This document shows positions 1 to 64,000 of a DNA stretch of 64,000 nt, piece after piece (within the stretch, counting starts at the first letter, position 1; each line of letters starts with the position of its first letter). This DNA comes from Mesorhizobium sp. M9A.F.Ca.ET.002.03.1.2 (GTDB lineage: Bacteria; Pseudomonadota; Alphaproteobacteria; Rhizobiales; Rhizobiaceae), in contig NZ_CP034443.1 of NCBI RefSeq assembly GCF_003952365.1, positions 310,001 through 374,000 of the forward strand. Reading direction: 5' to 3'. The notes under the pieces were generated by a model that saw only the letters and a program-made list of their open reading frames with translations, ran no database searches and was not told the DNA's origin. The translations under genes were made by a program, and so were the position numbers.

Positions 1-745
1 CGGCATAGCTCCCGAGATAGGCCTCGCGCACGCGCGTGTCTTTCGTCACCTCGCCGGGCGCGCCGTCGAATATGATCGTGCCCGCGGCCAGGACGATGAC
101 CCGTTGCGCGAAACGGAACACGAGATCCATGTCGTGTTCGATCATGAGCACCGCCAGGTCGGCGGGAAGCCCGGCAAGCGCGGACTCGATGCGCGGCGTT
201 TCGCTTTGCGGAACACCGGCCGCGGGTTCGTCGAGCAACAGGACTTTCGGTCTCAACGCCAGCGCGAAGGCGATCTCCAGCAGCCGCTGCTGCCCGTAAG
301 CGATCTCCGCCACCTTGTGGTCGGCAGCGCCCTCGAGGCCGAGCGTGCGCAGCAGCGCCTCGATCTCTTCGAGGACTTCCGGCATCGACCAGAACGTGCC
401 GAACAGGCGGCCGGTACGGCCCTGGCGCTGCAGCACGGCGAGCGCCAGATGTTCCCGCGGCGTCATTTCCGGAAACAGGCGGGTAACCTGGAAGGACCTT
501 ACCAGGCCGCGTTGCACGCGCTGCATCGGATTCATGCCGTTGAGCTGCTCGCCAGCGAGGCTAACGACCCCTGAATCCGGTTTCAGATGGCCGGTGACGA
601 GATTGACGAAAGTAGTCTTGCCGGCGCCGTTCGGCCCGATCAGCGCCACGCGGTCGCCTGGCGCCATCGTCAGCGAGACGGCCTGGGTCACTGCCAGCCC
701 GCCGAAGGTCTTGTTCAGCCGCTCGACCTCGAACACCGCATTCAT
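1..745 (-). CDS. Branched-chain amino acid-type ABC transporter ATP-binding protein, LivG family (3' end cut by window)
   Basis: This is the ATPase of a Liv-type importer and acts at the cytoplasmic face of the inner membrane. Translating the minus strand from the ATG at 745 gives about 248 residues without a stop before the window edge. Visible motifs are Walker A (GPNGAGKT), a degenerate signature (YGQQRLLEIA in place of LSGGQ), Walker B (LLLDEPA) and the switch histidine in MIEHDMD. The end is close to the usual LivG length, so only a few residues should be missing. Its ATG overlaps the stop of livM (ATGA), showing translational coupling. The substrate cannot be read from the sequence; the Liv family also imports aromatic acids, amides and urea. 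Confidence 0.93.
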   Translation of the reverse strand, partial: MNAVFEVERLNKTFGGLAVTQAVSLTMAPGDRVALIGPNGAGKTTFVNLVTGHLKPDSGVVSLAGEQLNGMNPMQRVQRGLVRSFQVTRLFPEMTPREHLALAVLQRQGRTGRLFGTFWSMPEVLEEIEALLRTLGLEGAADHKVAEIAYGQQRLLEIAFALALRPKVLLLDEPAAGVPQSETPRIESALAGLPADLAVLMIEHDMDLVFRFAQRVIVLAAGTIIFDGAPGEVTKDTRVREAYLGSYA

Positions 746-1743
746 CGCCGCCTCCACTGATCGAACAGCTGGGCGCTCGTGCCGAAAATGCCGCGCGGCG
801 CAAACAGCACGACCGCGACCAGCAGCGCGCCCATGATTGTCAACCAGTGAAATGGATTGGCGGCGGAAACGAAATCCTCGAACAGCATGAAAACGACCGT
901 GCCGATGATCGCGCCGTAGAGCGATCCGGTGCCACCGAGCACCAGCATCACCAGCGCCTGCGCCGAAAGGGTAAAGCTCAGGCTGTCGAGCCCCACCACC
1001 TGGGTGGAGATTGCGTTGAGGCCACCGCCGACACCGGCGACCGCGCCTGAGATGATGTACATCTTGAGCAGCGTCTTCTTGACCGACGCCCCCATCGCCG
1101 CGACCCGGATCGGGTCCTGCCGGATGCCGCGGCAGAGCATCCCGAACGGCGAGCGAGACAGGCGCTGCAGCAGGAAGAAGACGACCACTAGCAGCGCTAT
1201 CCCCAGCACATAGGCGGTCCGTCCCCAAAGATCGAACCCGAACACACCGAACAGCGGGCTTGGCGCGATGTCCGTCAGGCCATCGCTGCCGCCCGTCCAG
1301 CTCGTGGCCTTGTTGGCCGCCTCGTGAAAAAGATTGACGATGGCGATCGAAAGCACAAGTTGCCCAAGCCCGTGGCTGCGCAGGACCACGAGGCCGGATA
1401 TGAGGCCGGCGACCGCGCCGCCGACGGCGCCTGCCGCGATCATGGCGAACGGATCCGATATGCCGAAATGCGCGGCCGCAATGCCGGCGGCGTAGGCCCC
1501 GGCGCCGAACAGCGCGGCGTGACCGAGCGTCGCCACGCCGCAGAAGCCGGTGACCAGATCGACCGAAAGCACCAGCATGACGATGCCGATGACGCGCGTG
1601 AGCAGCGCGAGATTGTTGGGAAACAGGAGATTGCCGACGACCGAGGCCGCCAGGATCACCGCAAGGCCGATCCAATCCGCCGAAGCGGAGAAGCGCGGCT
1701 TAACGACTTGCCCGGTAACGCTTGCAGGATGATTGGCGTTCAT
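742..1743 (-). CDS. Branched-chain amino acid-type ABC transporter permease, LivM family
   Basis: A 333-residue polytopic membrane protein with the LivM hallmarks: a stretch reading GFCGVATLGHAALFGAGAYA near residues 65-85, then about nine hydrophobic segments and a C-terminal GxxG-rich segment (LGGTGSLYGAIIGT). It pairs with the LivH permease to form the translocation channel. It starts 3 bp after the livH stop with a GGAAGG-type ribosome site, and its own stop overlaps the ATPase start. The four genes from 3857 leftwards are one operon. Family assignment is firm; the transported solute is unknown. Confidence 0.93.
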   Translation of the reverse strand: MNANHPASVTGQVVKPRFSASADWIGLAVILAASVVGNLLFPNNLALLTRVIGIVMLVLSVDLVTGFCGVATLGHAALFGAGAYAAGIAAAHFGISDPFAMIAAGAVGGAVAGLISGLVVLRSHGLGQLVLSIAIVNLFHEAANKATSWTGGSDGLTDIAPSPLFGVFGFDLWGRTAYVLGIALLVVVFFLLQRLSRSPFGMLCRGIRQDPIRVAAMGASVKKTLLKMYIISGAVAGVGGGLNAISTQVVGLDSLSFTLSAQALVMLVLGGTGSLYGAIIGTVVFMLFEDFVSAANPFHWLTIMGALLVAVVLFAPRGIFGTSAQLFDQWRRR

Positions 1744-1746
1744 CCG

Positions 1747-2607
1747 TCAGGCCCTTCCAAGAAGGCCGCGCGGAAACACGCAGACGATGACGATCACGGC
1801 AAGGTAGAAGAAGAACTCGCCATACTCTGGCACCAAATAACGTCCCGTCGTGTCGACCGCGCCAAGCACCAGGCAGGCAAGCAAGGCGCCACCGATCGAG
1901 CCGGCTCCGCCGACCGAGACGACGACGAGGAAGGTCACCATGTAGCGCAGCGCATAATAGGGTTCGATCGGCAGCAGTTCGGCGCCAACGATACCGCCGA
2001 ACGCGGCAAGGCCGACCGCAATCGCGAAGCTCGCCGCATAGACGGATTTCGTCCTTACGCCGAGCGCGGCAGCCATCGGCGCGTTGTCCACCGAGGCGCG
2101 CAGCTTCACCCCGAAAGGTGTCCGCTCGACGAGATACCAGAGCGCCACGGCGACGGAGAGGCCGCACACGATGGCAAACAGCTTGTGCGCGGCAATCGAA
2201 CGAAAGCCGAGATCGACCGGTCCACTCAGCACCTCGGGCAGCGGGATGGTCTTGAGTGTCGGCCCGAACACATAATTCGCGATGCCGATGACGCAGAAGG
2301 TGATGCCGATCGTCATGAGCACCTGGATAAGTTCCGGCTTGTTATAGATGCGGCGGTAGAGCAGTCGCTCGATCGGTACCGCAATCACGACGGTGCCGGC
2401 CACCGCAAGCACGACACCGGCGACATAGCCCAGACCAAGATCACGCACGGCATAGGAGGCAAGATAGCCGCCCACCATCGCAAAGGCCCCGTGCGCGAGA
2501 TTCACCACTCGCATCAGCCCCATCGTCATCGACAGGCCGATCGAGATGACGAACAGCACCATGCCATAGGCAAGGGCGTCGACCGCGATGCTGAGCACGC
2601 TCTGCAT
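1747..2607 (-). CDS. Branched-chain amino acid-type ABC transporter permease, LivH family
   Basis: A 286-residue integral membrane permease. The N-terminal block GLMRVVNLAHGAFAMVGGY is the LivH signature, and SVGGAGSIGGALLAC near residues 230-245 is the matching C-terminal one. Seven to eight hydrophobic helices can be seen. It lies between the solute-binding protein gene (77 bp upstream) and livM (3 bp downstream), so it is the second gene of the operon. A second, sequence-distinct Liv operon is present at 43845-48477, so this organism region carries two such importers. Confidence 0.93.
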   Translation of the reverse strand: MQSVLSIAVDALAYGMVLFVISIGLSMTMGLMRVVNLAHGAFAMVGGYLASYAVRDLGLGYVAGVVLAVAGTVVIAVPIERLLYRRIYNKPELIQVLMTIGITFCVIGIANYVFGPTLKTIPLPEVLSGPVDLGFRSIAAHKLFAIVCGLSVAVALWYLVERTPFGVKLRASVDNAPMAAALGVRTKSVYAASFAIAVGLAAFGGIVGAELLPIEPYYALRYMVTFLVVVSVGGAGSIGGALLACLVLGAVDTTGRYLVPEYGEFFFYLAVIVIVCVFPRGLLGRA

Positions 2608-2684
2608 TTCTCACTCCGAGCGCTCGCCGACGGGCCGCCGCCTGCGGACATGTATCCGATGACTGAGGGCTTGCCCCAGCAAGG

Positions 2685-3857
2685 TTATTTGGCGGCGGCG
2701 AGACCGGGATCGGTCATGTTCGCGAACGTCTGGATCTCCTTGTTGTAATAGGTGCCGTCCGCGGCTTTAGCGACCTCCCGCAGATAGATGTTCTGCGTGA
2801 TGTGGCGGCTTCCGGCGTCGATCGAGACAGGTCCGCGCGGGGACTCCCAGGCCATTCCCTTGACGGCGTCGACGGCCTTGGCGGCATCCTGCTTGCCCCC
2901 GGTCGCTTCGATCATCTTATAGATTACCCGCATGCCGTCATAGGCGCCGACCGATGGGAAGGACAGCTCGACCGGATTGCCGATCGCGGCACGCGTCGCC
3001 TCGACAAACTTCTTGTTTTCGGCAGAGTCATGCGCGACGGAATAGTGGAATGTGGTCGTCACCCCGAAAGCGGTATCGCCGAGCGCCGGCAGATCGGATT
3101 CCTGCGTTAGGTCTCCAGGCGCCAGGAACTGGATGCCGGCTCCCTTGAGGCCGTTTTCGTTGTAGGACTTCAGAAAGCCCAGCGTGGTCGGACCGGACGG
3201 CAGGAAGGCAAAGACCGCCTCGGCGCCGGAGTCCTTTACCCGCTGCATGATCGGGCTGAAGTCGGTGGTCGAAAGCGGCATGCGGACCGATTCGACGATC
3301 TCGCCGCCATCCGCCTTGAAGGTCGTCGCGAACGCCGTCTCGGCATCGACGCCCGGTCCGTAGTCGCTGACGACGGTGATGACCTTCTTGATGCCACGCG
3401 CGGCCGCCACCTTTGCCATCGGCACCGAAGTCTGCCAGAGCGTGAAGGAGGTGCGCACGACGAGCGGGCTCTTGGTCACGATCGCCGACGTGGCTGCGTT
3501 CATGATCACCATCGGCACATTCGCCTGCTCGAGAAGCGGCGTGACGGCCATGGCATCGGGCGTAAAATAGAACCCGGCGAGATACTGAACGCTTTCCTTA
3601 ACGACCAGATCCTGGGCGAGCGCCTTGGCCTGCGCGGGATTCGCGGCCGGAAGGTCCCGATAGACGACCTCAACGTCGCCGTCACCGACCTTGGCTCCGT
3701 TCAATGCCATCCAGGCGTCGATGCCGGCCTTGAAATTCTTGCCCTGGATGGCGAAGGGACCGGAGAACGGCCCGATCACGCCGACCTTGATGGTTTCTGC
3801 ACTGGCGGTTCCGCTAAGCGCTATTGCCGCCACCGCGGCCAAAAGCATGCGTTTCAT
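2685..3857 (-). CDS. Periplasmic solute-binding protein of a Liv-type ABC importer
   Basis: A 390-residue protein with a clear Sec signal peptide (MKRMLLAAVAAIALSGTASA, cleavage likely after ASA) followed by a type I periplasmic-binding fold (peripla_BP_6): VGVIGPFSGPFAIQGKNF at the start of the first lobe and the AVFAFLPSG segment in the middle. It captures the substrate in the periplasm for the LivHM-GF complex encoded just downstream. A strong ribosome site (GGGAGG, 6 bp before ATG) and an AT-rich stretch at about 3905-3960 upstream fit this being the first gene and promoter of the operon. The ligand is unknown; proteins of this type with CoA or ring-cleavage genes often bind aromatic acids, but nothing in the window links this copy to a pathway. 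Confidence 0.9.
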   Translation of the reverse strand: MKRMLLAAVAAIALSGTASAETIKVGVIGPFSGPFAIQGKNFKAGIDAWMALNGAKVGDGDVEVVYRDLPAANPAQAKALAQDLVVKESVQYLAGFYFTPDAMAVTPLLEQANVPMVIMNAATSAIVTKSPLVVRTSFTLWQTSVPMAKVAAARGIKKVITVVSDYGPGVDAETAFATTFKADGGEIVESVRMPLSTTDFSPIMQRVKDSGAEAVFAFLPSGPTTLGFLKSYNENGLKGAGIQFLAPGDLTQESDLPALGDTAFGVTTTFHYSVAHDSAENKKFVEATRAAIGNPVELSFPSVGAYDGMRVIYKMIEATGGKQDAAKAVDAVKGMAWESPRGPVSIDAGSRHITQNIYLREVAKAADGTYYNKEIQTFANMTDPGLAAAK

Positions 3858-4278
3858 GGCTTTCCTCCCTTAGCGGCTACCCAGCCTCCAGCAAGGTTTT
3901 CAGCCGCGTTGGCTTTGGTCTCTCATGCAGAAATGGTAATGTAAAATGAAAATAAGTCGTCGATTATTAACCTCCCGGATAGGGAAATCCGTGGAGCAAG
4001 TCGACATTTCCGCCGGTACATGGCCGACGGCACCATCGAACACGACTTCATCATCCGCGCGACGCGCAGAACGGTTCTGTCTGCAACGCCCCCTCGCCCG
4101 CCGTAACGTCGTCGATCCCGATTGCGGATCGTGTGGTGCGACAGGCGGCGGACAAATTTGGCTGGCCTTGACCCGAGCCGTCAGCAATGCGCACGGACAG
4201 CTCTTGCTCCGACCTATGAGCCCGCTTGCGGCGTGCTTTAATTCAGCCAGTCAAGGCCCGGCATCGAGCTGACCGGAC
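3858..4278. other. Intergenic region with presumed promoter of the Liv operon
   Basis: No convincing coding region. The first 100 bp carries the ribosome site of the solute-binding protein gene and an AT-rich segment suitable for its promoter. The rest, up to the IS256 remnant, has no feature I can name. Confidence 0.4.
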
Positions 4279-4433
4279 TTCCCGAACGACGATGCCATCG
4301 TGCGCCTCGTCGGCGCAATCCTGCTCGAACAGAACGATGAATGGCAGTGCAGCGGGCCAGATATATGGCGCTGGAAACCATCAGCCAGATGAGCGATGAT
4401 CCCCTGATCAGCTTGCCAGCCGTGGCGCGCTGA
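4279..4433 (+). mobile_element. IS256-family transposase, 3'-terminal remnant
   Basis: Only the last 50 or so codons survive. The frame beginning at 4279 reads FPNDDAIVRLVGAILLEQND then EWQC, and after a one-base shift near 4355 it continues as RARYMALETISQMSDDP and ends LPAVAR followed by a stop at 4431-4433. Both blocks are typical of the C terminus of rhizobial IS256 transposases. The DDE catalytic region is missing and the gene is frameshifted, so it cannot be active. Sequence to about 4505 may be the remaining non-coding end of the element. Confidence 0.8.
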
Positions 4434-4890
4434 TCAGCCCGGCCCATGCCGGAGAGCACGGCGACCACTGCCGCCAGCTACACCTCGCCGCCGGACACGA
4501 TCCTTGCAAGGCGTAGAATCGCTCTGTCAGGCACCTGGCGCAAGACCCGTTTGAGGGATTTCACCACCATTTGCGGGTGGCGCTCGCTACGGGTCAAGAA
4601 TAGCGTCGGCAATGCTGCCGCGGAAAATAGCAGTCCGCAGGACGCGTGGCCTGCTTCAAGCTTGCCGAGATCATGATCTTGGTCCATGTCTCGCAAGATG
4701 TGCTCATGCGGGAGACGAGAGAAGCCATCAAATCGATCGTTCGCAGAGAGGGATAGCAAGGCGTGCTATTCGGAAATCCGCGAGCTTGACCGGTTGCACT
4801 CGTTCAGCCTTGTCGGGAAAAAACCGCAGGTTCAAATCACGGACACGATTTAAGGCTGCAAACTGCCCTATAACTTGCAAAGGAGTCGAG
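4434..4890. other. Decayed sequence, no assignable gene
   Basis: The left 70 bp is probably the tail of the IS256 remnant. On the minus strand about 4505-4759 reads like protein (for example LFLTRSERHPQMVVKSLKRV and VPDRAILRLARI), which suggests an old gene or transposase fragment. I do not recognise the family, the reading frame is not extended on either side, and no ribosome site precedes it. Confidence 0.3.
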
Positions 4891-4936
4891 TTAGCAAACG
4901 AATTCAGTGGCCGCACTGTATTGGCGGTATCCCTCT
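4891..4936 (-). mobile_element. IS1182-like transposase, last 14 codons only
   Basis: Read on the minus strand this 46-bp piece encodes GYRQYSAATEFVC and a stop (TAA at 4891-4893). The same C-terminal peptide, with one change, ends the larger IS1182-like remnant at 11801-12745, and the two DNA stretches (4891-4936 and 11801-11846) agree at roughly 40 of 46 positions. It is therefore the extreme end of a second copy whose remaining body has been lost. Confidence 0.75.
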
Positions 4937-5424
4937 ACTGACACGAACCCTGGCCGTTTCCTAGGTCGTACCTATCCTTTTGCACGCCTCCCCACTATCC
5001 AAGCACTGGCAGAACGCCTTGTCTTTCTCGGTCTGGCGGAAGAAAGCCAGGTGGCACGGGCAGCCGCCGTTCACCATGGCACGCCTACTCAATGACGCCA
5101 CCTTTGACCGCGCAGCGGCAGATGATCGGCACAGGCAGCCGGACATCCTCCCAACTGGAACGCCTGCCGCCTGTGCCGAGCCCCCCGCTAAGCCATCCCG
5201 AACATCCACGAACGAAGCCGGGTTGTCGTTACCTTCGCATCCTAATACTTATCTTGGCGTACATATCTCACTCGGTGCGGCGCACTTGCGAACGCGAGGT
5301 CCTGAGCGTCAGAAGCCGACAATGAAGCCGGACTGATTGCGATCGGCACGGTGCCGAGCGTCACAGGCGCGAGGGACTTAACAACTGACATGATCATTTT
5401 GAGATCCTCCTCAGCTCCCGTAGG
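4937..5424. other. Region without a recognisable gene
   Basis: Several open frames cross this stretch, including one of 118 codons on the plus strand starting at 4980, but none shows a known domain, a good ribosome site or natural amino-acid composition. I see nothing functional that can be supported. Confidence 0.35.
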
Positions 5425-5829
5425 TCAACATTCAGTCCTTGGGGTCGCAGGTGTAGTGCCGTTCGAAGGTCCCGTCCGCGCCGCTGCTTGTCGAAGCCGC
5501 GATGTAAGGCTCGATCGCGCGCTCGTGGACCAGCCAAAGGGGATCTCGGCCGAGCCGTAGCCACTGCCGGCGGCCAACCGTTTCGGGATCGAGGCCGAAG
5601 CGATCCTGGTGCGCTCGATCGTCGTGCCGGCCGCGCCTGCCTCCGCATGACGGATGGCGCGGCTTCGCAAAGCGCACATGATTTCGTCACGTGAGATGCC
5701 GACGTCGCCAAGAACGTCATCGGGTAAACGGCTCAACTGGTCCGTTGCCGACAAGAGAGCTTTTCGCTCGGCGCGGAGGCGTAACCACCTGCGAAATGGA
5801 CCAATGGCGGCAGCATGAATTATAACCAT
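5425..5829 (-). CDS. DUF1127 (YjiS-like) small protein with an aberrant C-terminal extension
   Basis: The first 60 residues carry the DUF1127 pattern: RRWLRLRAERKALLSA, then LSRLPDDVLGDVGISRDEI, a short Arg-rich domain common in rhizobia, where proteins of this class have been tied to RNA handling and nutrient responses. Normal DUF1127 proteins stop at about 45-75 residues; this frame runs on to 134 because beyond about residue 65 it enters the remnant of an IS1182-type transposase (5432-5640). The native C terminus has thus been replaced by junk coding sequence. A weak GGGATGA element precedes the ATG. Whether the fusion is made is unknown. Confidence 0.6.
   Translation of the reverse strand: MVIIHAAAIGPFRRWLRLRAERKALLSATDQLSRLPDDVLGDVGISRDEIMCALRSRAIRHAEAGAAGTTIERTRIASASIPKRLAAGSGYGSAEIPFGWSTSARSSLTSRLRQAAARTGPSNGTTPATPRTEC
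5432..5640 (-). mobile_element. IS1182-type DDE transposase remnant (frameshifted internal fragment)
   Basis: On the minus strand three short blocks in two frames rebuild the middle of a DDE transposase: HQDRFGLDPETV, then in the other frame AAGSGYGSAE, then back to WLVHERAIEPYIA and DGTFERHYTCDPKD. In intact relatives these sit in this order, just before the CPxGK zinc-binding segment. The fragment has at least two frame changes and no ends, so it is dead. It defines the junction at which the DUF1127 gene lost its proper stop. Confidence 0.7.
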
Positions 5830-5921
5830 GATCAGATCATCCCTTCATTGATCTGAATTGACCGGCACGGAACGGCGCGAACGGCACTCCGGGCGAGAGC
5901 GTCAGCCGTCCGCGAGGCAAG

Positions 5922-6083
5922 TTAGGCGTAGTGGTCGATGGATTGGTTTTGCCGCGGCGTGCCCATACGGCGGGCGGTGGCTGGCCCCGGGCCACGCATG
6001 TAATAAAGCTCCGGGCGGTAGCGCGGCGCGACGAATTTGCGAAACCCCGCAGCAAGTTTTGTGACGGGAGCCAAGAATTTCAT
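5922..6083 (-). CDS. Small basic protein, 53 residues, unknown function
   Basis: The ATG at 6083 follows a good ribosome site (GGAAAGGGAA, 4-5 bp spacing). The product begins MKFLAPVTKLAAGFRKFVAP and ends QNQSIDHYA; it is rich in Arg, Lys and aromatic residues, with no membrane segment. It lies between the DUF1127 gene (same strand) and the divergent Crp/Fnr gene. A longer frame upstream to 6224 lacks a ribosome site and natural composition, so the inner ATG was chosen. I do not recognise a family. Confidence 0.5.
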   Translation of the reverse strand: MKFLAPVTKLAAGFRKFVAPRYRPELYYMRGPGPATARRMGTPRQNQSIDHYA

Positions 6084-6285
6084 GACTGTTCCCTTTCCCT
6101 TCCCCGGCTTGCACACGAGCCGGCGGGCCTGACGTGCAACAAGGATATGACAGTCGAACCAGGCTCGGCTGTGGGAATTCCCACACCGGGGAAAACATTG
6201 GCGAAATCCGCTCCCAGTTTGCATCCCGGAAAGCGGGGTCTGCGGCCATCAAATTTCCTTGGATAGGGAGTAAGGTGAAGTACAC

Positions 6286-6978
6286 TTGATTGAACAAGAG
6301 ACCGTTGTGACAGGCTCTCTGGCCTTCATCTCAAGACTTTGCGATGCCGACCTCGCCGCGCTGACCAAACGGTGGCACGAGCGCAGCTATCGACACAACG
6401 AGCTAATCATTTCCCACGGCGACACTGGTCGCGATGTCTTCTTCCTGCTGGAAGGACGGGCTCGCGTGACACTGGTTTCAGCGGACGGCAGGGAGATAGC
6501 GTATCGCGATGTCGAACCGGGTGACATTTTCGGGGAGCTCGGAGGCATTGACGGGATTGCACGCTCTGCCAGCGTAGTCGCGCTGGAGGCAACCCGCGCT
6601 GCACGGCTGTCCGGCACAGCATTCCGGGATATCGTGATGACCCACCCGACTTTTGCCTGGATGCTGCTTGAGCATCTGTCTGCCCAGCTCCGGCGCATGA
6701 CCGAGCGGGTATTCGAATACAGCACTCTGGTCGTGCGAAAACGGCTGATCGTCGAGCTCCTGCATCGGGCGGAGAAAGCCGCACTCGTGGACGGCGAGGT
6801 GTCCATAAGCCCGGCACCGACGCATTCCGAGCTGGCGGCAACGATGAGCACGCACAGGGAAGCGGTCTCGCGCGAAATGAGCGATCTCGCCAAGAGAGGC
6901 CTGATCGAAAAGCGCGGCAGCAGGTTATTGCTGCATGACGTCTCGGCACTACGGGCGCTGGTCGACAAGAAGGAATAG
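6286..6978 (+). CDS. Crp/Fnr-family transcriptional regulator
   Basis: A 230-residue regulator with an N-terminal cyclic-nucleotide-binding-like beta roll (about residues 15-130, with GDIFGELGGIDGIARSASVV matching the phosphate-binding cassette region) and a C-terminal Crp-type winged helix (about 150-225; recognition helix in MSTHREAVSREMSDL). There is one cysteine near the N terminus (Cys19) rather than the cluster needed for an FNR-type iron-sulfur centre, so it is not an oxygen sensor of the classical kind. The start is a TTG at 6286 preceded by AAGGTG at a suitable distance; no ATG in frame fits better. Its ligand and targets are unknown; perfect FNR/FixK-type boxes elsewhere in the window (11027, 54280, 54790) are of the kind bound by this superfamily. 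Confidence 0.88.
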   Translation: MIEQETVVTGSLAFISRLCDADLAALTKRWHERSYRHNELIISHGDTGRDVFFLLEGRARVTLVSADGREIAYRDVEPGDIFGELGGIDGIARSASVVALEATRAARLSGTAFRDIVMTHPTFAWMLLEHLSAQLRRMTERVFEYSTLVVRKRLIVELLHRAEKAALVDGEVSISPAPTHSELAATMSTHREAVSREMSDLAKRGLIEKRGSRLLLHDVSALRALVDKKE

Positions 6979-7071
6979 CGAAGGCTGTCGCTGCGGCGGG
7001 GGCACCGCACGTTTCATACTCCTCGGCCGCAAGTAATTATTCCTTCCGGCAAACCGGCAACCTAGAGTCTT

Positions 7072-7830
7072 TCACGATTTGACGGAAGCGTAGCCTGCGT
7101 TTGCGAAGTAGTTGCTGCATTCGTTCGGCTCGATGGTGGTGACGAGGTGGCCGATATGCCGCCAGGTTTCCTCGATCGATCGTTTCTGGGCCTTCCGCAT
7201 CCAGTGCTTGATCTTGGCGAAGGCTTGCTCGATCGGGTTGAGGTCGGGCGAGTAGGGCGGCAGGTACCAGAGCCTGGCGCCGGCTGCCTGGATCATCTGC
7301 CGGACAGCCGTCGACTTGTGGGAGCCGAGATTGTCCATGATGACTATGTCGCCCGGCTCCAGGACCGGCACGAGCTGCTGTTCGACATAGGCGCGGAAGC
7401 ACTCGCCGTTGATCGGCCCGTCGAAGACGCAAGGTGCGGTGAGCCGGTCGCAGCGCAGTGCGCCGAGGAAGGTCAGCGTGCGCCAGTGACCGTGCGGGGC
7501 GAAGCCGCGCAGAGGCTTGCCCCTCAGTCCCCAGCCGCGCAACGGGGTCATGTTGGTCTTGATCCAGGTCTCGTCGATGAAGACCAGCCGGCGTGGATCC
7601 AGGCCGGCCTGCCAGGAGCGCCAGCGCTGTCGTCGCCGCGCGATGTCGGCGCGGGCCTGTTCAAGGGCGAACAGCGTTTTTTTTGAACCGCAGCCCTTCG
7701 CGCCGCAGGAACAGCCATACCGCGTTGTGCGATACCTTAACCCCGCGCGCCGCCAGTTCCTCCTTCAGCCCATGCAGCGTCGTCAAGGCGGCGGGCAAGA
7801 AGTTCGACGATCATTTGCATCGCGTTGTGG
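7072..7830 (-). mobile_element. IS630-family element remnant, transposase frameshifted and N-terminally truncated
   Basis: The minus strand encodes the catalytic part of an IS630 transposase. From 7551 it reads through VIMDNLGSHKS and LPPYSPDLNPIEQAFAKIKH, the second Asp and the Glu of the DDE triad, to a stop at 7072. Upstream, in another frame, lie FIDETWIKTNM (the first Asp) and LHGLKEELAARGVKVSH of the N-terminal half. The two halves meet at a run of eight A residues (7677-7684), where a one-base shift is required. IS630 relatives can use frameshifting, but here the first 60 or so residues before about 7786 are not found, so the element is broken. Confidence 0.85.
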
Positions 7831-7938
7831 CTCACATCTGGGGATCACGACCTGCACGGCCCGCACTCCGGTAACAACAGGCTGCAAAATTGGAACAGTC
7901 GTTTGGCCCTCTCCACAGCCCTTCAGATGCGTCTTTGA

Positions 7939-8448
7939 TCATTGCCTGAGGAACGCGCCCGTGTAGGTCTGGCCAACAAGCCTAACGGTTCCGGCGAGGG
8001 CTCCGTCAGACAGCATAACAAAACTGACGTCCGCGCCATTCGGTAGGCGCTCAAGCTTCAACGTAGCCCCCACAAGTCTTCCAGCGCCGGCGGCCTCTCC
8101 CGGATAGTTGTCGCCCAGATTTCCCCACGCATAGGTGACCGTCACCTTCCCATCAGAAGAAATCGTCTGAACAGCAAGTTTGGCGTCATACATCCCATCC
8201 AGTCGCCCGGCCCATAGACCCGAAAAAGCAGCGTACTTTGTTGGAACGGCCTTGCCAGGGGGAGTGACCGCCACGGATTGATGCATGATTGCTGAGCCGG
8301 AAGGAACCAAGGCAGGTTGGGGAGGAATGGCACCAGGTTCTAACGCGGGTTCGAGAGTGGCCGGTTGCGACGTTTCAGGAGCCGATTGGCACGCGGCTAG
8401 GGCAAGTGCCGCGAAGCCAAGCATTGCGTTGCACATTCGGTGTGCCAT
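7939..8448 (-). CDS. Putative secreted lipoprotein, function unknown
   Basis: A 169-residue protein with a type II signal peptide: hydrophobic core LGFAALALAAC with a lipobox LAAC, the likely lipidated Cys being residue 20. A Pro-rich linker (residues 22-60) leads to a compact domain of about 100 residues with alternating beta-type pattern (GKVTVTYAWGNLGDNYPGEA, TVRLVGQTYTGAFLRQ). This resembles small outer-membrane-anchored domains often found in rhizobia, but I cannot name the family. It ends 110 bp from the IS630 remnant and stands alone. Confidence 0.7.
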   Translation of the reverse strand: MAHRMCNAMLGFAALALAACQSAPETSQPATLEPALEPGAIPPQPALVPSGSAIMHQSVAVTPPGKAVPTKYAAFSGLWAGRLDGMYDAKLAVQTISSDGKVTVTYAWGNLGDNYPGEAAGAGRLVGATLKLERLPNGADVSFVMLSDGALAGTVRLVGQTYTGAFLRQ

Positions 8449-8775
8449 CTTCTGGTGCCCCGGCCATCTTTGAATCTAGCGCAGGCCGACCTTATCGCGC
8501 GTTTTCACAAGCTGTGTCTACGCAAGGTGAGTCATACGACAGCGGGTCGTCGAAGAACCCGCAGCGGTCGTGAGTCAATGCCCCCATTCGTAGCCCAAGT
8601 AGCGGCCTGGAGCGCCATTCGCCCGGCATCCGCTGGTTCATTAGGAGTTGAGCGGGAGGATCAGCAGTTGACCTTCCAGATCACATAGTGAGCCCGTTGC
8701 GACTGTATTCCTGAACCTTCGACAAACAAGTACACGCCGGTCGAAGGGACTCACCAAGCTGCTGAATGAACCGCT
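8449..8775. other. Intergenic, no feature seen
   Basis: About 330 bp between the lipoprotein gene and the IS481 element. It should contain the lipoprotein promoter at its left end. No coding region or structured repeat was recognised. Confidence 0.35.
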
Positions 8776-8779
8776 CTAG

Positions 8780-9830
8780 CTGTGAGTTTCCAGAAGGTTG
8801 TCCATTCGGGCCCGACCGAGGAGACTGGAGTTACCACACTTCAGATTCGTCGGAGGACCCGAATGAACATTCATAAGAATGCCCGTCTCACGCCGCTTCG
8901 TCGAGAGGAGATGGCGCTTGCGGTCATGGAAGGCGACCTTTCCCAAGCCCAAGCAGCGTTGAAATTCGCGGTGACGGCGAAGGTCGTGAAGCGATGGGTC
9001 GAGCGTTACAAGGCCGAAGGCCGTGCCGGCATGGTCGACCGCTCGTCGCGACCCAGGCGCAGTCCGAATGCGACCGAACGGGCTGTGGCCGATCGGATCG
9101 TTGCGCTGCGGCGCCAGCGCCTCACGGGCAAGCACATTGCAAGTGTGGTCGCCGTCTCGCCGGCGACGGTGAGCAGGGTGCTGGCGCGGGCCGGGCTGTC
9201 GCGGCTGAAGGACCTTGAGCCAGCAGAGCCGGTGCGTCGATATGAGCGTGACGAGCCGGGCGACATGATCCACATCGATATCAAGAAGCTCGGCCGTTTC
9301 GACCGCATCGGCCATCGCATCACCGGCGATCGCACCGGCCAAAGCAATGGCCGGACTTCCCGTAAAGGCGGCGCGGGCTGGGAGTTCGTCCACGTCTGCA
9401 TTGACGATGCCTCCCGCATCGCCTTTAGCCAGATCCTGCCCGACGAGAAAAAGGAAAGCGCCGTCGCCTTCCTCAACGCCGCCATCGCCTACTATGCCAG
9501 CCTTGGCGTCACCACCTCACGGGTCATGACCGACAACGGCGGCTGCTATAAAAGCCGCGCCTTCCGCGCCGCCTGCAAAGCCCTCGGCCTCAAACACATC
9601 CGAACCAAGCCCTACACGCCCAAGACCAACGGCAAGGCCGAACGCTTCATCCAGACCGCGCTCAGAGAATGGGCCTACGCAAGAGCCTACACGACCTCAG
9701 ATCGCCGTGCTGCCGAGCTGCCCGTCTGGCTGCACCGATACAATTGGCACCGCCCGCATGGCAGCCTAAAATCCAAAACACCCATCAGTCGCCTCGGATT
9801 GTCCGAGGACAACCTGTTGAGGCTCCACAG
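8780..9830 (+). mobile_element. Complete IS481-family insertion sequence with CTAG target duplication
   Basis: The element is bounded by 24-bp imperfect inverted repeats at 8780-8803 and 9807-9830 that share CTGTG at the tips and AGGTTGTCC at the inner end (16 of 24 positions agree). It is flanked on both sides by CTAG (8776-8779 and 9831-9834), the target and duplication reported for IS481-type elements. It holds a single uninterrupted transposase gene, so it looks intact and possibly active. Confidence 0.85.
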
Positions 9831-9834
9831 CTAG
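8863..9834 (+). CDS. IS481-family transposase
   Basis: A 323-residue DDE transposase. The N-terminal half holds helix-turn-helix segments (LSQAQAALKFAVTAKVVKRW; TGKHIASVVAVSPATVSRVL); the C-terminal half is an integrase core with the first Asp in HIDIKKLG, the second in RVMTDNGGCYKS and the Glu in TNGKAERFIQ, followed by HRPHGSL. The ATG at 8863 has GGAGG 6 bp upstream; an earlier in-frame start at 8782 would lie in the inverted repeat and is less likely. The stop codon TAG at 9832-9834 is supplied by the flanking CTAG target duplication. Confidence 0.92.
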   Translation: MNIHKNARLTPLRREEMALAVMEGDLSQAQAALKFAVTAKVVKRWVERYKAEGRAGMVDRSSRPRRSPNATERAVADRIVALRRQRLTGKHIASVVAVSPATVSRVLARAGLSRLKDLEPAEPVRRYERDEPGDMIHIDIKKLGRFDRIGHRITGDRTGQSNGRTSRKGGAGWEFVHVCIDDASRIAFSQILPDEKKESAVAFLNAAIAYYASLGVTTSRVMTDNGGCYKSRAFRAACKALGLKHIRTKPYTPKTNGKAERFIQTALREWAYARAYTTSDRRAAELPVWLHRYNWHRPHGSLKSKTPISRLGLSEDNLLRLHS

Positions 9835-10127
9835 ATGCATTCGACAGGCGTTTGACCGACGAAAGCTTAAGCCCCCCAAGATGCCGCGGCCTATTTCAAG
9901 TGCTGCGAGGCGAGTATGATCGACGCGTTGGTGCCAGGCTTCTGAATTGACAATCACGACAATGGTAGTCATTCTCGACGATACAAGAGTCGCTGCCACT
10001 TATTCGGACAGGAGCTACCGGTTCGATTGAACCGGTAGCGGTGAACGGAAGGGGCACAAACACCCTTCGGCCGCGATTTCGCCAATAGCAATACCGCAGA
10101 AACGTGCCACTTTGGCGGAGGATCTGC
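9835..10127. other. Non-coding strip between the IS481 element and the tRNA-Arg fragment
   Basis: No gene seen. It contains the perfect hairpin at 10014-10039, listed separately. Open frames here on the minus strand are artefacts caused by the antisense of the tRNA fragment. Confidence 0.4.
10014..10039. repeat. Perfect 11-bp inverted repeat (hairpin, 4-nt loop)
   Basis: GCTACCGGTTC and its exact complement GAACCGGTAGC are separated by GATT. No T-run follows on either strand, so a classical terminator is unlikely. It lies about 90 bp from the tRNA-Arg fragment and could belong to the attachment region of a lost element, but no function can be shown. Confidence 0.6.
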
Positions 10128-10172
10128 GCCCTCCGAAGGCAGAAGTTACAGGTTCGAATCCCGTCGGGTGCA
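10128..10172 (+). pseudogene. 3' fragment of a tRNA-Arg(CCG) gene, probable attachment-site scar
   Basis: The 45 bp run from the anticodon loop (CTCCGAA, anticodon CCG) through the 3' strand of the anticodon stem (GGCAG), the variable region, the T arm (GGTTCGAATC) and the 3' acceptor strand (CGGGTGC plus A). The 5' half, with D arm and 5' acceptor strand, is absent: upstream of 10128 pairing with the anticodon stem breaks after three base pairs. The T stem also has one mismatched pair. Integrases that insert in tRNA genes leave just such a 3' copy at the far end of the element. No integrase gene is present in the window. Confidence 0.75.
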
Positions 10173-10200
10173 GCATTGCCGCAGGTTCGCTTGCCGACAA

Positions 10201-10917
10201 CTATTCCTGCTGGAATTGACAGGGCCAATCTTCAGGCCTCGTCAAGCCAGAAGGCAACTCGGTCCGGGCGTCTCCGCAAGCCATGTTGAGCTGCCACTGG
10301 GACAGACCCGCCGAATTGGAAAGATCGACGCCCTCGATACGGGTCAGAAAGAAAAAGGCGCGGTCAAAGTCTATCGGCGCGGTGAACGTCGCTCGTCGGA
10401 AGTCCGCCCGCGCGAGATTGGCAAACGAGAAGCGGCTGCCGCTGATATCGGCGTCATGGAACTGCGCACGCCCCAATTCTGCCTTTGTGAAATCAACATT
10501 GGTCAGATTGGCGTCCTGGAAATTCGAGCGCTGCATTTCCGCGCTCGCAAACACAGCGCCCTGCGCGTCCATTCGGCTGAAGTCGGTCCTGTAGGCCTCG
10601 ATTCTGTCGAACCGGGCGCCTCTGGCGGTCGAGTCGGCCAGGGAAGCACGCACAAGCGTTGCCTTCTCAAGATTTGCCGCAAGGAGATTGCTGTTCCTGA
10701 GGTCGGTCGAAGTGAAATCAACACCGAACAGGTTCGCCCCACTCAGGTCCTGTCCTTCTAGGATGAGAAGCTTCTTGTCACACTCGTGCCAATTGACGCC
10801 AGGCGTCGCGGCTGCGTGGCAATTGTGAGCAGCAGTGGCGTTCTGCCAAGCAAACACAGTGCAAACCGCTAGAACCAAGCCGGATGCGCCGTAAGCTCTG
10901 GTTCGCCTCAAAGTCAT
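10201..10917 (-). CDS. Exported pentapeptide-repeat protein
   Basis: A 238-residue protein from the ATG at 10917 (an in-frame start at 10947 adds ten residues). It has an N-terminal signal peptide (GLVLAVCTVFAWQNATAA), a short Cys-containing segment, then about 25 tandem A(D/N)LxX pentapeptides (residues about 55-190; for example DLSGANLFGVDFTSTDL), which fold as a right-handed quadrilateral beta helix. The C-terminal ACGDARTELPSGLTRPEDWP segment recurs in secreted rhizobial members of this family. The role is probably structural or protein binding in the periplasm. A perfect FNR/FixK box lies about 116 bp upstream of the start. Confidence 0.82.
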   Translation of the reverse strand: MTLRRTRAYGASGLVLAVCTVFAWQNATAAHNCHAAATPGVNWHECDKKLLILEGQDLSGANLFGVDFTSTDLRNSNLLAANLEKATLVRASLADSTARGARFDRIEAYRTDFSRMDAQGAVFASAEMQRSNFQDANLTNVDFTKAELGRAQFHDADISGSRFSFANLARADFRRATFTAPIDFDRAFFFLTRIEGVDLSNSAGLSQWQLNMACGDARTELPSGLTRPEDWPCQFQQE

Positions 10918-10947
10918 TGTTGCTGGACCTCTGCTACTCGCCGACAC

Positions 10948-11800
10948 TCAACCTTACCATATCAGCTGACACTCGAGCCACGGTGACCACCGCCGTCACA
11001 GTTGGCGCATTTCTCATATTCAAGCTTTGATGTTGATCAACCGATCAACCCGCGCGTAGGGCGCGATTTGCGAGCGCCTCCCCATATCATCGGCGGTCCA
11101 GCAGAGATTCATTTGTCACCGGCCAGGCGCAACATTCCGTAGGAATGCTTTGACTAAGCCGAGGAGAGCAGTCGCTCAGGCTGGCGAAGTCGCGTGCCAA
11201 GATTGGCTCCGCTCTGGACGTTTGTCTCGATAATTGGGAGCCTGCTCGGGTGCTGACCGCCACCGCCGGCGTCCGCTGCCGACAAGCGTGAATCCGTTTG
11301 GTTCCGCACCGATCGGTACTTTCCGACGGCGAGGTTGACCCGGCACGAGGTGCTAGTCGCATATCCTGATTCCGCTGTCGCATGAACCCCACGACTTCGC
11401 TTAGCGAGGCCGAAGTTGATCTCTGCCATCTATCAGGTCGAAGCATCAACCCCGCATATTTGTGTCGTAAGCTGACGTGCCGCGAATACGCCGTTTTCGG
11501 TAGGCGGGCTTTATGGCGGGCGCGCAACCTATTCTTGTATTTTTATCAATTTAAACAATGCCTTATGGCGGAGAGGGAGGATTCGACTCCGCGCTTGGAA
11601 GAGCGTCCTTCTCGTCTTCACCGTGCAGGCCGGTACTCTGGGCGGCAGAGTGCCCTTCCGCGCTTCGCCAACGTGCCGTGGAAAGGGCCTTGCCGTTATT
11701 TCCGGCGGGGCTTTGATCAGATCGCGACTATTAGTGATTTATGCTGGAACTGGTTGCGGAGGTCGGAGTCGGACTTATTTGCGCTGATTAAGAAGCCCCG
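10948..11800. other. Long non-coding stretch
   Basis: About 850 bp with no supported gene. Frames of 90-230 codons cross it on both strands but lack domains and ribosome sites. The only nameable element is the FNR/FixK-type palindrome at 11027-11040. The right end borders the IS1182 remnant, so part may be decayed mobile DNA. Confidence 0.4.
11027..11040 (-). promoter_or_regulatory. FNR/FixK-type operator (TTGAT-N4-ATCAA)
   Basis: TTGATGTTGATCAA is a perfect match to the consensus half-sites. If it acts as a class II activator site centred at -41.5, transcription of the pentapeptide-repeat gene would begin near 10992, leaving a leader of about 75 nt. Strand is given for that gene. Confidence 0.55.
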
Positions 11801-12745
11801 TCAGCAAACGAACTCGGTCACAGCACTGTATTGGCGGTATCCCTCTCCCGCTACCACCATTCCCCCCACTCCAGCTAGCGGCGCCTTGTCCAGCTCCTTG
11901 ATGGTCCCGAAGACATGCTCGACGGTTTGCCGCCGAATCCGCATGGCATCGGGCATGCGGTCGAGCCTGGCCTGCATGGCGTCGATCACCTGCTCATGCT
12001 CCCAGCGCCGGATGCGCCGAAGCTTCTCGGGCGTACAGCGAGGCTTGAGTTCGCAGGTCGAGCAGGCGGTCAGATGACGATAGAAGATGACGTCGCCTTC
12101 GCGGTCCGATCGGTATCTGGTCAGTTCCTGTCCGGCTGGACAGGCATACAGATCCCGGCCGGCATCAAAGACGAAGTCCTGCTTGCCGAAGAAGCCGCGT
12201 TTCAGGCCGCTTGAGGTGAGCGACTTCGGCACGATGGCTTTGATGCCCGCATCGTCGCAGGCCAGCACTTCCTCCCCGAGAAGTAGCCGCGATCGGCTAG
12301 CACGATCAGTTCATCCGCGCCGGTGGCCTCCCTCGCTTGCTGGCCCATGTTGGTGAGCTGGGTGCGATCGTGACCGACATTGGTGACCTCGTGGGCCACG
12401 ACAGGTGATGCTTCGTGTCCACCGCCGCCTGAACGTTGTAGCCGACAAGTCCCGTGCCCTTGCCGTTGGTGGCCATGGCGCGGGCATCCGGATCGGTCAG
12501 CGAGACCTGGCCGTCGGGGCTGCCTCGACGGCTCTCTCCATCGCTTTCAGATCGCGCATCTGCTGGCGCAGGCGTTCGAGGCGCTCCGTCAGGCGATCCT
12601 TGCGCATCTCCGCCACCTCGTCCTCCTGACGATCGGCCGTGTCGAGCATCGACAAGTAGCGCTCGATGCTTGCCTCGATCTGCTCCACCCGACGGCGGAT
12701 TGCGCCGGGCGTAAAGTTCTTGTCGCGCGTGTTCACTCGCGTGAT
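11801..12745 (-). mobile_element. IS1182-like transposase remnant, 5'-truncated and frameshifted
   Basis: The minus strand holds the last two thirds of an IS1182-type transposase in several frames. It begins at about 12745 with NTRDKNFTPGAIRRRVEQI, then TDRQEDEVAEMRKDRL-type coiled-coil sequence, shifts near 12490 to the MAHEVTNVGHDRTQLTNMG segment, shifts again near 12260 to LACDDAGIKAIVPK, the Cys cluster (CSTCELKPRCTPEK) and RRQTVEHVFGTIKE, and ends GYRQYSAVTEFVC with the stop at 11801-11803. At least two frameshifts and loss of the N-terminal third make it non-functional. Its truncated end abuts the stop codon of aroQ. Confidence 0.85.
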
Positions 12746-12750
12746 CGTTC

Positions 12751-13200
12751 CTATGCTTGTTGGGCTTTGATCAAGAAGGCCAGTCGCTGCACGGCAAAAA
12801 CGTAACCTTGCGTGCCGAAACCCGCGATGACACCGGAAGCGATCGCAGAGACATAGGAGTGATGGCGGAAAGCCTCGCGCTTGTGCACGTTGGAGATGTG
12901 CACCTCGATGATCGGGTGGTCGAAGGTGTTGAGCGCATCTAGAATGGCGACGGACGTGTGGGTGAAAGCGGCGGGATTGATCACAATCCCGGCAGCCGCT
13001 TCTCGCGCCTCGTGGATCCAGTTGATGATCTCGAACTCGGCGTTGCTCTGAAGAAAGCGGACACGAAGTCCGTGCTCTCCCGCCACCCGAACACACTCGA
13101 CCTCCACGTCCGCCAAGGTTTCATGCCCGTAGATGTGCGGCTGACGCTTGCCGAGCAGGTTCAGGTTCGGCCCGTTGATGATGTAGATTTCAGGTGCCAT
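12751..13200 (-). CDS. aroQ: 3-dehydroquinate dehydratase, type II
   Basis: A 149-residue enzyme interconverting 3-dehydroquinate and 3-dehydroshikimate. Conserved elements: [17 protein letters not shown] with the catalytic Tyr24 and Arg19, [16 protein letters not shown] for the substrate pocket, and [18 protein letters not shown] with catalytic His101. The length matches the dodecameric type II family. It is the last gene of the nine-gene minus-strand operon that also holds a shikimate/quinate dehydrogenase and an importer, so a catabolic (quinate/shikimate) role is more likely than aromatic amino acid synthesis. The stop codon lies only a few bases from an IS1182 remnant, so sequence downstream of the operon may have been lost. 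Confidence 0.92.
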
Positions 13201-13252
13201 TCATTCTCGCTCCCACAAATTCTTGACAGGCGGATTCCGCCCAGCCCCGTAT

Positions 13253-13624
13253 TCAGAGGGGCAGAGTGTTACGGCTTACCGAGAGTTCTGGATCGGATTC
13301 GGTGATATCGATGCGAAGGCCGAGGCGTCCCCTTTCGAGTTCCTTGGCCACTGCGTACGCAGCAGCAGCGAAGACAAGTTGGGAGATCTCCTTGCGTACT
13401 TCGCGGGTTCGACCGGGCGCCATCCGCATGATGATCTGCACGAAGCAGTTGTCGTCGGCTTCGTCGGCGACGCAGGAAAAATTCGCTTCCTGCGCGAAGG
13501 TGCGCACGACGTTCGGAGCGAAATGGCCGCTGCTCTGCGCCGCGCTGTGGACGGCCCTTGCAAGCGCGTCGATATCGATGCGTCGCGATGATCCTGCACT
13601 GTATTCGATCGTGATGTGCGGCAT
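13253..13624 (-). CDS. 5-carboxymethyl-2-hydroxymuconate delta-isomerase-like protein (HpaF family)
   Basis: A 123-residue tautomerase-superfamily protein beginning MPHITIEYSAG, with Pro2, the catalytic base of this family once Met is removed. The middle (SCVADEADDNCFVQIIMRMAPGR) and the rest match CHM isomerases. In 4-hydroxyphenylacetate degradation this enzyme isomerises 5-carboxymethyl-2-hydroxymuconate, two steps before HpaH. HpaH- and HpaI-like genes sit in the divergent operon, which supports a related role, although no extradiol dioxygenase or HpaE/HpaG gene is present. It lies 9 bp after the dehydrogenase gene. Confidence 0.82.
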   Translation of the reverse strand: MPHITIEYSAGSSRRIDIDALARAVHSAAQSSGHFAPNVVRTFAQEANFSCVADEADDNCFVQIIMRMAPGRTREVRKEISQLVFAAAAYAVAKELERGRLGLRIDITESDPELSVSRNTLPL

Positions 13625-13633
13625 GGGCGGAGC

Positions 13634-14545
13634 TCAGGCGGGCGCGGCGTCGGCGCCGACCAGTTCGCTGAAATGCCGCCGCATCCGTGCCGCATCTGGT
13701 TCGATGCCGGCGAACAATCGGAGCGCTCCCGCCGCCTGGTAGACGACCATTCCGCCACCATCGAGCGTCCGGCAGCCGCGGTCGCGCGCAAGGGCCAGCA
13801 ACGGCGTCACGAGGGGCATGTAGACGATGTCGGCCACCCAGTGGCGGCTTTCGATCAGCGCACCGTCGAGCGGAAGCCCAGGATGATTTCGCATCCCGGT
13901 AGGCGTCGCATGAATAAGCCCGTCCGCCGCCTGCATCGCGGCTTCGATGTCTCCCGTTGCCGATGCCCGGCCGGGGGCGAACTGTTCGTTCAACGATCGC
14001 GCAAGGCTTTCAGCCCGACTGGCGTCCTGATCCGAAATGAGCAGATGACCCATTCCAAGGGACAGCGCCGCATGGGCGACCGCCGCGCCGGCGCCTCCTG
14101 CTCCCAGAAGCAGAGCGCGATCTCTCGTCACGTCTGGAAGACCCTGCCGGAAATTCTCATAGAATCCCGAGCAGTCCGTGTTGTGTCCGACGCGCTCCCC
14201 GTCGTGGAATACCACGGTGTTCACCGCGCCGAGCGAGCGTGCGTCGTCCGCCAGACGCGTAAGGAGGGGAAGCACGATCTGCTTGCAGGGGTGGGTGATG
14301 TTCACGCCCGCAAAGCCGCGATCCTCAACTTCCGACAGGAGGTCCGGCAGGTGATCCACCGCCACGCCCCGCAGGGTCAGGTCAATCAACTCGTAGGAAT
14401 AGTCGAGCCCGTGCAGGGAGGCCTCCCGCATATGGAGTGCCGGCGACTTCGACATCTGGATGTCGGCCCCAATCAGCCCGACGCGGACTTTGTGTCGGAG
14501 GGCGAACTTGTTGGATTCTGATGGCATGATGTTCCCAAATGACAT
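13634..14545 (-). CDS. Shikimate/quinate dehydrogenase (AroE family)
   Basis: A 303-residue NAD(P)-dependent dehydrogenase. It shows the substrate motif SKSPALHM (residues 32-39), catalytic Lys88 in NITHPCKQ, the NTD triplet at 122-124, the Rossmann loop GAGGAG (148-153) and a C-terminal GGGMVVYQAAGALRLF. The reaction is oxidation or reduction at C3 of shikimate or quinate. Clustering with a type II dehydroquinase, a TIM-barrel protein and an uptake system points to catabolic oxidation of imported quinate or shikimate. A second in-frame ATG at 14527, closer to a GGGAAC sequence, may be the true start. The gene lies 24 bp after the transporter ATPase. Confidence 0.9.
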   Translation of the reverse strand: MSFGNIMPSESNKFALRHKVRVGLIGADIQMSKSPALHMREASLHGLDYSYELIDLTLRGVAVDHLPDLLSEVEDRGFAGVNITHPCKQIVLPLLTRLADDARSLGAVNTVVFHDGERVGHNTDCSGFYENFRQGLPDVTRDRALLLGAGGAGAAVAHAALSLGMGHLLISDQDASRAESLARSLNEQFAPGRASATGDIEAAMQAADGLIHATPTGMRNHPGLPLDGALIESRHWVADIVYMPLVTPLLALARDRGCRTLDGGGMVVYQAAGALRLFAGIEPDAARMRRHFSELVGADAAPA

Positions 14546-14569
14546 GAAGGAAGCGCGGGACCCTTTGCT

Positions 14570-15331
14570 TTATTGATGAGCGAGTATCTCTCCGAGAAAT
14601 GCGCGCGTGCGCGGATGCGTCGGATTTCGGAAGAAGTCTTCCGGCTTGTCTTCCTCGATGATTTCGCCGGATGCCATGAAGATGACACGGTCGGCGACCT
14701 GGCGGGCAAAGCCCATTTCGTGCGTGACGCAGACCATGGTCATTCCCTCCCTTGCCAGGCCGATCATGGTGTCCAGCACCTCCTTCACCATTTCGGGATC
14801 AAGCGCGCTGGTCGGCTCGTCGAAGAGCATCGCCTTCGGTTCCATGCAGAGCGCGCGCGCTATGGCCACGCGCTGTTGCTGTCCGCCGCTTAGTTGAGAA
14901 GGGTATTTGTCCGCCTGATCGAGAATGCGGACGCGGTCGAGATACTTTCTCGCAATCGCTTCGGCCTCGGCCTTCGCGGTGCCGCGCACCCGCATCGGCG
15001 CAAGCGTGCAGTTCTGCAGCACGGTCATGTGAGGAAAGAGGTTAAAGCTCTGGAACACCATGCCGACTTCGCGGCGCACCGCGTCGATCGTCTTGGCCGT
15101 GCCGTCAAGAGCTGTCCCATCGACCTCAATCCGCCCCATCTCGAAGGCTTCGAGATGGTTGATGCACCGGATCAGCGTCGACTTGCCCGACCCCGACGGT
15201 CCGCAGAGCACGATTTTCTCGCCTCTGCGAACCGTGAGATCGATGGATTTCAAGGCATGGAACCTGCCGTACCACTTCCCGACGCCCTCCATGACGATGA
15301 GGGGTGTTTCGGAGTTTGAGGTGTTTGGCAC
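14570..15331 (-). CDS. Polar amino acid-type ABC transporter ATP-binding protein (GlnQ/HisP family)
   Basis: A 253-residue ATPase with Walker A (GPSGSGKST), Q loop ([14 protein letters not shown]), LSGGQQQR signature, Walker B ([14 protein letters not shown]) and the switch His in VTHEMGF. This is the polar amino acid uptake (PAAT) class. With the two permeases and binding protein upstream it forms a complete importer inside a catabolic operon. PAAT-class systems usually carry amino acids or opines but some carry small organic acids, so the operon context is the main clue to its substrate. Confidence 0.94.
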
Positions 15332-15355
15332 GGCAGGGATCCCTCTGGTTGCCCG

Positions 15356-16198
15356 TCAGTTGACCGTGTAGGGGATGTTCGGCATCGACTCGGGAAATTC
15401 GGGAAGCGGAAGCGCCATCCACTTCTTGTACACGTCCGCGTGTTCGCCACTCGCCTTGATCTTGTCGAGGAAGGCATTGACGGCTTCATTCCAGTCGCGT
15501 TCACCCAGTCGCGTGCCAACGCCGTTGTAGGAGGTCAGCAGAGGAAACTTCATTTCAAAAGTATCCGGCTTGGCATCGTTGAGGCGTTGCGGATAGAATT
15601 GGTTTCCGCCGACGGCCTGGACCTGACCCGACAGTAGAGCCTGAATCGTCGCCGCGTCGTCGTCGAACCGACGGATCGTCGCAGTCGGCGGGGCCTTCTC
15701 GGTTATGGCTTTGTCCATCGTGCTGGAACGCGGCACGCCGACTTCCTTCCCAGCCAAGTCTTCCGGCCCCTTTATGGCAACCGTCTTCTCCGCGACCACT
15801 CCGACGATGTTGCCGGCATAGGGCTTGCTGTATTGAATCGATTTTGCGCGCTCCTCGGTCATCGCCATCGTCGCGAACAGGATGTCGACCTTGCCGGTCA
15901 CCAGCGCCGGGATACGGTTCGCGACTGCCAAGGGGGCAAACTCAACCTCGACTCCCAATTCCTTGGCGAACAGCTTGGCGATGTCGGCGTCATAGCCGTC
16001 CTGCATGCCACTGGAATTGACGAACCCCCATGGCGCATTGTCGCCCTGGATACCGACGATGATTTTGCCTTTGGCCTTGATTTCCTCAACCGACGCAGCC
16101 TGTGCCATTGAGGCGCCGACGATGGGCACTGAGAGGAGCGCGATTGCTCCGGCAAGAATGCTGCGCCGCTTCACGCGCAGTACGAATGTGTCAAACAT
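15356..16198 (-). CDS. Periplasmic solute-binding protein, family 3
   Basis: A 280-residue SBP_bac_3 protein. The start at 16198 follows AGGGAG at 8 bp; it gives a basic N terminus and a signal peptide (SILAGAIALLSVPIVGASMAQA, long, with a possible twin-basic KRR start). The mature part shows the family's EEIKAKGKIIVGIQGDNAPW and GYDADIAKLFAKELGVEVEF segments. It delivers substrate to the two permeases encoded just upstream. A much longer open frame running back to 16852 overlaps permease genes and is spurious. Confidence 0.92.
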   Translation of the reverse strand: MFDTFVLRVKRRSILAGAIALLSVPIVGASMAQAASVEEIKAKGKIIVGIQGDNAPWGFVNSSGMQDGYDADIAKLFAKELGVEVEFAPLAVANRIPALVTGKVDILFATMAMTEERAKSIQYSKPYAGNIVGVVAEKTVAIKGPEDLAGKEVGVPRSSTMDKAITEKAPPTATIRRFDDDAATIQALLSGQVQAVGGNQFYPQRLNDAKPDTFEMKFPLLTSYNGVGTRLGERDWNEAVNAFLDKIKASGEHADVYKKWMALPLPEFPESMPNIPYTVN

Positions 16199-16251
16199 AC
16201 TAGTCACTCCCTGGGTTGCATTTCCGGTATTCACCGGCTTTCGAAGCCCGC

Positions 16252-16902
16252 TTATCGAGCTGCCATCGCAAGCCGATTTTCGAGTCGGGTGCCGTAAAGA
16301 GACAGCGGCCAACAAATGACAAAGTAGATTGCGCCGACGATTCCGAAGACGATCAGCGGCCGGTACGTCTGGTTCGATATGATCTGACCCGCGCGGGCGA
16401 GTTCTATGAAGCCGACAATGGCCGCAAGCGACGTGCCCTTGATGAGCTGAACGAGAAAGCCGACGGTCGCCGGCAGAGAGATCCGAAGCGCCTGCGGAAG
16501 AACGATGTCCTTCATGCGCGACGCGTAATGCAGTCCAAGTGCATTCGCGGCTTCGCTTTGGCCCTTCGGGATTGCCTGGATCGCGCCGCGCCAAACCTCG
16601 CCGAGAAAGGCGCTCGCATGCAATGTGAACGCAATGGCGACCGCCACCCACGCCTCGACATTGAAGCCGAACAGCGCGATGCCGTAATAGACGACGAACA
16701 ACTGCATCAGAAGCGGCGTGCCCTGAAAGACCGAGATATATCCCCCGGCCGCTTGCCGCAGAACCTTGATCTCCGCGGTCCGCGCCAGCGCGATCAGAAG
16801 GCCGAAGACGCCGCCGCCGATAAAGCCGATCGCCGACAAGAGCAGCGTCCATTTAAGCCCCTGAAGAAGGAAGAGCAGTTCGTTCAGGCCCAAGGGTCCC
16901 AT
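16252..16902 (-). CDS. Polar amino acid-type ABC transporter permease (second of pair)
   Basis: A 216-residue HisM/GlnP-type inner-membrane permease with about five helices. The EAA loop that contacts the ATPase is clear (GEVWRGAIQAIPKGQSEAA, then NALGL). The FQGTPLLMQLFVVYYG segment near residue 60 is the family's N-terminal signature. It begins 10 bp after the first permease ends. The two permeases differ enough to form a heterodimer. Confidence 0.93.
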   Translation of the reverse strand: MGPLGLNELLFLLQGLKWTLLLSAIGFIGGGVFGLLIALARTAEIKVLRQAAGGYISVFQGTPLLMQLFVVYYGIALFGFNVEAWVAVAIAFTLHASAFLGEVWRGAIQAIPKGQSEAANALGLHYASRMKDIVLPQALRISLPATVGFLVQLIKGTSLAAIVGFIELARAGQIISNQTYRPLIVFGIVGAIYFVICWPLSLYGTRLENRLAMAAR

Positions 16903-16912
16903 CGTTACCTCC

Positions 16913-17581
16913 TCAACGCACTGGATAGCTGAAGTAATAGCGCGAGATGAATCCGAATATTCCCATCATAATCCACGAAATCACGAGATACATTAGTGTA
17001 ATTGTGAAATATACTTCAAAACTCTTGAAAGTATCTGACTCGATGATCTGCGCCACCGAAGTCAATTCATAAGCAGCAATTGACGTGCAGACTGACGTCG
17101 TCAGGGTCAACATGATGAACTGGCTTGTAAGTGATGGATAAATTGCGCGCAGCGCCGGCTTGAGGACGATCAGCCGGAACACCTGAGCGCGGTGCAACCC
17201 AAGCGCCAACCCAGCCTCGATCTGGCCTTTGTGAATACTCTCTACGCCTCCGCGAATGATCTCGATGGCATAGGCGCCACCATTGATTCCGAGGGCGATG
17301 ATTGCCGTCACGGTCGGGTTCAGGCGCAGCCCGAGGAGTGGCAGGGCGAAGAATATGAAGAAGATCTGCACCAGAAACGGTGTGTTGCGAACCACCTCGA
17401 CGAAGGCGATGACGAGGGTGCGAAGTGGTTTGAACTGAGACTTGCGGGCCACGACGCCAAGAACGCCGATCACGATCGCCAGCGCCATCCCGGCAAGCGC
17501 CAGACCCATCGTAGCCAAGGCGCCGAGCAGCAGCTCAGGCATCTTGTCGAACACGACGCCGAAGTCCAACGCATAGCCCAC
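16913..17581 (-). CDS. Polar amino acid-type ABC transporter permease (first of pair)
   Basis: A 222-residue permease with the VRNTPFLVQIFFIFFALP signature and the EAA loop (IRGGVESIHKGQIEAGLALG). It follows the TIM-barrel gene by 65 bp. The stretch around 16960-17090, near its 3' end, is noticeably more AT-rich than its neighbours, which may indicate local codon-use differences or transfer. Confidence 0.93.
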   Translation of the reverse strand: MGYALDFGVVFDKMPELLLGALATMGLALAGMALAIVIGVLGVVARKSQFKPLRTLVIAFVEVVRNTPFLVQIFFIFFALPLLGLRLNPTVTAIIALGINGGAYAIEIIRGGVESIHKGQIEAGLALGLHRAQVFRLIVLKPALRAIYPSLTSQFIMLTLTTSVCTSIAAYELTSVAQIIESDTFKSFEVYFTITLMYLVISWIMMGIFGFISRYYFSYPVR

Positions 17582-17646
17582 TTATTTCCTCCTCCCGTAC
17601 CACAGGCTCGAAGTCGCCTTCGGCCAGTGGATATTCCGCTTGCCGT

Positions 17647-18513
17647 TCAGCCTTCCCGTCTGGTTCGCGCTGCAACCTTCAGAATTTCCCGCGTCGCATT
17701 GAACAGCCGCCGGATATGGTCAGGCGGGCTGTCGGACGCGCCGATCGGCACCTCGACCGACAGCGCTGCGCCTGCAGGCAACTCCCGAAGAAGTTCGACC
17801 AGCGGAAGACTTCCAAAACCCGGAGCAAGCCGTCCCGTACGCGCTTCGCGGGTCATCTCCTCATGGGACCGGGGCGGCCGCGCGGCCGCATCGCACAACT
17901 GGACGCTTCTAATCAGCGCGGTCGGCACGGCTCGCAGATCGCCGGGTGCCCCGCCATTTCGCGAGAAATGCAGTGCGTCGACCAGGACGCCGCCGTTTGC
18001 CTTGCCGGCTTCCTCGACGACGGAAATGCTGTCCGAAAAGGTGGCGATGGAACGCCAGCCCATGTTCTCGAGATCGACGCTCATCTCAAATTCCGACGCC
18101 AGATCACATAAGGCGGCGAAGTTCGAGACGAGCCGTGACCGTTGCGGATCGTCTCCGCAGACACTGACCCTTTGCGCGCCGAGCACTCTGGCGGCTTCGA
18201 GAATCGGGGCAATTGCGGACGAAGTGAACTCCGGCGATATCGTCACGAACTCAATGTCGTAGACAGAAATCCCGGTGTCATCGAGCTGGTTGCGCAGGTC
18301 GCGAGATGCGGCGCTTCCAGCGGGCAATTCGTAGAAAGGTGCGCCGGGAAACGCCGGATAGAGCCGCAGACCAACCGCCGAGAAGCCGGCGCCGGCCGCC
18401 AATCCGACCAGCTCAACTGGCGGCACGCCGATCGCCGAGAAATGAGCCAGGCCGAGATGCGGCATCGCAAAAGCGGAACTCATCGAAATGCTTTCCTGAG
18501 CGCCAGCATTCAC
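17647..18513 (-). CDS. Xylose isomerase-like TIM-barrel protein (sugar phosphate isomerase/epimerase family)
   Basis: A 288-residue AP-endonuclease-2 fold protein: GLAHFSAIGVPPVELVGLAA at the first strand, SVDLENMG mid-barrel with a metal-type Glu, GVLVDALHFSRNGG with the Asp/His pair, and LSVEVPIG near the end. Members catalyse isomerisations, epimerisations or 3-dehydroshikimate dehydration (the QuiC/AsbF type gives protocatechuate). With shikimate/quinate dehydrogenase and dehydroquinase in the operon, dehydratase activity on 3-dehydroshikimate is a reasonable guess but the fold alone cannot prove it. The ATG at 18513 overlaps the gntR stop; another ATG at 18483 has a better ribosome site (AGGAAAG). 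Confidence 0.78.
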   Translation of the reverse strand: MNAGAQESISMSSAFAMPHLGLAHFSAIGVPPVELVGLAAGAGFSAVGLRLYPAFPGAPFYELPAGSAASRDLRNQLDDTGISVYDIEFVTISPEFTSSAIAPILEAARVLGAQRVSVCGDDPQRSRLVSNFAALCDLASEFEMSVDLENMGWRSIATFSDSISVVEEAGKANGGVLVDALHFSRNGGAPGDLRAVPTALIRSVQLCDAAARPPRSHEEMTREARTGRLAPGFGSLPLVELLRELPAGAALSVEVPIGASDSPPDHIRRLFNATREILKVAARTRREG

Positions 18514-19292
18514 CTGATCCCGTTGTCGGCGAGATGCTTGCGCAGATTTGTTCCCGTGCGGTGGATGTGATCGCGCAACTTGGCGCAGGCGTAATCCACG
18601 TCGCGCGCAACGGTGCCCTGGGCGATTTCACTGTGCTCGACGCTGACGTTGCGGTCGCCCGAGGTCGCGCGCAGAAAAGTTCGGCGGTAGCGGTCATTGA
18701 GGTTCAGAAGGACTTTGCAAAAGCTCAGCAGCAGCGGCTTGTTGCAACCCGCAATCAGCGTCAAATGGAATTCGCGGTGCAAAGCCTCCCATTTCTCAAG
18801 CGTCTCAGGCCGCGACGCATCGCGCTCGGTACGGTTAAGTCGGTGCAGAGCACGCATGACATCACCTTCCCAATTGAAGTCGCCGACCCTCATCGCTTCG
18901 CGGAGCGCGTATGTTTCAAGCTCTTCTCGCAAGCTGGTGATCTCTTCGAGATTGGAGAGCGACACCGACGCGACGCGGTAGCCGCGATTGTCCTCGAATT
19001 CGACAAGACCGTCCGAAATCAGCCTTGCCAGCGCCTCACGCAACGGGCTGAGGCTGACATGAAACTGTTGCCTCGCTCGATCGAGATTGATCTTGCTGCC
19101 GGCTTCGAGTTGCCCAGAGACAACGGCCTCGCGAAGTCGCGAAGCGAGTTGGCTGGCAATGGTGTTCTTGCCGTCGTCTACGAACAACTCGGAAGAACGC
19201 CCAACCGAACCAGCGGCCATCTCAGCCTCTTCTCCTAGCTTCGGTACCGCGACGTCCTTCACCATTACCTCCCGCCATCGACAACCGAACAC
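18510..19292 (-). CDS. GntR-family regulator with FCD ligand domain
   Basis: An N-terminal GntR winged helix (about residues 42-110: IASQLASRLREAVVSGQLEA, then SLSPLREALARLISDGLVEF) is followed by an all-helical FCD domain (about 115-245) with metal- or ligand-type residues in HREFHLTLIAG and the C-terminal HSEIAQG and RDHIHRTG histidines. FCD regulators usually respond to small carboxylic acids. It heads the minus operon and faces the divergent dioxygenase operon across a region rich in inverted repeats, so it probably controls both. The first methionine at 19292 has no clear ribosome site; a start near 19262 behind GGGAGG is likely. Confidence 0.9.
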   Translation of the reverse strand: MFGCRWREVMVKDVAVPKLGEEAEMAAGSVGRSSELFVDDGKNTIASQLASRLREAVVSGQLEAGSKINLDRARQQFHVSLSPLREALARLISDGLVEFEDNRGYRVASVSLSNLEEITSLREELETYALREAMRVGDFNWEGDVMRALHRLNRTERDASRPETLEKWEALHREFHLTLIAGCNKPLLLSFCKVLLNLNDRYRRTFLRATSGDRNVSVEHSEIAQGTVARDVDYACAKLRDHIHRTGTNLRKHLADNGIR

Positions 19293-19363
19293 TCGGTGGA
19301 TTGTCCCTAAGATAAACGATTATCTGTGTCAATCACAAGTGCTTAGAATGACCGAGTGCTCGG
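19285..19363. promoter_or_regulatory. Nested inverted repeats in the divergent promoter region
   Basis: CCGAACACTCGGT at 19285-19297 is complementary, with one mismatch, to ACCGAGTGCTCGG at 19351-19363. Between them at 19310-19325 lies a perfect palindrome AGATAA-N4-TTATCT. Such symmetrical sites between a regulator gene and the operon it faces are typical operators; GntR/FCD proteins bind short palindromes. The left arm overlaps the annotated 5' end of gntR, another reason to prefer the later start for that gene. Confidence 0.5.
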
Positions 19364-19515
19364 CACTGCATCCATGATAGGTCACAAAACTCATTATTTT
19401 CAATATGATATTCGTAATCTGCTGCCAGTTTCTCCCAGCTTTGAGGAGGTGAGAGGTAAATAGCTCTTGACAAATAATCGATGATTTTGCACAGAAAGGG
19501 TGACTAGGAGGCCCC

Positions 19516-20409
19516 ATGGTCATCGAGAACCAGCAGGACGTGACCGAAGCCGCACTCAGGGTCATGCAGCAGACAGGTGATCGGCGTCTGCGCGAAATCA
19601 TGACTTCTCTCATCACCCACCTTCATGCCTTCGTTCGCGAAGCGCGGTTGACCGAAGCCGAGTTCCGGGAAGCAGCCGGCATTCTCAACGAGATCGGCAA
19701 GCTGCAAACCGACCACCACAACGAGATGATTCTCATGGCTGGATCGCTCGGCGTCTCCACCCTGGTTTGCCTCCTCAACAACGGCGACCAAGGCCAGACG
19801 GAGACGTCCCAATCCCTGCTTGGCCCCTTCTGGCGACTGAACTCGCCGCGCGTGGAAAATGGCGGAACCATTGTCCGCTCCGACACGCCGGGCGTACCGC
19901 TGTTCGTGACCGCTCGCGTGCAGGACAGGAACCGCCAGCCCATCGTCGGCGCAGACGTCGATGTCTGGCACGCCTCTCCGGTCGGCCTTTACGAGAACCA
20001 GGATCCAGAGCAGGCCGACATGAATTTGCGCGGCAAATTCACGACGGACGCCGAGGGCCGCTTTTGGTTCAGGACCGTCAAGATGGTCGGTTATCCCATT
20101 CCGACCGATGGAGTGGTAGGGCGGCTTTTGCGTGCCCAGAACCGGCACCCTTACCGCCCCGCGCATCTCCATGCACTGATATTCAAGACAGGCTACAAGG
20201 TCCTGATTTCACAGGTCTTCGACCCGCGTGATCCGCATATCGGCGACGACGTCCAGTTCGGCGTCACCCGTGCACTGACGGGAGATTTCATTCGGCATGA
20301 CGAACCGCATCCCAGCGAACCGGCCATCGACGCACCGTGGTATTCGCTCGATTACACCTATGTGATGGAGCCTGGCGAAGCTGTGCTGCCGAAGCCGCCG
20401 ATCAAATAA
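19516..20409 (+). CDS. Intradiol ring-cleavage dioxygenase (catechol/hydroxyquinol 1,2-dioxygenase family)
   Basis: A 297-residue non-haem Fe(III) dioxygenase that splits an ortho-dihydroxy ring between the two hydroxyls. It has the N-terminal helical dimerisation domain (about 1-95) and the beta-sandwich catalytic domain, LLGPFWRLNSP at its start. The iron ligands are visible: Tyr159 (VGLYE), Tyr193 (GYPIPTDG), His217 and His219 (RPAHLHAL). The architecture is closest to hydroxyquinol 1,2-dioxygenases, but substrate cannot be assigned. A strong AGGAGG precedes the ATG. It heads a four-gene operon with hydratase and aldolase genes of the homoprotocatechuate meta pathway, which is an odd match for an intradiol enzyme. 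Confidence 0.9.
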   Translation: MVIENQQDVTEAALRVMQQTGDRRLREIMTSLITHLHAFVREARLTEAEFREAAGILNEIGKLQTDHHNEMILMAGSLGVSTLVCLLNNGDQGQTETSQSLLGPFWRLNSPRVENGGTIVRSDTPGVPLFVTARVQDRNRQPIVGADVDVWHASPVGLYENQDPEQADMNLRGKFTTDAEGRFWFRTVKMVGYPIPTDGVVGRLLRAQNRHPYRPAHLHALIFKTGYKVLISQVFDPRDPHIGDDVQFGVTRALTGDFIRHDEPHPSEPAIDAPWYSLDYTYVMEPGEAVLPKPPIK

Positions 20410-20466
20410 TTCAAGCCGGGCCGTCCGGCTTCCTCTGCCTTCCAATACTGCCGAAAGTACAAAGAA

Positions 20467-21249
20467 ATGCTCACCGACGAAGAACACCGCCGCGCCGCCG
20501 AAGCACTCCTCAACGCAGAACAGGTCCGCAAACCGATCCCGCAGCTCAGCCGCACCTATCCGCATATCGAGATCAAGGATGCCTATCGCATCCAGGATCT
20601 CTGGGCGGAGGGACGCATCGCCAAGGGCGCGCGCGTCGCCGGTCACAAGATCGGGCTGACATCGCGCGCAATGCAAATGGCGTCCAAGATGACTGAGCCG
20701 GACTATGGCCGCATCCTCGATGACGCCCTCTACAATGATGGAGCGCGGATCGATGCTGCCAGGTTCATCAAGCCGCGGCTGGAAGTCGAACTCGCCTTCG
20801 TCATGGGCGAGGATCTCGAAGGTCCTGGCACGCGCATCCATGACGTCATGCGGGCGACAGAATTCGTCGTGCCTGCGCTGGAGATCATCGACTACCGCAC
20901 GGAAGTGCCGCGCGCCATCACTGACACGATCGCCGACAACGCCGCCTTTGGCGCAATCGTTATCGGGGGGCGCACCATCCGGCCCATGGACGTCGACATT
21001 CGCTGGGTCGGCGCGACGCTTTCCAAGAACGGCATCATCGAAGAATCGGGTGTCTCCGCAGCTATCATGGGACATCCGGCTGCTGGGGTCGCCTGGCTGG
21101 TCAACAAACTGCATGCTGTCGGCGGCAAGCTGTCGAAGGGACAGATCGTTTTGGCAGGTTCCTTCACCCGCCCTGTCGACATCGCGGCTGGCGATGTGAT
21201 CCATGCGGATTACGGCCCACTCGGCGCGATCGGCGTGTCGTTCCAATGA
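20467..21249 (+). CDS. 2-oxo-hept-4-ene-1,7-dioate hydratase-like protein (HpaH family)
   Basis: A 260-residue member of the HpaH/MhpD hydratase branch of the FAA-hydrolase superfamily. [12 protein letters not shown] (about residues 59-70) is characteristic of HpaH; metal-binding acidic residues occur in [16 protein letters not shown]. The enzyme adds water to 2-oxo-hept-4-ene-1,7-dioate to give 4-hydroxy-2-oxoheptanedioate, the substrate of HpaI, whose homologue follows with an ATGA overlap. It lies 57 bp after the dioxygenase gene with only a weak GAAAG ribosome site. Confidence 0.87.
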
Positions 21250-22007
21250 GCCTTCCGCAAAACCGCTTCAAGAGCGCCATCCTGGAGGGTCGGCAGCAGA
21301 TCGGCCTGTGGTGCAGCCTGCCGGGAAGCTATGTGGCGGAAGCAGTCGCGGGGTCTGGCTACGACTGGCTGCTGTTCGACACCGAGCATTCTCCGGGCGA
21401 TCCGCTGACGGTTCTGCCGCAGCTCCAAGCCGTCGCCCCCTACGATGTCTCGGCGGTCGTCCGTCCGGCTAGCAACGACGCGGTGCTCATCAAGCGCTTC
21501 CTCGACTTCGGTGCGCAGACGCTTCTGATCCCCTATGTGCAGTCGCGCGAGGAAGCTAAGGCCGCCGTAGCGGCGATGCGATATCCGCCGGAAGGGATTC
21601 GTGGAGTCTCCGGCCTCACACGGGCCACGCGATTTGGCCGCGTCCCCGACTACGGCCGCACCGCCCACGCGCAGCTTTGCCTCCTGGTGCAGATTGAAAC
21701 CAGGGTCGCGCTCGACCGCCTGGAAGACATTGCCTCGGTCGAAGGGGTGGATGGTGTCTTCATTGGCCCGGCCGATCTCGCCGCGAGCCTGGGCTTGGTC
21801 GGCCAACCAGACCACCCGCAAGTGACCGCGGCGGTCGAGGATGCGATCGCTAGGTTGCGGGCGATCGGAAAGCCCTCCGGAATCCTGACGCCGAACGAGA
21901 GTTTCGCCCGTCGGTGCATCGAACTTGGTACGATGTTCACGGCGGTCGGCATCGACGCCGGATTGTTGGCGCGCGGCTCCGAAGCCCTCGCGACGAGGTT
22001 CCGATGA
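21246..22007 (+). CDS. 4-hydroxy-2-oxoheptanedioate aldolase-like protein (HpaI/GarL family)
   Basis: A 253-residue class II pyruvate aldolase with a TIM barrel. Visible are [10 protein letters not shown] with the general-base His, the [15 protein letters not shown] segment with a metal Glu, and [14 protein letters not shown] with a metal Asp. It retro-aldol cleaves 4-hydroxy-2-oxo acids into pyruvate and an aldehyde (succinate semialdehyde in the 4-hydroxyphenylacetate pathway). Start and stop codons overlap those of the neighbouring genes, so the four-gene operon is translationally coupled. Confidence 0.9.
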
Positions 22008-22783
22008 ACCGCGTGGAGGCACCCGTAACGAGCGAGGCAGATGACAGGAATGGGCTCGCCGCCCTTGCGAAGTCACGTCGGCTGCGTGCGGCCATCAACA
22101 TCGGCAACGCGGCGCTCGCGCAGCGGGACGAACGATCCGGCGCCCTCACCGGGGTAAGCCCCGCGATCGCCAGGGAGCTTTCCCGCCGCATCGGCTGCGA
22201 ACTCGACCTGGTCATCTATCCGTCGGCAGGGAAAGTCTCGGAAGCCGCCGAGCGCGGCGAATGGGAGATCGCGTTTCTGGCCAGGGATCCGGGCCGTGCG
22301 GACAGGCTTGCATTCTCGATACCCTATGTCGCCATCGAGGGGACTTACATCGTCCGCAAGGATTCCGGTTTCCGCGGGGCCGCCGATATCGACCGTCCAG
22401 GGCAGCGCGTCTGCGTGACCCACAATGCTGCCTACGACCATATTCTCTCCCGGCAGCTAGAACACGCGGAGATCGTCAGGGCGGCGACGCCGACGGACAC
22501 GCTCGCCCTGTTTCTCCAAGGGGGCCATAACGCCGCGGCGGGCATTCGCCAGCCGCTGGAGAATTACGCCCAGTCGCATCCCGAACTAAAAGTCCTTGAA
22601 GACCGTTTCGCGCTGATCGAACAGTGCATCGCGGTACCGAAGTCCGATGAAGACTCGATACCCGCGCTTGACCGGTTCCTCGCCCAGGCCATCGAAAGTG
22701 GAATGGTTCGGCAAGCGCTGGACCTGTCAGGTCAGCAGCAGGTAGCGGTTGCGACGGAAGCGTCTTTGGGCAGAACCGCCTGA
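22004..22783 (+). CDS. Family 3 solute-binding-like protein lacking a signal peptide
   Basis: A 259-residue protein with the SBP_bac_3 fold: [20 protein letters not shown], then [39 protein letters not shown] and later RALIEQC-type second-lobe sequence. The N terminus ([17 protein letters not shown]) is polar and has no signal sequence or membrane anchor, so the product should stay in the cytoplasm, unlike the proper binding protein at 15356-16198. The ATG overlaps the aldolase stop and no in-frame upstream start exists without entering that gene. It might act as a ligand-sensing or enzyme-like protein; the function is unknown. Confidence 0.78.
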
Positions 22784-23541
22784 CGTCGTTATCTTAGCCG
22801 CTGCTCCCTCCGTTCCTAACGTCGTCGCTCTCGATCAGCACGTGACGCCTCGGCCTTCCCATTTGCGGAACGACCGCGGCGCCATGAGTGCCCACAATGT
22901 TTGACGCGGACATTTGTTATTTTGCAGGAACGCCTCATTCGGGTCATGGGCGCGAATTCGACTAGGCCCAAACAAATTTCCACAAAGGGGTCGACACCGG
23001 CCGCTCGGCCTTGATCGCTTTTAACGACCGCTCGTGACAACAAACCGAACATAGTTTCCGAACACAATTTCGTGTCAGGATAACGGTCGATTTGCAGACA
23101 ATGTCGTGCAGACCGCGACCGAACTTATAGCCTCCACTGCATAAGCGCGGGCTTTTTGCCTATCAAGGAGGCCACAGTCGGAGGTCGTGGAGGGGTGGAG
23201 GTTTTGCCGTTTGAGCGGCTGCCGGGAAGGAGCAGGAAGCGCCAATTGGAGACGCTTGGTGACGACGCGTCGAACGTCTTGAGCGGGGCCGGTGGCGGAC
23301 AGGCAGCTTTAGGTGATCGAAAAGCGATACCAGACATTCAAGTCGGTGGGACCGAGGTCGCCAGTTGACCCCTTGCTGACCCGTGAGCCGGGGACGCTTG
23401 CCAGAAACCGGATATTAGCCGCGAGCAGTGCTCATCACCCTTCCTGACTTTCCCCGAGGTAGGAGGAGGCCGGCCTGATAGACTCGTTCACGAAGCGTCG
23501 GTACACTGCCGAACTGCTTTCAGACGAGAGCAATCGCGCAT
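22784..23541. other. Non-coding stretch downstream of the catabolic operon
   Basis: About 760 bp without a supportable gene. Short frames on both strands show no domain or ribosome site. It separates the coherent catabolic locus from the decayed region that begins with the truncated cyclase. Confidence 0.4.
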
Positions 23542-24075
23542 ATGACCGAGGAACGTATCCAGCGTCGACTCGCCGCCGTAATCGCGGCAGATGTGGTTGG
23601 CTACAGCCGCCTCATGGAAACGGATGAGGCCGGGACGCTGGCCGCACTCAAGTCCCGACGCAAGCAAGTGCTGCAGCCGTTGGTCGCCAGGCACGATGGC
23701 CGGATTTTTAAGGTGACTGGCGATGGCGTGATGGTGGAGTTCACTAGCGCCGTCAACGCTTTGCAATGCGCGATAGACGTGCAGCATGCGATGGCTGCCG
23801 CCAATGCCGCGCTGCCTGAAAAGCTTCATATCGTGCTGCGCATCGGCGTCAATTTAGGTGATGTGATGGTCGAGGGCAGCGATCTTTATGGCGATGGAGT
23901 CAACATCGCTTCGCGCCTGGAAACCAACGCCGAGCCGGGCGGCATCCTCATCTCAGTGCGATCATCGCTTCACGACGCACATTTTCCTTCGTTATTTAAC
24001 AGGTACGCCAGTGCAATAGCAGGCTCGCGTTTCAGCCCCCAAAGCACGCAGTCATTCATGTGCGCGGGTCCTTGA
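23542..24075 (+). pseudogene. Class III adenylate/guanylate cyclase, truncated
   Basis: The first 140 residues are a good nucleotidyl cyclase catalytic domain: AAVIAADVVGYSRLMETDE with the first metal Asp, RIFKVTGDGVMVEF with the second, and LRIGVNLGDVMVEGSDLYGD then VNIASRLE. In full-length rhizobial relatives this domain is followed by an integral TPR or TolB-like part of about 400 residues. Here similarity stops right after EPGGILIS at about 23965 and the frame runs into unrelated sequence to a stop at 24075. It is therefore a broken gene, perhaps cut by the event that placed the small minus-strand genes here. Confidence 0.82.
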
Positions 24076-24214
24076 TTTCGAAGATCAACCAACTGTCATC
24101 CGGTGCCTGGATGGCTTCGAACCGCGTCTGGGCATCGAAATGGATCGGCTGTGCGTTAAGCTTTATTGTCAGGTCGACGAGTTGATCCGTAATCAGGCTC
24201 TCTTGGGTCATCAT
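24056..24214 (-). CDS. Small acidic protein, 52 residues, unknown function
   Basis: The product begins MMTQESLITDQLVDLTIKLN and ends SWLIFEIKDPRT. It has a natural amino-acid composition, alternating beta-like pattern and a run of G before the double ATG at 24214/24211. It lies 21 bp downstream of another small gene on the same strand (24236-24442), suggesting a two-gene unit. No family recognised. It overlaps the tail of the truncated cyclase frame, more evidence that this tail is not real coding sequence. Confidence 0.5.
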   Translation of the reverse strand: MMTQESLITDQLVDLTIKLNAQPIHFDAQTRFEAIQAPDDSWLIFEIKDPRT

Positions 24215-24235
24215 GGCCCCCCGGCCCAGCATCCG

Positions 24236-24442
24236 TCAGTATCTGCCGGGGTCATCACTGGGATGGCGGTTCCGAACCTGCGGGCCGAACCCGGTTGCCG
24301 CCCTGTAGGCCATCGACGTCGCCGAGGCATAGGCCGCCGACAGGCGACACAAGAACCGGCCAAGCCGGATCTGCGGCCATTTCGGCAGCCCGGCTGCGAG
24401 TGCCCGGCCAGTCTTTCCCAGAACCTCTGACACCACGGACAT
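24236..24442 (-). CDS. Small protein, 68 residues, unknown function
   Basis: The ATG at 24442 follows AGGAG at a suitable distance. The product begins MSVVSEVLGKTGRALAAGLP and contains an amphipathic stretch (LCRLSAAYASATSMAYRAAT); it is basic overall. A longer open frame to 24715 crosses into the divergent regulator gene and is not supported. It is divergent from the BTAD-domain regulator at 24562, with about 120 bp of shared promoter region. Confidence 0.5.
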   Translation of the reverse strand: MSVVSEVLGKTGRALAAGLPKWPQIRLGRFLCRLSAAYASATSMAYRAATGFGPQVRNRHPSDDPGRY

Positions 24443-24561
24443 TGGAGTTTCTCCTCGGATGGTGTTTAGTCGCGACAGGTAACTTCCAATTGAGGGCGTG
24501 AGGCGGCCGTGAAAAGCGCCGTGAAAACCGCGAAAAATGCCGGAATTCAGAGCAAATCGCG

Positions 24562-26478
24562 ATGAACCCGGCGCGTCTCGATCTCCTGGGCGGGTTTCGC
24601 CTGACGGCCGGGGACGGGCGAGCGCTGGACGTGCTGGCGAGGAAGAACCGGGCGCTGCTCGCCGTCCTGGCGATGGCGCCGAAGCAGGAGGCGACGCGCA
24701 ACCGGCTGGCGGCACTTCTGTGGGGCGGTCATGGCGAGGAGCAGGCCAAAAACAGCCTGCGGCAGGCGCTGGCCGCGATCCGCAAGGATTTTGCCGATCT
24801 GGATGCTGATGCGCTGATGCTGGTCGGCGACCGTGTCGGGCTCAATCCAAAGCATGTCACCATCGATGTTGCCGAATTTATCGCGGCCTCGTCGAGCCAT
24901 GACGTGGCCGACCTCCGCCAAGCGGCCGCCCTCTATGCCGGGCCGTTCCTCGAGGGTCTGGGGACGAGCGACAATGCTTTCGAGGACTGGTTGCGCGAGG
25001 CGCGCGACGATTTCACGACGCGGCCGATCCGCGTTTTCGAGGCGTTGGCGGCGGCGGTGAGCGGAGCCGAGCGCATCGCGGTCGCGGAACGGCTGGTGGC
25101 GCTCGATCCGCTGCGGGAGGCCTCGCACATCGCCTTGATGCAGGCGCATATGACCATGGGCCAGACCGCTCTTGCCATCAGGCAGTATGAGACCTGCGCA
25201 CTGCTGCTGAAGCGCGAATTGAAGGTCGAGCCGGGCGATGAGCTTCGGCGCTTGCGCTGCGCCGTTAACGAGCCGCAAGCCAAGCCGTCATCCGGCGGCG
25301 CGCCGAGCCGCAGGCCGGTGATCGCGGTCCTGCCCTTCGAGAACATGGGCGACGATCCCGGCCAGGAGTATTTCAGCGACGGCATAACCGAGGACATCAT
25401 CACCGAACTCGGCCGTTTCGGCGAACTTCACCTCATCGCCCGCAATTCGTCCTTCGCCTTCAAGGGAAGGGTCTTCGACACACAGACCATCGCCAAGCAG
25501 TTGTCGGCCGACTACCTGTTGGAGGGCAGCATCCGCCGGGCGGGCAACCGGGTTCGCATCTCGTCGCAACTCATCGACGCCAGGTCGGGCAACCTGATCT
25601 GGGCCGACCGGTTCGATCGGGACCTTACTGACATTTTCGAGCTTCAGGACGAGATCGCAAGGGCTGTAGCGACCATTGTAGCCGGCGCTGTCCGGACATC
25701 GGATGTGGAGAAGATACGCCGCGTTCCGATTGCCCAGCTCGATGCCGATCAGCTTTACCTGCGGGCGCGTGCTCTCGCCATACGCTATGACACGACCCGA
25801 GATGCGGAGCCCTATCTGGTCCGGGCGATCGAACTCGATCCGAACGTCGCGTCGGTCCATGCGATGATGGCGATTACGCTTACGGCCAAATGGCTGCTTG
25901 AGGGCACAGCGGACCATAGGGAGTTACTGGAGACCGCTCTCGTGCATGGCCGCCGCGCCATCAAGCTGGGGCCGCGGGACGTGTGGAGCCACATGGCGGT
26001 GTCGCATCCGCTGATCTTTCTTGGACAACCCGAGGAAGCGTTAAGCCATCTCGACCAAGCAATGGGCATCAATCCGAATGAAGGCCGGGCGAGAGCGTTT
26101 CGCGGAATGTGCCGCAGCTATCTGGGACGGCATGAAGAAGGATTGGCCGACCTCGACATCTGTATTGCCCACGATCCGCTCAGCCACGACTGGTTCTGGG
26201 ATGTCCGAGGGCAAATCTTGCTCGCCCTTGAGCGATATTCCGAGGCGATAGAGTCCTACCGCAATCTCAATTCCTACTCGTTTTGGGCACATGCATTTCT
26301 CGCCGTCTGCCATTGGCGGCAAGGGGATCGAGCGCTCGCCACCGCGGCCGTGAGGCAGTGCATGGCGGCCAGACCCGACGCGACTGTCAGCGCGATTTTG
26401 ATTGACCCCTATCGCAATCCGAAAATCCTTGACAATCTTCGACGCGACCTGCTCGCGCTCGGCATCCCCGACGGGTGA
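24562..26478 (+). CDS. BTAD-domain transcriptional regulator with TolB-like and TPR domains
   Basis: A 638-residue SARP-like protein: an N-terminal OmpR-type winged helix (about 1-95, with RKNRALLAVLAMAPKQEATR), a bacterial transcriptional activation domain of helical repeats (about 98-235), a TolB/FlgO-like alpha-beta domain (about 258-395: VIAVLPFENMGDDPGQEYFS, then DGITEDIITELGRF), and a TPR array (about 400-610, for example YLVRAIELDPNVASVHAMM). In rhizobia such proteins often sit by or replace the cyclase domain of TolB-TPR adenylate cyclases; the broken cyclase 500 bp upstream may be related in descent. Its target genes are unknown. Confidence 0.87.
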   Translation: MNPARLDLLGGFRLTAGDGRALDVLARKNRALLAVLAMAPKQEATRNRLAALLWGGHGEEQAKNSLRQALAAIRKDFADLDADALMLVGDRVGLNPKHVTIDVAEFIAASSSHDVADLRQAAALYAGPFLEGLGTSDNAFEDWLREARDDFTTRPIRVFEALAAAVSGAERIAVAERLVALDPLREASHIALMQAHMTMGQTALAIRQYETCALLLKRELKVEPGDELRRLRCAVNEPQAKPSSGGAPSRRPVIAVLPFENMGDDPGQEYFSDGITEDIITELGRFGELHLIARNSSFAFKGRVFDTQTIAKQLSADYLLEGSIRRAGNRVRISSQLIDARSGNLIWADRFDRDLTDIFELQDEIARAVATIVAGAVRTSDVEKIRRVPIAQLDADQLYLRARALAIRYDTTRDAEPYLVRAIELDPNVASVHAMMAITLTAKWLLEGTADHRELLETALVHGRRAIKLGPRDVWSHMAVSHPLIFLGQPEEALSHLDQAMGINPNEGRARAFRGMCRSYLGRHEEGLADLDICIAHDPLSHDWFWDVRGQILLALERYSEAIESYRNLNSYSFWAHAFLAVCHWRQGDRALATAAVRQCMAARPDATVSAILIDPYRNPKILDNLRRDLLALGIPDG

Positions 26479-26639
26479 TGGAAGGGCAGAGACCGTGCAT
26501 GATGATCTTCTTGAAGTAGAGGGGATGTCGACGATTTGAGCGTTTTTCGGCGGAGGCAATTTACGTTGACAAAAAGGGCAAGGTCGCTGACAGCAAGAAA
26601 TTCTCACCCTCTTTAATTTCAAATACTTAGCTTGCCGCA

Positions 26640-26699
26640 AAAGGCAAAATAGCGTGGCAATCGACATACAGATATCGATTGCCACGCTATCTTGCCTTT
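26640..26699. repeat. 25-bp near-perfect inverted repeat (10-nt spacer)
   Basis: The arms at 26640-26664 and 26675-26699 are complementary at 24 of 25 positions (core TAGCGTGGCAATCGA). The right arm runs into TTTTT, so on the plus strand the RNA hairpin could terminate transcription from the BTAD regulator 160 bp upstream. The stem is unusually long for a terminator and could instead be a small palindromic mobile repeat. Confidence 0.7.
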
Positions 26700-26846
26700 T
26701 TGGTCACTATCGTACCTTTGAGACAGCGTTGCTGACCTATTTTGCGAGATTTGGTGCCTGGCTCACCCGTCTGGGCATAATGGGGTCGTTTGCGGGAGGG
26801 GGCGGAATCCTACGCTAAGCGATAGCAGCCGAAGCTTTGCCGGCCA

Positions 26847-27280
26847 TCAATGCGCGGGTTTCAATGCTCGACTGAATGCTTCAGTGGCCATGGCGATTAG
26901 CCGTTTATGGATCTCGAGGCGGAACTGTCCGCCTCCGTCGGAGCAGATGGGATCGCCAATCTGTTCGGAATCGGTGATCTCGGTCGCGCCGGGTTTGCAT
27001 TCGCCAAACATGCTGTAATGGCTTGCATCCTCAATGGTGGAATACCTACCCTCCGGAATAGCCGTTGCTGTCTCGGAAGCGAGCGCTGTCCGGGGAATCT
27101 GTCCTGGCCGTCCAAGGTTCACGATCTCGACAGGAATAGAAATCTCCGAAAATGTGCTGGGCTGAAACACGTCCACCGGCGCAGGATCTATTGCCATGGC
27201 AAACTGGATACTTTTGTCTTTGTTGGCCCGACCAGCCAGCTTCATATCCATGGCGTGGAGATAGGCCATTGCTGAGGACA
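26847..27280 (-). pseudogene. Predicted dienelactone hydrolase-type alpha/beta hydrolase, 5'-truncated
   Basis: The minus-strand frame reads DKSIQFAMAIDPAPVDVFQP, SEISIPVEIVNLGRPGQIPR, YSTIEDASHYSMFGECKPGA and DPICSDGGGQFRLEIHKRLI. This is the C-terminal third of a COG4188-type hydrolase, including the catalytic His in DASHYSMF. The nucleophile elbow and everything before it are missing; upstream of about 27280 the frame has no homology. So the gene is a remnant. Confidence 0.75.
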
Positions 27281-27447
27281 TATACAGGACCATGGGTTTT
27301 CGGGCCCGGGAGGCGGATGTCGAGCCTCCATTTTTTGTCACTGCCGATCTTCGCTGCTCCCGAACCTGCCCTGGGTCGTGTTGTTCTTCCTTCCCGGTTC
27401 CGCAGTCATTGATCAATCGATGACGATCATTCCCAGGGTCCGGCATG

Positions 27448-27600
27448 CTATCGGGCAGGAGGCAGCACGCGCTTTGAGATATCTATGAATGCGCGCAATT
27501 TCGGCTGTCTTTGGGCATGCTTCGGAAAGTATAGGTACAGACCGGCCGAACGCGGAATAAATCCAGTGAGAACGCGAACCAACTGGCCAGCCGGATGACA
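27448..27600 (-). pseudogene. LysR-type regulator, C-terminal remnant
   Basis: The minus strand encodes GQLVRVLTGFIPRSAGLYLY, then FPKHAQRQPKLRAFIDISKR and VLPPAR before a TAG at 27448-27450. These are the last 45 or so residues of a LysR substrate-binding domain. No DNA-binding domain or earlier part remains. Confidence 0.75.
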
Positions 27601-27732
27601 TGCTCAGTTCCTCCTCAACAGGTACTATGTGTCAGCGGAAACCTAGCGAGGAATGACTGCATAGGGTCATAACGTTGCAACGGTTAGGACGTTGCGCGCG
27701 TTCCTGGACGAAATTGTCGAAGGAATACGCAA

Positions 27733-28826
27733 ATGCCTCGTCTCGTCGATAAGTTCGTCGGGAGGACCCCGACGCCTCGCAAAGGCATGCCTAGTGCCAA
27801 ATTGAGTGAGGAGGAGTTCAAGGCGCGGTACAAACAGCAATTCGTCGACCCGGCATTCCAACCACTAACCGCTTCAATCGAGCGCATCGCATCAATCGCT
27901 TGGGAGGCCTATGCGGAATCCCGCAAGAGCCCGATCACTAGAAAAGCCGGCTCTGCGTTCACCGACCCCGACTACGATCTCTCCGTCGATTGGATTGCGG
28001 CGCACGAAGCGGTGCTACAGGCCCAGCGGCGATACGAGTCTGACGGTCCCGCCACGTCTGTTGATCATCAATGGCTCATCGCGCAGCGAGCATACTTGTC
28101 CCGGCGAAATGTCGAAGAGCTTCCGTCTCGCCGAAATCGCTCGTGAAACCATCGAAACCGAAGCGAAGCTTGCCGTCGAAATCCTTGATCTATCGCGAAT
28201 ACGGGAGGAACATTCATCCCTGCAACGCGTGCTTTTCGACGGCCGCCGCACTCTGCCACTGGCCTTGTTCTTGCTATCCTAACCATTCGCTCGGCCAGGT
28301 TCAGGATTGGATGAGCGAAATCTACCCAATGTGGGTTGCCGCCGATGGGATAATGATAATCACGCCGGTGAATTGGTATCAGGTTTCCTCCCACGTCAAA
28401 CTCATGATGGACAGGCTTGTCTGCGCCGATGGAGGAAACCCCGACCCCTCACTGACACGAGGCAAGGACGCGACAAAGGCAAAAGAGGTGGAGCTAGCCG
28501 GGTGGGACTATCCGCGCCATTTGGCCGGCCGGCTGTTTTCTGTGATTGTGCACGGTGATGTAGACGGTGCAGAGAATGTGCGGCGGTCCATTGCTGACTG
28601 GCTACGCTTTATGAAGTTGTCGCCGGCAGGGCCTAATGCGGAACTCGACCGCTATATCGGTTACTGGAAGCCGTATGCCACGAGTCATGAGGAACTCGAC
28701 GCCAACGAAGCAATTCAGGAGGAGGCTCGCAACGTTGCCCGTTCGCTCGCCGAAGCCGTCTTGGAACGTCGTGCTGGCCGCTACCGGCAGATCGGCATCG
28801 GCTTGCATGACCCACGGCAAAAATAG
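27733..28826 (+). pseudogene. NADPH-dependent FMN reductase/flavodoxin-family protein, two frameshifts
   Basis: Three overlapping frames give one protein. Frame 1 (27733 to about 28050): MPRLVDKFVGRTPTPRKGMP to VLQAQRRYES. Frame 2 (about 28050-28200): RLLIINGSSRSEHTCPGEMS, the FMN-phosphate loop, to VEILDLS. Frame 3 (about 28200-28826): EYGRNIHPCNACFSTAAALC, the GIMIITPVNWYQVSS flavin-ring segment and MMDRLVCADGGNPDP to the end. The combined length of about 360 residues matches intact rhizobial homologues. Both breaks are small, so a sequencing error cannot be excluded, but the surrounding genes are also broken. Confidence 0.8.
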
Positions 28827-28922
28827 ATGACGATCAGCGCAAGGGGGTAGATGCCTTTGGTTCGCGCCCATCGGCAAAAGGCCCGTGCCTCTCGGAGACG
28901 CGGGCCGATCAGGCCGGGCTAG

Positions 28923-29837
28923 TTATCGGTTCGAAAGATAGAGTGCTTCTTCATCGTCGCGCTGTCGGCCGCCAAGCGCTGCTGCGGTGCTTGCGATGAA
29001 GGCACCGACGATCAGCGACAGTGCGCCAAGAAGTGCGAACGTCGCGCTGGCTTTCCTAGCTGTGTCGGCGGCCTGCTGGGCCTTGACCTTTTCGTCCTTT
29101 ACCTTGGCGATCATCCCATCGACACGCGCCTTCGCATCAGCTTCCGAGAGCCCGGTCCGCGCGGCCACAAGTTTCGTCAAATAGGCATTATCGTCTGCCG
29201 AGACCTCGCTTGCAGCCGCACTGGCGACCAGGATGCGCGAGGCCTGCGCGGCCACTGCGACGTCGTTTTGCGGATTGGCAGCCGCAAGCTTGCTGGGGTC
29301 GGCCGGCCGAAAAAGCAAATCCACGAAGTAGGATGTCGTGTTGTCGACCGCTCCGCTGGCATTGGCGGAGGCGCCGGCCGAAGCACCCATCGCGGCACCC
29401 GAGGCGACGGTCGAAGCGGCTTGAACGCCTGAGCCCAATACCGCAGAAAGTACCGAGCCCAACACACCGGCGACAAGCAGCGTGGCCAGCGCCCAAGCCA
29501 GGAAGCCGTGGGCGGTGTCGCGGAAAAAAACTTCATCTGTGTGGATACCCACCCATTTGGTGCGAAGCCGGCCGGCAAGATAGCCGCCAACCCCCGACGA
29601 CAGCCACTGCACGACCACCAGCCACACGGCAGTGGACGCCGCGAACGTGGTGACCGAGACACCCGCGCCTGACCATGGCGATACCATCGTGAGGCCGAGT
29701 CCCGAGCCGAGCAGCATCAGGATGAAAGTGAGGGTCGACGCGGCGAAGGCGCCGGCGATTATCGGACCCCAACTCACAGCAGGGGCCGAGGGTTCCGTCG
29801 ACGCGGAAACATCGGCGGCCAAGAGGGTTGACTGCAT
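28923..29837 (-). CDS. Multi-pass membrane protein of unknown function
   Basis: A 304-residue protein with an N-terminal pair of helices (WGPIIAGAFAASTLTFILML near residue 25), two more near residues 65-130, a glycine/alanine-rich soluble section, a charged helical region (about 225-260, KVKDEKVKAQQAADTARKA) and a final hydrophobic helix pair (FALLGALSLIVGAFIASTAA). The pattern occurs in conserved rhizobial membrane proteins often found with stress genes. The second of two adjacent ATGs (29837) has the better spacing to AGGAGG. It is co-directional with and 10 bp after a tiny membrane protein gene. Confidence 0.78.
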   Translation of the reverse strand: MQSTLLAADVSASTEPSAPAVSWGPIIAGAFAASTLTFILMLLGSGLGLTMVSPWSGAGVSVTTFAASTAVWLVVVQWLSSGVGGYLAGRLRTKWVGIHTDEVFFRDTAHGFLAWALATLLVAGVLGSVLSAVLGSGVQAASTVASGAAMGASAGASANASGAVDNTTSYFVDLLFRPADPSKLAAANPQNDVAVAAQASRILVASAAASEVSADDNAYLTKLVAARTGLSEADAKARVDGMIAKVKDEKVKAQQAADTARKASATFALLGALSLIVGAFIASTAAALGGRQRDDEEALYLSNR

Positions 29838-29846
29838 CATAGCCTC

Positions 29847-29924
29847 CTACCGCGCGAAAAGCATGATGAGAATGATTATCGGAATGGGAACACCGAGCAG
29901 CCAGAGCAAGATACCGCGACCCAT
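29847..29924 (-). CDS. 25-residue single-helix membrane protein
   Basis: The ATG at 29924 follows GGGAGG by 5 bp. The product begins MGRGILLWLLGVPIPIIILI and ends MLFAR: one hydrophobic helix with Pro kinks. Nearly identical short peptides are seen in many proteobacteria. It lies immediately upstream of the larger membrane protein gene, so the two are probably co-transcribed. Confidence 0.72.
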   Translation of the reverse strand: MGRGILLWLLGVPIPIIILIMLFAR

Positions 29925-30783
29925 GGAAACCTCCCGTGCGTTATCAACGACGATCTAATAATGTCGTTGGGGGAGTTCTGTTCCGTAGACTTGTCGATCG
30001 ACGATGCATGCCAGCCAGGTGTAATTTCGACATGATCGTTCTGGGCCATCATCGGGGCAATCTGTTGGGGTGACTATCCGGGAACCTAGGGGCAAGTGCA
30101 CGCCCCTGCCTTGAGTTTCCGCTCACTCGTGGATGATCCTCCATGATCGCGGCAAAGCGGGAGAACTGCATCTAGGACCCCGGGGCAACCACCCGGAAAT
30201 TTTGCTCTCCCGGCCTCCCGTCACAAGCTCTATTCTATAGTGGTCAATCGACTAACAGAGTTGTTGTCACTGGTCTGCGACCTCAATGCACTATTTTCTC
30301 TCTCAGCCAAGTAAGAAGTCTATTCCGCCAATTGTCCGACGGACTCTGGCGGCGGCCCATAGCACCTACATGGCAACTGCAGACGATGTTTGCAATTGCC
30401 AGTCAGTCAGTTCAAAGAAGCGCTTTGCCTCCCCATAAGTATCGTCTTTAAGGCCCAGCGCGCGAAGTACCGGGTCCTCGAACGCATCGGTGATTGGCGA
30501 TCACCAGGACCGCTAGTCTGGCTTCCGTCCGCAAACGCGGGTATTTTGAAGCGTTTGAAGCACTTAATCGCCTTTGTGAAGCAGGAGCCAGAGCCCGGAT
30601 TTGTCGACAGGCACGGTCAGGCACACGCCACTGCCACCGCGGGGCGGCTTGCCGGCGGGCGGCCCGCTAGATCTTCCTCTTCGAGTACTTTTGACCACCC
30701 CTCGCAGCTTCGGGTTGTGTCAAGCATTCCTGCCAAGTCCACTGACTCCCTCCGGTTGGACAAGAGGTGAAGACGCCCTTCGT
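29925..30783. other. Long intergenic region
   Basis: About 860 bp without a recognisable gene. Frames of up to 126 codons (for example plus strand 30390-30770) have no domain. The left end should hold the promoter of the small membrane-protein pair. The right end leads into a plus-strand terminator (30784-30814), which suggests that something, possibly an untranslated RNA, is transcribed here. Confidence 0.4.
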
Positions 30784-30814
30784 CCGCTGGCTCCTGGCCG
30801 GCGGGGCTTTTTTT
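30784..30814 (+). terminator. Rho-independent terminator candidate
   Basis: CCGCTGGC and GCCGGCGG form an eight-base-pair stem (one G-U pair) around TCCTG, followed by GGC and a run of seven T. There is no annotated plus-strand gene upstream within 1 kb. Confidence 0.55.
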
Positions 30815-30964
30815 CCTGAGCAAGCCGGCTTTTTCGCAAGATGAATCTGTACGGCACGCGCCTTGGCGGAACAGGAAAGCCTTTTGCGAGTTCATATCCA
30901 TCGACACGCGCATCGACGCGCTATTGCAACTATCGCGGCGGTGCAAACACGGAGAGCGGAGACC

Positions 30965-31129
30965 ATGGGCCTTGGAACCATTCTCATCATCATTCTCATC
31001 CTTGCCTTGCTTGGCGGTTTCAGCGGCCTAGGTGGTGGGCCGTTCTATGGCACCGGCTATTATGGCGGCGGCGGCCTCGGCCTTGTGCTGGTCATCGTTA
31101 TTATTCTTGTCCTTCTCGGGCGACTCTAG
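30965..31129 (+). CDS. DUF3309 small membrane protein
   Basis: A 54-residue protein beginning MGLGTILIIILILALLGGFS and ending with LGLVLVIVIILVLLGRL: two hydrophobic helices joined by a Gly/Tyr-rich linker. This is the layout of DUF3309, a family widespread in Rhizobiales and of unknown role. GGAG lies just upstream of the ATG. A longer frame to 30863 has no domain. Two hairpins follow. Confidence 0.85.
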   Translation: MGLGTILIIILILALLGGFSGLGGGPFYGTGYYGGGGLGLVLVIVIILVLLGRL

Positions 31130-31140
31130 CGCCTCCCGCA

Positions 31141-31214
31141 CGAATAAGCGGCCCGCCTCTCTCTGAGCGGCGGGCTTATTCGTCGGGGTGAGAAACCGCA
31201 CCGATGGCGGTTTT
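31141..31214 (+). terminator. Two hairpins downstream of the DUF3309 gene
   Basis: CGAATAAGC...GCTTATTCG with a GC-rich inner part (31141-31182) is followed by AAACCGC-N7-GCGGTTTT (31193-31214). The second, ending in T residues, looks like a rho-independent terminator immediately before the next gene's ribosome site. Confidence 0.55.
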
Positions 31215-31225
31215 CGGAGTTTTCA

Positions 31226-32437
31226 ATGCCTCGCAAACTCGACCTTCGCTACGGACGGCCTGTGTGGTTTTCCTATCCTTCGCCTTCTGTGCCGGTCGGA
31301 AAGCTGACGCGCGATGTAAAGACGGACGTGCTGATCGTCGGCATGGGCATCAGCGGCGCTATGGTAGCCGAGGCTCTGACGCGTAATGGCCATTCGGTGA
31401 TCTGCATCGACCGACGAGGTCCCCTGAGGGGCTCGACCGCGGCGACTACCGCGTTGGTCCTGTTCGAGATCGATCAGCCGTTGACATTACTTTCGGCCAT
31501 GATCGGACGGGCTGCGGCCGAGCAGGCTTGGCGGCGCGCGCGCCTCGCCGTCCTCAACCTTTGCGGACGGATTGCCGAACTGGATATCCACTGTAACCAA
31601 GCCAGCGCTCAGTCGCTCTATCTGGCCGGCAACGCGCTCGGGCCTTCGGAACTGCACGATGAGGTCGAAGCTCGCAGGCGGGCCGGCATCAGTGCAACGT
31701 ACCTGTCACGGCGGCAGCTGATTGAAAAGTTCAGCATCGAGCGTGCCGCTGCAATCCTAAGCCACGACAACATCGCGCTCGACCCGCGCAGGCTCACCGC
31801 CGGACTGCTGCTGAAGGCGTTGGCGCGTAAGGCGCGCTGTTACGCGCCAGTCGAGGCAACGGCGATCGAGGACAACAACGAAGCGATCGTTGCCAGTACG
31901 AGTCGCGGACCGACCATCGCGGCAAGGCATCTGGTGCTGGCAACTGGATACGAGCTGGCCGACATCGTGCCGGCAGCGGCCCACCGGATCGCCTCGACTT
32001 GGGCGATCGCCACAAGCCGGCAGCCGCACAAACTCTGGCCGGGCGCCGCTCTCATCTGGGAAGCATCGGAGCCCTATCTCTACATACGGACAACAGTGGA
32101 CGGCCGCGTCATCTGCGGCGGCGAGGATGAGGATTTTACCGACGAGATACGTCGCGATGCGCTGACTGCTGACAAGTCGGCGCGGATTTCCGAAAAACTG
32201 GGCCGCTTGTTCCCCAAACTCAATACCCTGCCCGAATTTGCTTGGGCCGGCTCCTTCGGCACTACGACCACCGGTCTGCCCTATATAGGAGCGCTACCCC
32301 GGCATCCGCGCATTCATGCCGTGATGGGCTATGGCGGTAATGGCATAACATTCTCGCAGATCGCGTCGGAGATTGTCTCTGCCTCGATTGCTGGCCGCGA
32401 CGATACTGATGCCAGGCTGTTTGCATTCAAGCGTTGA
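31226..32437 (+). CDS. FAD-dependent oxidoreductase, DAO family
   Basis: A 403-residue flavoprotein with the dinucleotide-binding motif near residues 33-60 (TDVLIVGMGISGAMVAEALT, then the Asp of CIDRRGP), a central substrate domain, and C-terminal FAD contacts in GTTTTGLPYIGALP and VMGYGGNGITFSQIA. This is the glycine/D-amino acid oxidase (DAO) superfamily; the substrate is unknown. CGGAG precedes the ATG. It stands alone between small membrane-protein genes and a broken metal transporter gene. Confidence 0.87.
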   Translation: MPRKLDLRYGRPVWFSYPSPSVPVGKLTRDVKTDVLIVGMGISGAMVAEALTRNGHSVICIDRRGPLRGSTAATTALVLFEIDQPLTLLSAMIGRAAAEQAWRRARLAVLNLCGRIAELDIHCNQASAQSLYLAGNALGPSELHDEVEARRRAGISATYLSRRQLIEKFSIERAAAILSHDNIALDPRRLTAGLLLKALARKARCYAPVEATAIEDNNEAIVASTSRGPTIAARHLVLATGYELADIVPAAAHRIASTWAIATSRQPHKLWPGAALIWEASEPYLYIRTTVDGRVICGGEDEDFTDEIRRDALTADKSARISEKLGRLFPKLNTLPEFAWAGSFGTTTTGLPYIGALPRHPRIHAVMGYGGNGITFSQIASEIVSASIAGRDDTDARLFAFKR

Positions 32438-32628
32438 GCTGTTTTTCGTCGGCTGCCGTCCGGCCAGCGCCGCCTGGCAACAGTTGAGCTGGGAAAGGCG
32501 CTGCGGATTTTTGCCTGCCGGTTGGAACATTCGGTTTCGCTGAATGTTCGAACTGGGCAGTCGACCGGGGATCGAGAACCAGATGGCGTGTCTCAGGCGC
32601 GCCTTTTGAGTCCGCGGGGAGGAAAGCC

Positions 32629-33308
32629 TTGAACGCAGACGTTTCCGGTCAGATGCGGGATCCACCGAAATCGCGGCTGCTGAGCGTGCTTGGGCCGGGC
32701 CTGATAACCGGGGCTTCCGATGATGACCCTAGCGGTATCGCGACCTATTCGCAGGCAGGCGCGCAGGCCGGCTACGGTCTGGCCTGGACCAGATTTGAGA
32801 ACGCCATCCCGAGATAAGTATCTAGACGAATGCGCTTTATGGCGCGAGGGGACTGCTGTGGGGCCTTTTTCAGGGGCTTGCGTCGTGTACTGCCGGCCAG
32901 TTCGCCTTTGCGATTTTTGCCCTCGGCGTCATTGGAACAGGGCTCTTAGCGATCCCCGTTCTCGCCGGCTCTGCTGGCTATGCTCTCGGCGAAGCGCGCA
33001 AATGGCCGATCGGACTGGCGCGCAAGCCGCTCGAAGCAAAAGCCTTCTATGCGACGATTGCTCTGGCAACCCTCATTGGTGGGTGTCTCAACTTCACGCC
33101 AATCAATCCGATAAGAGCCCTTTACTGGAGCGCTGTGATGAATGGCGTGGTCGCGGTGCCAGTGATGACCGTGATGATGCTGATGACGGCGCGACGCGAT
33201 GTGATGGGCCGTGCCGTTATACCTGTGGGTATGCGTTGGGTGGGCTGGGCGGCGACATGCATCATGGCGCTTGCAGCGGCGGTTATGATTTTTCATCTTT
33301 TCCGCTAG
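32629..33308 (+). pseudogene. NRAMP-family divalent metal transporter, internal deletion
   Basis: The first 55 codons (32629 to about 32795) encode a normal NRAMP start: LSVLGPGLITGASDDDPSGI, then ATYSQAGAQAGYGLAW. The sequence then leaves the family, and from about 32885 in another frame the C-terminal part resumes with GQFAFAIFALGVIGTGLLAI, then GCLNFTPINPIRALYWSAVM and MRWVGWAATCIMALAAAVMI to a stop at 33306-33308. Roughly 200 residues (several helices) are missing, so no transporter can be made. Confidence 0.82.
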
Positions 33309-33600
33309 TTCCCATTGCCAAAAAGGGCGTCCCTGTCGCGATAAAGCGAGAGGCAATGTCCGGCGAATGAAAATCCCTACAGCACGACTTTTCAACCGAC
33401 CGTGAAGGCAACCAACCTGGTTGGATGCATTGGCCTGCACGAACCATGCAGGAGTTTCCGATGCCGTTTACCGCCTTCACTCGCAACTGCAGCCTCAAGA
33501 CGTCGAACGACAGAGAGAATCGTCACCGACCTAACCGAGGTTCGTTCTCGACCATACCGGCACTCGAACTCAGCTTTCAATTGCCAGCCGACGACCATTC

Positions 33601-33806
33601 CTACGTCCAACATGAAAGGATCGACTCCATTTCGACGGTTTCGACCTGTTGGGCGAATCGTTGATGATAAACCGTTAGCAGGGCGTCGTGGGTTGTGTCC
33701 GAAGAACTGCACAATGCATCGGTGACAAGAACGACGCGATAGCCGTGATCGATAGCGCTCAGCACCGTGGCTAACACGCACACATCCGTCTCGCCGCCCT
33801 CGCGCC
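33601..33806 (-). pseudogene. Isochorismatase-family hydrolase, 5'-truncated
   Basis: The minus strand reads EGGETDVCVLATVLSAIDHG, YRVVLVTDALCSSSDTTHDA and LLTVYHQRFAQQVETVEME before a stop at 33601. This is the C-terminal 60 or so residues of a cysteine hydrolase, with the catalytic Cys in ETDVCVLA. The N-terminal two thirds is missing; the break at about 33807 is shared with the next fragment on the opposite strand. Confidence 0.75.
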
Positions 33807-33807
33807 T

Positions 33808-34110
33808 TTGCTTGGCCTATCAATGCCTGTCTACGGGCGATACGAACGTGCTTTCTCCAAAATGCATGTCACTCGTATGATCCATCTCTGTGAAATCCTC
33901 GGCTTCATGCCGATCGAATTGCTTTTTGAGGCTGCTCCTCATCTTTGGGGCCGGACGCCGGAGGAAGCCGAGGATCGTCTTGAACTGGCAAAACTTATGG
34001 TGGACTTGCCCCACGACACCACGCGCGATCTCCTCGCCCTGGTTAAGCGCATGGTCGCACAGCAGAAGGCGGCTGACGCCGCCACAGCCTCATCGCAGGC
34101 GAAGGAGTAA
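33808..34110 (+). pseudogene. XRE-type helix-turn-helix regulator, N-terminally truncated
   Basis: The frame reads LGLSMPVYGRYERAFSKMHV, TRMIHLCEILGFMPIELLFE and AAPHLWGRTPEEAEDRLELA. In rhizobial relatives this follows about 20 residues that complete the first helices of the HTH domain; here those are lost at the junction with the isochorismatase remnant. It might still be translated from the internal ATG at about 33823, but DNA binding should be impaired. Confidence 0.65.
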
Positions 34111-34158
34111 GGCCCCTAAACGGCCTTTCGGCCTTGCCGATCGGCGCCGATTCACTGC

Positions 34159-34368
34159 TTGACCGACAGAAAAAGAACGGCTTCGCCGCTTCCTTTCAAA
34201 ACGCTCCACGGGAGCGAAGAGATCGAGGTCTGGATCATCCCGGTCATCGTCGGGAAGGGGCAGCGCCTCTACGACGCAATCGACCCTGCAAGCCTCAAGC
34301 TCAGGCTCGAGGCGCAGAAGGTGTTCGGCAACGGCTCCGTCCTGCTGACCTACGTTCCGGAGCGATGA
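34159..34368 (+). pseudogene. RibD_C/dihydrofolate reductase-like protein, C-terminal remnant
   Basis: EEIEVWIIPVIVGKGQRLYD, then AIDPASLKLRLEAQKVFGNG and SVLLTYVPER, matches the end of DHFR-like RibD C-terminal domain proteins. Only the last 50 or so residues are present and the first 20 codons of the frame show no similarity. It is one more fragment in the run of broken genes from 26.8 to 34.4 kb. Confidence 0.75.
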
Positions 34369-34552
34369 GGACCAGTTAGCGCGGGCCGGGGGCTCTCGAA
34401 GCGCCGGACCCGCGCAATACCGCCCCAAACCGGTCATCATAAATACAGAGACCCGTTCGCATAACGATTAGAGGCAGACCACATGTCGGCTGGTGTAGGA
34501 GGTGAAACCGCTAGCTCAACGACCAGTCACGGTGCGGCCGCTCGTCGCTTCG

Positions 34553-35455
34553 TCAAGGTGCTTTCTTCCGCAGTTCTTTGACAACATCGAGAAAGGCCCG
34601 CAATGCGGGCGGTACGGCTCGATGTCCAGGGTAGTAGACCGCAACTTCTTCTGGAGCCGGCACCCACGCGGTCAGAATTTTGCGCAAACTGCCCTCGGAC
34701 AAGGCCGCCTCGACGGCCCAATCAGCCACGTAGGCGACACCTAGACCCTCTATTGCAGCTTCGACCATCAGCTCTTCGTCGTCGAGTACGATGCTGCCGT
34801 TTGCCTCGAGTGCGAGTTCCTGACCCGCGCGCTCGAACTCCCATCGATAGAGCTTGCCGCTGGGCATGCGGTGACCGATGCAATGGTGGCGCCGCAATTC
34901 CTCGGGGGTTCCCGGCTCGCCGAAGCGATCGAGATAGGCGGGCGAGGCGACACAGATGAACGTCAGCGGGCGCGCAAGCAACACGGTGATCATGTCCTTG
35001 GGGACTGATCCAAGGGGGCGCACGCCGGCATCGAAGCCGCTGGACACGATGTCTATGAGTCGCCCATCGACGACAATATCCACAGTCACTTCAGGATGGA
35101 GCTCCGCTATCCGTGGAAGAACGCCGCGAACGAGAAGGCCAGCCACAAGTCGCGGTGCGTTGATGCGGACCGTTCCCGCAACATTGCCCCGGAACCCCGC
35201 AACGCTGTCGAGCGCCTCGTCCAGTGAGGCGAGCGCCGGCTGAAGGCGGCCGAGCAACTGGAAACCGGCTTCTGTCGGCGAAACACTGCGTGTGGTGCGA
35301 TTCAGCAGGCGCACGCCCATACGCTCCTCGAGCGCTCGCATCGCATGGCTCAACGTCGAAGGCGCCGTGCCGATCTCGTCAGCTGCGCGTCGGAAGTTGC
35401 GGTGCGTGGCAACGGCCACGAAGGCGGTAAGGTCATTGAGCGAAGGGCGAGCCAT
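34553..35455 (-). CDS. LysR-family transcriptional regulator
   Basis: About 300 residues: an N-terminal winged helix (NDLTAFVAVATHRNFRRAAD, then EIGTAPSTLSHAMRALEERM, GVRLLNRTTRSVSPTEAG) and a periplasmic-binding-like effector domain. It is of the group that often represses or activates a neighbouring oxidoreductase or Rid gene. A TTG start at 35491 adds 12 residues; the ATG at 35455 places MARPSLNDL at the start, as in relatives. It is divergent from the Rid gene at 35596, with 140 bp between them. Confidence 0.9.
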   Translation of the reverse strand: MARPSLNDLTAFVAVATHRNFRRAADEIGTAPSTLSHAMRALEERMGVRLLNRTTRSVSPTEAGFQLLGRLQPALASLDEALDSVAGFRGNVAGTVRINAPRLVAGLLVRGVLPRIAELHPEVTVDIVVDGRLIDIVSSGFDAGVRPLGSVPKDMITVLLARPLTFICVASPAYLDRFGEPGTPEELRRHHCIGHRMPSGKLYRWEFERAGQELALEANGSIVLDDEELMVEAAIEGLGVAYVADWAVEAALSEGSLRKILTAWVPAPEEVAVYYPGHRAVPPALRAFLDVVKELRKKAP

Positions 35456-35595
35456 TGATGGGGATTCTGCATCATCCCATGTCGATTTCAACGGCTAACG
35501 CACGCAATCCGATTGCCTTATCTCTCACTCGTATCAAAACCGACGTGGCTCAGACGACCCGCTGTCGCACCGCACCAGACTGAAAGGAAACCGAA

Positions 35596-35997
35596 ATGCC
35601 TGCACGTAACGCCATTTATCCGGCCAAACGCCACGCGTTATACGATATTCATAGATATTCCGCCGCCATCCGCTCGGGCGACCTTCTCTTTGTATCCGGT
35701 CAGGTCGGGAGCCGCAACGACGGCTCGCCCGAGCCATTGTTCGAGGAACAAGTCAGGCAAGCCTTTGCCAATCTGCGCGAGGTCTTGGCCGCCGCCGGAT
35801 GTAGCTTCGATGACGTCGTCGACGTCACCACCTTTCACACCAAACCGGACGAACAGATCGAAACGGTGCTGGCCGTCCGGGCCGAAGAGATTGGCCAACC
35901 TCCCTATCCGAACTGGACGGCAGTTGGCGTCAACTGGCTTGCCGGCTTTGATTTCGAGATCAAGGTTGTCGCCCGCATCCCGACGCCGGTCGGCTGA
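35596..35997 (+). CDS. Rid-family (YjgF/YER057c/UK114) protein
   Basis: A 133-residue protein with the Rid fold: YSAAIRSGDLLFVSGQVGSR near the start, FANLREVLAAAGCSFDDVVD in the middle and YPNWTAVGVNWLAGFDFEIK near the end. Canonical RidA deaminates reactive enamines and imines using an Arg that is normally in the RxA motif near position 105; here that region reads YPNWTAVGV, so the catalytic Arg seems absent and it probably belongs to one of the Rid1-7 side groups. GGAAA precedes the ATG. The divergent LysR gene is the likely regulator. Confidence 0.85.
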   Translation: MPARNAIYPAKRHALYDIHRYSAAIRSGDLLFVSGQVGSRNDGSPEPLFEEQVRQAFANLREVLAAAGCSFDDVVDVTTFHTKPDEQIETVLAVRAEEIGQPPYPNWTAVGVNWLAGFDFEIKVVARIPTPVG

Positions 35998-36354
35998 CAA
36001 ATGCTGATCGGTCGCAAGCAATGTACTGGTGCGAACGACCGTTTGGGAACGCGGTAGTAAATATGGACTCATGTGTGCGCGACCGACAACGTCGATGTCG
36101 GCGATTTCTTCTATTGGGCAGCAGGAACGGCAAACTCCGCGGCTTGCGTCAGCGCAAGCCGCCATGTCGTCTTGGCACCGTTAGCTGACTAGCAGCTTCA
36201 GACCTCAGATCTTCAATTAGCGGACCTTCAGGTCGGTACGATTTTCGTCGTGAGGTGACCCGTTGCAAGCGCTCGATAGTTCCCCCCGAAATGACCGGAT
36301 CGGGCACGGTAACCCAACACTGCGCCCTCGAGTAAGTACCGAGCCATCACCCGT
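35998..36354. other. Intergenic, no feature seen
   Basis: About 360 bp between the convergent Rid and quinone oxidoreductase genes. No terminator with a clear T-run and no coding region were recognised. Confidence 0.35.
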
Positions 36355-37329
36355 TCACGGTCTCAGCAGGATCGAGCCGACGGTCGCGCCTATCTCGAGC
36401 TGCGCTTGGGCCTGGGCCGCGTCGACGAGCGGAAGCTCGAGGCCGACGTTGATCTTCAGGCCTCGCCCAAGCTCCTCGAACAAGCTGGCTGTCGCGAGAG
36501 CGTAGGATACAGTGTCGTTGGCATAGGCAAAAGAACTGGGCCGTGCAATCGACAATGACCGTCGGGGTCCCAACTCGCCAAGTGCGATCGCGGGCAGCGT
36601 TCCGCTAGCCTGGCCGACGCTCGCGATCATTCCGAAAGGTTTCACGGCATCGAGCGTGCGTGTCAGCGTTTCGCCGCCCACGCCATCGTAAGCCACATCG
36701 ACGCCGCCGCCGTCGGTCAGACGCCGCACCTGGGCGACGAAATCGGTTTCGCGATAAAGGAGCGCGTGATCGAGACCATGGCTCATCGCGAGGTCGGCCT
36801 TTTCGTGCGAGCCGACCGTGCCGATCACTGTTGCGCCGAGACGCTTTGCCCATTGGGTTAGAATCAATCCCAATCCACCAGCGGCGGCGTGCACCAGCAC
36901 CACCATACCCGGCCGCACCGGGTAAACGCGATAGAGCAACATGTGTGCGGTCACGCCGCGCAACATGGCGGCCGCCGCGATATGGTCGTCGACGCCATCG
37001 GGAATGCGCACAAGCCTGTTCGCTGGCAGGTTGCGGGCCTCCGCATAGCTACCCAGCGGCAAACCTGCATAAGCGACACGGTCGCCGGGGCGAAGCATTT
37101 TCACATTGGCCCCGACTGCTTCCACGACGCCGGCGCCTTCCACACCGAGAACGGCGGGCATGGCAGGCACTGGGTAGAGGCCCATGCGTTGGTAGATGTC
37201 GACGAAGTTTACGCCGATCGCGGTGTGGTGCAGCCGAACCTCGTCCGCAGACGGTGGCGGAAGATCCGCGCGAACCGGCTTGAGAACCTCGACGCCGCCG
37301 ACGGCAGTCATGGCAATCTTGAGGGTCAT
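36355..37329 (-). CDS. NADPH:quinone oxidoreductase-like protein (zinc-free MDR family)
   Basis: A 324-residue medium-chain dehydrogenase/reductase. N-terminal GroES-like part: HHTAIGVNFVDIYQRMGLYP and GVEGAGVVEAVGANV; Rossmann part with VLVHAAAGGLGLILTQWAKR and GATVIGTVGSHEKADLA. The zinc-ligand cysteines are absent, as in QOR proteins that perform one-electron or two-electron quinone reduction. The ATG at 37329 is favoured over 37356 because AGGAGA lies 6 bp before it. A LysR gene is divergent, 94 bp away. Confidence 0.9.
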   Translation of the reverse strand: MTLKIAMTAVGGVEVLKPVRADLPPPSADEVRLHHTAIGVNFVDIYQRMGLYPVPAMPAVLGVEGAGVVEAVGANVKMLRPGDRVAYAGLPLGSYAEARNLPANRLVRIPDGVDDHIAAAAMLRGVTAHMLLYRVYPVRPGMVVLVHAAAGGLGLILTQWAKRLGATVIGTVGSHEKADLAMSHGLDHALLYRETDFVAQVRRLTDGGGVDVAYDGVGGETLTRTLDAVKPFGMIASVGQASGTLPAIALGELGPRRSLSIARPSSFAYANDTVSYALATASLFEELGRGLKINVGLELPLVDAAQAQAQLEIGATVGSILLRP

Positions 37330-37423
37330 GATTGATCTCCTGGGTAAGGTGACCAATTAGGCGCGCAGTCTCTAACCGCGAAAATTCCTTATCCGCGCGC
37401 AGGTTCTGTGCAAAAATTCGCAC

Positions 37424-38269
37424 ATGGATTGGGATGACCTTCGCGTCTTTGCCGAGTTGGTGCGCCAGGGCAATCTTTCGGCGACCGCCCGCCGGCTTCG
37501 CATCGACCACTCGACGGTTGCAAGGCGGATCGACAACCTTGAGCGGGCGCTCAACATGAAGCTGTTCGATCGCCTGCCACGCGGTTATGTGCTCACCGTG
37601 GAAGGCGAGCGTATTGCCGAGCGCGTGGGCGTGCTCGAAGAGGCGGTTTTCTCAATTCAGCGCCTAAATGGTGGCGAGGCAACGATCGAAGGTCGGGTGA
37701 GGATCAGTGCACCGCCTGCCTTCGCCAGCCTTTGGCTGGTCCCGCGGCTTGCCGCCTTGGGAAGGGATTATCCAGGTCTTGTACTCGACGTGATCGGTGC
37801 CACCGCCGCCGCAAGCCTAGTGCGGCGTGAGGCCGACATCGCGTTGCGGCTCTCACGGCCAACGGGCGGAGGCCTAAAGACACGAAAATTGGGGCGTCTG
37901 CGTTATGGACTCTATGGTTCGTGCACCTATCTGGACGAGGTCGTTGAGGAGGATCGGGTCTTCCTCGCCTATGATGAAGCGCTTGAAGCCTCGCCGCAGC
38001 AGCGCTGGCTGCGCCAGATCACGCGAGGGCGCCCGATTGCAATGCTTGCCAACGATCTGGTGTCGTTGATTTCGGCCACCCGGGCGGGGATGGGGTTGGC
38101 GGCGCTGCCCCATGTGCTGGTTGAGGAGGCAAAAGATCTGCGTTGTGTGGCCGAGAGCGAGGAAGCCACGCGCGAAATGTGGCTCATCTATCATCCCGAC
38201 ATCGGCCGTTCCGCCCGCATTCGTGTGGTCATTGACCATCTCATAGCCATCACCAAGTGTCTGCGGTGA
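37424..38269 (+). CDS. LysR-family transcriptional regulator
   Basis: A 281-residue regulator: winged helix MDWDDLRVFAELVRQGNLSA, then TARRLRIDHSTVARRIDNLE, and an effector domain from about residue 88. It is divergent from the quinone oxidoreductase gene and, as usual for LysR proteins, probably controls it from the shared 94-bp region. No Shine-Dalgarno sequence is visible at the ATG, so the message may be leaderless or weakly translated. Confidence 0.9.
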   Translation: MDWDDLRVFAELVRQGNLSATARRLRIDHSTVARRIDNLERALNMKLFDRLPRGYVLTVEGERIAERVGVLEEAVFSIQRLNGGEATIEGRVRISAPPAFASLWLVPRLAALGRDYPGLVLDVIGATAAASLVRREADIALRLSRPTGGGLKTRKLGRLRYGLYGSCTYLDEVVEEDRVFLAYDEALEASPQQRWLRQITRGRPIAMLANDLVSLISATRAGMGLAALPHVLVEEAKDLRCVAESEEATREMWLIYHPDIGRSARIRVVIDHLIAITKCLR

Positions 38270-38315
38270 TTTGGGCAGACTTCGTAGGCGAGCTCGCGTG
38301 TTTCCGCTTGGCTAG

Positions 38316-38360
38316 CTTGGAGGTTTCAACAGGTTGTCCACCCGGTCCGGACCAAGCTGC
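38316..38360 (+). repeat. Solitary IS481-family left end next to CTAG
   Basis: 38316-38339 matches the terminal repeats of the intact element at 8780-9830: its last 14 bp (TCAACAGGTTGTCC) are identical to that element's right repeat and 18 of 24 positions agree overall. The next 20 bp also resemble the DNA inside the left end at 8804-8823. CTAG sits immediately outside (38312-38315), as at the intact copy. No transposase gene follows, so only the end remains. Confidence 0.65.
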
Positions 38361-38664
38361 GACCGCCGTCGAACTCTGACCGGGACGATCAAATGGCCGC
38401 TTCGTCCGCTAGATCGCCTACAGCGTCGCCATCGGCGACGTCCGCTTTTGTGTAGTGGCAAATGCATTCCCTACGGCCGACATTGGGCGCAAAGCCGCCG
38501 TTTGCATTATGGATAGCCTTCGGGTCAGGCTCTCACGTTACCCACGGGTCTTTGCGACACCGAGATAGGCCCGTCATGCTCGACACTGGAGAAAATATCG
38601 CATGGTCTCTGAGTGGGGGGAAAGGCGGTAGCGCTCTCCCGCTACCACTAAATTCTATGTCCGG
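38361..38664. other. Intergenic, no gene seen
   Basis: About 300 bp between the solitary IS481 end and the second insertion sequence. It may be decayed mobile DNA; no coding region is supported. Confidence 0.35.
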
Positions 38665-39951
38665 CCCGGAGACATAGGTAACAGCTTGTACCTAAGACAT
38701 GGGTGACAACCTCGTGCCGAACGGGTTGTCGATTGTTTGCAAGGTCCTCTGTTCCAAGTCGATATATCCCAAATCATAGTGCATGAAGGAGACGAGCCAA
38801 ATGCCGTCGTCGACTTCCTTGATGCCGAGCCTCTTGCCGGCGAGCACATGGGAGATGTTGATCTTCTTCCTCATCATGCAGATACGTCCGCATGTGGTGA
38901 CGATGATGTCCTTGTCATGGAAGGGGTAGGTCAGGTCCGGCAGCCCGCCGTAGGGTCTTGAGGACGGCGTATAGAGTTCGGCCGGGGTCTTCATGGCGAG
39001 CGCCTCGTGCGGCCTTTCGGCATTGAATTCGCTCATGAAGTCATCGAAGGCGGCCTGCTGCTGCAGGGCGTTCATGCCCGGCGGGCGTGTGGCCTCCTTC
39101 TTCAGCGTCAGGTGCATGCGCTCGTGGCGGCCGTTCTGTTGCGGGCGGCCGGGCTTGATGCGCTCGATGGCGATTCCCAGCCTGAGCCACCAGACGGAGA
39201 GCCTGGACAGGTTGTAGAGGCCGTTGGGACTGGCGAAGGGCACGCCATTGTCGCTTCTGATGGCGACGGGCAGGCCGCGTTCCTTGAAGAGCCGGACGAA
39301 AGCCTCGATGACCGGGGCTTCCTTCGTTGATTCAAGAGCTTCGCAGGCAAGCAGGTAGCGCGAGGCCTGGTCGGTGACCGTCAGCGGGTAACAGTATTGG
39401 CGGTTGCCGAGTCTGAACTCGCCCTTGAAGTCGGCGCACCACAGATCGTTGGGCCGCACCGCCTGCGAGAGCGTCGTGCCCATGGCCTTGTTCGCCCGGT
39501 TCCTCTTGTGGGCCTGGCTCACAAGGCCGTGGCGGTCGAGCACCGCATGGACGGTGCTTTTGGCTGGAATACGCACGTCGCCGGCCAGCCGCCTGACCAG
39601 CAGTTCCCTGATCTTGCGCGCGCCCCAGTGCGGCTTGTCGCGCTTGCAATCGACGATCAGACGCTCGATCGGCTCGGGCAGCTGGTTGGCGTAGCGCACA
39701 GGCCGGCGCGAACGATCGCACAGCGCCTCTACCCCTTCTCGCCTGTAGCGGTTGAAGATCTTGTAGCCGGTCTTACGCGAAATCCCGAACTCCCGGCACA
39801 CATCGCTCATGCCTTCCCCATCGAGAAGGCGAGCCACGAAACGAAGACGTTCCTCCATCACCGAACACTCTCTCCACGGCATCAACACCTCCGGCCAAAA
39901 GCCAAAAGTGTTACCCATGTGTCCGGTACAAAACGTCACCTATGTCTCGGG
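38665..39951 (-). mobile_element. Second insertion sequence, IS481-type integrase-core element
   Basis: Terminal inverted repeats of about 40 bp are visible: CCCGGAGACATAGGTAAC at the left and, on the other strand, CCCGAGACATAGGTGACG at the right, both continuing with TTGTACC and a CATGGGT block. They enclose one full-length transposase gene. The ends are unlike those of the 8780-9830 element, so this is a different lineage. I could not define a target duplication. Confidence 0.82.
38692..39882 (-). CDS. IS481-type transposase with integrase catalytic core
   Basis: A 396-residue transposase: helix-turn-helix MSDVCREFGISRKTGYKIFN, integrase core with WCADFKGEF (first Asp), AIRSDNGVPFASP (second Asp) and RPQQNGRHERMHLTLKKEA (Glu), then a C-terminal beta-rich tail of about 90 residues. 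The ATG at 39882 is preceded by GGAGG. The stop codon (38692-38694) lies inside the left inverted repeat. The gene is uninterrupted. Confidence 0.92.
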   Translation of the reverse strand: MPWRECSVMEERLRFVARLLDGEGMSDVCREFGISRKTGYKIFNRYRREGVEALCDRSRRPVRYANQLPEPIERLIVDCKRDKPHWGARKIRELLVRRLAGDVRIPAKSTVHAVLDRHGLVSQAHKRNRANKAMGTTLSQAVRPNDLWCADFKGEFRLGNRQYCYPLTVTDQASRYLLACEALESTKEAPVIEAFVRLFKERGLPVAIRSDNGVPFASPNGLYNLSRLSVWWLRLGIAIERIKPGRPQQNGRHERMHLTLKKEATRPPGMNALQQQAAFDDFMSEFNAERPHEALAMKTPAELYTPSSRPYGGLPDLTYPFHDKDIIVTTCGRICMMRKKINISHVLAGKRLGIKEVDDGIWLVSFMHYDLGYIDLEQRTLQTIDNPFGTRLSPMS

Positions 39952-40166
39952 TCGGTCACTACAATGAAATCAGTGCGTTATGTCCTGAAAAGCTGCGTTA
40001 GATTGGTCACGCCGCTGACGCTGATTTACGCCGTTTTACGGCAGTTTACGACGATTAAGTGAGCACAAAAGTGAGCACGGAAAGACGGCTCAATCCTAGC
40101 GCCGGTCAATGACCACAGGCGCAGAAAAAAGTCCGGGACTGCTGCCGACCATGATTTTGCGTATGG

Positions 40167-42083
40167 TCAAAACGGCCCGCCGAACCCCCTCTGCCATTCA
40201 GCAAGCTTGCCTTGTGCCTTCCGATAGGTGGCGTCATCCCGGACGTACAAGAGTGGCGTTGTCCGGCCTAAGTCGTCATCCCGGCCGTTCAGGAAAGTTT
40301 CGACATCCTTCGCTGACAAAGATTGCTTGGCGTCAGCAATGATTTTCTCCTGATATAGCTTGCGCTCGGCATCGGCCTCCACCTGCTCCCGGCGCTGCCT
40401 GACCAACGCGGAAAGTTGATCGCGGGCCTTGGTCAGCCCGGACTCACTATCCTCCGCCGCCTCCAACGGCGTCATGCCGTTTAGATCGTCGCGTTTCGTG
40501 TTCAGGAACGCGCCAAGATCAGGGCCAGTCAGTTCCGTTTCAGCGTCAACGCAGAGCCGGTCCCGGCGTGACTGCCGAAGTCGGTTGGCTTTCTGAACCT
40601 GCTTCTGCCGTAGCAATTCGGCTTGCTTTGCTCGCTGAGTCTTACAGCGCTCGATTGCGCCTCGAATAGGTAAACCCAAGGTCGCATATGGAATCGCGCC
40701 GCTCTTTCCGAACATGGCGACAACGGCGTCTATGTCGGCAGCGATCTTCGGGGCTTCGGTATCAGACTCAATCGCGGCCCGATATGTCATGCCCGATTCC
40801 GCGTGGATGGAATCCAGCCACGACTCGCAGGTCATGTCCCCTCGCTCTTCGTCGGGAAGCTCTGCCAATATCCAATCAACTGCCTGCACCGCTGCATGCA
40901 TCACAGCGGTTCTTCGATTCTTTGCCAGCGTGCGCGCGGTCCACTTGTCCGCAAGAGCCCTTTCCAGCGTCACGCCGTAACCTTGCTGAACCAGAACACC
41001 CTTTCCGAGCAGGTGTTGCAAATAGTTGTCGATCGCCTTCCAGGCCGGCGCGAAGCGAGGTTCGGCGACAGCGGCGCTATTCGCGACTTCGGTAGTGACA
41101 CGTTGAAATTGCGGTCGTATCAGCCCGCTCTTTTCCAAATGCTTGGCAATCGGCACCGCCTTGGCAACTCCGCTACCAAGGCACTTGTCGTGAAAGACCT
41201 CCCCCAAGATTGTGGCCTGCCATACCGCAGGCGGGACGGTGAAACATGCATAGCCGGCAACCTCGATACCAACCTGTTCGGCGAGTCCGATCGCTTGAAG
41301 TTCGGCATCACGCGGGACGACAATCTTCTTTCCGGCCAGTTGTTTCAGCCCGTCGACATAGGCGCGTGTCGTTTCGTTAACCCGCTTCTCATGCCTTGCC
41401 TGATAGTCGGCGAACCGCTTTGCCTGTGCAGCCTGCCATTTCTCTTCGTCAGCGCGGCTCTTCGCCAGCGCTCTATCGATATCGGGATGATAGAGCCAAC
41501 ACCGTAGCGCAGATTGAAGCACCGCATCCGCGATCTGCTCGCGTGTCGAGTCTCGGGGCAACTTTGACAGGTCGATTTCGACGGCCATAATGCCGTGTTC
41601 CCGAAGGCGTTGAATCTTGGTTTCGTCGCTCGCATGGGTGACCGCGACTTCAACAAAGAGGTCATAATCTAGCGCCTGAACATAGAGGTCTGGGATGATC
41701 TTCTTCGGGTCGGTGAACTCGGTTCGAAGGAATTGGGTCGTGACCTGCTGACCCGGCTTCATCACGACGTTGCCCTTATCAAGCCCAAGACGTTTCGGCA
41801 GAAGTAGCGGCGGATTGGTTCGGAACACCTCCTTGGCAAGAAGATGCAGAACGGTTTCAGGACCGCTGCCGCACGCTTCGCCATCGCCGTGCCCGAAGTG
41901 CGGCACGTTTTCATCACCCTTTCGAGCCACCAACCGACCGCCACAGGCAGGGCAATTGCAGCCGCAAGCAATGCCGCGCTGAACCTCGCTAATATGCGCC
42001 AAGGTGCCGTCCGGCCTCAGCCCATAAACAAGCTGCGCACGATCGGAACCATAGGACTTCCTTGCCTCCTGGTGATCGTTCAT
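40167..42083 (-). CDS. CoiA-like protein: zinc-finger plus PD-(D/E)XK-type nuclease domain, with duplicated C-terminal motif
   Basis: A 638-residue protein from the ATG at 42083 (an upstream in-frame start at 42230 adds 49 unlikely residues). Residues 38-71 form a Cys/His cluster (CGCNCPACGGRLVARKGD, then PHFGH and a further Cys). Residues about 75-175 resemble the CoiA nuclease core: PDLYVQ (Asp132), FVEVAVTHASDETK (Glu145) and GIMAVEIDLS. A long helical middle follows. The C terminus has two similar units, DLGAFLNTKRDDLNGMTPLE and DVETFLNGRDDDLGRTTPLL, reminiscent of the toxin-binding domain of Xre/MbcA/ParS antitoxins. It stands alone next to an IS. Roles in DNA processing or defence are possible but unproved. 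Confidence 0.72.
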   Translation of the reverse strand: MNDHQEARKSYGSDRAQLVYGLRPDGTLAHISEVQRGIACGCNCPACGGRLVARKGDENVPHFGHGDGEACGSGPETVLHLLAKEVFRTNPPLLLPKRLGLDKGNVVMKPGQQVTTQFLRTEFTDPKKIIPDLYVQALDYDLFVEVAVTHASDETKIQRLREHGIMAVEIDLSKLPRDSTREQIADAVLQSALRCWLYHPDIDRALAKSRADEEKWQAAQAKRFADYQARHEKRVNETTRAYVDGLKQLAGKKIVVPRDAELQAIGLAEQVGIEVAGYACFTVPPAVWQATILGEVFHDKCLGSGVAKAVPIAKHLEKSGLIRPQFQRVTTEVANSAAVAEPRFAPAWKAIDNYLQHLLGKGVLVQQGYGVTLERALADKWTARTLAKNRRTAVMHAAVQAVDWILAELPDEERGDMTCESWLDSIHAESGMTYRAAIESDTEAPKIAADIDAVVAMFGKSGAIPYATLGLPIRGAIERCKTQRAKQAELLRQKQVQKANRLRQSRRDRLCVDAETELTGPDLGAFLNTKRDDLNGMTPLEAAEDSESGLTKARDQLSALVRQRREQVEADAERKLYQEKIIADAKQSLSAKDVETFLNGRDDDLGRTTPLLYVRDDATYRKAQGKLAEWQRGFGGPF

Positions 42084-42356
42084 CCCCGCGTCCGGTTTGC
42101 TTAGTATCGAGTCAGCTAAGGCCAAAATGATAGCATGCCTTGGCGGGCAAAAAGCGCGGGTAGGCGTCCCGATATCGACCGCGACGCCACCGAACCCGAA
42201 AACGTCGCGGAACGCCGTAACGGTGCGCATCGCTCCAGGCGACGACGGACCATCTGCCTTATCTTAATCGTCACAATGGACGGGTAAGGAGCCCTCCTAA
42301 GACCGTCCTCGTGATCGTCTTCACCGCCAAGCCGTTGCCTCCTTAAAAGCAATATC

Positions 42357-42391
42357 TTAAAGCGCGTCGCATCCGTTCAAACGCGCTTTAA
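42357..42391 (-). terminator. Perfect 11-bp palindrome at the 3' end of the sigma factor gene
   Basis: TTAAAGCGCGT and ACGCGCTTTAA are separated by 13 nt and overlap the stop codon of the ECF41 sigma factor. It could end that transcript, although the T-run after it is poor. Similar AAAGCGCGT palindromes recur in rhizobial intergenic DNA. The rest of 42084-42356 shows no gene. Confidence 0.5.
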
Positions 42392-43245
42392 TGCAGATGC
42401 CTCAGCTTGTCAGGGTTCCGAACGACATAGATCGCTGCAACCTTTCCGTCCTCGATTTCGAGCGCGGTTGTCTGGAGTTCCCCATCAGCCTCCAGCGTGA
42501 TGAAACCGGGCAATCCGTTGACGAATCCGGCACGAACGAGTTTCGAGCCATAGTTCTGGAACTGAGCCGCCAGATTTTCGTGCAACTTCATGACGGCATC
42601 AAAGCCGAAGATCGGCTGCATGGCTGCGGAACGCTTGCCGCCGCCGTCGGCATGGACGCTAACATCGGCCGCCAACAGCGCACCAAGCGCCCTCATGTCA
42701 CCGCTGCGAGAGGCGTTGAAGAAGGCCTCGGCAAGCTCGAGGCTACGTTGTTTTTCCACCTGGAAGCGAGGCCTCGCCTCGCGGACGTGGGTGCGTGCAC
42801 GCGCGGCAAGCTGGCGGCAGGCTGCCGGATCACGCTGGATGGTTGCTGCGACTTCCTCGAATCCCAACCCGAACACATCGTGCAGCAGGAAGGCCGCCCG
42901 CTCGAGCGGAGAAAGGCGCTCCAATGCAAGCATCAACGGCAAGGTCACGTCTTCCTCTTCCTCCTCTTCCAAGACAGGATCGGGGAGCCAGGGGCCAACA
43001 TAAGTCTCACGCTGGCGTCGCGCTGATTTGAGCTGATCGAGGCAGAGCCGCGTGACAGTACGGCGCAGGAATGCCTCGGGCTCGCGCACCTCGCTGCGGT
43101 CGGCCCTCATCCAGCGGATGAAGGCCTCCTGTACAGCGTCCTCGGCGTCAGCCACGGAGCCCAGCATGCGGTAGGCGACACGCATGAGCTTTGGGCGCAG
43201 CGGGGCGAAACTCGCCGCTGCATCCTCGTCTCTGACGCCAGCCAT
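42388..43245 (-). CDS. ECF41-family RNA polymerase sigma factor (SigJ-like) with SnoaL-like C terminus
   Basis: A 285-residue ECF sigma factor. Region 2 (PLRPKLMRVAYRMLGSVADA, EDAVQEAFIRW) and region 4 (LSPLERAAFLLHDVFGLGFE, EVAATIQ) are followed by an NTF2/SnoaL-like domain (about 175-280) with the family's DGGGK and C-terminal NPDKL motifs. The YVGPWLPDP linker is typical of ECF41. These sigma factors have no separate anti-sigma factor; the C-terminal domain controls activity. The ATG at 43245 overlaps the stop of the partner gene by one base (TGATG). An acidic run of Glu lies between the two regions. Confidence 0.9.
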   Translation of the reverse strand: MAGVRDEDAAASFAPLRPKLMRVAYRMLGSVADAEDAVQEAFIRWMRADRSEVREPEAFLRRTVTRLCLDQLKSARRQRETYVGPWLPDPVLEEEEEEDVTLPLMLALERLSPLERAAFLLHDVFGLGFEEVAATIQRDPAACRQLAARARTHVREARPRFQVEKQRSLELAEAFFNASRSGDMRALGALLAADVSVHADGGGKRSAAMQPIFGFDAVMKLHENLAAQFQNYGSKLVRAGFVNGLPGFITLEADGELQTTALEIEDGKVAAIYVVRNPDKLRHLH

Positions 43246-43715
43246 CAGGCGGCCGCCTTGACAGCGGACTTTGCGGCCGCGGGATCGACCCACAAGCCGA
43301 AGCCGACCGCAAGGCGGTTCCACCCATTGATGACATTGATCATCAATGTGAGTTTGACTTGTTCCTCGTCGGTGAACTGAGCCTTCACGGCTTCATAGGC
43401 ACTTTCCTGCCTATGTCCTTCGGAAAGACGCGTCAGAGCCTCGGTCCAGCCGAGCGCGGCGCGTTCGCGGTCCGTGTAGCAAGGGGCCTCGCGCCAAGCC
43501 GACAGCAGATAGATGCGCTGTTCGGTCTCTCCCTTGGCGCGCGCTTCCGCCGTATGCATATTGATGCAGTTGGCGCAGCCATTGATCTGGGAGGCACGGA
43601 TCTTCACGAGTTCGATAAGGCTGGGCTCGAGGCTGGAAGCGATGGCCATCGATGTGCCGGCCCAGCTCTTCATGAGTGAAGGGGCGGCAGCGAAGAGATC
43701 AAGTTTGGCAGTCAT
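43245..43715 (-). CDS. Carboxymuconolactone decarboxylase/AhpD-like protein
   Basis: A 156-residue all-helical protein with the redox motif CANCINMHTAEARAKG (CxxC followed by a proton-relay His), typical of AhpD-like peroxidase-linked proteins. It starts at the ATG at 43715, 4 bp after AAGGAGACG. ECF41 sigma factors are usually encoded beside and control a carboxymuconolactone decarboxylase-, oxidoreductase- or epimerase-type (COE) gene; this arrangement, with a one-base overlap, fits exactly. The natural substrate is unknown. Confidence 0.9.
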   Translation of the reverse strand: MTAKLDLFAAAPSLMKSWAGTSMAIASSLEPSLIELVKIRASQINGCANCINMHTAEARAKGETEQRIYLLSAWREAPCYTDRERAALGWTEALTRLSEGHRQESAYEAVKAQFTDEEQVKLTLMINVINGWNRLAVGFGLWVDPAAAKSAVKAAA

Positions 43716-43844
43716 GGTTCGTCTCCTTATGTTGGTTCCGACATCATGACGAGGCAGGGTCTGCCAGTGTGACATACACGACGCAATTTCTTGTTCGATG
43801 CCACCATGAGAGTCGTCCCGTGGCGGCGGCGCATCCGTGCGCAA

Positions 43845-44531
43845 TCAGACGCCGAGATAACGATCCTGCAGTTCAGGCGTGAGATCGACGGGACGGCCGG
43901 TCCAAACCGTCGTTCCCTTTTCGAGCACGAAACAGCGGTCGGCGGATGGCAGCAATTCGGCAAGCGTCTTGTCGACGATCAGGATCGATTGCCCTTCCGC
44001 CTTGAGCATACGGATGACCGTCCAGATGTCGTGACGGATCACCGGCGCCAATCCTTCGGTCGCCTCATCGAGGATAAGCAGGCGCGGATTGGTCATCAGT
44101 GCGCGGCCGATCGCCAGCATCTGCTGTTCACCGCCGGAAAGCGTCCGTGCCATCTGGTCACGCCGTTCGGCGAGCCGCGGAAACAGTCCGTTGATCTCCG
44201 CAAGCGACCAGCGGCCGGGGCGCGCGGCCGCGGAGAGATTTTCCGCAACGGTGAGGTTTTGAAAGCAGCGCCGCCCCTCCGGCACCAGCCCGATGCCGAG
44301 CCGCGCAATGCGGTGCGGACGCATCACCTGGATTTCGCTTCCGGCGAAATGGATTGTTCCGGATCGAGCCGGATTGAGCGCCAGGATGGAACGGATCGTG
44401 GTCGTCTTGCCCATGCCGTTGCGGCCCATCAGCGCCACGACCTCGCCTTCGGCGACGTCGAGCTCGACGCCGAATAGAGCCTGGCTAGCACCGTAGAAGG
44501 TTTCCAGTCCGGCGATTTCGAGGAGGCTCAT
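43845..44531 (-). CDS. Branched-chain amino acid-type ABC transporter ATP-binding protein, LivF family
   Basis: A 228-residue ATPase with Walker A (GRNGMGKTT), LSGGEQQM signature, Walker B (LLILDEATEGLAP) and the short C terminus typical of LivF. It is the last gene of the second Liv operon and overlaps the LivG gene by ATGA (44528-44531). Together the five genes make a complete importer next to an aryl-CoA ligase. Confidence 0.93.
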   Translation of the reverse strand: MSLLEIAGLETFYGASQALFGVELDVAEGEVVALMGRNGMGKTTTIRSILALNPARSGTIHFAGSEIQVMRPHRIARLGIGLVPEGRRCFQNLTVAENLSAAARPGRWSLAEINGLFPRLAERRDQMARTLSGGEQQMLAIGRALMTNPRLLILDEATEGLAPVIRHDIWTVIRMLKAEGQSILIVDKTLAELLPSADRCFVLEKGTTVWTGRPVDLTPELQDRYLGV

Positions 44532-45277
44532 GCCGGATCTCCCAGATAGGCGCGCCGCACTTCCGGATCGATACGGACCTGGTCGACCGTGCCGGAAGCG
44601 ATGATGCGCCCGTAGACGAGAACGGAGACCCGGTCGGCAAGCGCGAAGACCGCATACATGTCGTGCTCGACCAGGAGGATCGGCGCTTCCTCGCGCAGCC
44701 TGTCGAGGAAGCCCGTCAGCGAACGCGAGCCTTCCGGCCCCATGCCCGCCATCGGCTCATCGAGCAGGAAGGCTTGCGAGCCGAGCGCCAGCGCGATGGC
44801 GATCTCGAGCTGGCGCCGCTCGCCGTGCGAAAGCTCGGCGGCCGGGACGCGTGCGCGCGTCGCCAGCCCAACCCGCTCGAGCGACGCCATTGCGGGCTCG
44901 ATGAGCGACGCATCGCCCATCACCGGCCGGAAGAAACGGAAGGACGAGCCCTGTCGCGACTGCACGGCGAGCATGACGTTGCGCAGAGCGGAGAATTCCG
45001 GCGCCAGCGACGAGACCTGGAAGGATCGTCCTAATCCCATCCGGGCGCGTTCGACAACGCCGAGATGGCCGACCGGCCGGCCGAGAAAGTCGATATCGCC
45101 GCTGTCGGGCGCCAGCGTGCCTGCGATCTGATGGATAAGGGTCGACTTGCCCGCCCCGTTCGGGCCGATCAATGCATGGATCTCGCCCGGCTTCAGGTCG
45201 AGGCTTACATTCTCGGTGGCCTTCAACGCGCCGAAGCTCTTGCAAAGGTTGCGGACAGCAAGGACGGCATCAGCCAT
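44528..45277 (-). CDS. Branched-chain amino acid-type ABC transporter ATP-binding protein, LivG family
   Basis: A 249-residue ATPase: Walker A (GPNGAGKST), signature ELSHGERRQLEIA (LSHGE replacing LSGGQ), Walker B (AFLLDEPMAGMGPEG) and LVEHDMYAVF. The ATG at 45277 is used in place of an in-frame start at 45316 because the latter lies deep in livM; it still overlaps the livM stop by 8 bp. Confidence 0.92.
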   Translation of the reverse strand: MADAVLAVRNLCKSFGALKATENVSLDLKPGEIHALIGPNGAGKSTLIHQIAGTLAPDSGDIDFLGRPVGHLGVVERARMGLGRSFQVSSLAPEFSALRNVMLAVQSRQGSSFRFFRPVMGDASLIEPAMASLERVGLATRARVPAAELSHGERRQLEIAIALALGSQAFLLDEPMAGMGPEGSRSLTGFLDRLREEAPILLVEHDMYAVFALADRVSVLVYGRIIASGTVDQVRIDPEVRRAYLGDPA

Positions 45278-46256
45278 GACGCATTCTCCCCGCGAGAAAC
45301 CCGATGAGTCCGCCACGGGCGAACAGCACGACAGCCAGGAGAGCGAGGCCGAGGAAGAACTGCCAGCGTTCGGTCAGCCCGCCGAGGACGAATTCGAACA
45401 CCACGAACAGCATCGCGCCCGCCACCGGTCCCCACAGCCGGCCGACGCCCCCGAGAACGACGATGATGATGAGTTCGCCCGACATGTGCCAGGACAGCAT
45501 CGACGGGCTCACGAAGCGATTGAGGTCGGCATAAAGCGCACCGGAGAGCGCTGTGATCATGCCGGAGATGATGAAGGCGACGAGCCTTATCCGAAACGGC
45601 GCGATGCCGATCGACGCAACGCGCAGTTCGTTCTGACGGGATGCCTGGAGCGCGGCGCCGAAGCGCGACCCCCTGATCAGCGCGAAGATCAGGAGCGCCG
45701 TCAGAAGCAAAGCGTAGCAGACGAGGAAATAGTTGATCGGTATGAGCGTGTTTATGCCCGGTGCCACGTTGCGGATCGTGATCGACAATCCATCCTCGCC
45801 GCCATAGGCGGGCCAGGAGATCGCGAAATAGTAGGTCATCTGTGCGAAGGCCAGCGTGATCATGATGAAGTAGACGCCGGAGGTGCGCAGGCTGATCACG
45901 CCGATGGCGGCCGCCAGCAGCCCGCCCGCGAGAACCGCCACCGACCAGACCACCAGCATCTGGTTGGTGCCCGGCAGGGTGAACAGGCCAAGATTGAGTG
46001 GCTGGCCGGCAAAGGCGTGGCTGGCGAGAATGCCTGCCGCGTAGCCGCCGGCGCCGAAGAAGGCGGCATGGCCGAACGAGACCAGCCCGCCCAGGCCAAG
46101 CGCCAGGTTGAGCCCAACCGCGGCGAGACCCAGGATCGCCATGCGGGTGGCCAGCGTTACATAGAAAGGCTTGCCGAGCTGGAGCGCCAAAAAGGGCATC
46201 GCCAGCAGGATCAGGGCCAGCGTGACGTTGATCGCGGTTTCGCGGGAGATCGTCAT
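45270..46256 (-). CDS. Branched-chain amino acid-type ABC transporter permease, LivM family
   Basis: A 328-residue multi-helix permease with GLGGLVSFGHAAFFGAGGYA (LivM signature) and VLGGVGRLWGPVAGAMLFVV near the C terminus. It begins 4 bp after the LivH gene. Long open frames on the opposite strand here are GC-rich antisense artefacts. Confidence 0.93.
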   Translation of the reverse strand: MTISRETAINVTLALILLAMPFLALQLGKPFYVTLATRMAILGLAAVGLNLALGLGGLVSFGHAAFFGAGGYAAGILASHAFAGQPLNLGLFTLPGTNQMLVVWSVAVLAGGLLAAAIGVISLRTSGVYFIMITLAFAQMTYYFAISWPAYGGEDGLSITIRNVAPGINTLIPINYFLVCYALLLTALLIFALIRGSRFGAALQASRQNELRVASIGIAPFRIRLVAFIISGMITALSGALYADLNRFVSPSMLSWHMSGELIIIVVLGGVGRLWGPVAGAMLFVVFEFVLGGLTERWQFFLGLALLAVVLFARGGLIGFLAGRMRHG

Positions 46257-46260
46257 CGGT

Positions 46261-47181
46261 TCATCCCCTCGCCGCGAACAGGCCCTGTGGCCGCACCGCG
46301 AGGATGGCCGCCATAACGATGTAGATCAGCATCGAGGCCAACGCGCCGCCGACGAGGCCGGCCTGCGACGGGTTCATGAGGAGGCCGAAGAGTTGTGGCA
46401 GCAGGAAGCGCCCCATCGTGTCGACGAGGCCGACGACGAGTGCGCCCACGAGCGCGCCCTTGATCGAACCGATGCCGCCGATCACTATGACGACGAAGGC
46501 AAGGATGAGCACCGGCTCGCCCATGCCGACCTGCACCGATTGCAGCGCGCCGACCAGCGCGCCGGCGAGCCCGGCCAGCCCTGCTCCGAGCGCAAAGACG
46601 ACGGTATAGAGCGTGCGGATGTCGACGCCGAGCGCGCCGATCATTTCGCGATCAGATTCGCCGGCGCGGATTCGCATGCCGAGCCGCGTCTTGGAGATCA
46701 GCAGGAAAAGCCCAACCGCCACCGCGACGCCGACGCCGATGATCGCGAGGCGGTAGAGCTGATACCGCGAGCCGCCGGGGATTGGCACGGTCCCCCGAAG
46801 CAGTGGCGGAATGTCGAGGTAGAGCGGAAAAGAACCGAACAGCCAGCGCGTGCCTTCGGAAAAGATCAGGATCAATGCGAAGGTCGCCAACACCTGGTCG
46901 AGATGGTCGCGCTCGTAGAGACGGCGAATGACAAGGATCTCGATGATCGCGCCGGCGGCAGCTGCCGCCGCGAGGCTGGCGGCGAGCCCGAGCCAGAACG
47001 AGCCGGTGGCCGCCGCGACCGTGGCGCACGCGAAGGCGCCGACCATGTAGAGCGATCCATGGGTAAGGTTGATCAGCCCCATGACGCCGAAGATGAGCGT
47101 CAGGCCGGCGGCCATGAGGAACAGCATCACGCCGAGCTGCAGCCCGTTGAGCACCTGTTCGATGAAAAGAGCGGTTTGCAA
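46261..47181 (-). CDS. Branched-chain amino acid-type ABC transporter permease, LivH family
   Basis: A 306-residue permease with GVMGLINLTHGSLYMVGAFA (LivH signature) and VIVIGGIGSIKGALVGALVV. It lies 156 bp downstream of the solute-binding protein gene; that gap contains short GC-rich inverted segments that may adjust the amount of message downstream of the binding protein. Confidence 0.93.
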   Translation of the reverse strand: MQTALFIEQVLNGLQLGVMLFLMAAGLTLIFGVMGLINLTHGSLYMVGAFACATVAAATGSFWLGLAASLAAAAAAGAIIEILVIRRLYERDHLDQVLATFALILIFSEGTRWLFGSFPLYLDIPPLLRGTVPIPGGSRYQLYRLAIIGVGVAVAVGLFLLISKTRLGMRIRAGESDREMIGALGVDIRTLYTVVFALGAGLAGLAGALVGALQSVQVGMGEPVLILAFVVIVIGGIGSIKGALVGALVVGLVDTMGRFLLPQLFGLLMNPSQAGLVGGALASMLIYIVMAAILAVRPQGLFAARG

Positions 47182-47337
47182 GGTCAGTCAGGCTCTTCTG
47201 GTCAAATTGCAGGAGGCACACCAGATCGCTGCCGTGCAGCAGCGGGAGAGGGGTGGAGGCCACAGGGAAGCCGGCAGGAGATACGGCTCATCATCCCCTG
47301 CCGGTACCATCTCCCCACAAGCGGAGAGAAGGCATGA

Positions 47338-48477
47338 TCATTTCATCGCGCAGTCGGCCGCGTAGGCGTCCTGGTGCTTCTCGAAGGCGGTGCCGATAAT
47401 TTTGTTGGTGAGGCCGCCGTTCTCCTTGATCACCTCGCGCACATAGATGGTCTGGATCGGATGGTTGTTGTTGCCGAACTCGAAGTCCCCGCGCACGGAT
47501 TCGAAATCGGCTTCCTTCAGCGCGGCGCGGAAGGCGTCGGCGTCCTTGACGCTCGCCTTGGCCGCGGCCGAGAGGATCAGGTTCGCCGTGTCGTAGCCCT
47601 GGCTGGCATAGAGCGAGGGCAGACGCCCATATTCGGCCTGAAAGGCCGCGACGAAGGTCTTGTTGGCCTCATTGTCGATGTCCTTGCTCCACTGCGAGGA
47701 GTTTTTGACGCCCAGGGCGGCGTCACCAACCGCGGCGAGTATGTCCTGGCTGAGCGAGAAGCCGGGACCCATGATCGGGATGCCGACGTCGGACTGGGCA
47801 TACTGCTTCATGAAGGCGATGCCCATGCCGCCTGGCAGGAAGAAGAACACGGAGTCGGCGCCGGAGGCGCGGATCTGCGCGATTTCGGCGGCATAGTCCG
47901 TCTGGCCGACCTGGGTGTAGATTTCGCCGGCAAGCTCGCCCTTGTAGAAGCGCTTGAAGCCGGTCAGGGCGTCCGTCCCGGCGGGATAGTTCGGCGCCAT
48001 GATGAAAGTTTTCTTGTAATCCTGGTTGGCGTACTGGCCCATGGCCTCGTGCAGATTGTCGTTCTGCCAGGCGACGTTGAAGTAATTCTCGTGGCACTGC
48101 GCGCCGGCCAGCGCCGAGGGTCCGGCATTCGGCGACAGGTAGAACTTGCCCTGCGCAACCGCGCTCGGAACAACGGCCATGGCTAGATTCGACCAGATGA
48201 TCCCGGTCAGGATGTCGACCTGGTCGGACTGGATCATCTTGTCGGCGATCTGCACCGCGAGTTCCGGCTTCTGGCCGTCATCCTCGATCACGACCTCGAT
48301 CTCGCTGTTGCCGGCCTTTTTGAGCGCCAGCATGAAGCCGTCGCGCACATCAATGCCAAGGCCCGCGCCGCCGCCCGAAAGCGTCGTGATCATGCCGACC
48401 TTGATCGGCTCGGCCGAAGCGAGACCGGATACGCCCATTAAAAGCGCCACGAGGCTTGCTGCAATCAGGTTCTTCAT
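47338..48477 (-). CDS. Periplasmic solute-binding protein of the second Liv-type importer
   Basis: A 379-residue type I binding protein with a signal peptide (MKNLIAASLVALLMGVSGLA, cleavage after SA) and the peripla_BP_6 pattern (KVGMITTLSGGGAGLGIDVR near the start; VFFFLPGGMGIAFMKQY in the middle). The ATG at 48477 follows GGGAG. It is the first gene of the operon and follows, on the same strand, the aryl-CoA ligase. Binding proteins in this context often take aromatic or aminobenzoic acids; this is inferred from the neighbours. Confidence 0.91.
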   Translation of the reverse strand: MKNLIAASLVALLMGVSGLASAEPIKVGMITTLSGGGAGLGIDVRDGFMLALKKAGNSEIEVVIEDDGQKPELAVQIADKMIQSDQVDILTGIIWSNLAMAVVPSAVAQGKFYLSPNAGPSALAGAQCHENYFNVAWQNDNLHEAMGQYANQDYKKTFIMAPNYPAGTDALTGFKRFYKGELAGEIYTQVGQTDYAAEIAQIRASGADSVFFFLPGGMGIAFMKQYAQSDVGIPIMGPGFSLSQDILAAVGDAALGVKNSSQWSKDIDNEANKTFVAAFQAEYGRLPSLYASQGYDTANLILSAAAKASVKDADAFRAALKEADFESVRGDFEFGNNNHPIQTIYVREVIKENGGLTNKIIGTAFEKHQDAYAADCAMK

Positions 48478-48681
48478 AGTGTTACTCCCGTTGTTATCTG
48501 TATCGTTGTCTGGACCCTCTGGGGTCCTCACGATGAAAGAATCCCCGTGGCTTTGCCAGCCCGGACGAAATATTTTGTTGTTGAACCGCAGCGCGGCCGA
48601 TGGTTCAGAACTCCATCCTCGCTGTGATCCGTTCGACGGCGATCATGTGATCGATGCCGTTGTCCTGCGCTGTTCTTGCCA

Positions 48682-50307
48682 TCAGCCTTGCTCGTCGCGC
48701 AGGCGAAAGCGCTGGATCTTTCCCGTCTGCGTTTTCGGCAGTGTGGCGACGAACTTGACCGAGCGCGGATATTTGTACGGCGCGATGACCGCCTTGACGT
48801 GCTCCTGCAGGAGCCGTGCCGTCTCTCTGTCTGCCGAAGCGCCTTCGACGAGCACGACATGCGCTTCGACGATCTGGCCGCGCTCCTCGTCCGCCGCGCC
48901 GATGACGGCGCATTCGAGCACAAGCTCGTGAGCCAGCAGCGCGGCTTCCACCTCCGGACCGGCGATATTGTAGCCGGAAGACAGGATCATGTCGTCAGCG
49001 CGGGCGGCGAAGCGGAAGCGTCCGTCCTCGTCCTGGATGAAGGCGTCGCCGGTCAGGTTCCAGCCGTTTCGGACATATTCCCGCTGGCGCTCGTCGGAGA
49101 GGTAGCGGCAACCTGTCGGACCGCGCACGGCGAGCTTGCCGATCGTACCGCGCGGCATCTCGTTCATCTGGTCGTCGACGATCTTCGCCTCGTAACCGGT
49201 TACCGGCCTTCCAGTCACGCCCGGCATGCGATCGTCGAGCCGATTGGTGATGAAGATGTGCAGCATTTCGGTGGCGCCGATACCGTCGAGGATCGGCTTG
49301 CCGGTCTTATGCGTCCACTCGTCGTAGACAGGCGCGGGCAAGGTCTCGCCGGCAGAGACGGCGATGCGCAGCGAAGAGAGATTGGCGCCCTCGTCCATTG
49401 CCTTCATCATGGCGCGATAGGCGCTCGGTGCGGTGAACGAGATCGTCGCGTGATACGTCTCGATGATCTCGACCATGTTGGGTGGCGTCGCGTTTTCCAG
49501 AAGCGTCGCTGCGGCGCCGAAGCGCAGCGGAAAGACCGCGAGCCCACCGAGCCCGAAAGTGAAGGCGAGCGGCGGCGAGCCGACGAAGACGTCGTCCGGC
49601 GTCACGCCCAGAATTTCCTTCGCATAGCCGTCGGCGATGATCAGGATGTCGCGATGGAAATGCATCGTTGCCTTGGGAACGCCGGTGGTGCCCGAGGTGA
49701 AGCCAAGCAGCGCAACATCGTCCCGGCCGGTCTTCACCGCCTCGAACCTGACCTGCTTGTCGAGCGCAACGCGGTCGAGTTCGGCGTCATGGTTGGCGGT
49801 GCCGTCGAAGCCGACCACCTGCTTCAGGAAGCGGCTATCCTTTGCGCAGGCGACGATCTCGTCCTTGATGCGCGTGTCGCAAAGTGCAAGCGTGATCTTC
49901 GCCTTGTCGACGATCTTTGCCAACTCACCGGCGCGCAGCATCGGCATGGTGTTGACCACCACCGCGCCAGCCTTGGTTGCGGCCAGCCAGCATGCGACCA
50001 TCGCCGGGTTGTTGGGCGAGCGGATCAGGATGCGATTGCCGGGCTTGACGCCGTAGTTCTCGACCAGCGTGCGGGCAAGCCGGTTGGTCCAGTCCGTCAG
50101 TTCCTTGTAGGTGCGTCGGCGGCCATTGCCGATCAGCGCGGTGTGGTCGCCGAAGCCCCTCTCCACCATGCGGTCGGTCAGCTCGACCGCGCAATTCAGC
50201 TGGTCGGGATAGTCGAAGCCGTCCTGTGGCAGGTCCGGCCACTCGTCCTGCGGCGGCAGGTGGTCACGGCAGAAGGTGTCGGTATGGGCGGTTGGTCCGA
50301 GTTTCAT
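48682..50307 (-). CDS. Aryl-CoA ligase, benzoate/2-aminobenzoate-CoA ligase type
   Basis: A 541-residue acyl-activating enzyme that forms an acyl-adenylate and then a CoA thioester. Core motifs: GFTSGTTGVPKATMHFHRD (P-loop), GIGATEMLHIF (A5), TGDAFIQDEDGRFRFAARAD (A7/A8), and the catalytic Lys in PKTQTGKIQRF (A10). The sequence pattern is closest to benzoate- and 2-aminobenzoate-CoA ligases. The ATG at 50307 has GGGAG upstream; the open frame to 50529 has no such support. Next to a Liv importer and divergent from a kynurenine-formamidase-like gene, it would act on an imported or kynurenine-derived aromatic acid such as anthranilate. Confidence 0.87.
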   Translation of the reverse strand: MKLGPTAHTDTFCRDHLPPQDEWPDLPQDGFDYPDQLNCAVELTDRMVERGFGDHTALIGNGRRRTYKELTDWTNRLARTLVENYGVKPGNRILIRSPNNPAMVACWLAATKAGAVVVNTMPMLRAGELAKIVDKAKITLALCDTRIKDEIVACAKDSRFLKQVVGFDGTANHDAELDRVALDKQVRFEAVKTGRDDVALLGFTSGTTGVPKATMHFHRDILIIADGYAKEILGVTPDDVFVGSPPLAFTFGLGGLAVFPLRFGAAATLLENATPPNMVEIIETYHATISFTAPSAYRAMMKAMDEGANLSSLRIAVSAGETLPAPVYDEWTHKTGKPILDGIGATEMLHIFITNRLDDRMPGVTGRPVTGYEAKIVDDQMNEMPRGTIGKLAVRGPTGCRYLSDERQREYVRNGWNLTGDAFIQDEDGRFRFAARADDMILSSGYNIAGPEVEAALLAHELVLECAVIGAADEERGQIVEAHVVLVEGASADRETARLLQEHVKAVIAPYKYPRSVKFVATLPKTQTGKIQRFRLRDEQG

Positions 50308-50746
50308 GCCGCCACTCCCACGATTGCGCAAACCATCCTGATGTGAGGGTGCTGAATCGACAAGCGACAATCCATGTTCTTCATGCTCCCATCGTCTGGC
50401 GCGCGATCGCCTTCTGGACGTCCAACGCGCCCTCGTAAATGCGCAGTACGCGGATCGCGATAGAGGCCCTCGACGACGCGCCCCCTTGCGCATGCCGCCG
50501 CCCCTATGAGCTACGCCCTCTGTCGACACCGCCTGCGCCCGGTCGGTGGCGTAAAGCCTGCCATCGCAGCGTCTCTCGTAACCCGCACAATACCGGAATC
50601 CCCTGGTCCAGACAGCGCGTTTCGACGGCAGGATGACATCGAACCGGATTTATTCAAGCATGAACTTTCATGGTTGAAATATTCGCTGCATCTGGACAGA
50701 TTGGCACAGCCGGGCAATTGAAGCCTGTATCGAGCGGGAGAGGGTA
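50308..50746. other. Divergent intergenic region
   Basis: About 440 bp between the aryl-CoA ligase gene and the divergent hydrolase gene, likely holding both promoters. I see no strong palindrome or small gene. Confidence 0.4.
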
Positions 50747-51577
50747 ATGATCTACCGTCGCGTTGAAGACTGGGACGACGCCTATGCGAACGGTCCCAAC
50801 ATCCCGGGCGGCGACCGCTGGCCCGGCCTGTGGGTGGAGCAGGCCAAGGCATTTCGCGACAAGCTCTCAGCCACGGGAAGGATGAAGCTCGATCTTTCCT
50901 ATGGCGACCGGCCGCGCAACCGCTTCGATCTGTTCTTGCCCGAAGGCGAGCCGAAAGGGCTCGTCGTGTTCGTTCATGGCGGCTATTGGGTACGTTTCGA
51001 CAAAAGCCTCTGGTCGCATCTGGCGCAAGGCAGCCTCGCACGCGGCCATGCGGTCGCGATGCCCTCCTACACGCTCTGTCCCGATATCCGCATCTCCGGC
51101 ATAGTGACGGAAGTCGCGGCGGCGATCGAGGCTACCGCGAGAATGATAGGAGGGCCGATCCGCCTCGCCGGTCATTCCGCGGGCGGGCATCTCGCCTCGC
51201 GGATGATTACGACGTCCGCGCCGATTTCGCGGGACGTGCAGCGGCGGATTGTATCCACGGTGTCGATTTCCGGGCTCCACGATCTGCGGCCGCTGATGAA
51301 CATCGCTGCCAATGCCGATCTCAAGATCGACCGGGAAGAAGCAATGGCGGAAAGCCCTGCCCTGCTCGAGCCCATGGCGGGAGCGCGATTGGCCTGCTGG
51401 GTCGGCGCGGGCGAGCGCGCCGAGTTCATCCGGCAGAACGCCCTGCTCGCCAACATCTGGACCGGCCTCTGTGCATGGACGTCAGCTATCGAGGAGCCAG
51501 ACCGGCACCATTTCAACGTCATCGACGGGCTTGCCGATCCTGACCACGCCCTGACGAGAACTTTGTTGACAGGCTGA
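50747..51577 (+). CDS. Alpha/beta hydrolase resembling kynurenine formamidase
   Basis: A 276-residue serine hydrolase. FVHGGYWVRFDKSLWSHLA provides the HGGYW oxyanion motif typical of the KynB-like/arylformamidase alpha/beta-hydrolase group; LAGHSAGGHLASRM has the nucleophile Ser; the C-terminal His is in RHHFNVIDGLADPDH. Such enzymes hydrolyse N-formylkynurenine, or related amides, to kynurenine. An AGGGTA-type ribosome site precedes the ATG. With an aryl-CoA ligase and a RAM-domain gene alongside, the locus may process tryptophan-derived anthranilate, although no kynureninase or tryptophan dioxygenase is present. Confidence 0.8.
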   Translation: MIYRRVEDWDDAYANGPNIPGGDRWPGLWVEQAKAFRDKLSATGRMKLDLSYGDRPRNRFDLFLPEGEPKGLVVFVHGGYWVRFDKSLWSHLAQGSLARGHAVAMPSYTLCPDIRISGIVTEVAAAIEATARMIGGPIRLAGHSAGGHLASRMITTSAPISRDVQRRIVSTVSISGLHDLRPLMNIAANADLKIDREEAMAESPALLEPMAGARLACWVGAGERAEFIRQNALLANIWTGLCAWTSAIEEPDRHHFNVIDGLADPDHALTRTLLTG

Positions 51578-51652
51578 AGGCGACGCCTGACTCTGGCCGG
51601 GGATTTGCTGAGGCAGCGGCCCGAAGGGCCGGACTGCAATGCGAGGAATACG

Positions 51653-51889
51653 ATGAGACCGGTTTTCGTGCAGCTTCAATGTTCGCCTGGCAAGACCTAC
51701 GAAGTTGCCGACGAGTTGTTCGAGCGTGAGGTTGCGTCCGAACTCTATTCGACCAGCGGCGATTATGACCTGCTGATGAAGGTCTATATCGAAGATGACG
51801 TCGATATCGGCAAATTCATCAACGAGAATGTTGCCAATGTGCCGGGCATCGTCCGCTCGCTGACGACGCTGACCTTCAAAGCGTTCTGA
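51653..51889 (+). CDS. Stand-alone Lrp/AsnC ligand-binding (RAM) domain protein
   Basis: A 78-residue protein (MRPVFVQLQCSPGKTYEVAD to SLTTLTFKAF) that is a complete RAM/ACT-like domain without the usual helix-turn-helix half. Such stand-alone domains form amino acid-binding oligomers and may modulate full-length Lrp proteins. The ATG at 51653 with GAGGA upstream is preferred over 51605. It lies 75 bp after the hydrolase gene and is probably co-transcribed with it, fitting an amino-acid-responsive locus. Confidence 0.85.
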   Translation: MRPVFVQLQCSPGKTYEVADELFEREVASELYSTSGDYDLLMKVYIEDDVDIGKFINENVANVPGIVRSLTTLTFKAF

Positions 51890-51950
51890 GGCTCCCGAGG
51901 ACATTTCCGTTTCACAGGCACCGCGCCAATCGCATTCTCGCGCCGATGAT

Positions 51951-53045
51951 CTAGGTTGCGCGCCAAACAGGCGAACGCGCCGCCTCGGGTTGATCGTTCA
52001 ATCGGTTCTTGAGGATATCGATGAGGCTGATGGTGACCGCGATCACCGCAGGGCCGAGGACGAGCCCTGATGCTCCAAAGAGGACGATGCCACCGACCGC
52101 GCCGATGAAGGCCACCAACGTGTGGAGCCGCAGCCGGCTCCCGACAAGCATCGGATAGAGCAGATTGTCGATGCCGGCGACAACGACGCCGCCCCAGACC
52201 GTCAGTATCGCCGCGCTCGCCCACGCTCCTTCCAACGCGAGGTAGATCGCTGCCGGCACCCAGATCACGAAGGCGCCGAGCACTGGCACGATGGCCAGAA
52301 GTCCCATCACCAGGCCCCAGAAGACCGGAGTGGGCAGGCCGAGCCACCAGAACATCAGGCCGCCCAGCGCTCCCTGCACAGCGGCAACGAACACGGTACC
52401 CATCAGGATCGCATGCACCGTCTCCGCAAAGCGGGACAGGATGTATGCCGTCTCCGGAGCACGCAGGGGCGAGAGACCCTCGATCCCCTGCAAGGCGGCT
52501 TCGCGGTCCCGCAGGAAATAGAACAGCAGGTAGAATGTCAGCACGAACATCACGGCCTGATTGATCGAGACGCGCAACAGCGACGTGCTTTGTCCCGTCA
52601 GCCATTGTACGAGTGCGGCGACCGAGCCCGCCGGATCGAGTTGGTCCTCGATCCACAGGGCAACGGCCGAAAGTGTGGGATAGTTCGACATGAAGCCATC
52701 CGCGTCCCAACCCCGGATGACTCCCTCCAGATAGGTGGCTCCGTTTACCGCTTCGCGAACGAGCTGCTGTGCAACGAATACCAGCGGCAGGCCGACGGCG
52801 ATCGCCGCGACGCCAACCGATATCAGGGCTGCCAGATTTCGATTTCCGAGCCTTCCCTCGAGCCGCCGATGAGCCGGATAAAGGATGATTGCCAGCACGA
52901 GGGCCCAGGTCAAAGCCGGTAGAAACGGCAGCGCCAGCAGATAGCAGACATACAGACCGAGCGCTGTCGCCGCCAGGACGCCAAGAAATCTCAGTTGTTT
53001 CAGGTCGGGCATCTGTTTCAGGTCAGGCATCTGTCGTCGTTCCAC
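51951..53045 (-). CDS. AI-2E family transporter (PF01594)
   Basis: A 364-residue, roughly eight-helix membrane protein of the AI-2E/PerM family: LPALTWALVLAIILYPAHRR near the start, VMGLLAIVPVLGAFVIWVPA in the conserved core and GGIVLFGASGLVLGPAVIAV near the end. Members export autoinducer-2 or act as Na+/H+ antiporters; the name is not evidence of function here. The N terminus carries a short tandem duplication, MPDLKQMPDLKQ, encoded by two almost identical 18-bp repeats, so the true start may be either copy. Confidence 0.88.
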   Translation of the reverse strand: MERRQMPDLKQMPDLKQLRFLGVLAATALGLYVCYLLALPFLPALTWALVLAIILYPAHRRLEGRLGNRNLAALISVGVAAIAVGLPLVFVAQQLVREAVNGATYLEGVIRGWDADGFMSNYPTLSAVALWIEDQLDPAGSVAALVQWLTGQSTSLLRVSINQAVMFVLTFYLLFYFLRDREAALQGIEGLSPLRAPETAYILSRFAETVHAILMGTVFVAAVQGALGGLMFWWLGLPTPVFWGLVMGLLAIVPVLGAFVIWVPAAIYLALEGAWASAAILTVWGGVVVAGIDNLLYPMLVGSRLRLHTLVAFIGAVGGIVLFGASGLVLGPAVIAVTISLIDILKNRLNDQPEAARSPVWRAT

Positions 53046-53182
53046 AAGCCAGGCAAGCCTAATCGGTTCCCTTAAAAAAGGGCAGCTACCGTTGCCGTGC
53101 CCTTAGGGTGAAGGCGCTGTCGGCCCGGACGCGCAAGCACGTCAACGGGTTCGCCGGCAATTTCCATATCGGGACACGCGGT

Positions 53183-54019
53183 TCAGTGTGAGAACAACAC
53201 CGGCAACCTAAGCTCATCGAGCACATCCTCGGTTGCCCCGCCCAGCACGAAATCGCGAACGACAGAGTGGCCGTAACCGCCCATCACCAACAAATTGGCT
53301 CCCCGCTCGATGGCATGCGACTGCAGGCCGATCCCAACCGGGCGCTCGTCAGCGTCGATAGAGGCGGCTTCCGCGGTCAGCCCACTCTTCCCAAGCCCCG
53401 CTGCCAGGCGCTCGGCGCCATTGCCTTCCATGATGGGCTTCTCACCGACGATGGTGAGCACGGTGATCTTGGATGCTCGTTCGAGGAATGGCTTGGCGTC
53501 CGCGACGGCGCGCGCTGCGACCCGGCTCCCATCCCAGGCGATCGCAACATGGTCGATCGGCTCGAAGGCCGGGGTCTCCGGCAGCAGGATGGCCGGCCGG
53601 CCGGCTCCGAACATGACGGCTTCCGCAGTGGCCCGCGACGTCGGATTGTCGGCCTCCCATCCGAGCAGCGAGATATCGAAATAACGTGCCTCGATTGCCG
53701 CGGCTTCGCCAATCAGCGCCAGCGCGGCCGACGACACGCCGGTCGTCAGGCTCACCGATTTCCTTGTGGCTTCCTCACGAATCCTCTCGAGCAGGTGCTC
53801 GCCGCGCTGGCGACCCGCCGCTTCGGCTTCACGAATGAGTTCCGGCAATTTGAGCAGCAGCCGCGACATGACGTTCGAAACGTCCGGAATATGGGCGTTG
53901 ATAACTTCGGCATGAAGTTCGGCGTCCAGATATGCTGCAATCGCCGTCGCATTGGATGCGATCGCATCCGAGTTGCTGTCTGGATAGGTGGTAAGAGGGA
54001 GAAATGCCTGCAATTTCAC
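53183..54019 (-). CDS. Universal stress protein (UspA superfamily, tandem-type)
   Basis: A 278-residue protein with a degenerate N-terminal Usp unit and a typical C-terminal one: VAIAWDGSRVAARAVADAKP, LTIVGEKP and LLVMGGYGHSVVRDFVLGGA (nucleotide-binding GxxGHS-type loop). Such proteins accumulate under starvation or low oxygen. It lies close to two small genes with FNR/FixK boxes, suggesting a micro-oxic regulon, but I see no such box directly at this gene. Confidence 0.88.
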   Translation of the reverse strand: MKLQAFLPLTTYPDSNSDAIASNATAIAAYLDAELHAEVINAHIPDVSNVMSRLLLKLPELIREAEAAGRQRGEHLLERIREEATRKSVSLTTGVSSAALALIGEAAAIEARYFDISLLGWEADNPTSRATAEAVMFGAGRPAILLPETPAFEPIDHVAIAWDGSRVAARAVADAKPFLERASKITVLTIVGEKPIMEGNGAERLAAGLGKSGLTAEAASIDADERPVGIGLQSHAIERGANLLVMGGYGHSVVRDFVLGGATEDVLDELRLPVLFSH

Positions 54020-54279
54020 GGGTCGATACCCCTCGTTGAAACGACATCGCCAGACACCGGCTGGGTGGGGCGACGCCGAGGGTATAATTGATGCATACCG
54101 GCCGCCAAGCTTTGACGTGGCTCAAATCGACCAGTTCTGCGAAAGAAGCAGCACGCCATGCTTTCGCTGAACCGGCGTTTCGGCCCGGCGTTCCGGCGAC
54201 ATCCGTTCCCTGAGTAGGAATCCGCAATCGCCAAATCTGGTCGCCAGGCATCTACCAGCCACTCGATCGTTGTTTTCGA

Positions 54280-54293
54280 TTGATCCAGATCAA
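54280..54293 (+). promoter_or_regulatory. FNR/FixK-type operator (TTGAT-N4-ATCAA)
   Basis: TTGATCCAGATCAA, a perfect consensus match. Centred at -41.5 it would set transcription to begin near 54328, about 20 nt before the GTG start of the small gene at 54349 and just ahead of its ribosome site. This spacing is what a class II activator site requires. Confidence 0.7.
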
Positions 54294-54348
54294 AGCCTTT
54301 CCGCCTTTCGCGCAGTCTCCTCGATCAGTCTTTGAAGGGAGAACAAAC

Positions 54349-54531
54349 GTGCCAACGGACAGCTTGCTGGTTACTATCGCCGTCTTGGTCGTCTTTGCAT
54401 TTTTTATGGCTGTGCTGAGCTATGCCTCTTTCGATGAGTCGCGTCGTCTGCCGCGCAAACAGCGCTTGGCCGTGGTCAAGACAGATGCGGAAGGGAAATC
54501 TCGTCCGTATTCAGTCAAGCCGAAAGCCTGA
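54349..54531 (+). CDS. 60-residue membrane protein, probably FNR/FixK regulated
   Basis: Translation from the GTG at 54349 (GGGAG 8 bp upstream) gives MPTDSLLVTIAVLVVFAFFM, one membrane helix, then a charged tail (DESRRLPRKQRLAVVKTD). Similar short membrane proteins occur in rhizobia near cytochrome and micro-oxic stress genes. An in-frame ATG at 54280 lies inside the FNR box and so cannot be the start if the box is used. The 3' end overlaps the next, convergent gene by 21 bp. Confidence 0.72.
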   Translation: MPTDSLLVTIAVLVVFAFFMAVLSYASFDESRRLPRKQRLAVVKTDAEGKSRPYSVKPKA

Positions 54532-54726
54532 AGCATCAAATATGAGATAGCGCCCCGTAATCAGGGGAACCTTGAGGATGGGGCCTTCCTGATTTCGGTC
54601 CTGCATCGGCGGGCCTGCGACGTATGCGTGTCCCTTTAGCATGGTCTGCCAGATCGTAGGGAAGTCCGCGCCCTTGCTTCGCGTCGAATTACACTCCTTG
54701 ACAAGCTTGGAGACGATGTTCGCCAT
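54511..54726 (-). CDS. Conserved small protein of unknown function, probably FNR/FixK regulated
   Basis: A 71-residue protein: MANIVSKLVKECNSTRSKGA, DFPTIWQTMLKGHAYVAGPP and ILKVPLITGRYLIFDASGF. The pattern DFPTIWxxxLKxH...G is found in hypothetical rhizobial and bradyrhizobial proteins. The open frame begins at 54789, but an FNR box touches that ATG; the inner ATG at 54726, behind AGAGG, leaves room for a promoter and a 30-nt leader. Confidence 0.65.
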   Translation of the reverse strand: MANIVSKLVKECNSTRSKGADFPTIWQTMLKGHAYVAGPPMQDRNQEGPILKVPLITGRYLIFDASGFRLD

Positions 54727-54789
54727 CGGCGCGACCTCTTCGATAAGCTGCTGATTCCCAAGCCATCCTATGATCGCGACCGCCTGCAT

Positions 54790-54803
54790 TTGATTTAAAT
54801 CAA
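54790..54803 (-). promoter_or_regulatory. FNR/FixK-type operator (TTGAT-N4-ATCAA)
   Basis: TTGATTTAAATCAA is a perfect 14-bp palindrome, extended to 16 by flanking T/A. Centred at -41.5 on the minus strand, it predicts a transcript start near 54755, matching the inner ATG at 54726 of the small gene. It is the second such site within 520 bp. Confidence 0.72.
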
Positions 54804-54840
54804 ATGACCCGACATTTCTCGCTCATTGGGCTGGTTATGC

Positions 54841-55313
54841 CGGTCCATGCGCCATAAGGCTGAAGTTGTCGATTCAGCCGACTATCTGAATCAGATGCAA
54901 GAGGGGAGCGTGTGGGTGGGAATCAGCTTCGATAGCGACACAGGGCCAATAGAAAAAAGGCCGGACTGTTAAAGTCCGGCCAAGCATGAAGGTTCAAAAC
55001 CTCCAGAGGGGAACGCGCCGGACGCAATGGGAGGAAACATCCGACGCAAGGCACATATGGGTCAGCCCAGGTGACGTTTCAACGACATGTGGTGGGCCAC
55101 ATCAGCCGCTCCGTAGAGCCACGCGCGGATTCAATCGTCACGGGCCGTGTTTCAGTTTTAGCGTGACAGCCATGTGAGAACGGTTTTACTGGACTGCTTA
55201 ACAGTCCAGTTGTCGGTGATATGATGCCGCCTCCCCATAGCATGTACGTCATCGTTGTCGGCGCGACCGAAATGCTGGCTGCACTTGGCAGACCCTTGCG
55301 CTAGGGATCCACC
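54841..55313. other. Intergenic region with two hairpins, possible untranslated RNA on the minus strand
   Basis: No convincing protein gene. It carries a minus-strand terminator (54959-54981) and a second perfect hairpin at 55188-55210 (ACTGGACTG-N5-CAGTCCAGT). The interval between them, about 200 bp read on the minus strand, could be a small RNA. The otnK promoter should lie at the right end. Confidence 0.4.
54959..54981 (-). terminator. Rho-independent terminator on the minus strand
   Basis: GGCCGGACT-N5-AGTCCGGCC is a perfect 9-bp stem. On the minus strand it is followed at once by TTTTTT (complement of 54953-54958). It therefore ends transcription coming from the right, where no minus-strand gene is annotated between here and the plus-strand otn operon. 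Confidence 0.7.
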
Positions 55314-56567
55314 ATGCTTCTGGGAGCCATCGCCGACGATTTCACCGGTGCGAGCGATCTCGCCAATACGCTTGCCAAGGGCGGCATGGCGACGACGCAA
55401 TTCATCGGCACCAGCGCCGATCCGGCGCCGTCCGGTTGTGAGGCAGGCGTTGTCGCCTTGAAGACACGGTCCATCGCCGCCGAACAGGCGGTGCGCCAGT
55501 CGCTTGAGGCCGCGCGCTGGCTGCTCGCGCAAGGCTGCGAACAGATCGTCTTCAAATACTGCTCGACATTCGATTCCACGCCGAAAGGCAATATCGGTCC
55601 CGTCGTCGAAGCCCTGCTCGACCTTCTCGGAGCGGACGTGGCGGTCGTCTGCCCGGCCTTTCCCGCGACCGGACGCCGACTGTTCATGGGCCATCTGTTC
55701 GTCGGCGACCGGCTGTTGAACGAATCCGGCATGGAGAACCATCCGCTGACGCCGATGACCGACCCCGATATCCGCCGCTGGCTTCGGCTCCAGACCCGTG
55801 GCGAAGTGGGGTTGGTGCCGCTGCATACGGTCCGTGGCGGTGTGTCGGCCATCGGGCAGGCCTTCGCCGAGCAGCAGGCACAAGGACGGCGGCTTGTCGT
55901 CGCCGATGCGGTCGCGGAGGACGATCTTCGGCTGCTCGGTCAGGCGCTTGCCGGCCACCGGCTTGTAACCGGCGGCTCCGGCATCGCGATGGGACTGCCG
56001 GAGAATTTCCGCAAGGCCGGCCGGCTTTCCCAGAGAACGCACGCCGCCGCAAGCGCCGCGGGGCCAGCCGTCGTGCTGTGTGGCTCCTGTTCGAAGGCTT
56101 CGCAGGCGCAGGTCGCCGCCTATCTCGCCGCCCATCCCGGCTTAGCTCTCGATCCGGCCGCGCTGATGGACAAAACCATGACGATCGACCACGCGGTCGA
56201 TTGGTTCTGGCGGCAAAAGCAGGTGCCGATCATCTATTCGACAGCCGACGCCACCGCTGTTTCCGGCGCCCAGGCGCGCTACGGGCGCGCCGAGGTGGCG
56301 GAGACCATAGAGCGTTTCTTCGCGACGCTCGTGCGCCGGCTCGTCGACGGCGGGGTGCGCCGCGTGGTGGTCGGCGGCGGCGAGACATCCGGCGCCGTGG
56401 TCGAGGCGCTCGGCGTCAGCAGCCTGCGAATTGGCGAGGAGATAGACCCCGGTGTGCCGGCGTTGCTGGCCGATCGCGGCGGGCCGCTTGGCCTCGCGCT
56501 GAAGAGCGGCAATTTCGGCGCGAATGATTTCTTCGAGAAAGCAGTGCAAAGGATCGGTACGCTATGA
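55314..56567 (+). CDS. otnK: 3-oxo-tetronate kinase (four-carbon acid sugar kinase, DUF1537 family)
   Basis: A 417-residue kinase. The N-terminal domain begins MLLGAIADDFTGASDLANTL (sugar-acid binding DDFTGA motif) with YCSTFDSTPKGNIGPV and later LCGSCSKASQAQVAAYLA; the C-terminal nucleotide domain has VVVGGGETSGAVVEALGV. OtnK phosphorylates 3-oxo-tetronate to the 4-phosphate in catabolism of L-threonate/D-erythronate-type acid sugars. It overlaps the next gene by ATGA. No GGAG-type site is obvious; TAGGGATCC precedes the ATG. Confidence 0.9.
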   Translation: MLLGAIADDFTGASDLANTLAKGGMATTQFIGTSADPAPSGCEAGVVALKTRSIAAEQAVRQSLEAARWLLAQGCEQIVFKYCSTFDSTPKGNIGPVVEALLDLLGADVAVVCPAFPATGRRLFMGHLFVGDRLLNESGMENHPLTPMTDPDIRRWLRLQTRGEVGLVPLHTVRGGVSAIGQAFAEQQAQGRRLVVADAVAEDDLRLLGQALAGHRLVTGGSGIAMGLPENFRKAGRLSQRTHAAASAAGPAVVLCGSCSKASQAQVAAYLAAHPGLALDPAALMDKTMTIDHAVDWFWRQKQVPIIYSTADATAVSGAQARYGRAEVAETIERFFATLVRRLVDGGVRRVVVGGGETSGAVVEALGVSSLRIGEEIDPGVPALLADRGGPLGLALKSGNFGANDFFEKAVQRIGTL

Positions 56568-57199
56568 GCGAACAGGCAATCCGCGACAATCTGGTCAAAT
56601 GGGGCAAATCGCTGTTCGAGCGCGGCCTCACCGCCGGCTCGTCGGGCAACATGTCGGCGAGATTGGACGACGGGTTTCTGTTCACGCCGACCAATTCCTG
56701 CCTCGGTTTCCTCGACGCCGACAGGCTGTCGAAACTCGACGCCTCGGGCAAGCATGTCTCGGGCGACGCGCCGACCAAGGAATTGCCGCTGCATTTCGGC
56801 TTTTACGACCAGCGGCCCGCGGCGCGCGCCGTGGTTCATCTTCATTCGACCTATGCGACCGCGCTGTCCTGTCTCTTAGACGTCGATCCGGCCGACGCCA
56901 TTCCGCCGATCACCCCCTATGTCGTGATGCGTGTCGGACAGGTGCCGGTGGTGCCCTACACCCGCCCCGGTTCGGAGGCGGTCAAGCCGCTGATCGACGC
57001 GCTTGCCGCGCGCCATCCCGCCGTCCTCCTGCAGAACCATGGGCCTGTGGTGGCCGGCGCCTCGCTCGATGCGGCAGTCTTCGCCATCGAGGAACTCGAG
57101 GAAGCGGCAAAGCTTGCCATCATCATGCGAGGCATGAGCGTCCGCCATCTCGATGCCGGCGCCATCGCCGAGCTCAACCAGCATTTCAAGCTGAAGTGA
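56564..57199 (+). CDS. otnC: 3-oxo-tetronate 4-phosphate decarboxylase (class II aldolase family)
   Basis: A 211-residue class II aldolase/adducin-fold enzyme. SSGNMSARL binds phosphate; PTKELPLHF carries the catalytic Glu73; zinc ligands are His92 and His94 (VVHLHSTYA) and the later His in LLQNHGPVVAG. In the otn pathway it decarboxylates 3-oxo-tetronate 4-phosphate to dihydroxyacetone phosphate. It is translationally coupled to the kinase gene and 2 bp from the isomerase gene. Confidence 0.9.
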   Translation: MSEQAIRDNLVKWGKSLFERGLTAGSSGNMSARLDDGFLFTPTNSCLGFLDADRLSKLDASGKHVSGDAPTKELPLHFGFYDQRPAARAVVHLHSTYATALSCLLDVDPADAIPPITPYVVMRVGQVPVVPYTRPGSEAVKPLIDALAARHPAVLLQNHGPVVAGASLDAAVFAIEELEEAAKLAIIMRGMSVRHLDAGAIAELNQHFKLK

Positions 57200-57201
57200 C
57201 C

Positions 57202-57978
57202 ATGCCGAGATTTTCCGCGAACCTCGGTTTTCTGTGGACCGACCGGCCCTTGCTGGACCGCATCGCCGCAGCCGCATCGGCGGGTTTCAAAGCGGTCGAA
57301 CTGCATTGGCCCTATGACGTCCCGGCCGGGCTTGTGAAGCAGGCTTGTGAAAAGCACGGCGTGGAATTGCTCGGCATCAACACGCCTGTCGGCGATGCCG
57401 CCAAGGGCGATTTCGGCCTTGGCGCGCTGCCGGGCCGGCAGTCGGATTTCGCCAAGAGCTTCCATCAGGCCGCGGCCTATGCGCGCCAGAGCGGCGCGTC
57501 GTCGGTCCATGTCATGGCCGGTGTCGTCGAGCCTGAAGCCAAGCCGGAAGCCACGGAAGTCTTCGCGCGCAATCTCGCCTTCGCGGCAGCTGCCGCCCCG
57601 GATCTGACGCTGCTTCTGGAACCGATCAACCAGCGCGACAAACCGGGATATTTCTATTCGACGATCGCCGAGGCGGCGGCGTTGATCGAACGCGTCCGCG
57701 CGCCCAACATCCGGATCATGTTCGACGTCTACCATGTCGGCGTCAGCGAAGGCGACATCCTCACACGCCTCGAACGTAATTTGCCGATGATCGGCCATGT
57801 GCAGATCGCCGCCGTTCCCAGTCGCGCCGAGCCGGACGAAGGCGAGATCGCCTATGGCGCCATATTCGCCGCGCTCGACCGGCTCGGCTATGCCGGCTGG
57901 GTCGGCTGCGAGTACAGGCCGCGCGCCGGCACCGACGAGGGATTGCGCTGGATGAAGACGCTCCAGGTTTCGCTGTGA
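57202..57978 (+). CDS. otnI: 2-oxo-tetronate isomerase (hydroxypyruvate isomerase family)
   Basis: A 258-residue TIM-barrel isomerase: RFSANLGFLWTDRPLLDRIA at the start, LLLEPINQRDKPGYF with a metal Glu, IMFDVYHVGVSEGD with the Asp/His pair and WVGCEYRPRAGTDEGL at the end. OtnI converts 2-oxo-tetronate to 3-oxo-tetronate, the kinase substrate. The ATG at 57202 directly follows the decarboxylase stop. The dehydrogenase that would make 2-oxo-tetronate is not in the window. Confidence 0.9.
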   Translation: MPRFSANLGFLWTDRPLLDRIAAAASAGFKAVELHWPYDVPAGLVKQACEKHGVELLGINTPVGDAAKGDFGLGALPGRQSDFAKSFHQAAAYARQSGASSVHVMAGVVEPEAKPEATEVFARNLAFAAAAAPDLTLLLEPINQRDKPGYFYSTIAEAAALIERVRAPNIRIMFDVYHVGVSEGDILTRLERNLPMIGHVQIAAVPSRAEPDEGEIAYGAIFAALDRLGYAGWVGCEYRPRAGTDEGLRWMKTLQVSL

Positions 57979-58181
57979 GCAAGAGGAGCAGCGAAAGCGG
58001 TGGCGGCCTGCGGCTGCGACAAGAAGGATCGGCAGCGTCGAGATCGCACGCGATTGTGGACCAACTGTCGATCTTGTAACCGGTTGTAGCCTCACAAGCC
58101 CGACAGGAGATCAGGACGAGATTTTGGATTCGTCGTGGCGGCCGTTGTGGCCGCCACGGTTCTGGAGATGCCCAAGCGTCC

Positions 58182-59696
58182 TCAGTCGATGTCGAAGGAG
58201 ACGCCCTGCGCCAGCGGCAGCGCCTTCGAATAGTTCACCGTGTTGGTGGCACGCCGCATATAGGCCTTCCAGGCGTCCGAGCCGGATTCGCGGCCGCCGC
58301 CGGTCTCCTTCTCGCCACCGAAGGCACCGCCGATCTCGGCCCCTGACGTGCCGATATTGACATTGGCGATGCCGCAGTCCGAACCGTCGACGCCGAGAAA
58401 GCGTTCGGATTCCTGCAGGTCGCGGGTGAAGATCGACGACGACAGTCCCGCGCCGACCGCATTGTGCTCGTCGAGCACGGCGTCGAAATCCGAGTATTTC
58501 ATCACGTAGAGGATCGGCGCGAAGGTCTCTTCGGTCACCGGCGAGACTTGGCTTTGCATTTCGACCAGTGCAGGATGCACATAATAGGCGTCGGGATGGC
58601 CGTTCTCGACCCGGCCGCCACCGGTCACCTTGCCGCCATGAGCTGTGGCTTCCTTCAAAGCCTTCTGCATGTTGTCGAAGGCTGCCTTGTCGATAAGCGG
58701 ACCGACCAGCGCTGATGTCTCCAGCGGATTGCCGACCGAAACACTCTCATAGGCCTTCTTCAGGCGCGGCAGCAGAGCGTCATAGACGCTGTCGTGCACG
58801 AACAGACGCCTCAGCGTCGTGCAGCGCTGTCCGGCCGTGCCCATGGCGCCGAAGGCGATGGCGCGCAGCGCCATGTCGAGATCGGCCGTCGGGCAGACGA
58901 TACCGGCATTGTTGCCGCCGAGCTCCAGCACGGCGCGCGCAAAGCGCTTCGCCAGCCGCGGACCGACATCCCGGCCCATACGGGTCGAGCCGGTGGCCGA
59001 GACCAGCGGAACCTTCGGATGATCGACCAGGATTTCGCCGACGGCGCGATCGCCGATCAGCACCGGCGCCAGGCCTTGCGGCGCGTCATCGCCGAAACGC
59101 TTTGCAGCGCGCTTGAAGATTGCTTCGCAGGCGAGCGCCGTCAGCGGCGTCTTCTCCGACGGCTTCCACACCACCGCGTCGCCGCAGACCAGCGCAAGCG
59201 CTGCATTCCACGACCACACCGCGACCGGGAAATTGAAGGCCGAGATGACGCCGACGACACCCAGCGGATGCCAGGTTTCCATCATGCGATGGCCGGGGCG
59301 CTCGGTGGCGATGGTCAAGCCGTATAATTGCCGAGAGAGGCCGACGGCGAAATCGCAGATGTCGATCATCTCCTGCACTTCGCCGAGCCCTTCGGACGGG
59401 ATCTTGCCGACTTCGATCGACACTAACCGGCCAAGCTCGGCCTTGTGCGCGCGCAGTTCCTCGCCAAGCAGCCGTACCAGTTCGCCGCGCTTCGGCCCCG
59501 GCACCAGCCGCCACGCCTGGAAGGCTTTATGGGCATTATCGATGGTCTTGGCCGCATCGGCCGGCGAGATCGTCTTCAGCGCTGCGATCTGCTCGCCAGT
59601 CACCGGGCTGCGCACGATAAGATCGCCGCCCGAAAGCGCGCCCTCGGCGACGCCCAGTTTCGCCAGCAGCCCGGCTGTTTCCTTCGCAATCGTCAT
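58182..59696 (-). CDS. L-2-aminoadipate-6-semialdehyde dehydrogenase (ALDH7 family)
   Basis: A 504-residue NAD(P)+-dependent aldehyde dehydrogenase. Oxyanion Asn154 (SAFNFPVAVW), Glu258 (LELGGNNAGIV) and nucleophile Cys292 (TAGQRCTTLRR) are present. The NIGTSGAEIGGAFGGEKETG segment is the ALDH7/antiquitin signature. The enzyme oxidises the semialdehyde formed from lysine via saccharopine or piperideine-6-carboxylate to 2-aminoadipate. It stands alone; no other lysine-degradation gene is next to it. AGGGAC lies before the ATG. Confidence 0.9.
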   Translation of the reverse strand: MTIAKETAGLLAKLGVAEGALSGGDLIVRSPVTGEQIAALKTISPADAAKTIDNAHKAFQAWRLVPGPKRGELVRLLGEELRAHKAELGRLVSIEVGKIPSEGLGEVQEMIDICDFAVGLSRQLYGLTIATERPGHRMMETWHPLGVVGVISAFNFPVAVWSWNAALALVCGDAVVWKPSEKTPLTALACEAIFKRAAKRFGDDAPQGLAPVLIGDRAVGEILVDHPKVPLVSATGSTRMGRDVGPRLAKRFARAVLELGGNNAGIVCPTADLDMALRAIAFGAMGTAGQRCTTLRRLFVHDSVYDALLPRLKKAYESVSVGNPLETSALVGPLIDKAAFDNMQKALKEATAHGGKVTGGGRVENGHPDAYYVHPALVEMQSQVSPVTEETFAPILYVMKYSDFDAVLDEHNAVGAGLSSSIFTRDLQESERFLGVDGSDCGIANVNIGTSGAEIGGAFGGEKETGGGRESGSDAWKAYMRRATNTVNYSKALPLAQGVSFDID

Positions 59697-59878
59697 TTTT
59701 GTCCCTTTCAGATCCCGTCGCTTATATGGCGTCGGTCAAAGTCTTGTGCCATGCCGTCCCTGTGCCGATCGGCACATCAGGCACTGTCATGGCGTGGCAT
59801 TACTCGTTTCAGGGAAAAATCGCCACCCCGGCATGGTCTAAGCCAAGGTCGGACCGTTGAACCAGTGAGGTGAGCGAT

Positions 59879-61153
59879 TCAGCGCGCCGTCTGCGCGGTT
59901 CCCCGCGCGGCGCCTTCCTTCATCAGCCGGTCGATATGCATGCGGATATGGGCGGCCTCGGCTGCCGTGTTGGCAAGTGCGATGGCGCGGTCGAAGGCGA
60001 TTCGCGCCTCCTCGCCACGACCAAGCTGCATCAGCAGTCCGCCCTTGAGGCCAAAGAAGTGGAAATAGCCGGAAAGCCTCTGCTCCAGCGGCTCGATCAT
60101 CGCAAGTGCCGCTTCCGGCCCGCGCACCTTGGCGACCGCGACGGCGCGATTGAGCGTCACCACCGGCGACGGCTGCATCTGCTCGAGCAGGCCGTAGAGC
60201 AGGTCGATCTCGGTCCAGTCCGTGTCTTCGGGCTTTTCCGCCCGCGCATGCAGGGCGGCGATCGCCGCTTGCACCTGGTAGGGACCGGGCTTCTGGTGGC
60301 GCAGCGCCTTGTCGACCAGCGCCAGCCCCTCGTCGATCATCTTGCGGCTCCACAGGCCGCGGTCCTGGTCTTCGAGCAGGACGATCTCGCCGTTCTCGTC
60401 GAAACGCGCCGGCGCACGCGCATGCTGGAGAAGCAAAAGCGCCGTCAGGCCCATGATCTCCGGCTCGGTCTGGAACAGCCTGAGCAGCAGCCTGGCCAGC
60501 CGGATCGCCTCTTCGCAGAGCGGCGCACGGGCCGGCGCCTCGCCGCTGTTGGTCGAATAACCTTCGTTGAAGATCAGGTAGACCATGGCGGCGACGGCGG
60601 CGAGCCGTTCGGACCGCTCGACCGCACCGGGCGTCTCGAACGGCACGCCGGCATCGGCGATGCGCGCCTTGGCGCGTGTGATACGCTGCTCCATGGCGCT
60701 TTCACCGACGAGAAAGGCGCGGGCGATCTGCTTGACGGACAGGCCGGAGACGATGCGCAACGCCACGGCGATCTGCTGCGTCGCCGGCAGGTCGGGATGG
60801 CAGCAGATGAACAGCAGCCGCAGGATGTCGTCGCGGTAATGCGCGCCGTCCAGCCGCTCGGCGATATCGGTCTCGGCATCCTCCAGATCGGAGATCTGGT
60901 CCTCTTCCGGCAGCGGCGCCTGCTTGGCACGCTTGCGCACCGCGTCGATGCCGCTGTTGCGGCCGACAAAGATCAGCCAGGCTGCCGGATCGCGCGGCGG
61001 GCCGTTTGCCGGCCAGTTCTTCAGCGCTCTCAGGCAGGCGTCCTGGAAGGCTTCCTCCGCCGCATCGAGATCGCGGAAGTAGCGCAGCAACGCGCCCATC
61101 GCCTGCGGGCGGGCGGTGCTGATCGCCGAGCTGATCCAGGCAAGGTCGGTCAT
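59879..61153 (-). CDS. ECF42-type RNA polymerase sigma factor with C-terminal TPR-like extension
   Basis: A 424-residue protein. Sigma region 2 (FRDLDAAEEAFQDACLRALK, WLIFVGRNSGIDAVRKRAK) and region 4 (VALRIVSGLSVKQIARAFLV, EQRITRAKARI) cover the first 175 residues. The remaining 250 residues are helical: VYLIFNEGYSTNSGEA, then TEIDLLYGLLEQMQPSPVVT, LNRAVAVAKVRGPEAALAMI. This is the ECF42 plan, in which the C-terminal extension replaces an anti-sigma factor and the neighbour is a YCII/DGPF protein. It overlaps that gene by ATGA at 61150-61153. Confidence 0.92.
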   Translation of the reverse strand: MTDLAWISSAISTARPQAMGALLRYFRDLDAAEEAFQDACLRALKNWPANGPPRDPAAWLIFVGRNSGIDAVRKRAKQAPLPEEDQISDLEDAETDIAERLDGAHYRDDILRLLFICCHPDLPATQQIAVALRIVSGLSVKQIARAFLVGESAMEQRITRAKARIADAGVPFETPGAVERSERLAAVAAMVYLIFNEGYSTNSGEAPARAPLCEEAIRLARLLLRLFQTEPEIMGLTALLLLQHARAPARFDENGEIVLLEDQDRGLWSRKMIDEGLALVDKALRHQKPGPYQVQAAIAALHARAEKPEDTDWTEIDLLYGLLEQMQPSPVVTLNRAVAVAKVRGPEAALAMIEPLEQRLSGYFHFFGLKGGLLMQLGRGEEARIAFDRAIALANTAAEAAHIRMHIDRLMKEGAARGTAQTAR

Positions 61154-61524
61154 GCGGAAACCTTAGCGGGATTGAAGAGCGAAACCGGCCGTATTTCGTA
61201 GGAGCCGCCGCTCGGGTTGACCTCGGAAAGCTCGCGGGCGAAGTCGACGGCCTCGCCGAGGTCGCCGCATTCGAGCGTGTAGAAACCGAGGAACTGTTCC
61301 TTGGTTTCGGCAAACGGACCGTCGATGACGACCGCTTCGCCCTTGACCTTCCTCAGCGTTGTCGCGGCGGTCGTCGGCAGCAGCCGCGCCACTGGCCCAA
61401 GCCGGCCGGCTTTGGCGTATTTTTCCTGCACACCCAGAAGTTTCGTCATGACCTCGTCATCCTGTTCCTTGCTCCAGGAGCAGACGACGTCTTCAGAGGC
61501 GTAGCAGAGGATAGCGTAGAGCAT
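61150..61524 (-). CDS. YCII-related (DGPF-domain) protein
   Basis: A 124-residue protein with the conserved DGPFAETKEQFLGFYTLE block that gives the family its name, and a ferredoxin-like alpha-beta fold. DGPF proteins are the near-invariable partners and targets of ECF42 sigma factors; their reaction is not known. It is the first gene of the pair, with GGAGAAAAGGA a few bases before the ATG. Confidence 0.92.
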   Translation of the reverse strand: MLYAILCYASEDVVCSWSKEQDDEVMTKLLGVQEKYAKAGRLGPVARLLPTTAATTLRKVKGEAVVIDGPFAETKEQFLGFYTLECGDLGEAVDFARELSEVNPSGGSYEIRPVSLFNPAKVSA

Positions 61525-61638
61525 GGGATGTCCTTTTCTCCGTCAAAGGACGAAACACTAGGACCGATCCCGACAGTGCGTCGATAAAAAAATCACCCCG
61601 CGATGGACATGCAAGCCGGCGACGGCACGTACCTGGCA

Positions 61639-62745
61639 TCAGCCCTCCCGTGCCTTCAGCCATCTCAGGACGAGCAGTTCCTCGTCATCGAGGCCGGGGA
61701 TCGACCGCTTCCGCTTGTTCGCATCCGCCATTTCGAGGCGCAGCCGTCCTTCGGACCAGGCTTCGAAAACCTGCGGGTGGATGTAGCATTTGCGGCAGAC
61801 GGCGCGCGTGTTGCCCAGCCGCTCGGCCACCTTGTCGACGACGCCGTTCATAACCCGCCTCTGCTGTGCCTGGCTTTCGGGCCGTTCGGTTTGCGCAAGC
61901 AGCGACGTAGCATGAATGGTGCCGCCCCAGGTTCGGAAATGCTTGGAGCTGAAATCGGCCCCGGCCGTCTCCCTGATGTAGCGGTTGACGTCGTCGGAGC
62001 GGATCGGTCGCCTGCTTCCGTCCTCGTCGAGATACTGGAACAGCTTCTGGCCCGGCAGATCCTGCGCCCCGCGCACGATCCTGGCGATCCGGCGATCGAC
62101 GAGCTTCAGTTTCCATTCCTTGCCGGACTTGCCTTTAAAGGCGAAACGCAGGCTCGAGCCATTGATGTCGACATGGCGGTCGCGCAGCGTGGTCAGTCCA
62201 AAGCTGTTGTTGTCACGAGCGTAGGCGGCATTGCCAACGCGGATCATCGTGTTGTCGAGCAGCCAGACCACAGCGGCGACAACCCGTTCCAGCGGCAGGC
62301 CGCGACGGCGCAGATCGGCATCGATCTGGCGTCGCAGTTCAGGCAGGCTTTCCGCAAAGGCGACGAGGCTCGAATATTTGACGCCGTCGCGCTCCTCCGC
62401 CCACAGCGCATGGTAGCGATACTGCTTGCGCCCGCGCTGATCCCGGCCCGTCGCCTGGATATGACCGTCGGCATCCGGCGAGATCCACACGTCCGTCCAC
62501 GCCGGTGGAATTGCGAGCGCCTTGATGCGGGACATCGAGACCTCGTCGACGCCCTGCCCGTCAGGCCCTTTGTATGAAAATCCCCTGCCAGCCCTGAACC
62601 GGCGGATACCGGGCTCGGCGTCGGTGATGTAGGAAAGCGAGGCGCGATCGGCAGAGGCTTGCGACCCATTTTTCGACACCCCGTTCTTTGGTGCAACCTT
62701 CCTGGCAGCCAATCGGCCAGTCGACGACCCGGATTTGTCCAGCAT
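61639..62745 (-). CDS. DNA topoisomerase IB
   Basis: A 368-residue poxvirus-type topoisomerase: an N-terminal DNA-clamp domain (GRGFSYKGPDGQGVDEVSMS, IPPAWTDVWISPDADGHIQA) and a C-terminal catalytic domain with RRGLPLERVVAAVVWLLD, the catalytic Arg/Lys set (VGNAAYARDNNSFGLTTL; FKGKSGKEW), KHFRTWGGTIHATSLL, and the nucleophile Tyr321 in CRKCYIHPQVF. It relaxes supercoils through a 3'-phosphotyrosine intermediate. Bacterial copies are non-essential and are often in accessory or stress-linked regions. Confidence 0.92.
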   Translation of the reverse strand: MLDKSGSSTGRLAARKVAPKNGVSKNGSQASADRASLSYITDAEPGIRRFRAGRGFSYKGPDGQGVDEVSMSRIKALAIPPAWTDVWISPDADGHIQATGRDQRGRKQYRYHALWAEERDGVKYSSLVAFAESLPELRRQIDADLRRRGLPLERVVAAVVWLLDNTMIRVGNAAYARDNNSFGLTTLRDRHVDINGSSLRFAFKGKSGKEWKLKLVDRRIARIVRGAQDLPGQKLFQYLDEDGSRRPIRSDDVNRYIRETAGADFSSKHFRTWGGTIHATSLLAQTERPESQAQQRRVMNGVVDKVAERLGNTRAVCRKCYIHPQVFEAWSEGRLRLEMADANKRKRSIPGLDDEELLVLRWLKAREG

Positions 62746-62895
62746 ATCCTCTCCACGGAATTTTCCCGTAGATAAGCGACGGATCGGCCGCTGGTTCCGC
62801 CATGGCTACACAAAGATGTCAGGTTTGCCGCATGCGCGTTTGGGAACCGGTCTTCCGTCGATGTTCGGCGCATACGATTGCGGCCTTGCTTGCCG

Positions 62896-63780
62896 TCATG
62901 CCTTTTCGAGCACGACCGGAATGACGTCGACCGCTTGCTCGCCGACCTGCCCTCCGGTCGTCTTCAGGACGCCGACGATCGGCGCTACATCCGAATAGTC
63001 GCGGCCGTGGCCGACGGTGATGTGGTCGTTGCTTGCCCGCATGCCGTTGGTCGGATCGAATTCCTGCCATCCGGTGTCGCGCCCGCACCACACCTTCACC
63101 CAGGCATGCATGGCGTCGGCCCCTTCCAGTCGCGGTTTTCCGCGCGGCGGAATGGTGCGCAGGAACCCGCTGACATAGCCGGCGGGGATACCCAGGCCGC
63201 GCAGGCCGGCGATCATGATGTGTGAAAAATCCTGGCAGACACCTCGTTTCAGCCTGAAAGCGTCGCTGGCTCGGGTCCGGACGGTGGTCGCCTTGCCGTC
63301 ATAGGTGAAATCGCGATGAATGCGGTCGCACAGGTCCATGGCGATGCCGGCGACGGAACTGCCGACACTGCCCCGCGCGTAATCCGTGATCGCCGCGTCG
63401 ACGCCTGCATGGTCGCTGGCTGCCAGGAAGTGATGCGGTGTATCAGGCGACAGCGACCGCACCGCGTCGAGTTCCTCGCGCAGCTGGCGAATGTCGGGCG
63501 ACACGTCGAGCCCGGGTTCCGGCCGCGAGACCGCAACGCGCGCGCTCATCCTGATGTCGAGTGCATCGTGAACGTCGCGAAAGGCGATCGACGTGACGCT
63601 GTTGCCAAAGAAATCGGAAAAGTCCGAGCGTTCGCTCGGTGCCGGCGCGAAGGACAGCGAAGCGGCGATCACGCGCTGCACGCCTGATATCGTCGGCGGC
63701 AATACGTGCACCTGATGACGGCCGCCGCCGGCGGCAGCATCATAATCGTAACGCAGATTGAGCCTGATGTCGTAGAGCAT
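62896..63780 (-). CDS. Transglutaminase-like protein
   Basis: A 294-residue protein with an N-terminal beta-rich domain (about 1-110) and a transglutaminase core. The Cys-His-Asp triad is visible: Cys in LKRGVCQDFSHIMI, His in DAMHAWVKVWC, Asp in WQEFDPTNGMRAS. In Rhizobiales this gene typically follows genes for a circularly permuted ATP-grasp protein and an alpha-E protein; the alpha-E tail is 24 bp upstream here. The three are thought to make or handle an amide-linked peptide-like product. Confidence 0.9.
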   Translation of the reverse strand: MLYDIRLNLRYDYDAAAGGGRHQVHVLPPTISGVQRVIAASLSFAPAPSERSDFSDFFGNSVTSIAFRDVHDALDIRMSARVAVSRPEPGLDVSPDIRQLREELDAVRSLSPDTPHHFLAASDHAGVDAAITDYARGSVGSSVAGIAMDLCDRIHRDFTYDGKATTVRTRASDAFRLKRGVCQDFSHIMIAGLRGLGIPAGYVSGFLRTIPPRGKPRLEGADAMHAWVKVWCGRDTGWQEFDPTNGMRASNDHITVGHGRDYSDVAPIVGVLKTTGGQVGEQAVDVIPVVLEKA

Positions 63781-63804
63781 GCCCGCCTTTATCCGAACCC
63801 GCCC

Positions 63805-64000
63805 TTACCCGAAATAGGCTTTGGCGAGGCTGTTGTAGAGGCCGCCGATCTCGTCGGCGAGATCGTCCAGGGCCTTCGCCGTCATGTCCGAGGGCTCCAT
63901 GATGGCAATCGCCGTGTTGAGCTGCAGTATCTCCTTCGCTGCCGGCGACATATGCCCCTCGCCGCCGACGGAAGGCAACAGTGCGATTTCGGCCTTCAGC
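63805..64000 (-). CDS. Alpha-E domain protein, C-terminal part (cut by window)
   Basis: The last 64 codons are present, read on the minus strand and ending at TAA (63805-63807): LKAEIALLPSVGGEGHMSPA, AKEILQLNTAIAIM and LADEIGGLYNSLAKAYFG. The all-helical pattern with a final YFG is typical of alpha-E proteins, and the position immediately before the transglutaminase gene is the usual one for the family. The rest lies beyond the right edge. Confidence 0.75.
   Translation of the reverse strand, partial: LKAEIALLPSVGGEGHMSPAAKEILQLNTAIAIMEPSDMTAKALDDLADEIGGLYNSLAKAYFG

Follow-up and report, generated by a model that had tools for sequence, protein, structure and literature searches.

The window analysed here, 64,000 nucleotides of Mesorhizobium sp. 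M9A.F.Ca.ET.002.03.1.2 (contig NZ_CP034443.1, positions 310,001–374,000), carries a divergent gene cluster that might form a self-contained, GntR-controlled unit for degrading a hydroaromatic acid to pyruvate and oxaloacetate by way of an aromatic with three vicinal hydroxyls, most likely gallate. Our confidence in this reading as a whole falls a little short of even, and its parts differ in strength: cleavage of a vicinal-triol ring towards pyruvate is probable, gallate in particular as the cleaved ring is a tentative assignment, and production of gallate from quinate or shikimate by the cluster itself is more doubtful again. Every substrate and the direction of each step we infer. The conserved set of 13–14 genes, found in root-nodule bacteria and their kin, looks suited to converting a three-hydroxyl ring to pyruvate by means of enzymes taken over from elsewhere in metabolism, and a search of open-licence PubMed Central papers yielded no description that we recognized of such a cluster or route.

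Organization of the locus

Gene calls and family searches confirmed 13 genes, a nine-gene operon on the minus strand facing a four-gene operon on the plus strand, and thereby bore out the gene content and layout given in an earlier note on this sequence:

12751..13200, minus: type II 3-dehydroquinate dehydratase AroQ (PF01220; TIGR01088 above cut-off)
13253..13624, minus: CHMI-family tautomerase (PF02962, 84.5 bits, cut-off 26.5)
13634..14545, minus: AroE-type quinate/shikimate dehydrogenase (NF009201, PRK12549, 427 bits, cut-off 235)
14570..15331, minus: PAAT-type ABC ATPase (PF00005)
15356..16198, minus: periplasmic solute-binding protein, family 3 (SBP_bac_3, PF00497)
16252..16902, minus: second PAAT-type ABC permease (PF00528)
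16913..17581, minus: PAAT-type ABC permease (PF00528, TIGR01726)
17647..18513, minus: TIM-barrel enzyme, dehydroshikimate-dehydratase-like (AP_endonuc_2)
18510..19292, minus: GntR/FCD regulator (PF00392 and PF07729), true start probably internal, near 19220
19312..19323: operator-like copy 1, ATAAACGATTAT, on the GntR side
19474..19485: operator-like copy 2, ATAATCGATGAT, directly 3' of TTGACA (19467–19472), before the dioxygenase gene
19516..20409, plus: intradiol ring-cleavage dioxygenase, Gly76/Ala220 clade (PF04444 and PF00775)
20467..21249, plus: HpaH-type hydratase (TIGR02312, 364.4 bits, cut-off 351.5)
21246..22007, plus: HpaI-type class II pyruvate aldolase (TIGR02311, 369.5 bits, cut-off 368.8, 0.7 bits above)
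22004..22783, plus: cytoplasmic binding-protein-fold protein (SBP_bac_3-like, PF00497)

The HpaH/HpaI and HpaI/SBP-like gene pairs overlap by 4 bases, and ATG 22004 is the likeliest start of the SBP-like gene. GntR/FCD orthologues align over 85–97% of the ORF, many of them lacking the first ~35 residues. The periplasmic binding protein is taken to start at ATG 16198 rather than 16852, because the long ORF would overlap the permease gene. Genes of the pcaGH family are located 3–4 kb to the left of the window, and protocatechuate use is thus probably also open to this genome.

Conservation among relatives

Relatives were sampled from stretches containing an exact copy of one or other of two peptides; of the 467 that matched, 455 were confirmed and 80 were kept. 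The earlier note proposed looking for the same gene set in other genomes, and all 13 genes are present in 43 of the best 80 named dioxygenase relatives (455 found), with identical order and strands in 43/43, although the loci are interrelated, some being near-copies, and such counts do not represent independent events. All nine same-genus genomes with a 76–79% identical dioxygenase have the 13 genes. Among the best 80 of the 455 loci, the dioxygenase is accompanied by HpaH in 67 and by HpaI in 63; the 67 HpaH-bearing loci also include the TIM barrel (65), GntR (64), AroQ (57), the SBP-like protein (50) and CHMI (44). CHMI is absent from the remaining 23, of which 14 are at least 19 kb long. 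A 14th gene, for an IolG-like dehydrogenase, is present in 38 complete loci and absent from the window. Three short clusters (L105, L116 and L119) combine the TIM barrel, dioxygenase and HpaH and, within the stretch covered, show neither AroQ nor an AroE homologue, and in Methylobacterium nodulans (L038) an annotated aromatic acid/H+ symporter is inserted between the HpaI and SBP-like genes.

No variation was seen at the catalytic positions of HpaH, HpaI, CHMI and the dioxygenase or at the metal-site positions of the TIM barrel (47 to 85 orthologues each, counting only those above set identity and coverage limits). The dioxygenase tree comprises 97 rows, with L070 placed in the HpaH group though its contig stops before the HpaH gene; L051 is missing, apparently dropped as a copy of L017, which was itself filtered out. 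L123 is in the wrong frame in alignment A2 and in the profile of the QuiC1 residue comparison and was excluded from alignment A4.

A palindrome shared by the two operons

In most relatives, a palindrome with the core ATAATCGATTAT occurs in two copies between the operons. In a survey of 84 upstream regions (73 HpaH-type and 11 Bradyrhizobium-type; L070 and L118 left out), the HpaH-type loci had the near copy in 68/73 and the far copy in 64/73 cases, compared to 116/4200 in a shuffle control of the near stretches only, the core having been derived from largely the same sequences. The degenerate pattern is found twice in the whole Mesorhizobium genome, both times at the locus. Eight other places differ by one mismatch, none of them within 25 kb of HpaG-like or HpaD-like places. 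Allowing up to two mismatches gave 201 matches, compared to 25 with the pattern reversed, a number too high to delineate a wider regulon. Because the palindrome pair is confined to the locus, the two operons are probably co-regulated; this pattern, together with the conserved gene order, lends support to the single co-regulated unit proposed earlier. GntR, the putative ligand of the palindrome, would repress both operons from the two copies until released by a pathway intermediate, and the cluster appears to be under the control of its own regulator.

The intradiol dioxygenase

The dioxygenase has the two Tyr and two His iron ligands and the Arg required in the intradiol superfamily (Y159, Y193, H217, H219 and R214 in 85/85 orthologues). 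Its closest solved relatives are the hydroxyquinol 1,2-dioxygenases 3n9t and 1tmx, which share the family and the iron ligands and differ at two positions, both outside the peptide patterns used to collect the relatives. Position 76 is Gly in 93/93 clade members versus Asp in 13/13 outgroup and 4/5 sister sequences; the equivalent residue, Asp83 of 1tmx by count, is Asp in the two hydroxyquinol-enzyme alignments examined (of five entries listed) and is presumed to have a role in those enzymes. Position 220, after the second His ligand, is Ala in 93/93 versus Phe or Tyr in 18/18 others. Hydroxyquinol was accordingly rejected as the ring substrate. In Sphingomonas (L135), the cluster faces a second, distinct intradiol enzyme that has the Asp and is accompanied by an Fe-ADH and an FAD hydroxylase; these three presumably form a hydroxyquinol set. 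The sister dioxygenase clade adjoins a beta-keto acid cleavage enzyme.

In 12 tree rows, the clade dioxygenase has no linked HpaH, and nine of these loci include pcaF. HpaH at >53% identity is absent from seven of the eight searched genomes of this kind, some of which are MAGs of uncertain completeness; either these loci employ another downstream route or our pathway inference is wrong. The Bradyrhizobium-type loci lack HpaH and HpaI, and in six of them the dioxygenase is accompanied by AroQ and by an FAD dehydrogenase of ketosteroid/oxocyclohexanecarboxylate type, which could produce gallate from dehydroshikimate.

Enzymes of the proposed lower pathway

The CHMI-family protein retains the Pro at its N-terminus and the two catalytic Arg (P2, R41 and R72 in 47/47); it belongs to PF02962 but scores far below the HpaF equivalog cut-off (NF011605, 38.9 bits vs 215). 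HpaH conserves E106, E108 and E139 (72/72 orthologues) and HpaI conserves D45, H48, R73, E151 and D177 (68/68), the positions counted here and for AroE and AroQ being those that we take to be catalytic. The GarL and rhamnonate aldolase models score high on the aldolase but remain under their cut-offs, and the HpaI model fits best.

According to the earlier note, CHMI, HpaH and HpaI need HpaD, HpaE and HpaG, all absent. The absence holds for the locus genes, among which family searches detected none of the three, but the need may not, as intradiol cleavage of a vicinal triol could bypass them: HpaD and HpaE would be dispensable because cleavage of a ring with three vicinal hydroxyls would directly yield the 2-hydroxymuconate, at the acid level, that these two enzymes otherwise produce, and HpaG because the proposed route has no decarboxylation. 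The note regarded HpaD, HpaE or HpaG genes elsewhere, co-regulated with the locus, as evidence that would refute its route: among ten cluster genomes, LigB-type extradiol enzymes (PF02900, presumably the family of GalA and DesB) occur in none, HpaG (TIGR02303) exceeds the cut-off in none, with weaker FAH-family matches in all ten, and glyoxalase-type HpaD (TIGR02295) exceeds it in four, the genome of the window not among them.

Hydroaromatic genes and the binding-protein-fold protein

AroQ and the AroE homologue share an operon with an importer, a feature of quinate/shikimate catabolism, which supports the earlier assignment of hydroaromatic-acid genes upstream; both enzymes presumably act in the catabolic direction. 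The AroE homologue conserves K88, D124, D172 and Q270 (45/45 orthologues), Asp172 being, we assume, a feature of NAD-type enzymes. The periplasmic binding protein keeps Arg117, whereas the usual ligand Asp, at the position that we assume for family-3 proteins, is replaced by Asn199 (Arg and Asn in 53/53).

The TIM barrel is structurally closest to QuiC1, Lmo2234 (which we take to be QuiC2) and IolI. It scores 25.5 bits against a cut-off of 1200 with the NCBIfam QuiC equivalog, a model of the 635-position two-domain form. Six of the eight aligned active-site residues of QuiC1, from the list in the available part of PMC7442255, are kept and invariant in 70/70 (Glu134, Asp165, His168, Gln191, Arg210 and Glu239), whereas Leu136 and Ser206 are replaced by Met151 and Ala224 (70/70); Arg64 and Leu97 are outside the aligned stretch, and positions are counted along the alignment. 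Listeria QuiC2 is cited as a class of dehydroshikimate dehydratases in the reference list of PMC9324987. In seven of the best 80 loci, a two-domain QuiC-type protein (full-length match, under the NCBIfam cut-off in the three tested) is encoded in addition to the TIM barrel. The best NCBIfam match of the 14th gene is IolG inositol dehydrogenase, under cut-off (130.9 vs 355 bits), and its assignment as a LigC-type dehydrogenase was dropped; homologues elsewhere in the window's genome are 26% identical for the best-scoring and up to 36% for partial ones.

The SBP-like protein of the plus operon (predicted model pLDDT 88.8) shows no signal peptide in orthologue N-termini or from ATG 22004. It shares the type II binding-protein fold with cyclohexadienyl dehydratase, but the equivalent of the general acid Glu173 of that enzyme (available part of PMC7683729) is Glu in only 6/14 orthologues, being D, G, S, I, V or F in the others (position counted along the alignment), and this function was rejected.

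Proposed route and alternatives

HpaI releases pyruvate; therefore, the ring-cleavage product must be a 2-oxo or 2-hydroxy acid, which, from an intradiol enzyme, calls for a third hydroxyl beside the cleaved diol. Protocatechuate was rejected as the substrate of ring cleavage, because HpaI would find no 2-oxo group in the resulting intradiol product. In the proposed route, the ABC importer would take up a hydroaromatic acid of the quinate or shikimate type, and the AroE homologue and AroQ, with the IolG-like dehydrogenase in many relatives, would convert it to 3-dehydroshikimate and, by one more oxidation, to an aromatic with three vicinal hydroxyls, most likely gallate. Intradiol cleavage of gallate by the dioxygenase would yield 4-carboxy-2-hydroxymuconate, which CHMI would ketonize; HpaH would then hydrate the product at C4, forming 4-carboxy-4-hydroxy-2-oxoadipate, and HpaI would split the latter into pyruvate and oxaloacetate. 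The analysis favours the order suggested earlier, in which an isomerase, a hydratase and an aldolase act in turn on the intradiol product to release pyruvate. Of the end products then named, pyruvate is retained; the aldehyde is not for gallate, for which oxaloacetate, a keto acid, is predicted, whereas pyrogallol would give an aldehyde, malonate semialdehyde.

Several observations weigh against the proposed route. No gene is proven for the conversion of dehydroshikimate to gallate, and the TIM barrel resembles a dehydratase making protocatechuate, whose intradiol product CHMI, HpaH and HpaI could not use. The window lacks the 14th gene, CHMI is often missing and some loci have no linked HpaH. 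The yeast enzyme Acdo1p, seemingly the sole characterized precedent, converts pyrogallol to 2-hydroxymuconic acid and is nearly inactive on gallate (0.59 for pyrogallol vs 0.02 for gallate, in the paper's units), according to the available part of PMC9204233, where the gallate assay sought a semialdehyde product.

The activity of Acdo1p on pyrogallol rather than gallate fits an unchanged lower pathway acting on pyrogallol or on a different vicinal triol that lacks the carboxyl of gallate, with pyruvate and malonate semialdehyde as products; positions 76 and 220 do not tell which triol fits. Such a substrate is improbable, as the 13 genes include no decarboxylase, and AroQ, the AroE homologue and the symporter annotated in L038 point to a C7 acid. 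We assign a similarly low probability to two parallel pathways, in which the minus operon would convert quinate or shikimate to protocatechuate for the pca genes, with the TIM barrel as dehydroshikimate dehydratase, and the plus operon, though subject to the same regulator, would degrade a polyphenol unconnected with that route. The residues and structural neighbours shared with QuiC1 and the pcaGH-family genes near the window speak for this division; it sits poorly with the single palindrome pair between the operons, with the three short clusters that keep the TIM barrel, dioxygenase and HpaH but, over the stretch covered, neither AroQ nor an AroE homologue, and with the seven loci where a two-domain QuiC-type protein would make a plain dehydratase role redundant.

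The solved structures nearest to the dioxygenase and the beta-keto acid cleavage enzyme adjoining its sister clade could instead indicate a hydroxyquinol 1,2-dioxygenase forming maleylacetate, with HpaH and HpaI serving another substrate. This is quite unlikely: the Asp of hydroxyquinol enzymes is replaced in 93/93, maleylacetate is no 2-oxo acid from which pyruvate could be released, and of the 101 loci searched, the 100 other than L135 contain no homologue, at E 1e-25, of its Fe-ADH, a candidate maleylacetate reductase. Least probable is an HpaI acting only on sugar acids in an operon for a non-aromatic compound; the high-scoring GarL and rhamnonate aldolase models are compatible with it, but the HpaI model scores best, just above cut-off, and the gene is linked to those for HpaH, CHMI and a dioxygenase that retains the full set of iron ligands.

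Relationship to known pathways

The order inferred for the gallate route resembles the Gal pathway of Pseudomonas putida, in which ring cleavage, tautomerase and hydratase precede the aldolase yielding pyruvate and oxaloacetate. The cluster would differ in using the intradiol dioxygenase, CHMI, HpaH and HpaI for all four steps; GalA's family, PF02900, is missing from the ten cluster genomes, and the other Gal enzymes presumably belong to families other than CHMI, HpaH and HpaI. The GalC step is taken as described in the available part of PMC10512348. With the homoprotocatechuate meta pathway, the cluster shares the CHMI family and HpaH and HpaI, the latter two above equivalog cut-offs, but it lacks HpaD and HpaG in the locus, would cleave the ring with an intradiol enzyme and is linked to quinate/shikimate genes. 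Type II AroQ, the AroE homologue and the QuiC-like TIM barrel recall qui/qsu clusters, from which it differs in having no beta-ketoadipate genes among the 13 and a lower route via HpaH and HpaI. The Blastobotrys pyrogallol route likewise leads from a vicinal triol to 2-hydroxymuconate by intradiol cleavage; Acdo1p, however, is a catechol 1,2-dioxygenase from yeast that shows little activity on gallate, and the later enzymes are not named in the available part of PMC9204233.

Quinate, shikimate and gallate or tannins are common plant compounds. A rather unlikely but broader implication is that Alphaproteobacteria degrade gallate by ferric intradiol cleavage, perform the four lower Gal steps with unrelated enzymes and make gallate rather than protocatechuate from quinate or shikimate, a mobile, self-regulated second way to central metabolism. 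A bacterial intradiol enzyme turning a vicinal triol into usable 2-hydroxymuconate would, if confirmed, bear on syringol and S-lignin engineering, for which the available part of PMC6628648 lists, as future work, a pyrogallol dioxygenase whose product can be metabolized further. Current annotations call the clade enzymes either catechol 1,2-dioxygenase or simply dioxygenase, and label their partners homoprotocatechuate enzymes. The clade is widespread on rhizobial plasmids and chromosomes, with 481 plasmid records carrying a dioxygenase relative at E 1e-20, 79 of these at ≥60% identity.

Conservation of the gene set

All 13 genes listed in the earlier note were confirmed with Pfam and NCBIfam profiles, namely, a nine-gene minus-strand operon, running from a GntR/FCD regulator to AroQ, and a facing plus-strand operon encoding the intradiol dioxygenase, HpaH, HpaI and a substrate-binding protein (SBP)-like protein. 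The latter operon is tightly coupled, with 4-base overlaps at the HpaH/HpaI and HpaI/last gene junctions, and the best start of its last gene is the ATG at 22004. The same gene set was sought in one genome per species (84,980 species) using two exact dioxygenase peptides; 455 dioxygenase relatives were confirmed, and the best 80 of these were retained as loci, many of which are incomplete at the ends. Among the best 80 of the 455, HpaH is encoded in 67 loci, HpaI in 63, the TIM barrel protein in 69, GntR in 65, AroQ in 57, the SBP-like protein in 50, the AroE-type quinate/shikimate dehydrogenase (SDH) in 45, the CHM isomerase (CHMI) in 44 and an IolG-like dehydrogenase in 45. When only the 52 loci of at least 20 kb are considered, HpaH is present in 48 and HpaI in 47. 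The complete set recurs in 43 of the best 80 loci, always in the order and strands of the window (43/43), and in 38 of the 80 it is joined by the IolG-like gene.

Within the genus of the window, the 13 genes are found in all nine genomes with a 76–79% identical dioxygenase. Among the named carriers are Rhizobium, Sinorhizobium/Ensifer, Shinella, Agrobacterium, Mesorhizobium, Bosea, Methylobacterium, Microvirga and Aureimonas, with short versions of the cluster in a Sphingomonas and a gammaproteobacterial MAG; some plasmid records carry the window layout and others shorter ones. In one relative from another family (72% identical), the dioxygenase is flanked by thiolase and pcaHG-like genes. The 13-gene divergon is a real, conserved pathway, probably self-regulated, which public annotation divides between two other pathways. 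In three loci (L094, L122 and L132), one open frame, of 533, 524 and 581 codons, respectively, occupies the position of the TIM barrel, with no separate GntR frame; these may be natural fusions.

The dioxygenase and the chemistry of ring cleavage

The nearest solved relatives of the window dioxygenase are hydroxyquinol dioxygenases. Alignment of 93 clade members, the window enzyme among them, with five sister sequences and 13 from the outgroup shows that position 76, which by count corresponds to Asp83 of 1tmx, is Gly in 93/93 clade members and Asp in 13/13 outgroup sequences; the sister sequences have Asp in four cases and Gly in the fifth. Position 220, adjoining an iron-binding His, is Ala throughout the clade (93/93) versus Phe or Tyr in all 18 other sequences. 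The iron ligands are kept in 85/85 dioxygenase orthologues.

In loci L052–L055 of the sister clade (~60%), the genes downstream of the dioxygenase specify an SDR, a beta-keto acid cleavage enzyme (BKACE) and a quinone-reductase-like protein; three of these loci also carry a sugar-type ABC importer. This gene set is as might be expected of a hydroxyquinol/3-oxoadipate route, and a hydroxyquinol route finishing in BKACE is possible for these loci. In Sphingomonas vulcanisoli (L135:163-6889), facing operons encode two distinct intradiol dioxygenases: the clade enzyme, accompanied by HpaH, HpaI and an MFS gene, and an Asp-bearing enzyme, accompanied by an Fe-ADH and an FAD hydroxylase. None of the latter three proteins received an NCBIfam-specific function above the cut-off, and we infer that they form a hydroxyquinol set. 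Taken together, the sister-clade gene set and the facing operons of L135 point to another triol, probably a larger one, as the substrate of the Gly/Ala enzyme.

Because HpaI-type aldolases liberate pyruvate, they require a 4-hydroxy-2-oxo acid as substrate, and intradiol cleavage leads to such a skeleton only if the cleaved diol has a third hydroxyl next to it. Pyrogallol then yields 2-hydroxymuconate and gallate 4-carboxy-2-hydroxymuconate, an oxidation level at which HpaD and HpaE arrive in two steps. HpaH adds water onto C4 of 2-hydroxy-2,4-dienoates. From this known chemistry, intradiol cleavage of gallate would give 4-carboxy-2-hydroxymuconate, which HpaH would convert to 4-carboxy-4-hydroxy-2-oxoadipate and HpaI would split into pyruvate and oxaloacetate. 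The earlier note held that HpaD and HpaE are missing and needed; their absence from the locus stands, but both would be dispensable if the ring is a vicinal triol. The first step has a precedent in yeast Acdo1p, which is reported to be active on pyrogallol; its activity on gallate was almost nil when assayed for a semialdehyde product (PMC9204233). This near-inactivity counts against simple extrapolation to gallate. The likeliest reading is intradiol cleavage of a vicinal trihydroxy ring, with the product channelled to pyruvate; the leading candidate for the substrate, as yet unproven, is gallate derived from quinate/shikimate.

The fold of the cytoplasmic SBP-like protein, of the binding-protein type, is equally near to plain receptors and to cyclohexadienyl dehydratase. 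Assignment as the dehydratase was rejected, given that the counterpart of the general acid is not conserved (Glu in 6/14 orthologues). The genome also contains two pairs of adjacent PF00775 intradiol genes resembling pcaGH (G000:C1:305698-306872 and 6210521-6211698), the former located near the divergon, 3–4 kb left of the window.

Loci lacking HpaH

Counting against the proposed route, linked HpaH is missing from 12 clade members in the tree, nine of which have pcaF in the locus. These members nest within HpaH-bearing lineages, and the label needs at least three changes on well-supported branches, so that the HpaH link looks ancestral and lost later. HpaH above 53% identity is absent from 7/8 searched genomes of such members. 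In six Bradyrhizobium-type loci (L100, L101, L108, L112, L113 and L121), the clade dioxygenase is preceded by pcaF, an FAD dehydrogenase of the ketosteroid/4-oxocyclohexanecarboxylate type and AroQ; two of the six also have a QuiC-like TIM barrel, and in L121 a TctC-type gene is next. The FAD enzyme could convert 3-dehydroshikimate to gallate by dehydrogenation, which fits the gallate model. A close HpaH (74–84%), in two frames, occurs at G200:C4:156385-157160 (L162) in the Bradyrhizobium jicamae genome that carries L126.

A palindrome shared by the two operons

A common palindrome emerged when 72 stretches upstream of the dioxygenase gene were compared, and it was scored with the core ATAATCGATTAT and up to three mismatches. 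In 68 of the 73 HpaH-type loci a near copy lies 20–70 bases before the dioxygenase, and in 64/73 a far copy lies 150–270 bases before it, whereas neither is found in the 11 Bradyrhizobium-type loci; these counts measure conservation and are not an independent test, since the loci are related and most of the sequences had also served to find the core. For the near copy only, 116/4200 shuffled 70-base stretches match. GAC precedes the near copy in 67/68 cases, the window version being TTGACA, so that this copy lies just inside a likely promoter.

The exact degenerate pattern occurs at only two sites in the whole 6.4-Mb, one-contig genome, both in the divergon; as the pattern was built from the family, its absence elsewhere is the informative part. 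The palindrome pair between the operons and the lack of other exact matches make co-regulation of the two halves likely. One mismatch adds eight genome sites, and two mismatches give, in a noisy scan, 201 matches versus 25 for the reversed control; further sites beyond the divergon may therefore exist. The earlier note named HpaD/E/G genes elsewhere that are co-regulated with this locus as evidence against its route; the eight one-mismatch sites all lie more than 25 kb from any HpaG-like or HpaD-like match.

A fourteenth gene and a transposase remnant next to aroQ

In relatives, aroQ is followed by a gene for a Gfo/Idh/MocA-type dehydrogenase, nearest to inositol 2-dehydrogenase IolG yet below the cut-off. 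A close copy is absent from the genome of the window (best-scoring match 26%, partial matches up to 36%), where the window holds the following features on the aroQ side of the divergon:

8782–9834, IS481 family transposase (NF033577)
10201–10947, pentapeptide-repeat protein, flanked by the two transposase genes
11801–12268, transposase remnant adjoining aroQ (profile match to PF13751)

DNA similar to the remnant is annotated as IS1182-like in Methylobacterium plasmids, and 11889–12736 shares 91.7% identity with plasmid DNA of Sinorhizobium fredii. The remnant stretch (11801–12736) stops ~15 bases from the aroQ stop, at the place of the IolG-like gene in relatives. The transposase remnant and the S. 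fredii-like plasmid DNA beside aroQ suggest that an insertion may have removed the IolG-like gene. Elsewhere in the window, 23542–26478 encodes a protein with an adenylate/guanylate cyclase domain and, after it, a BTAD/TPR regulator-like protein.
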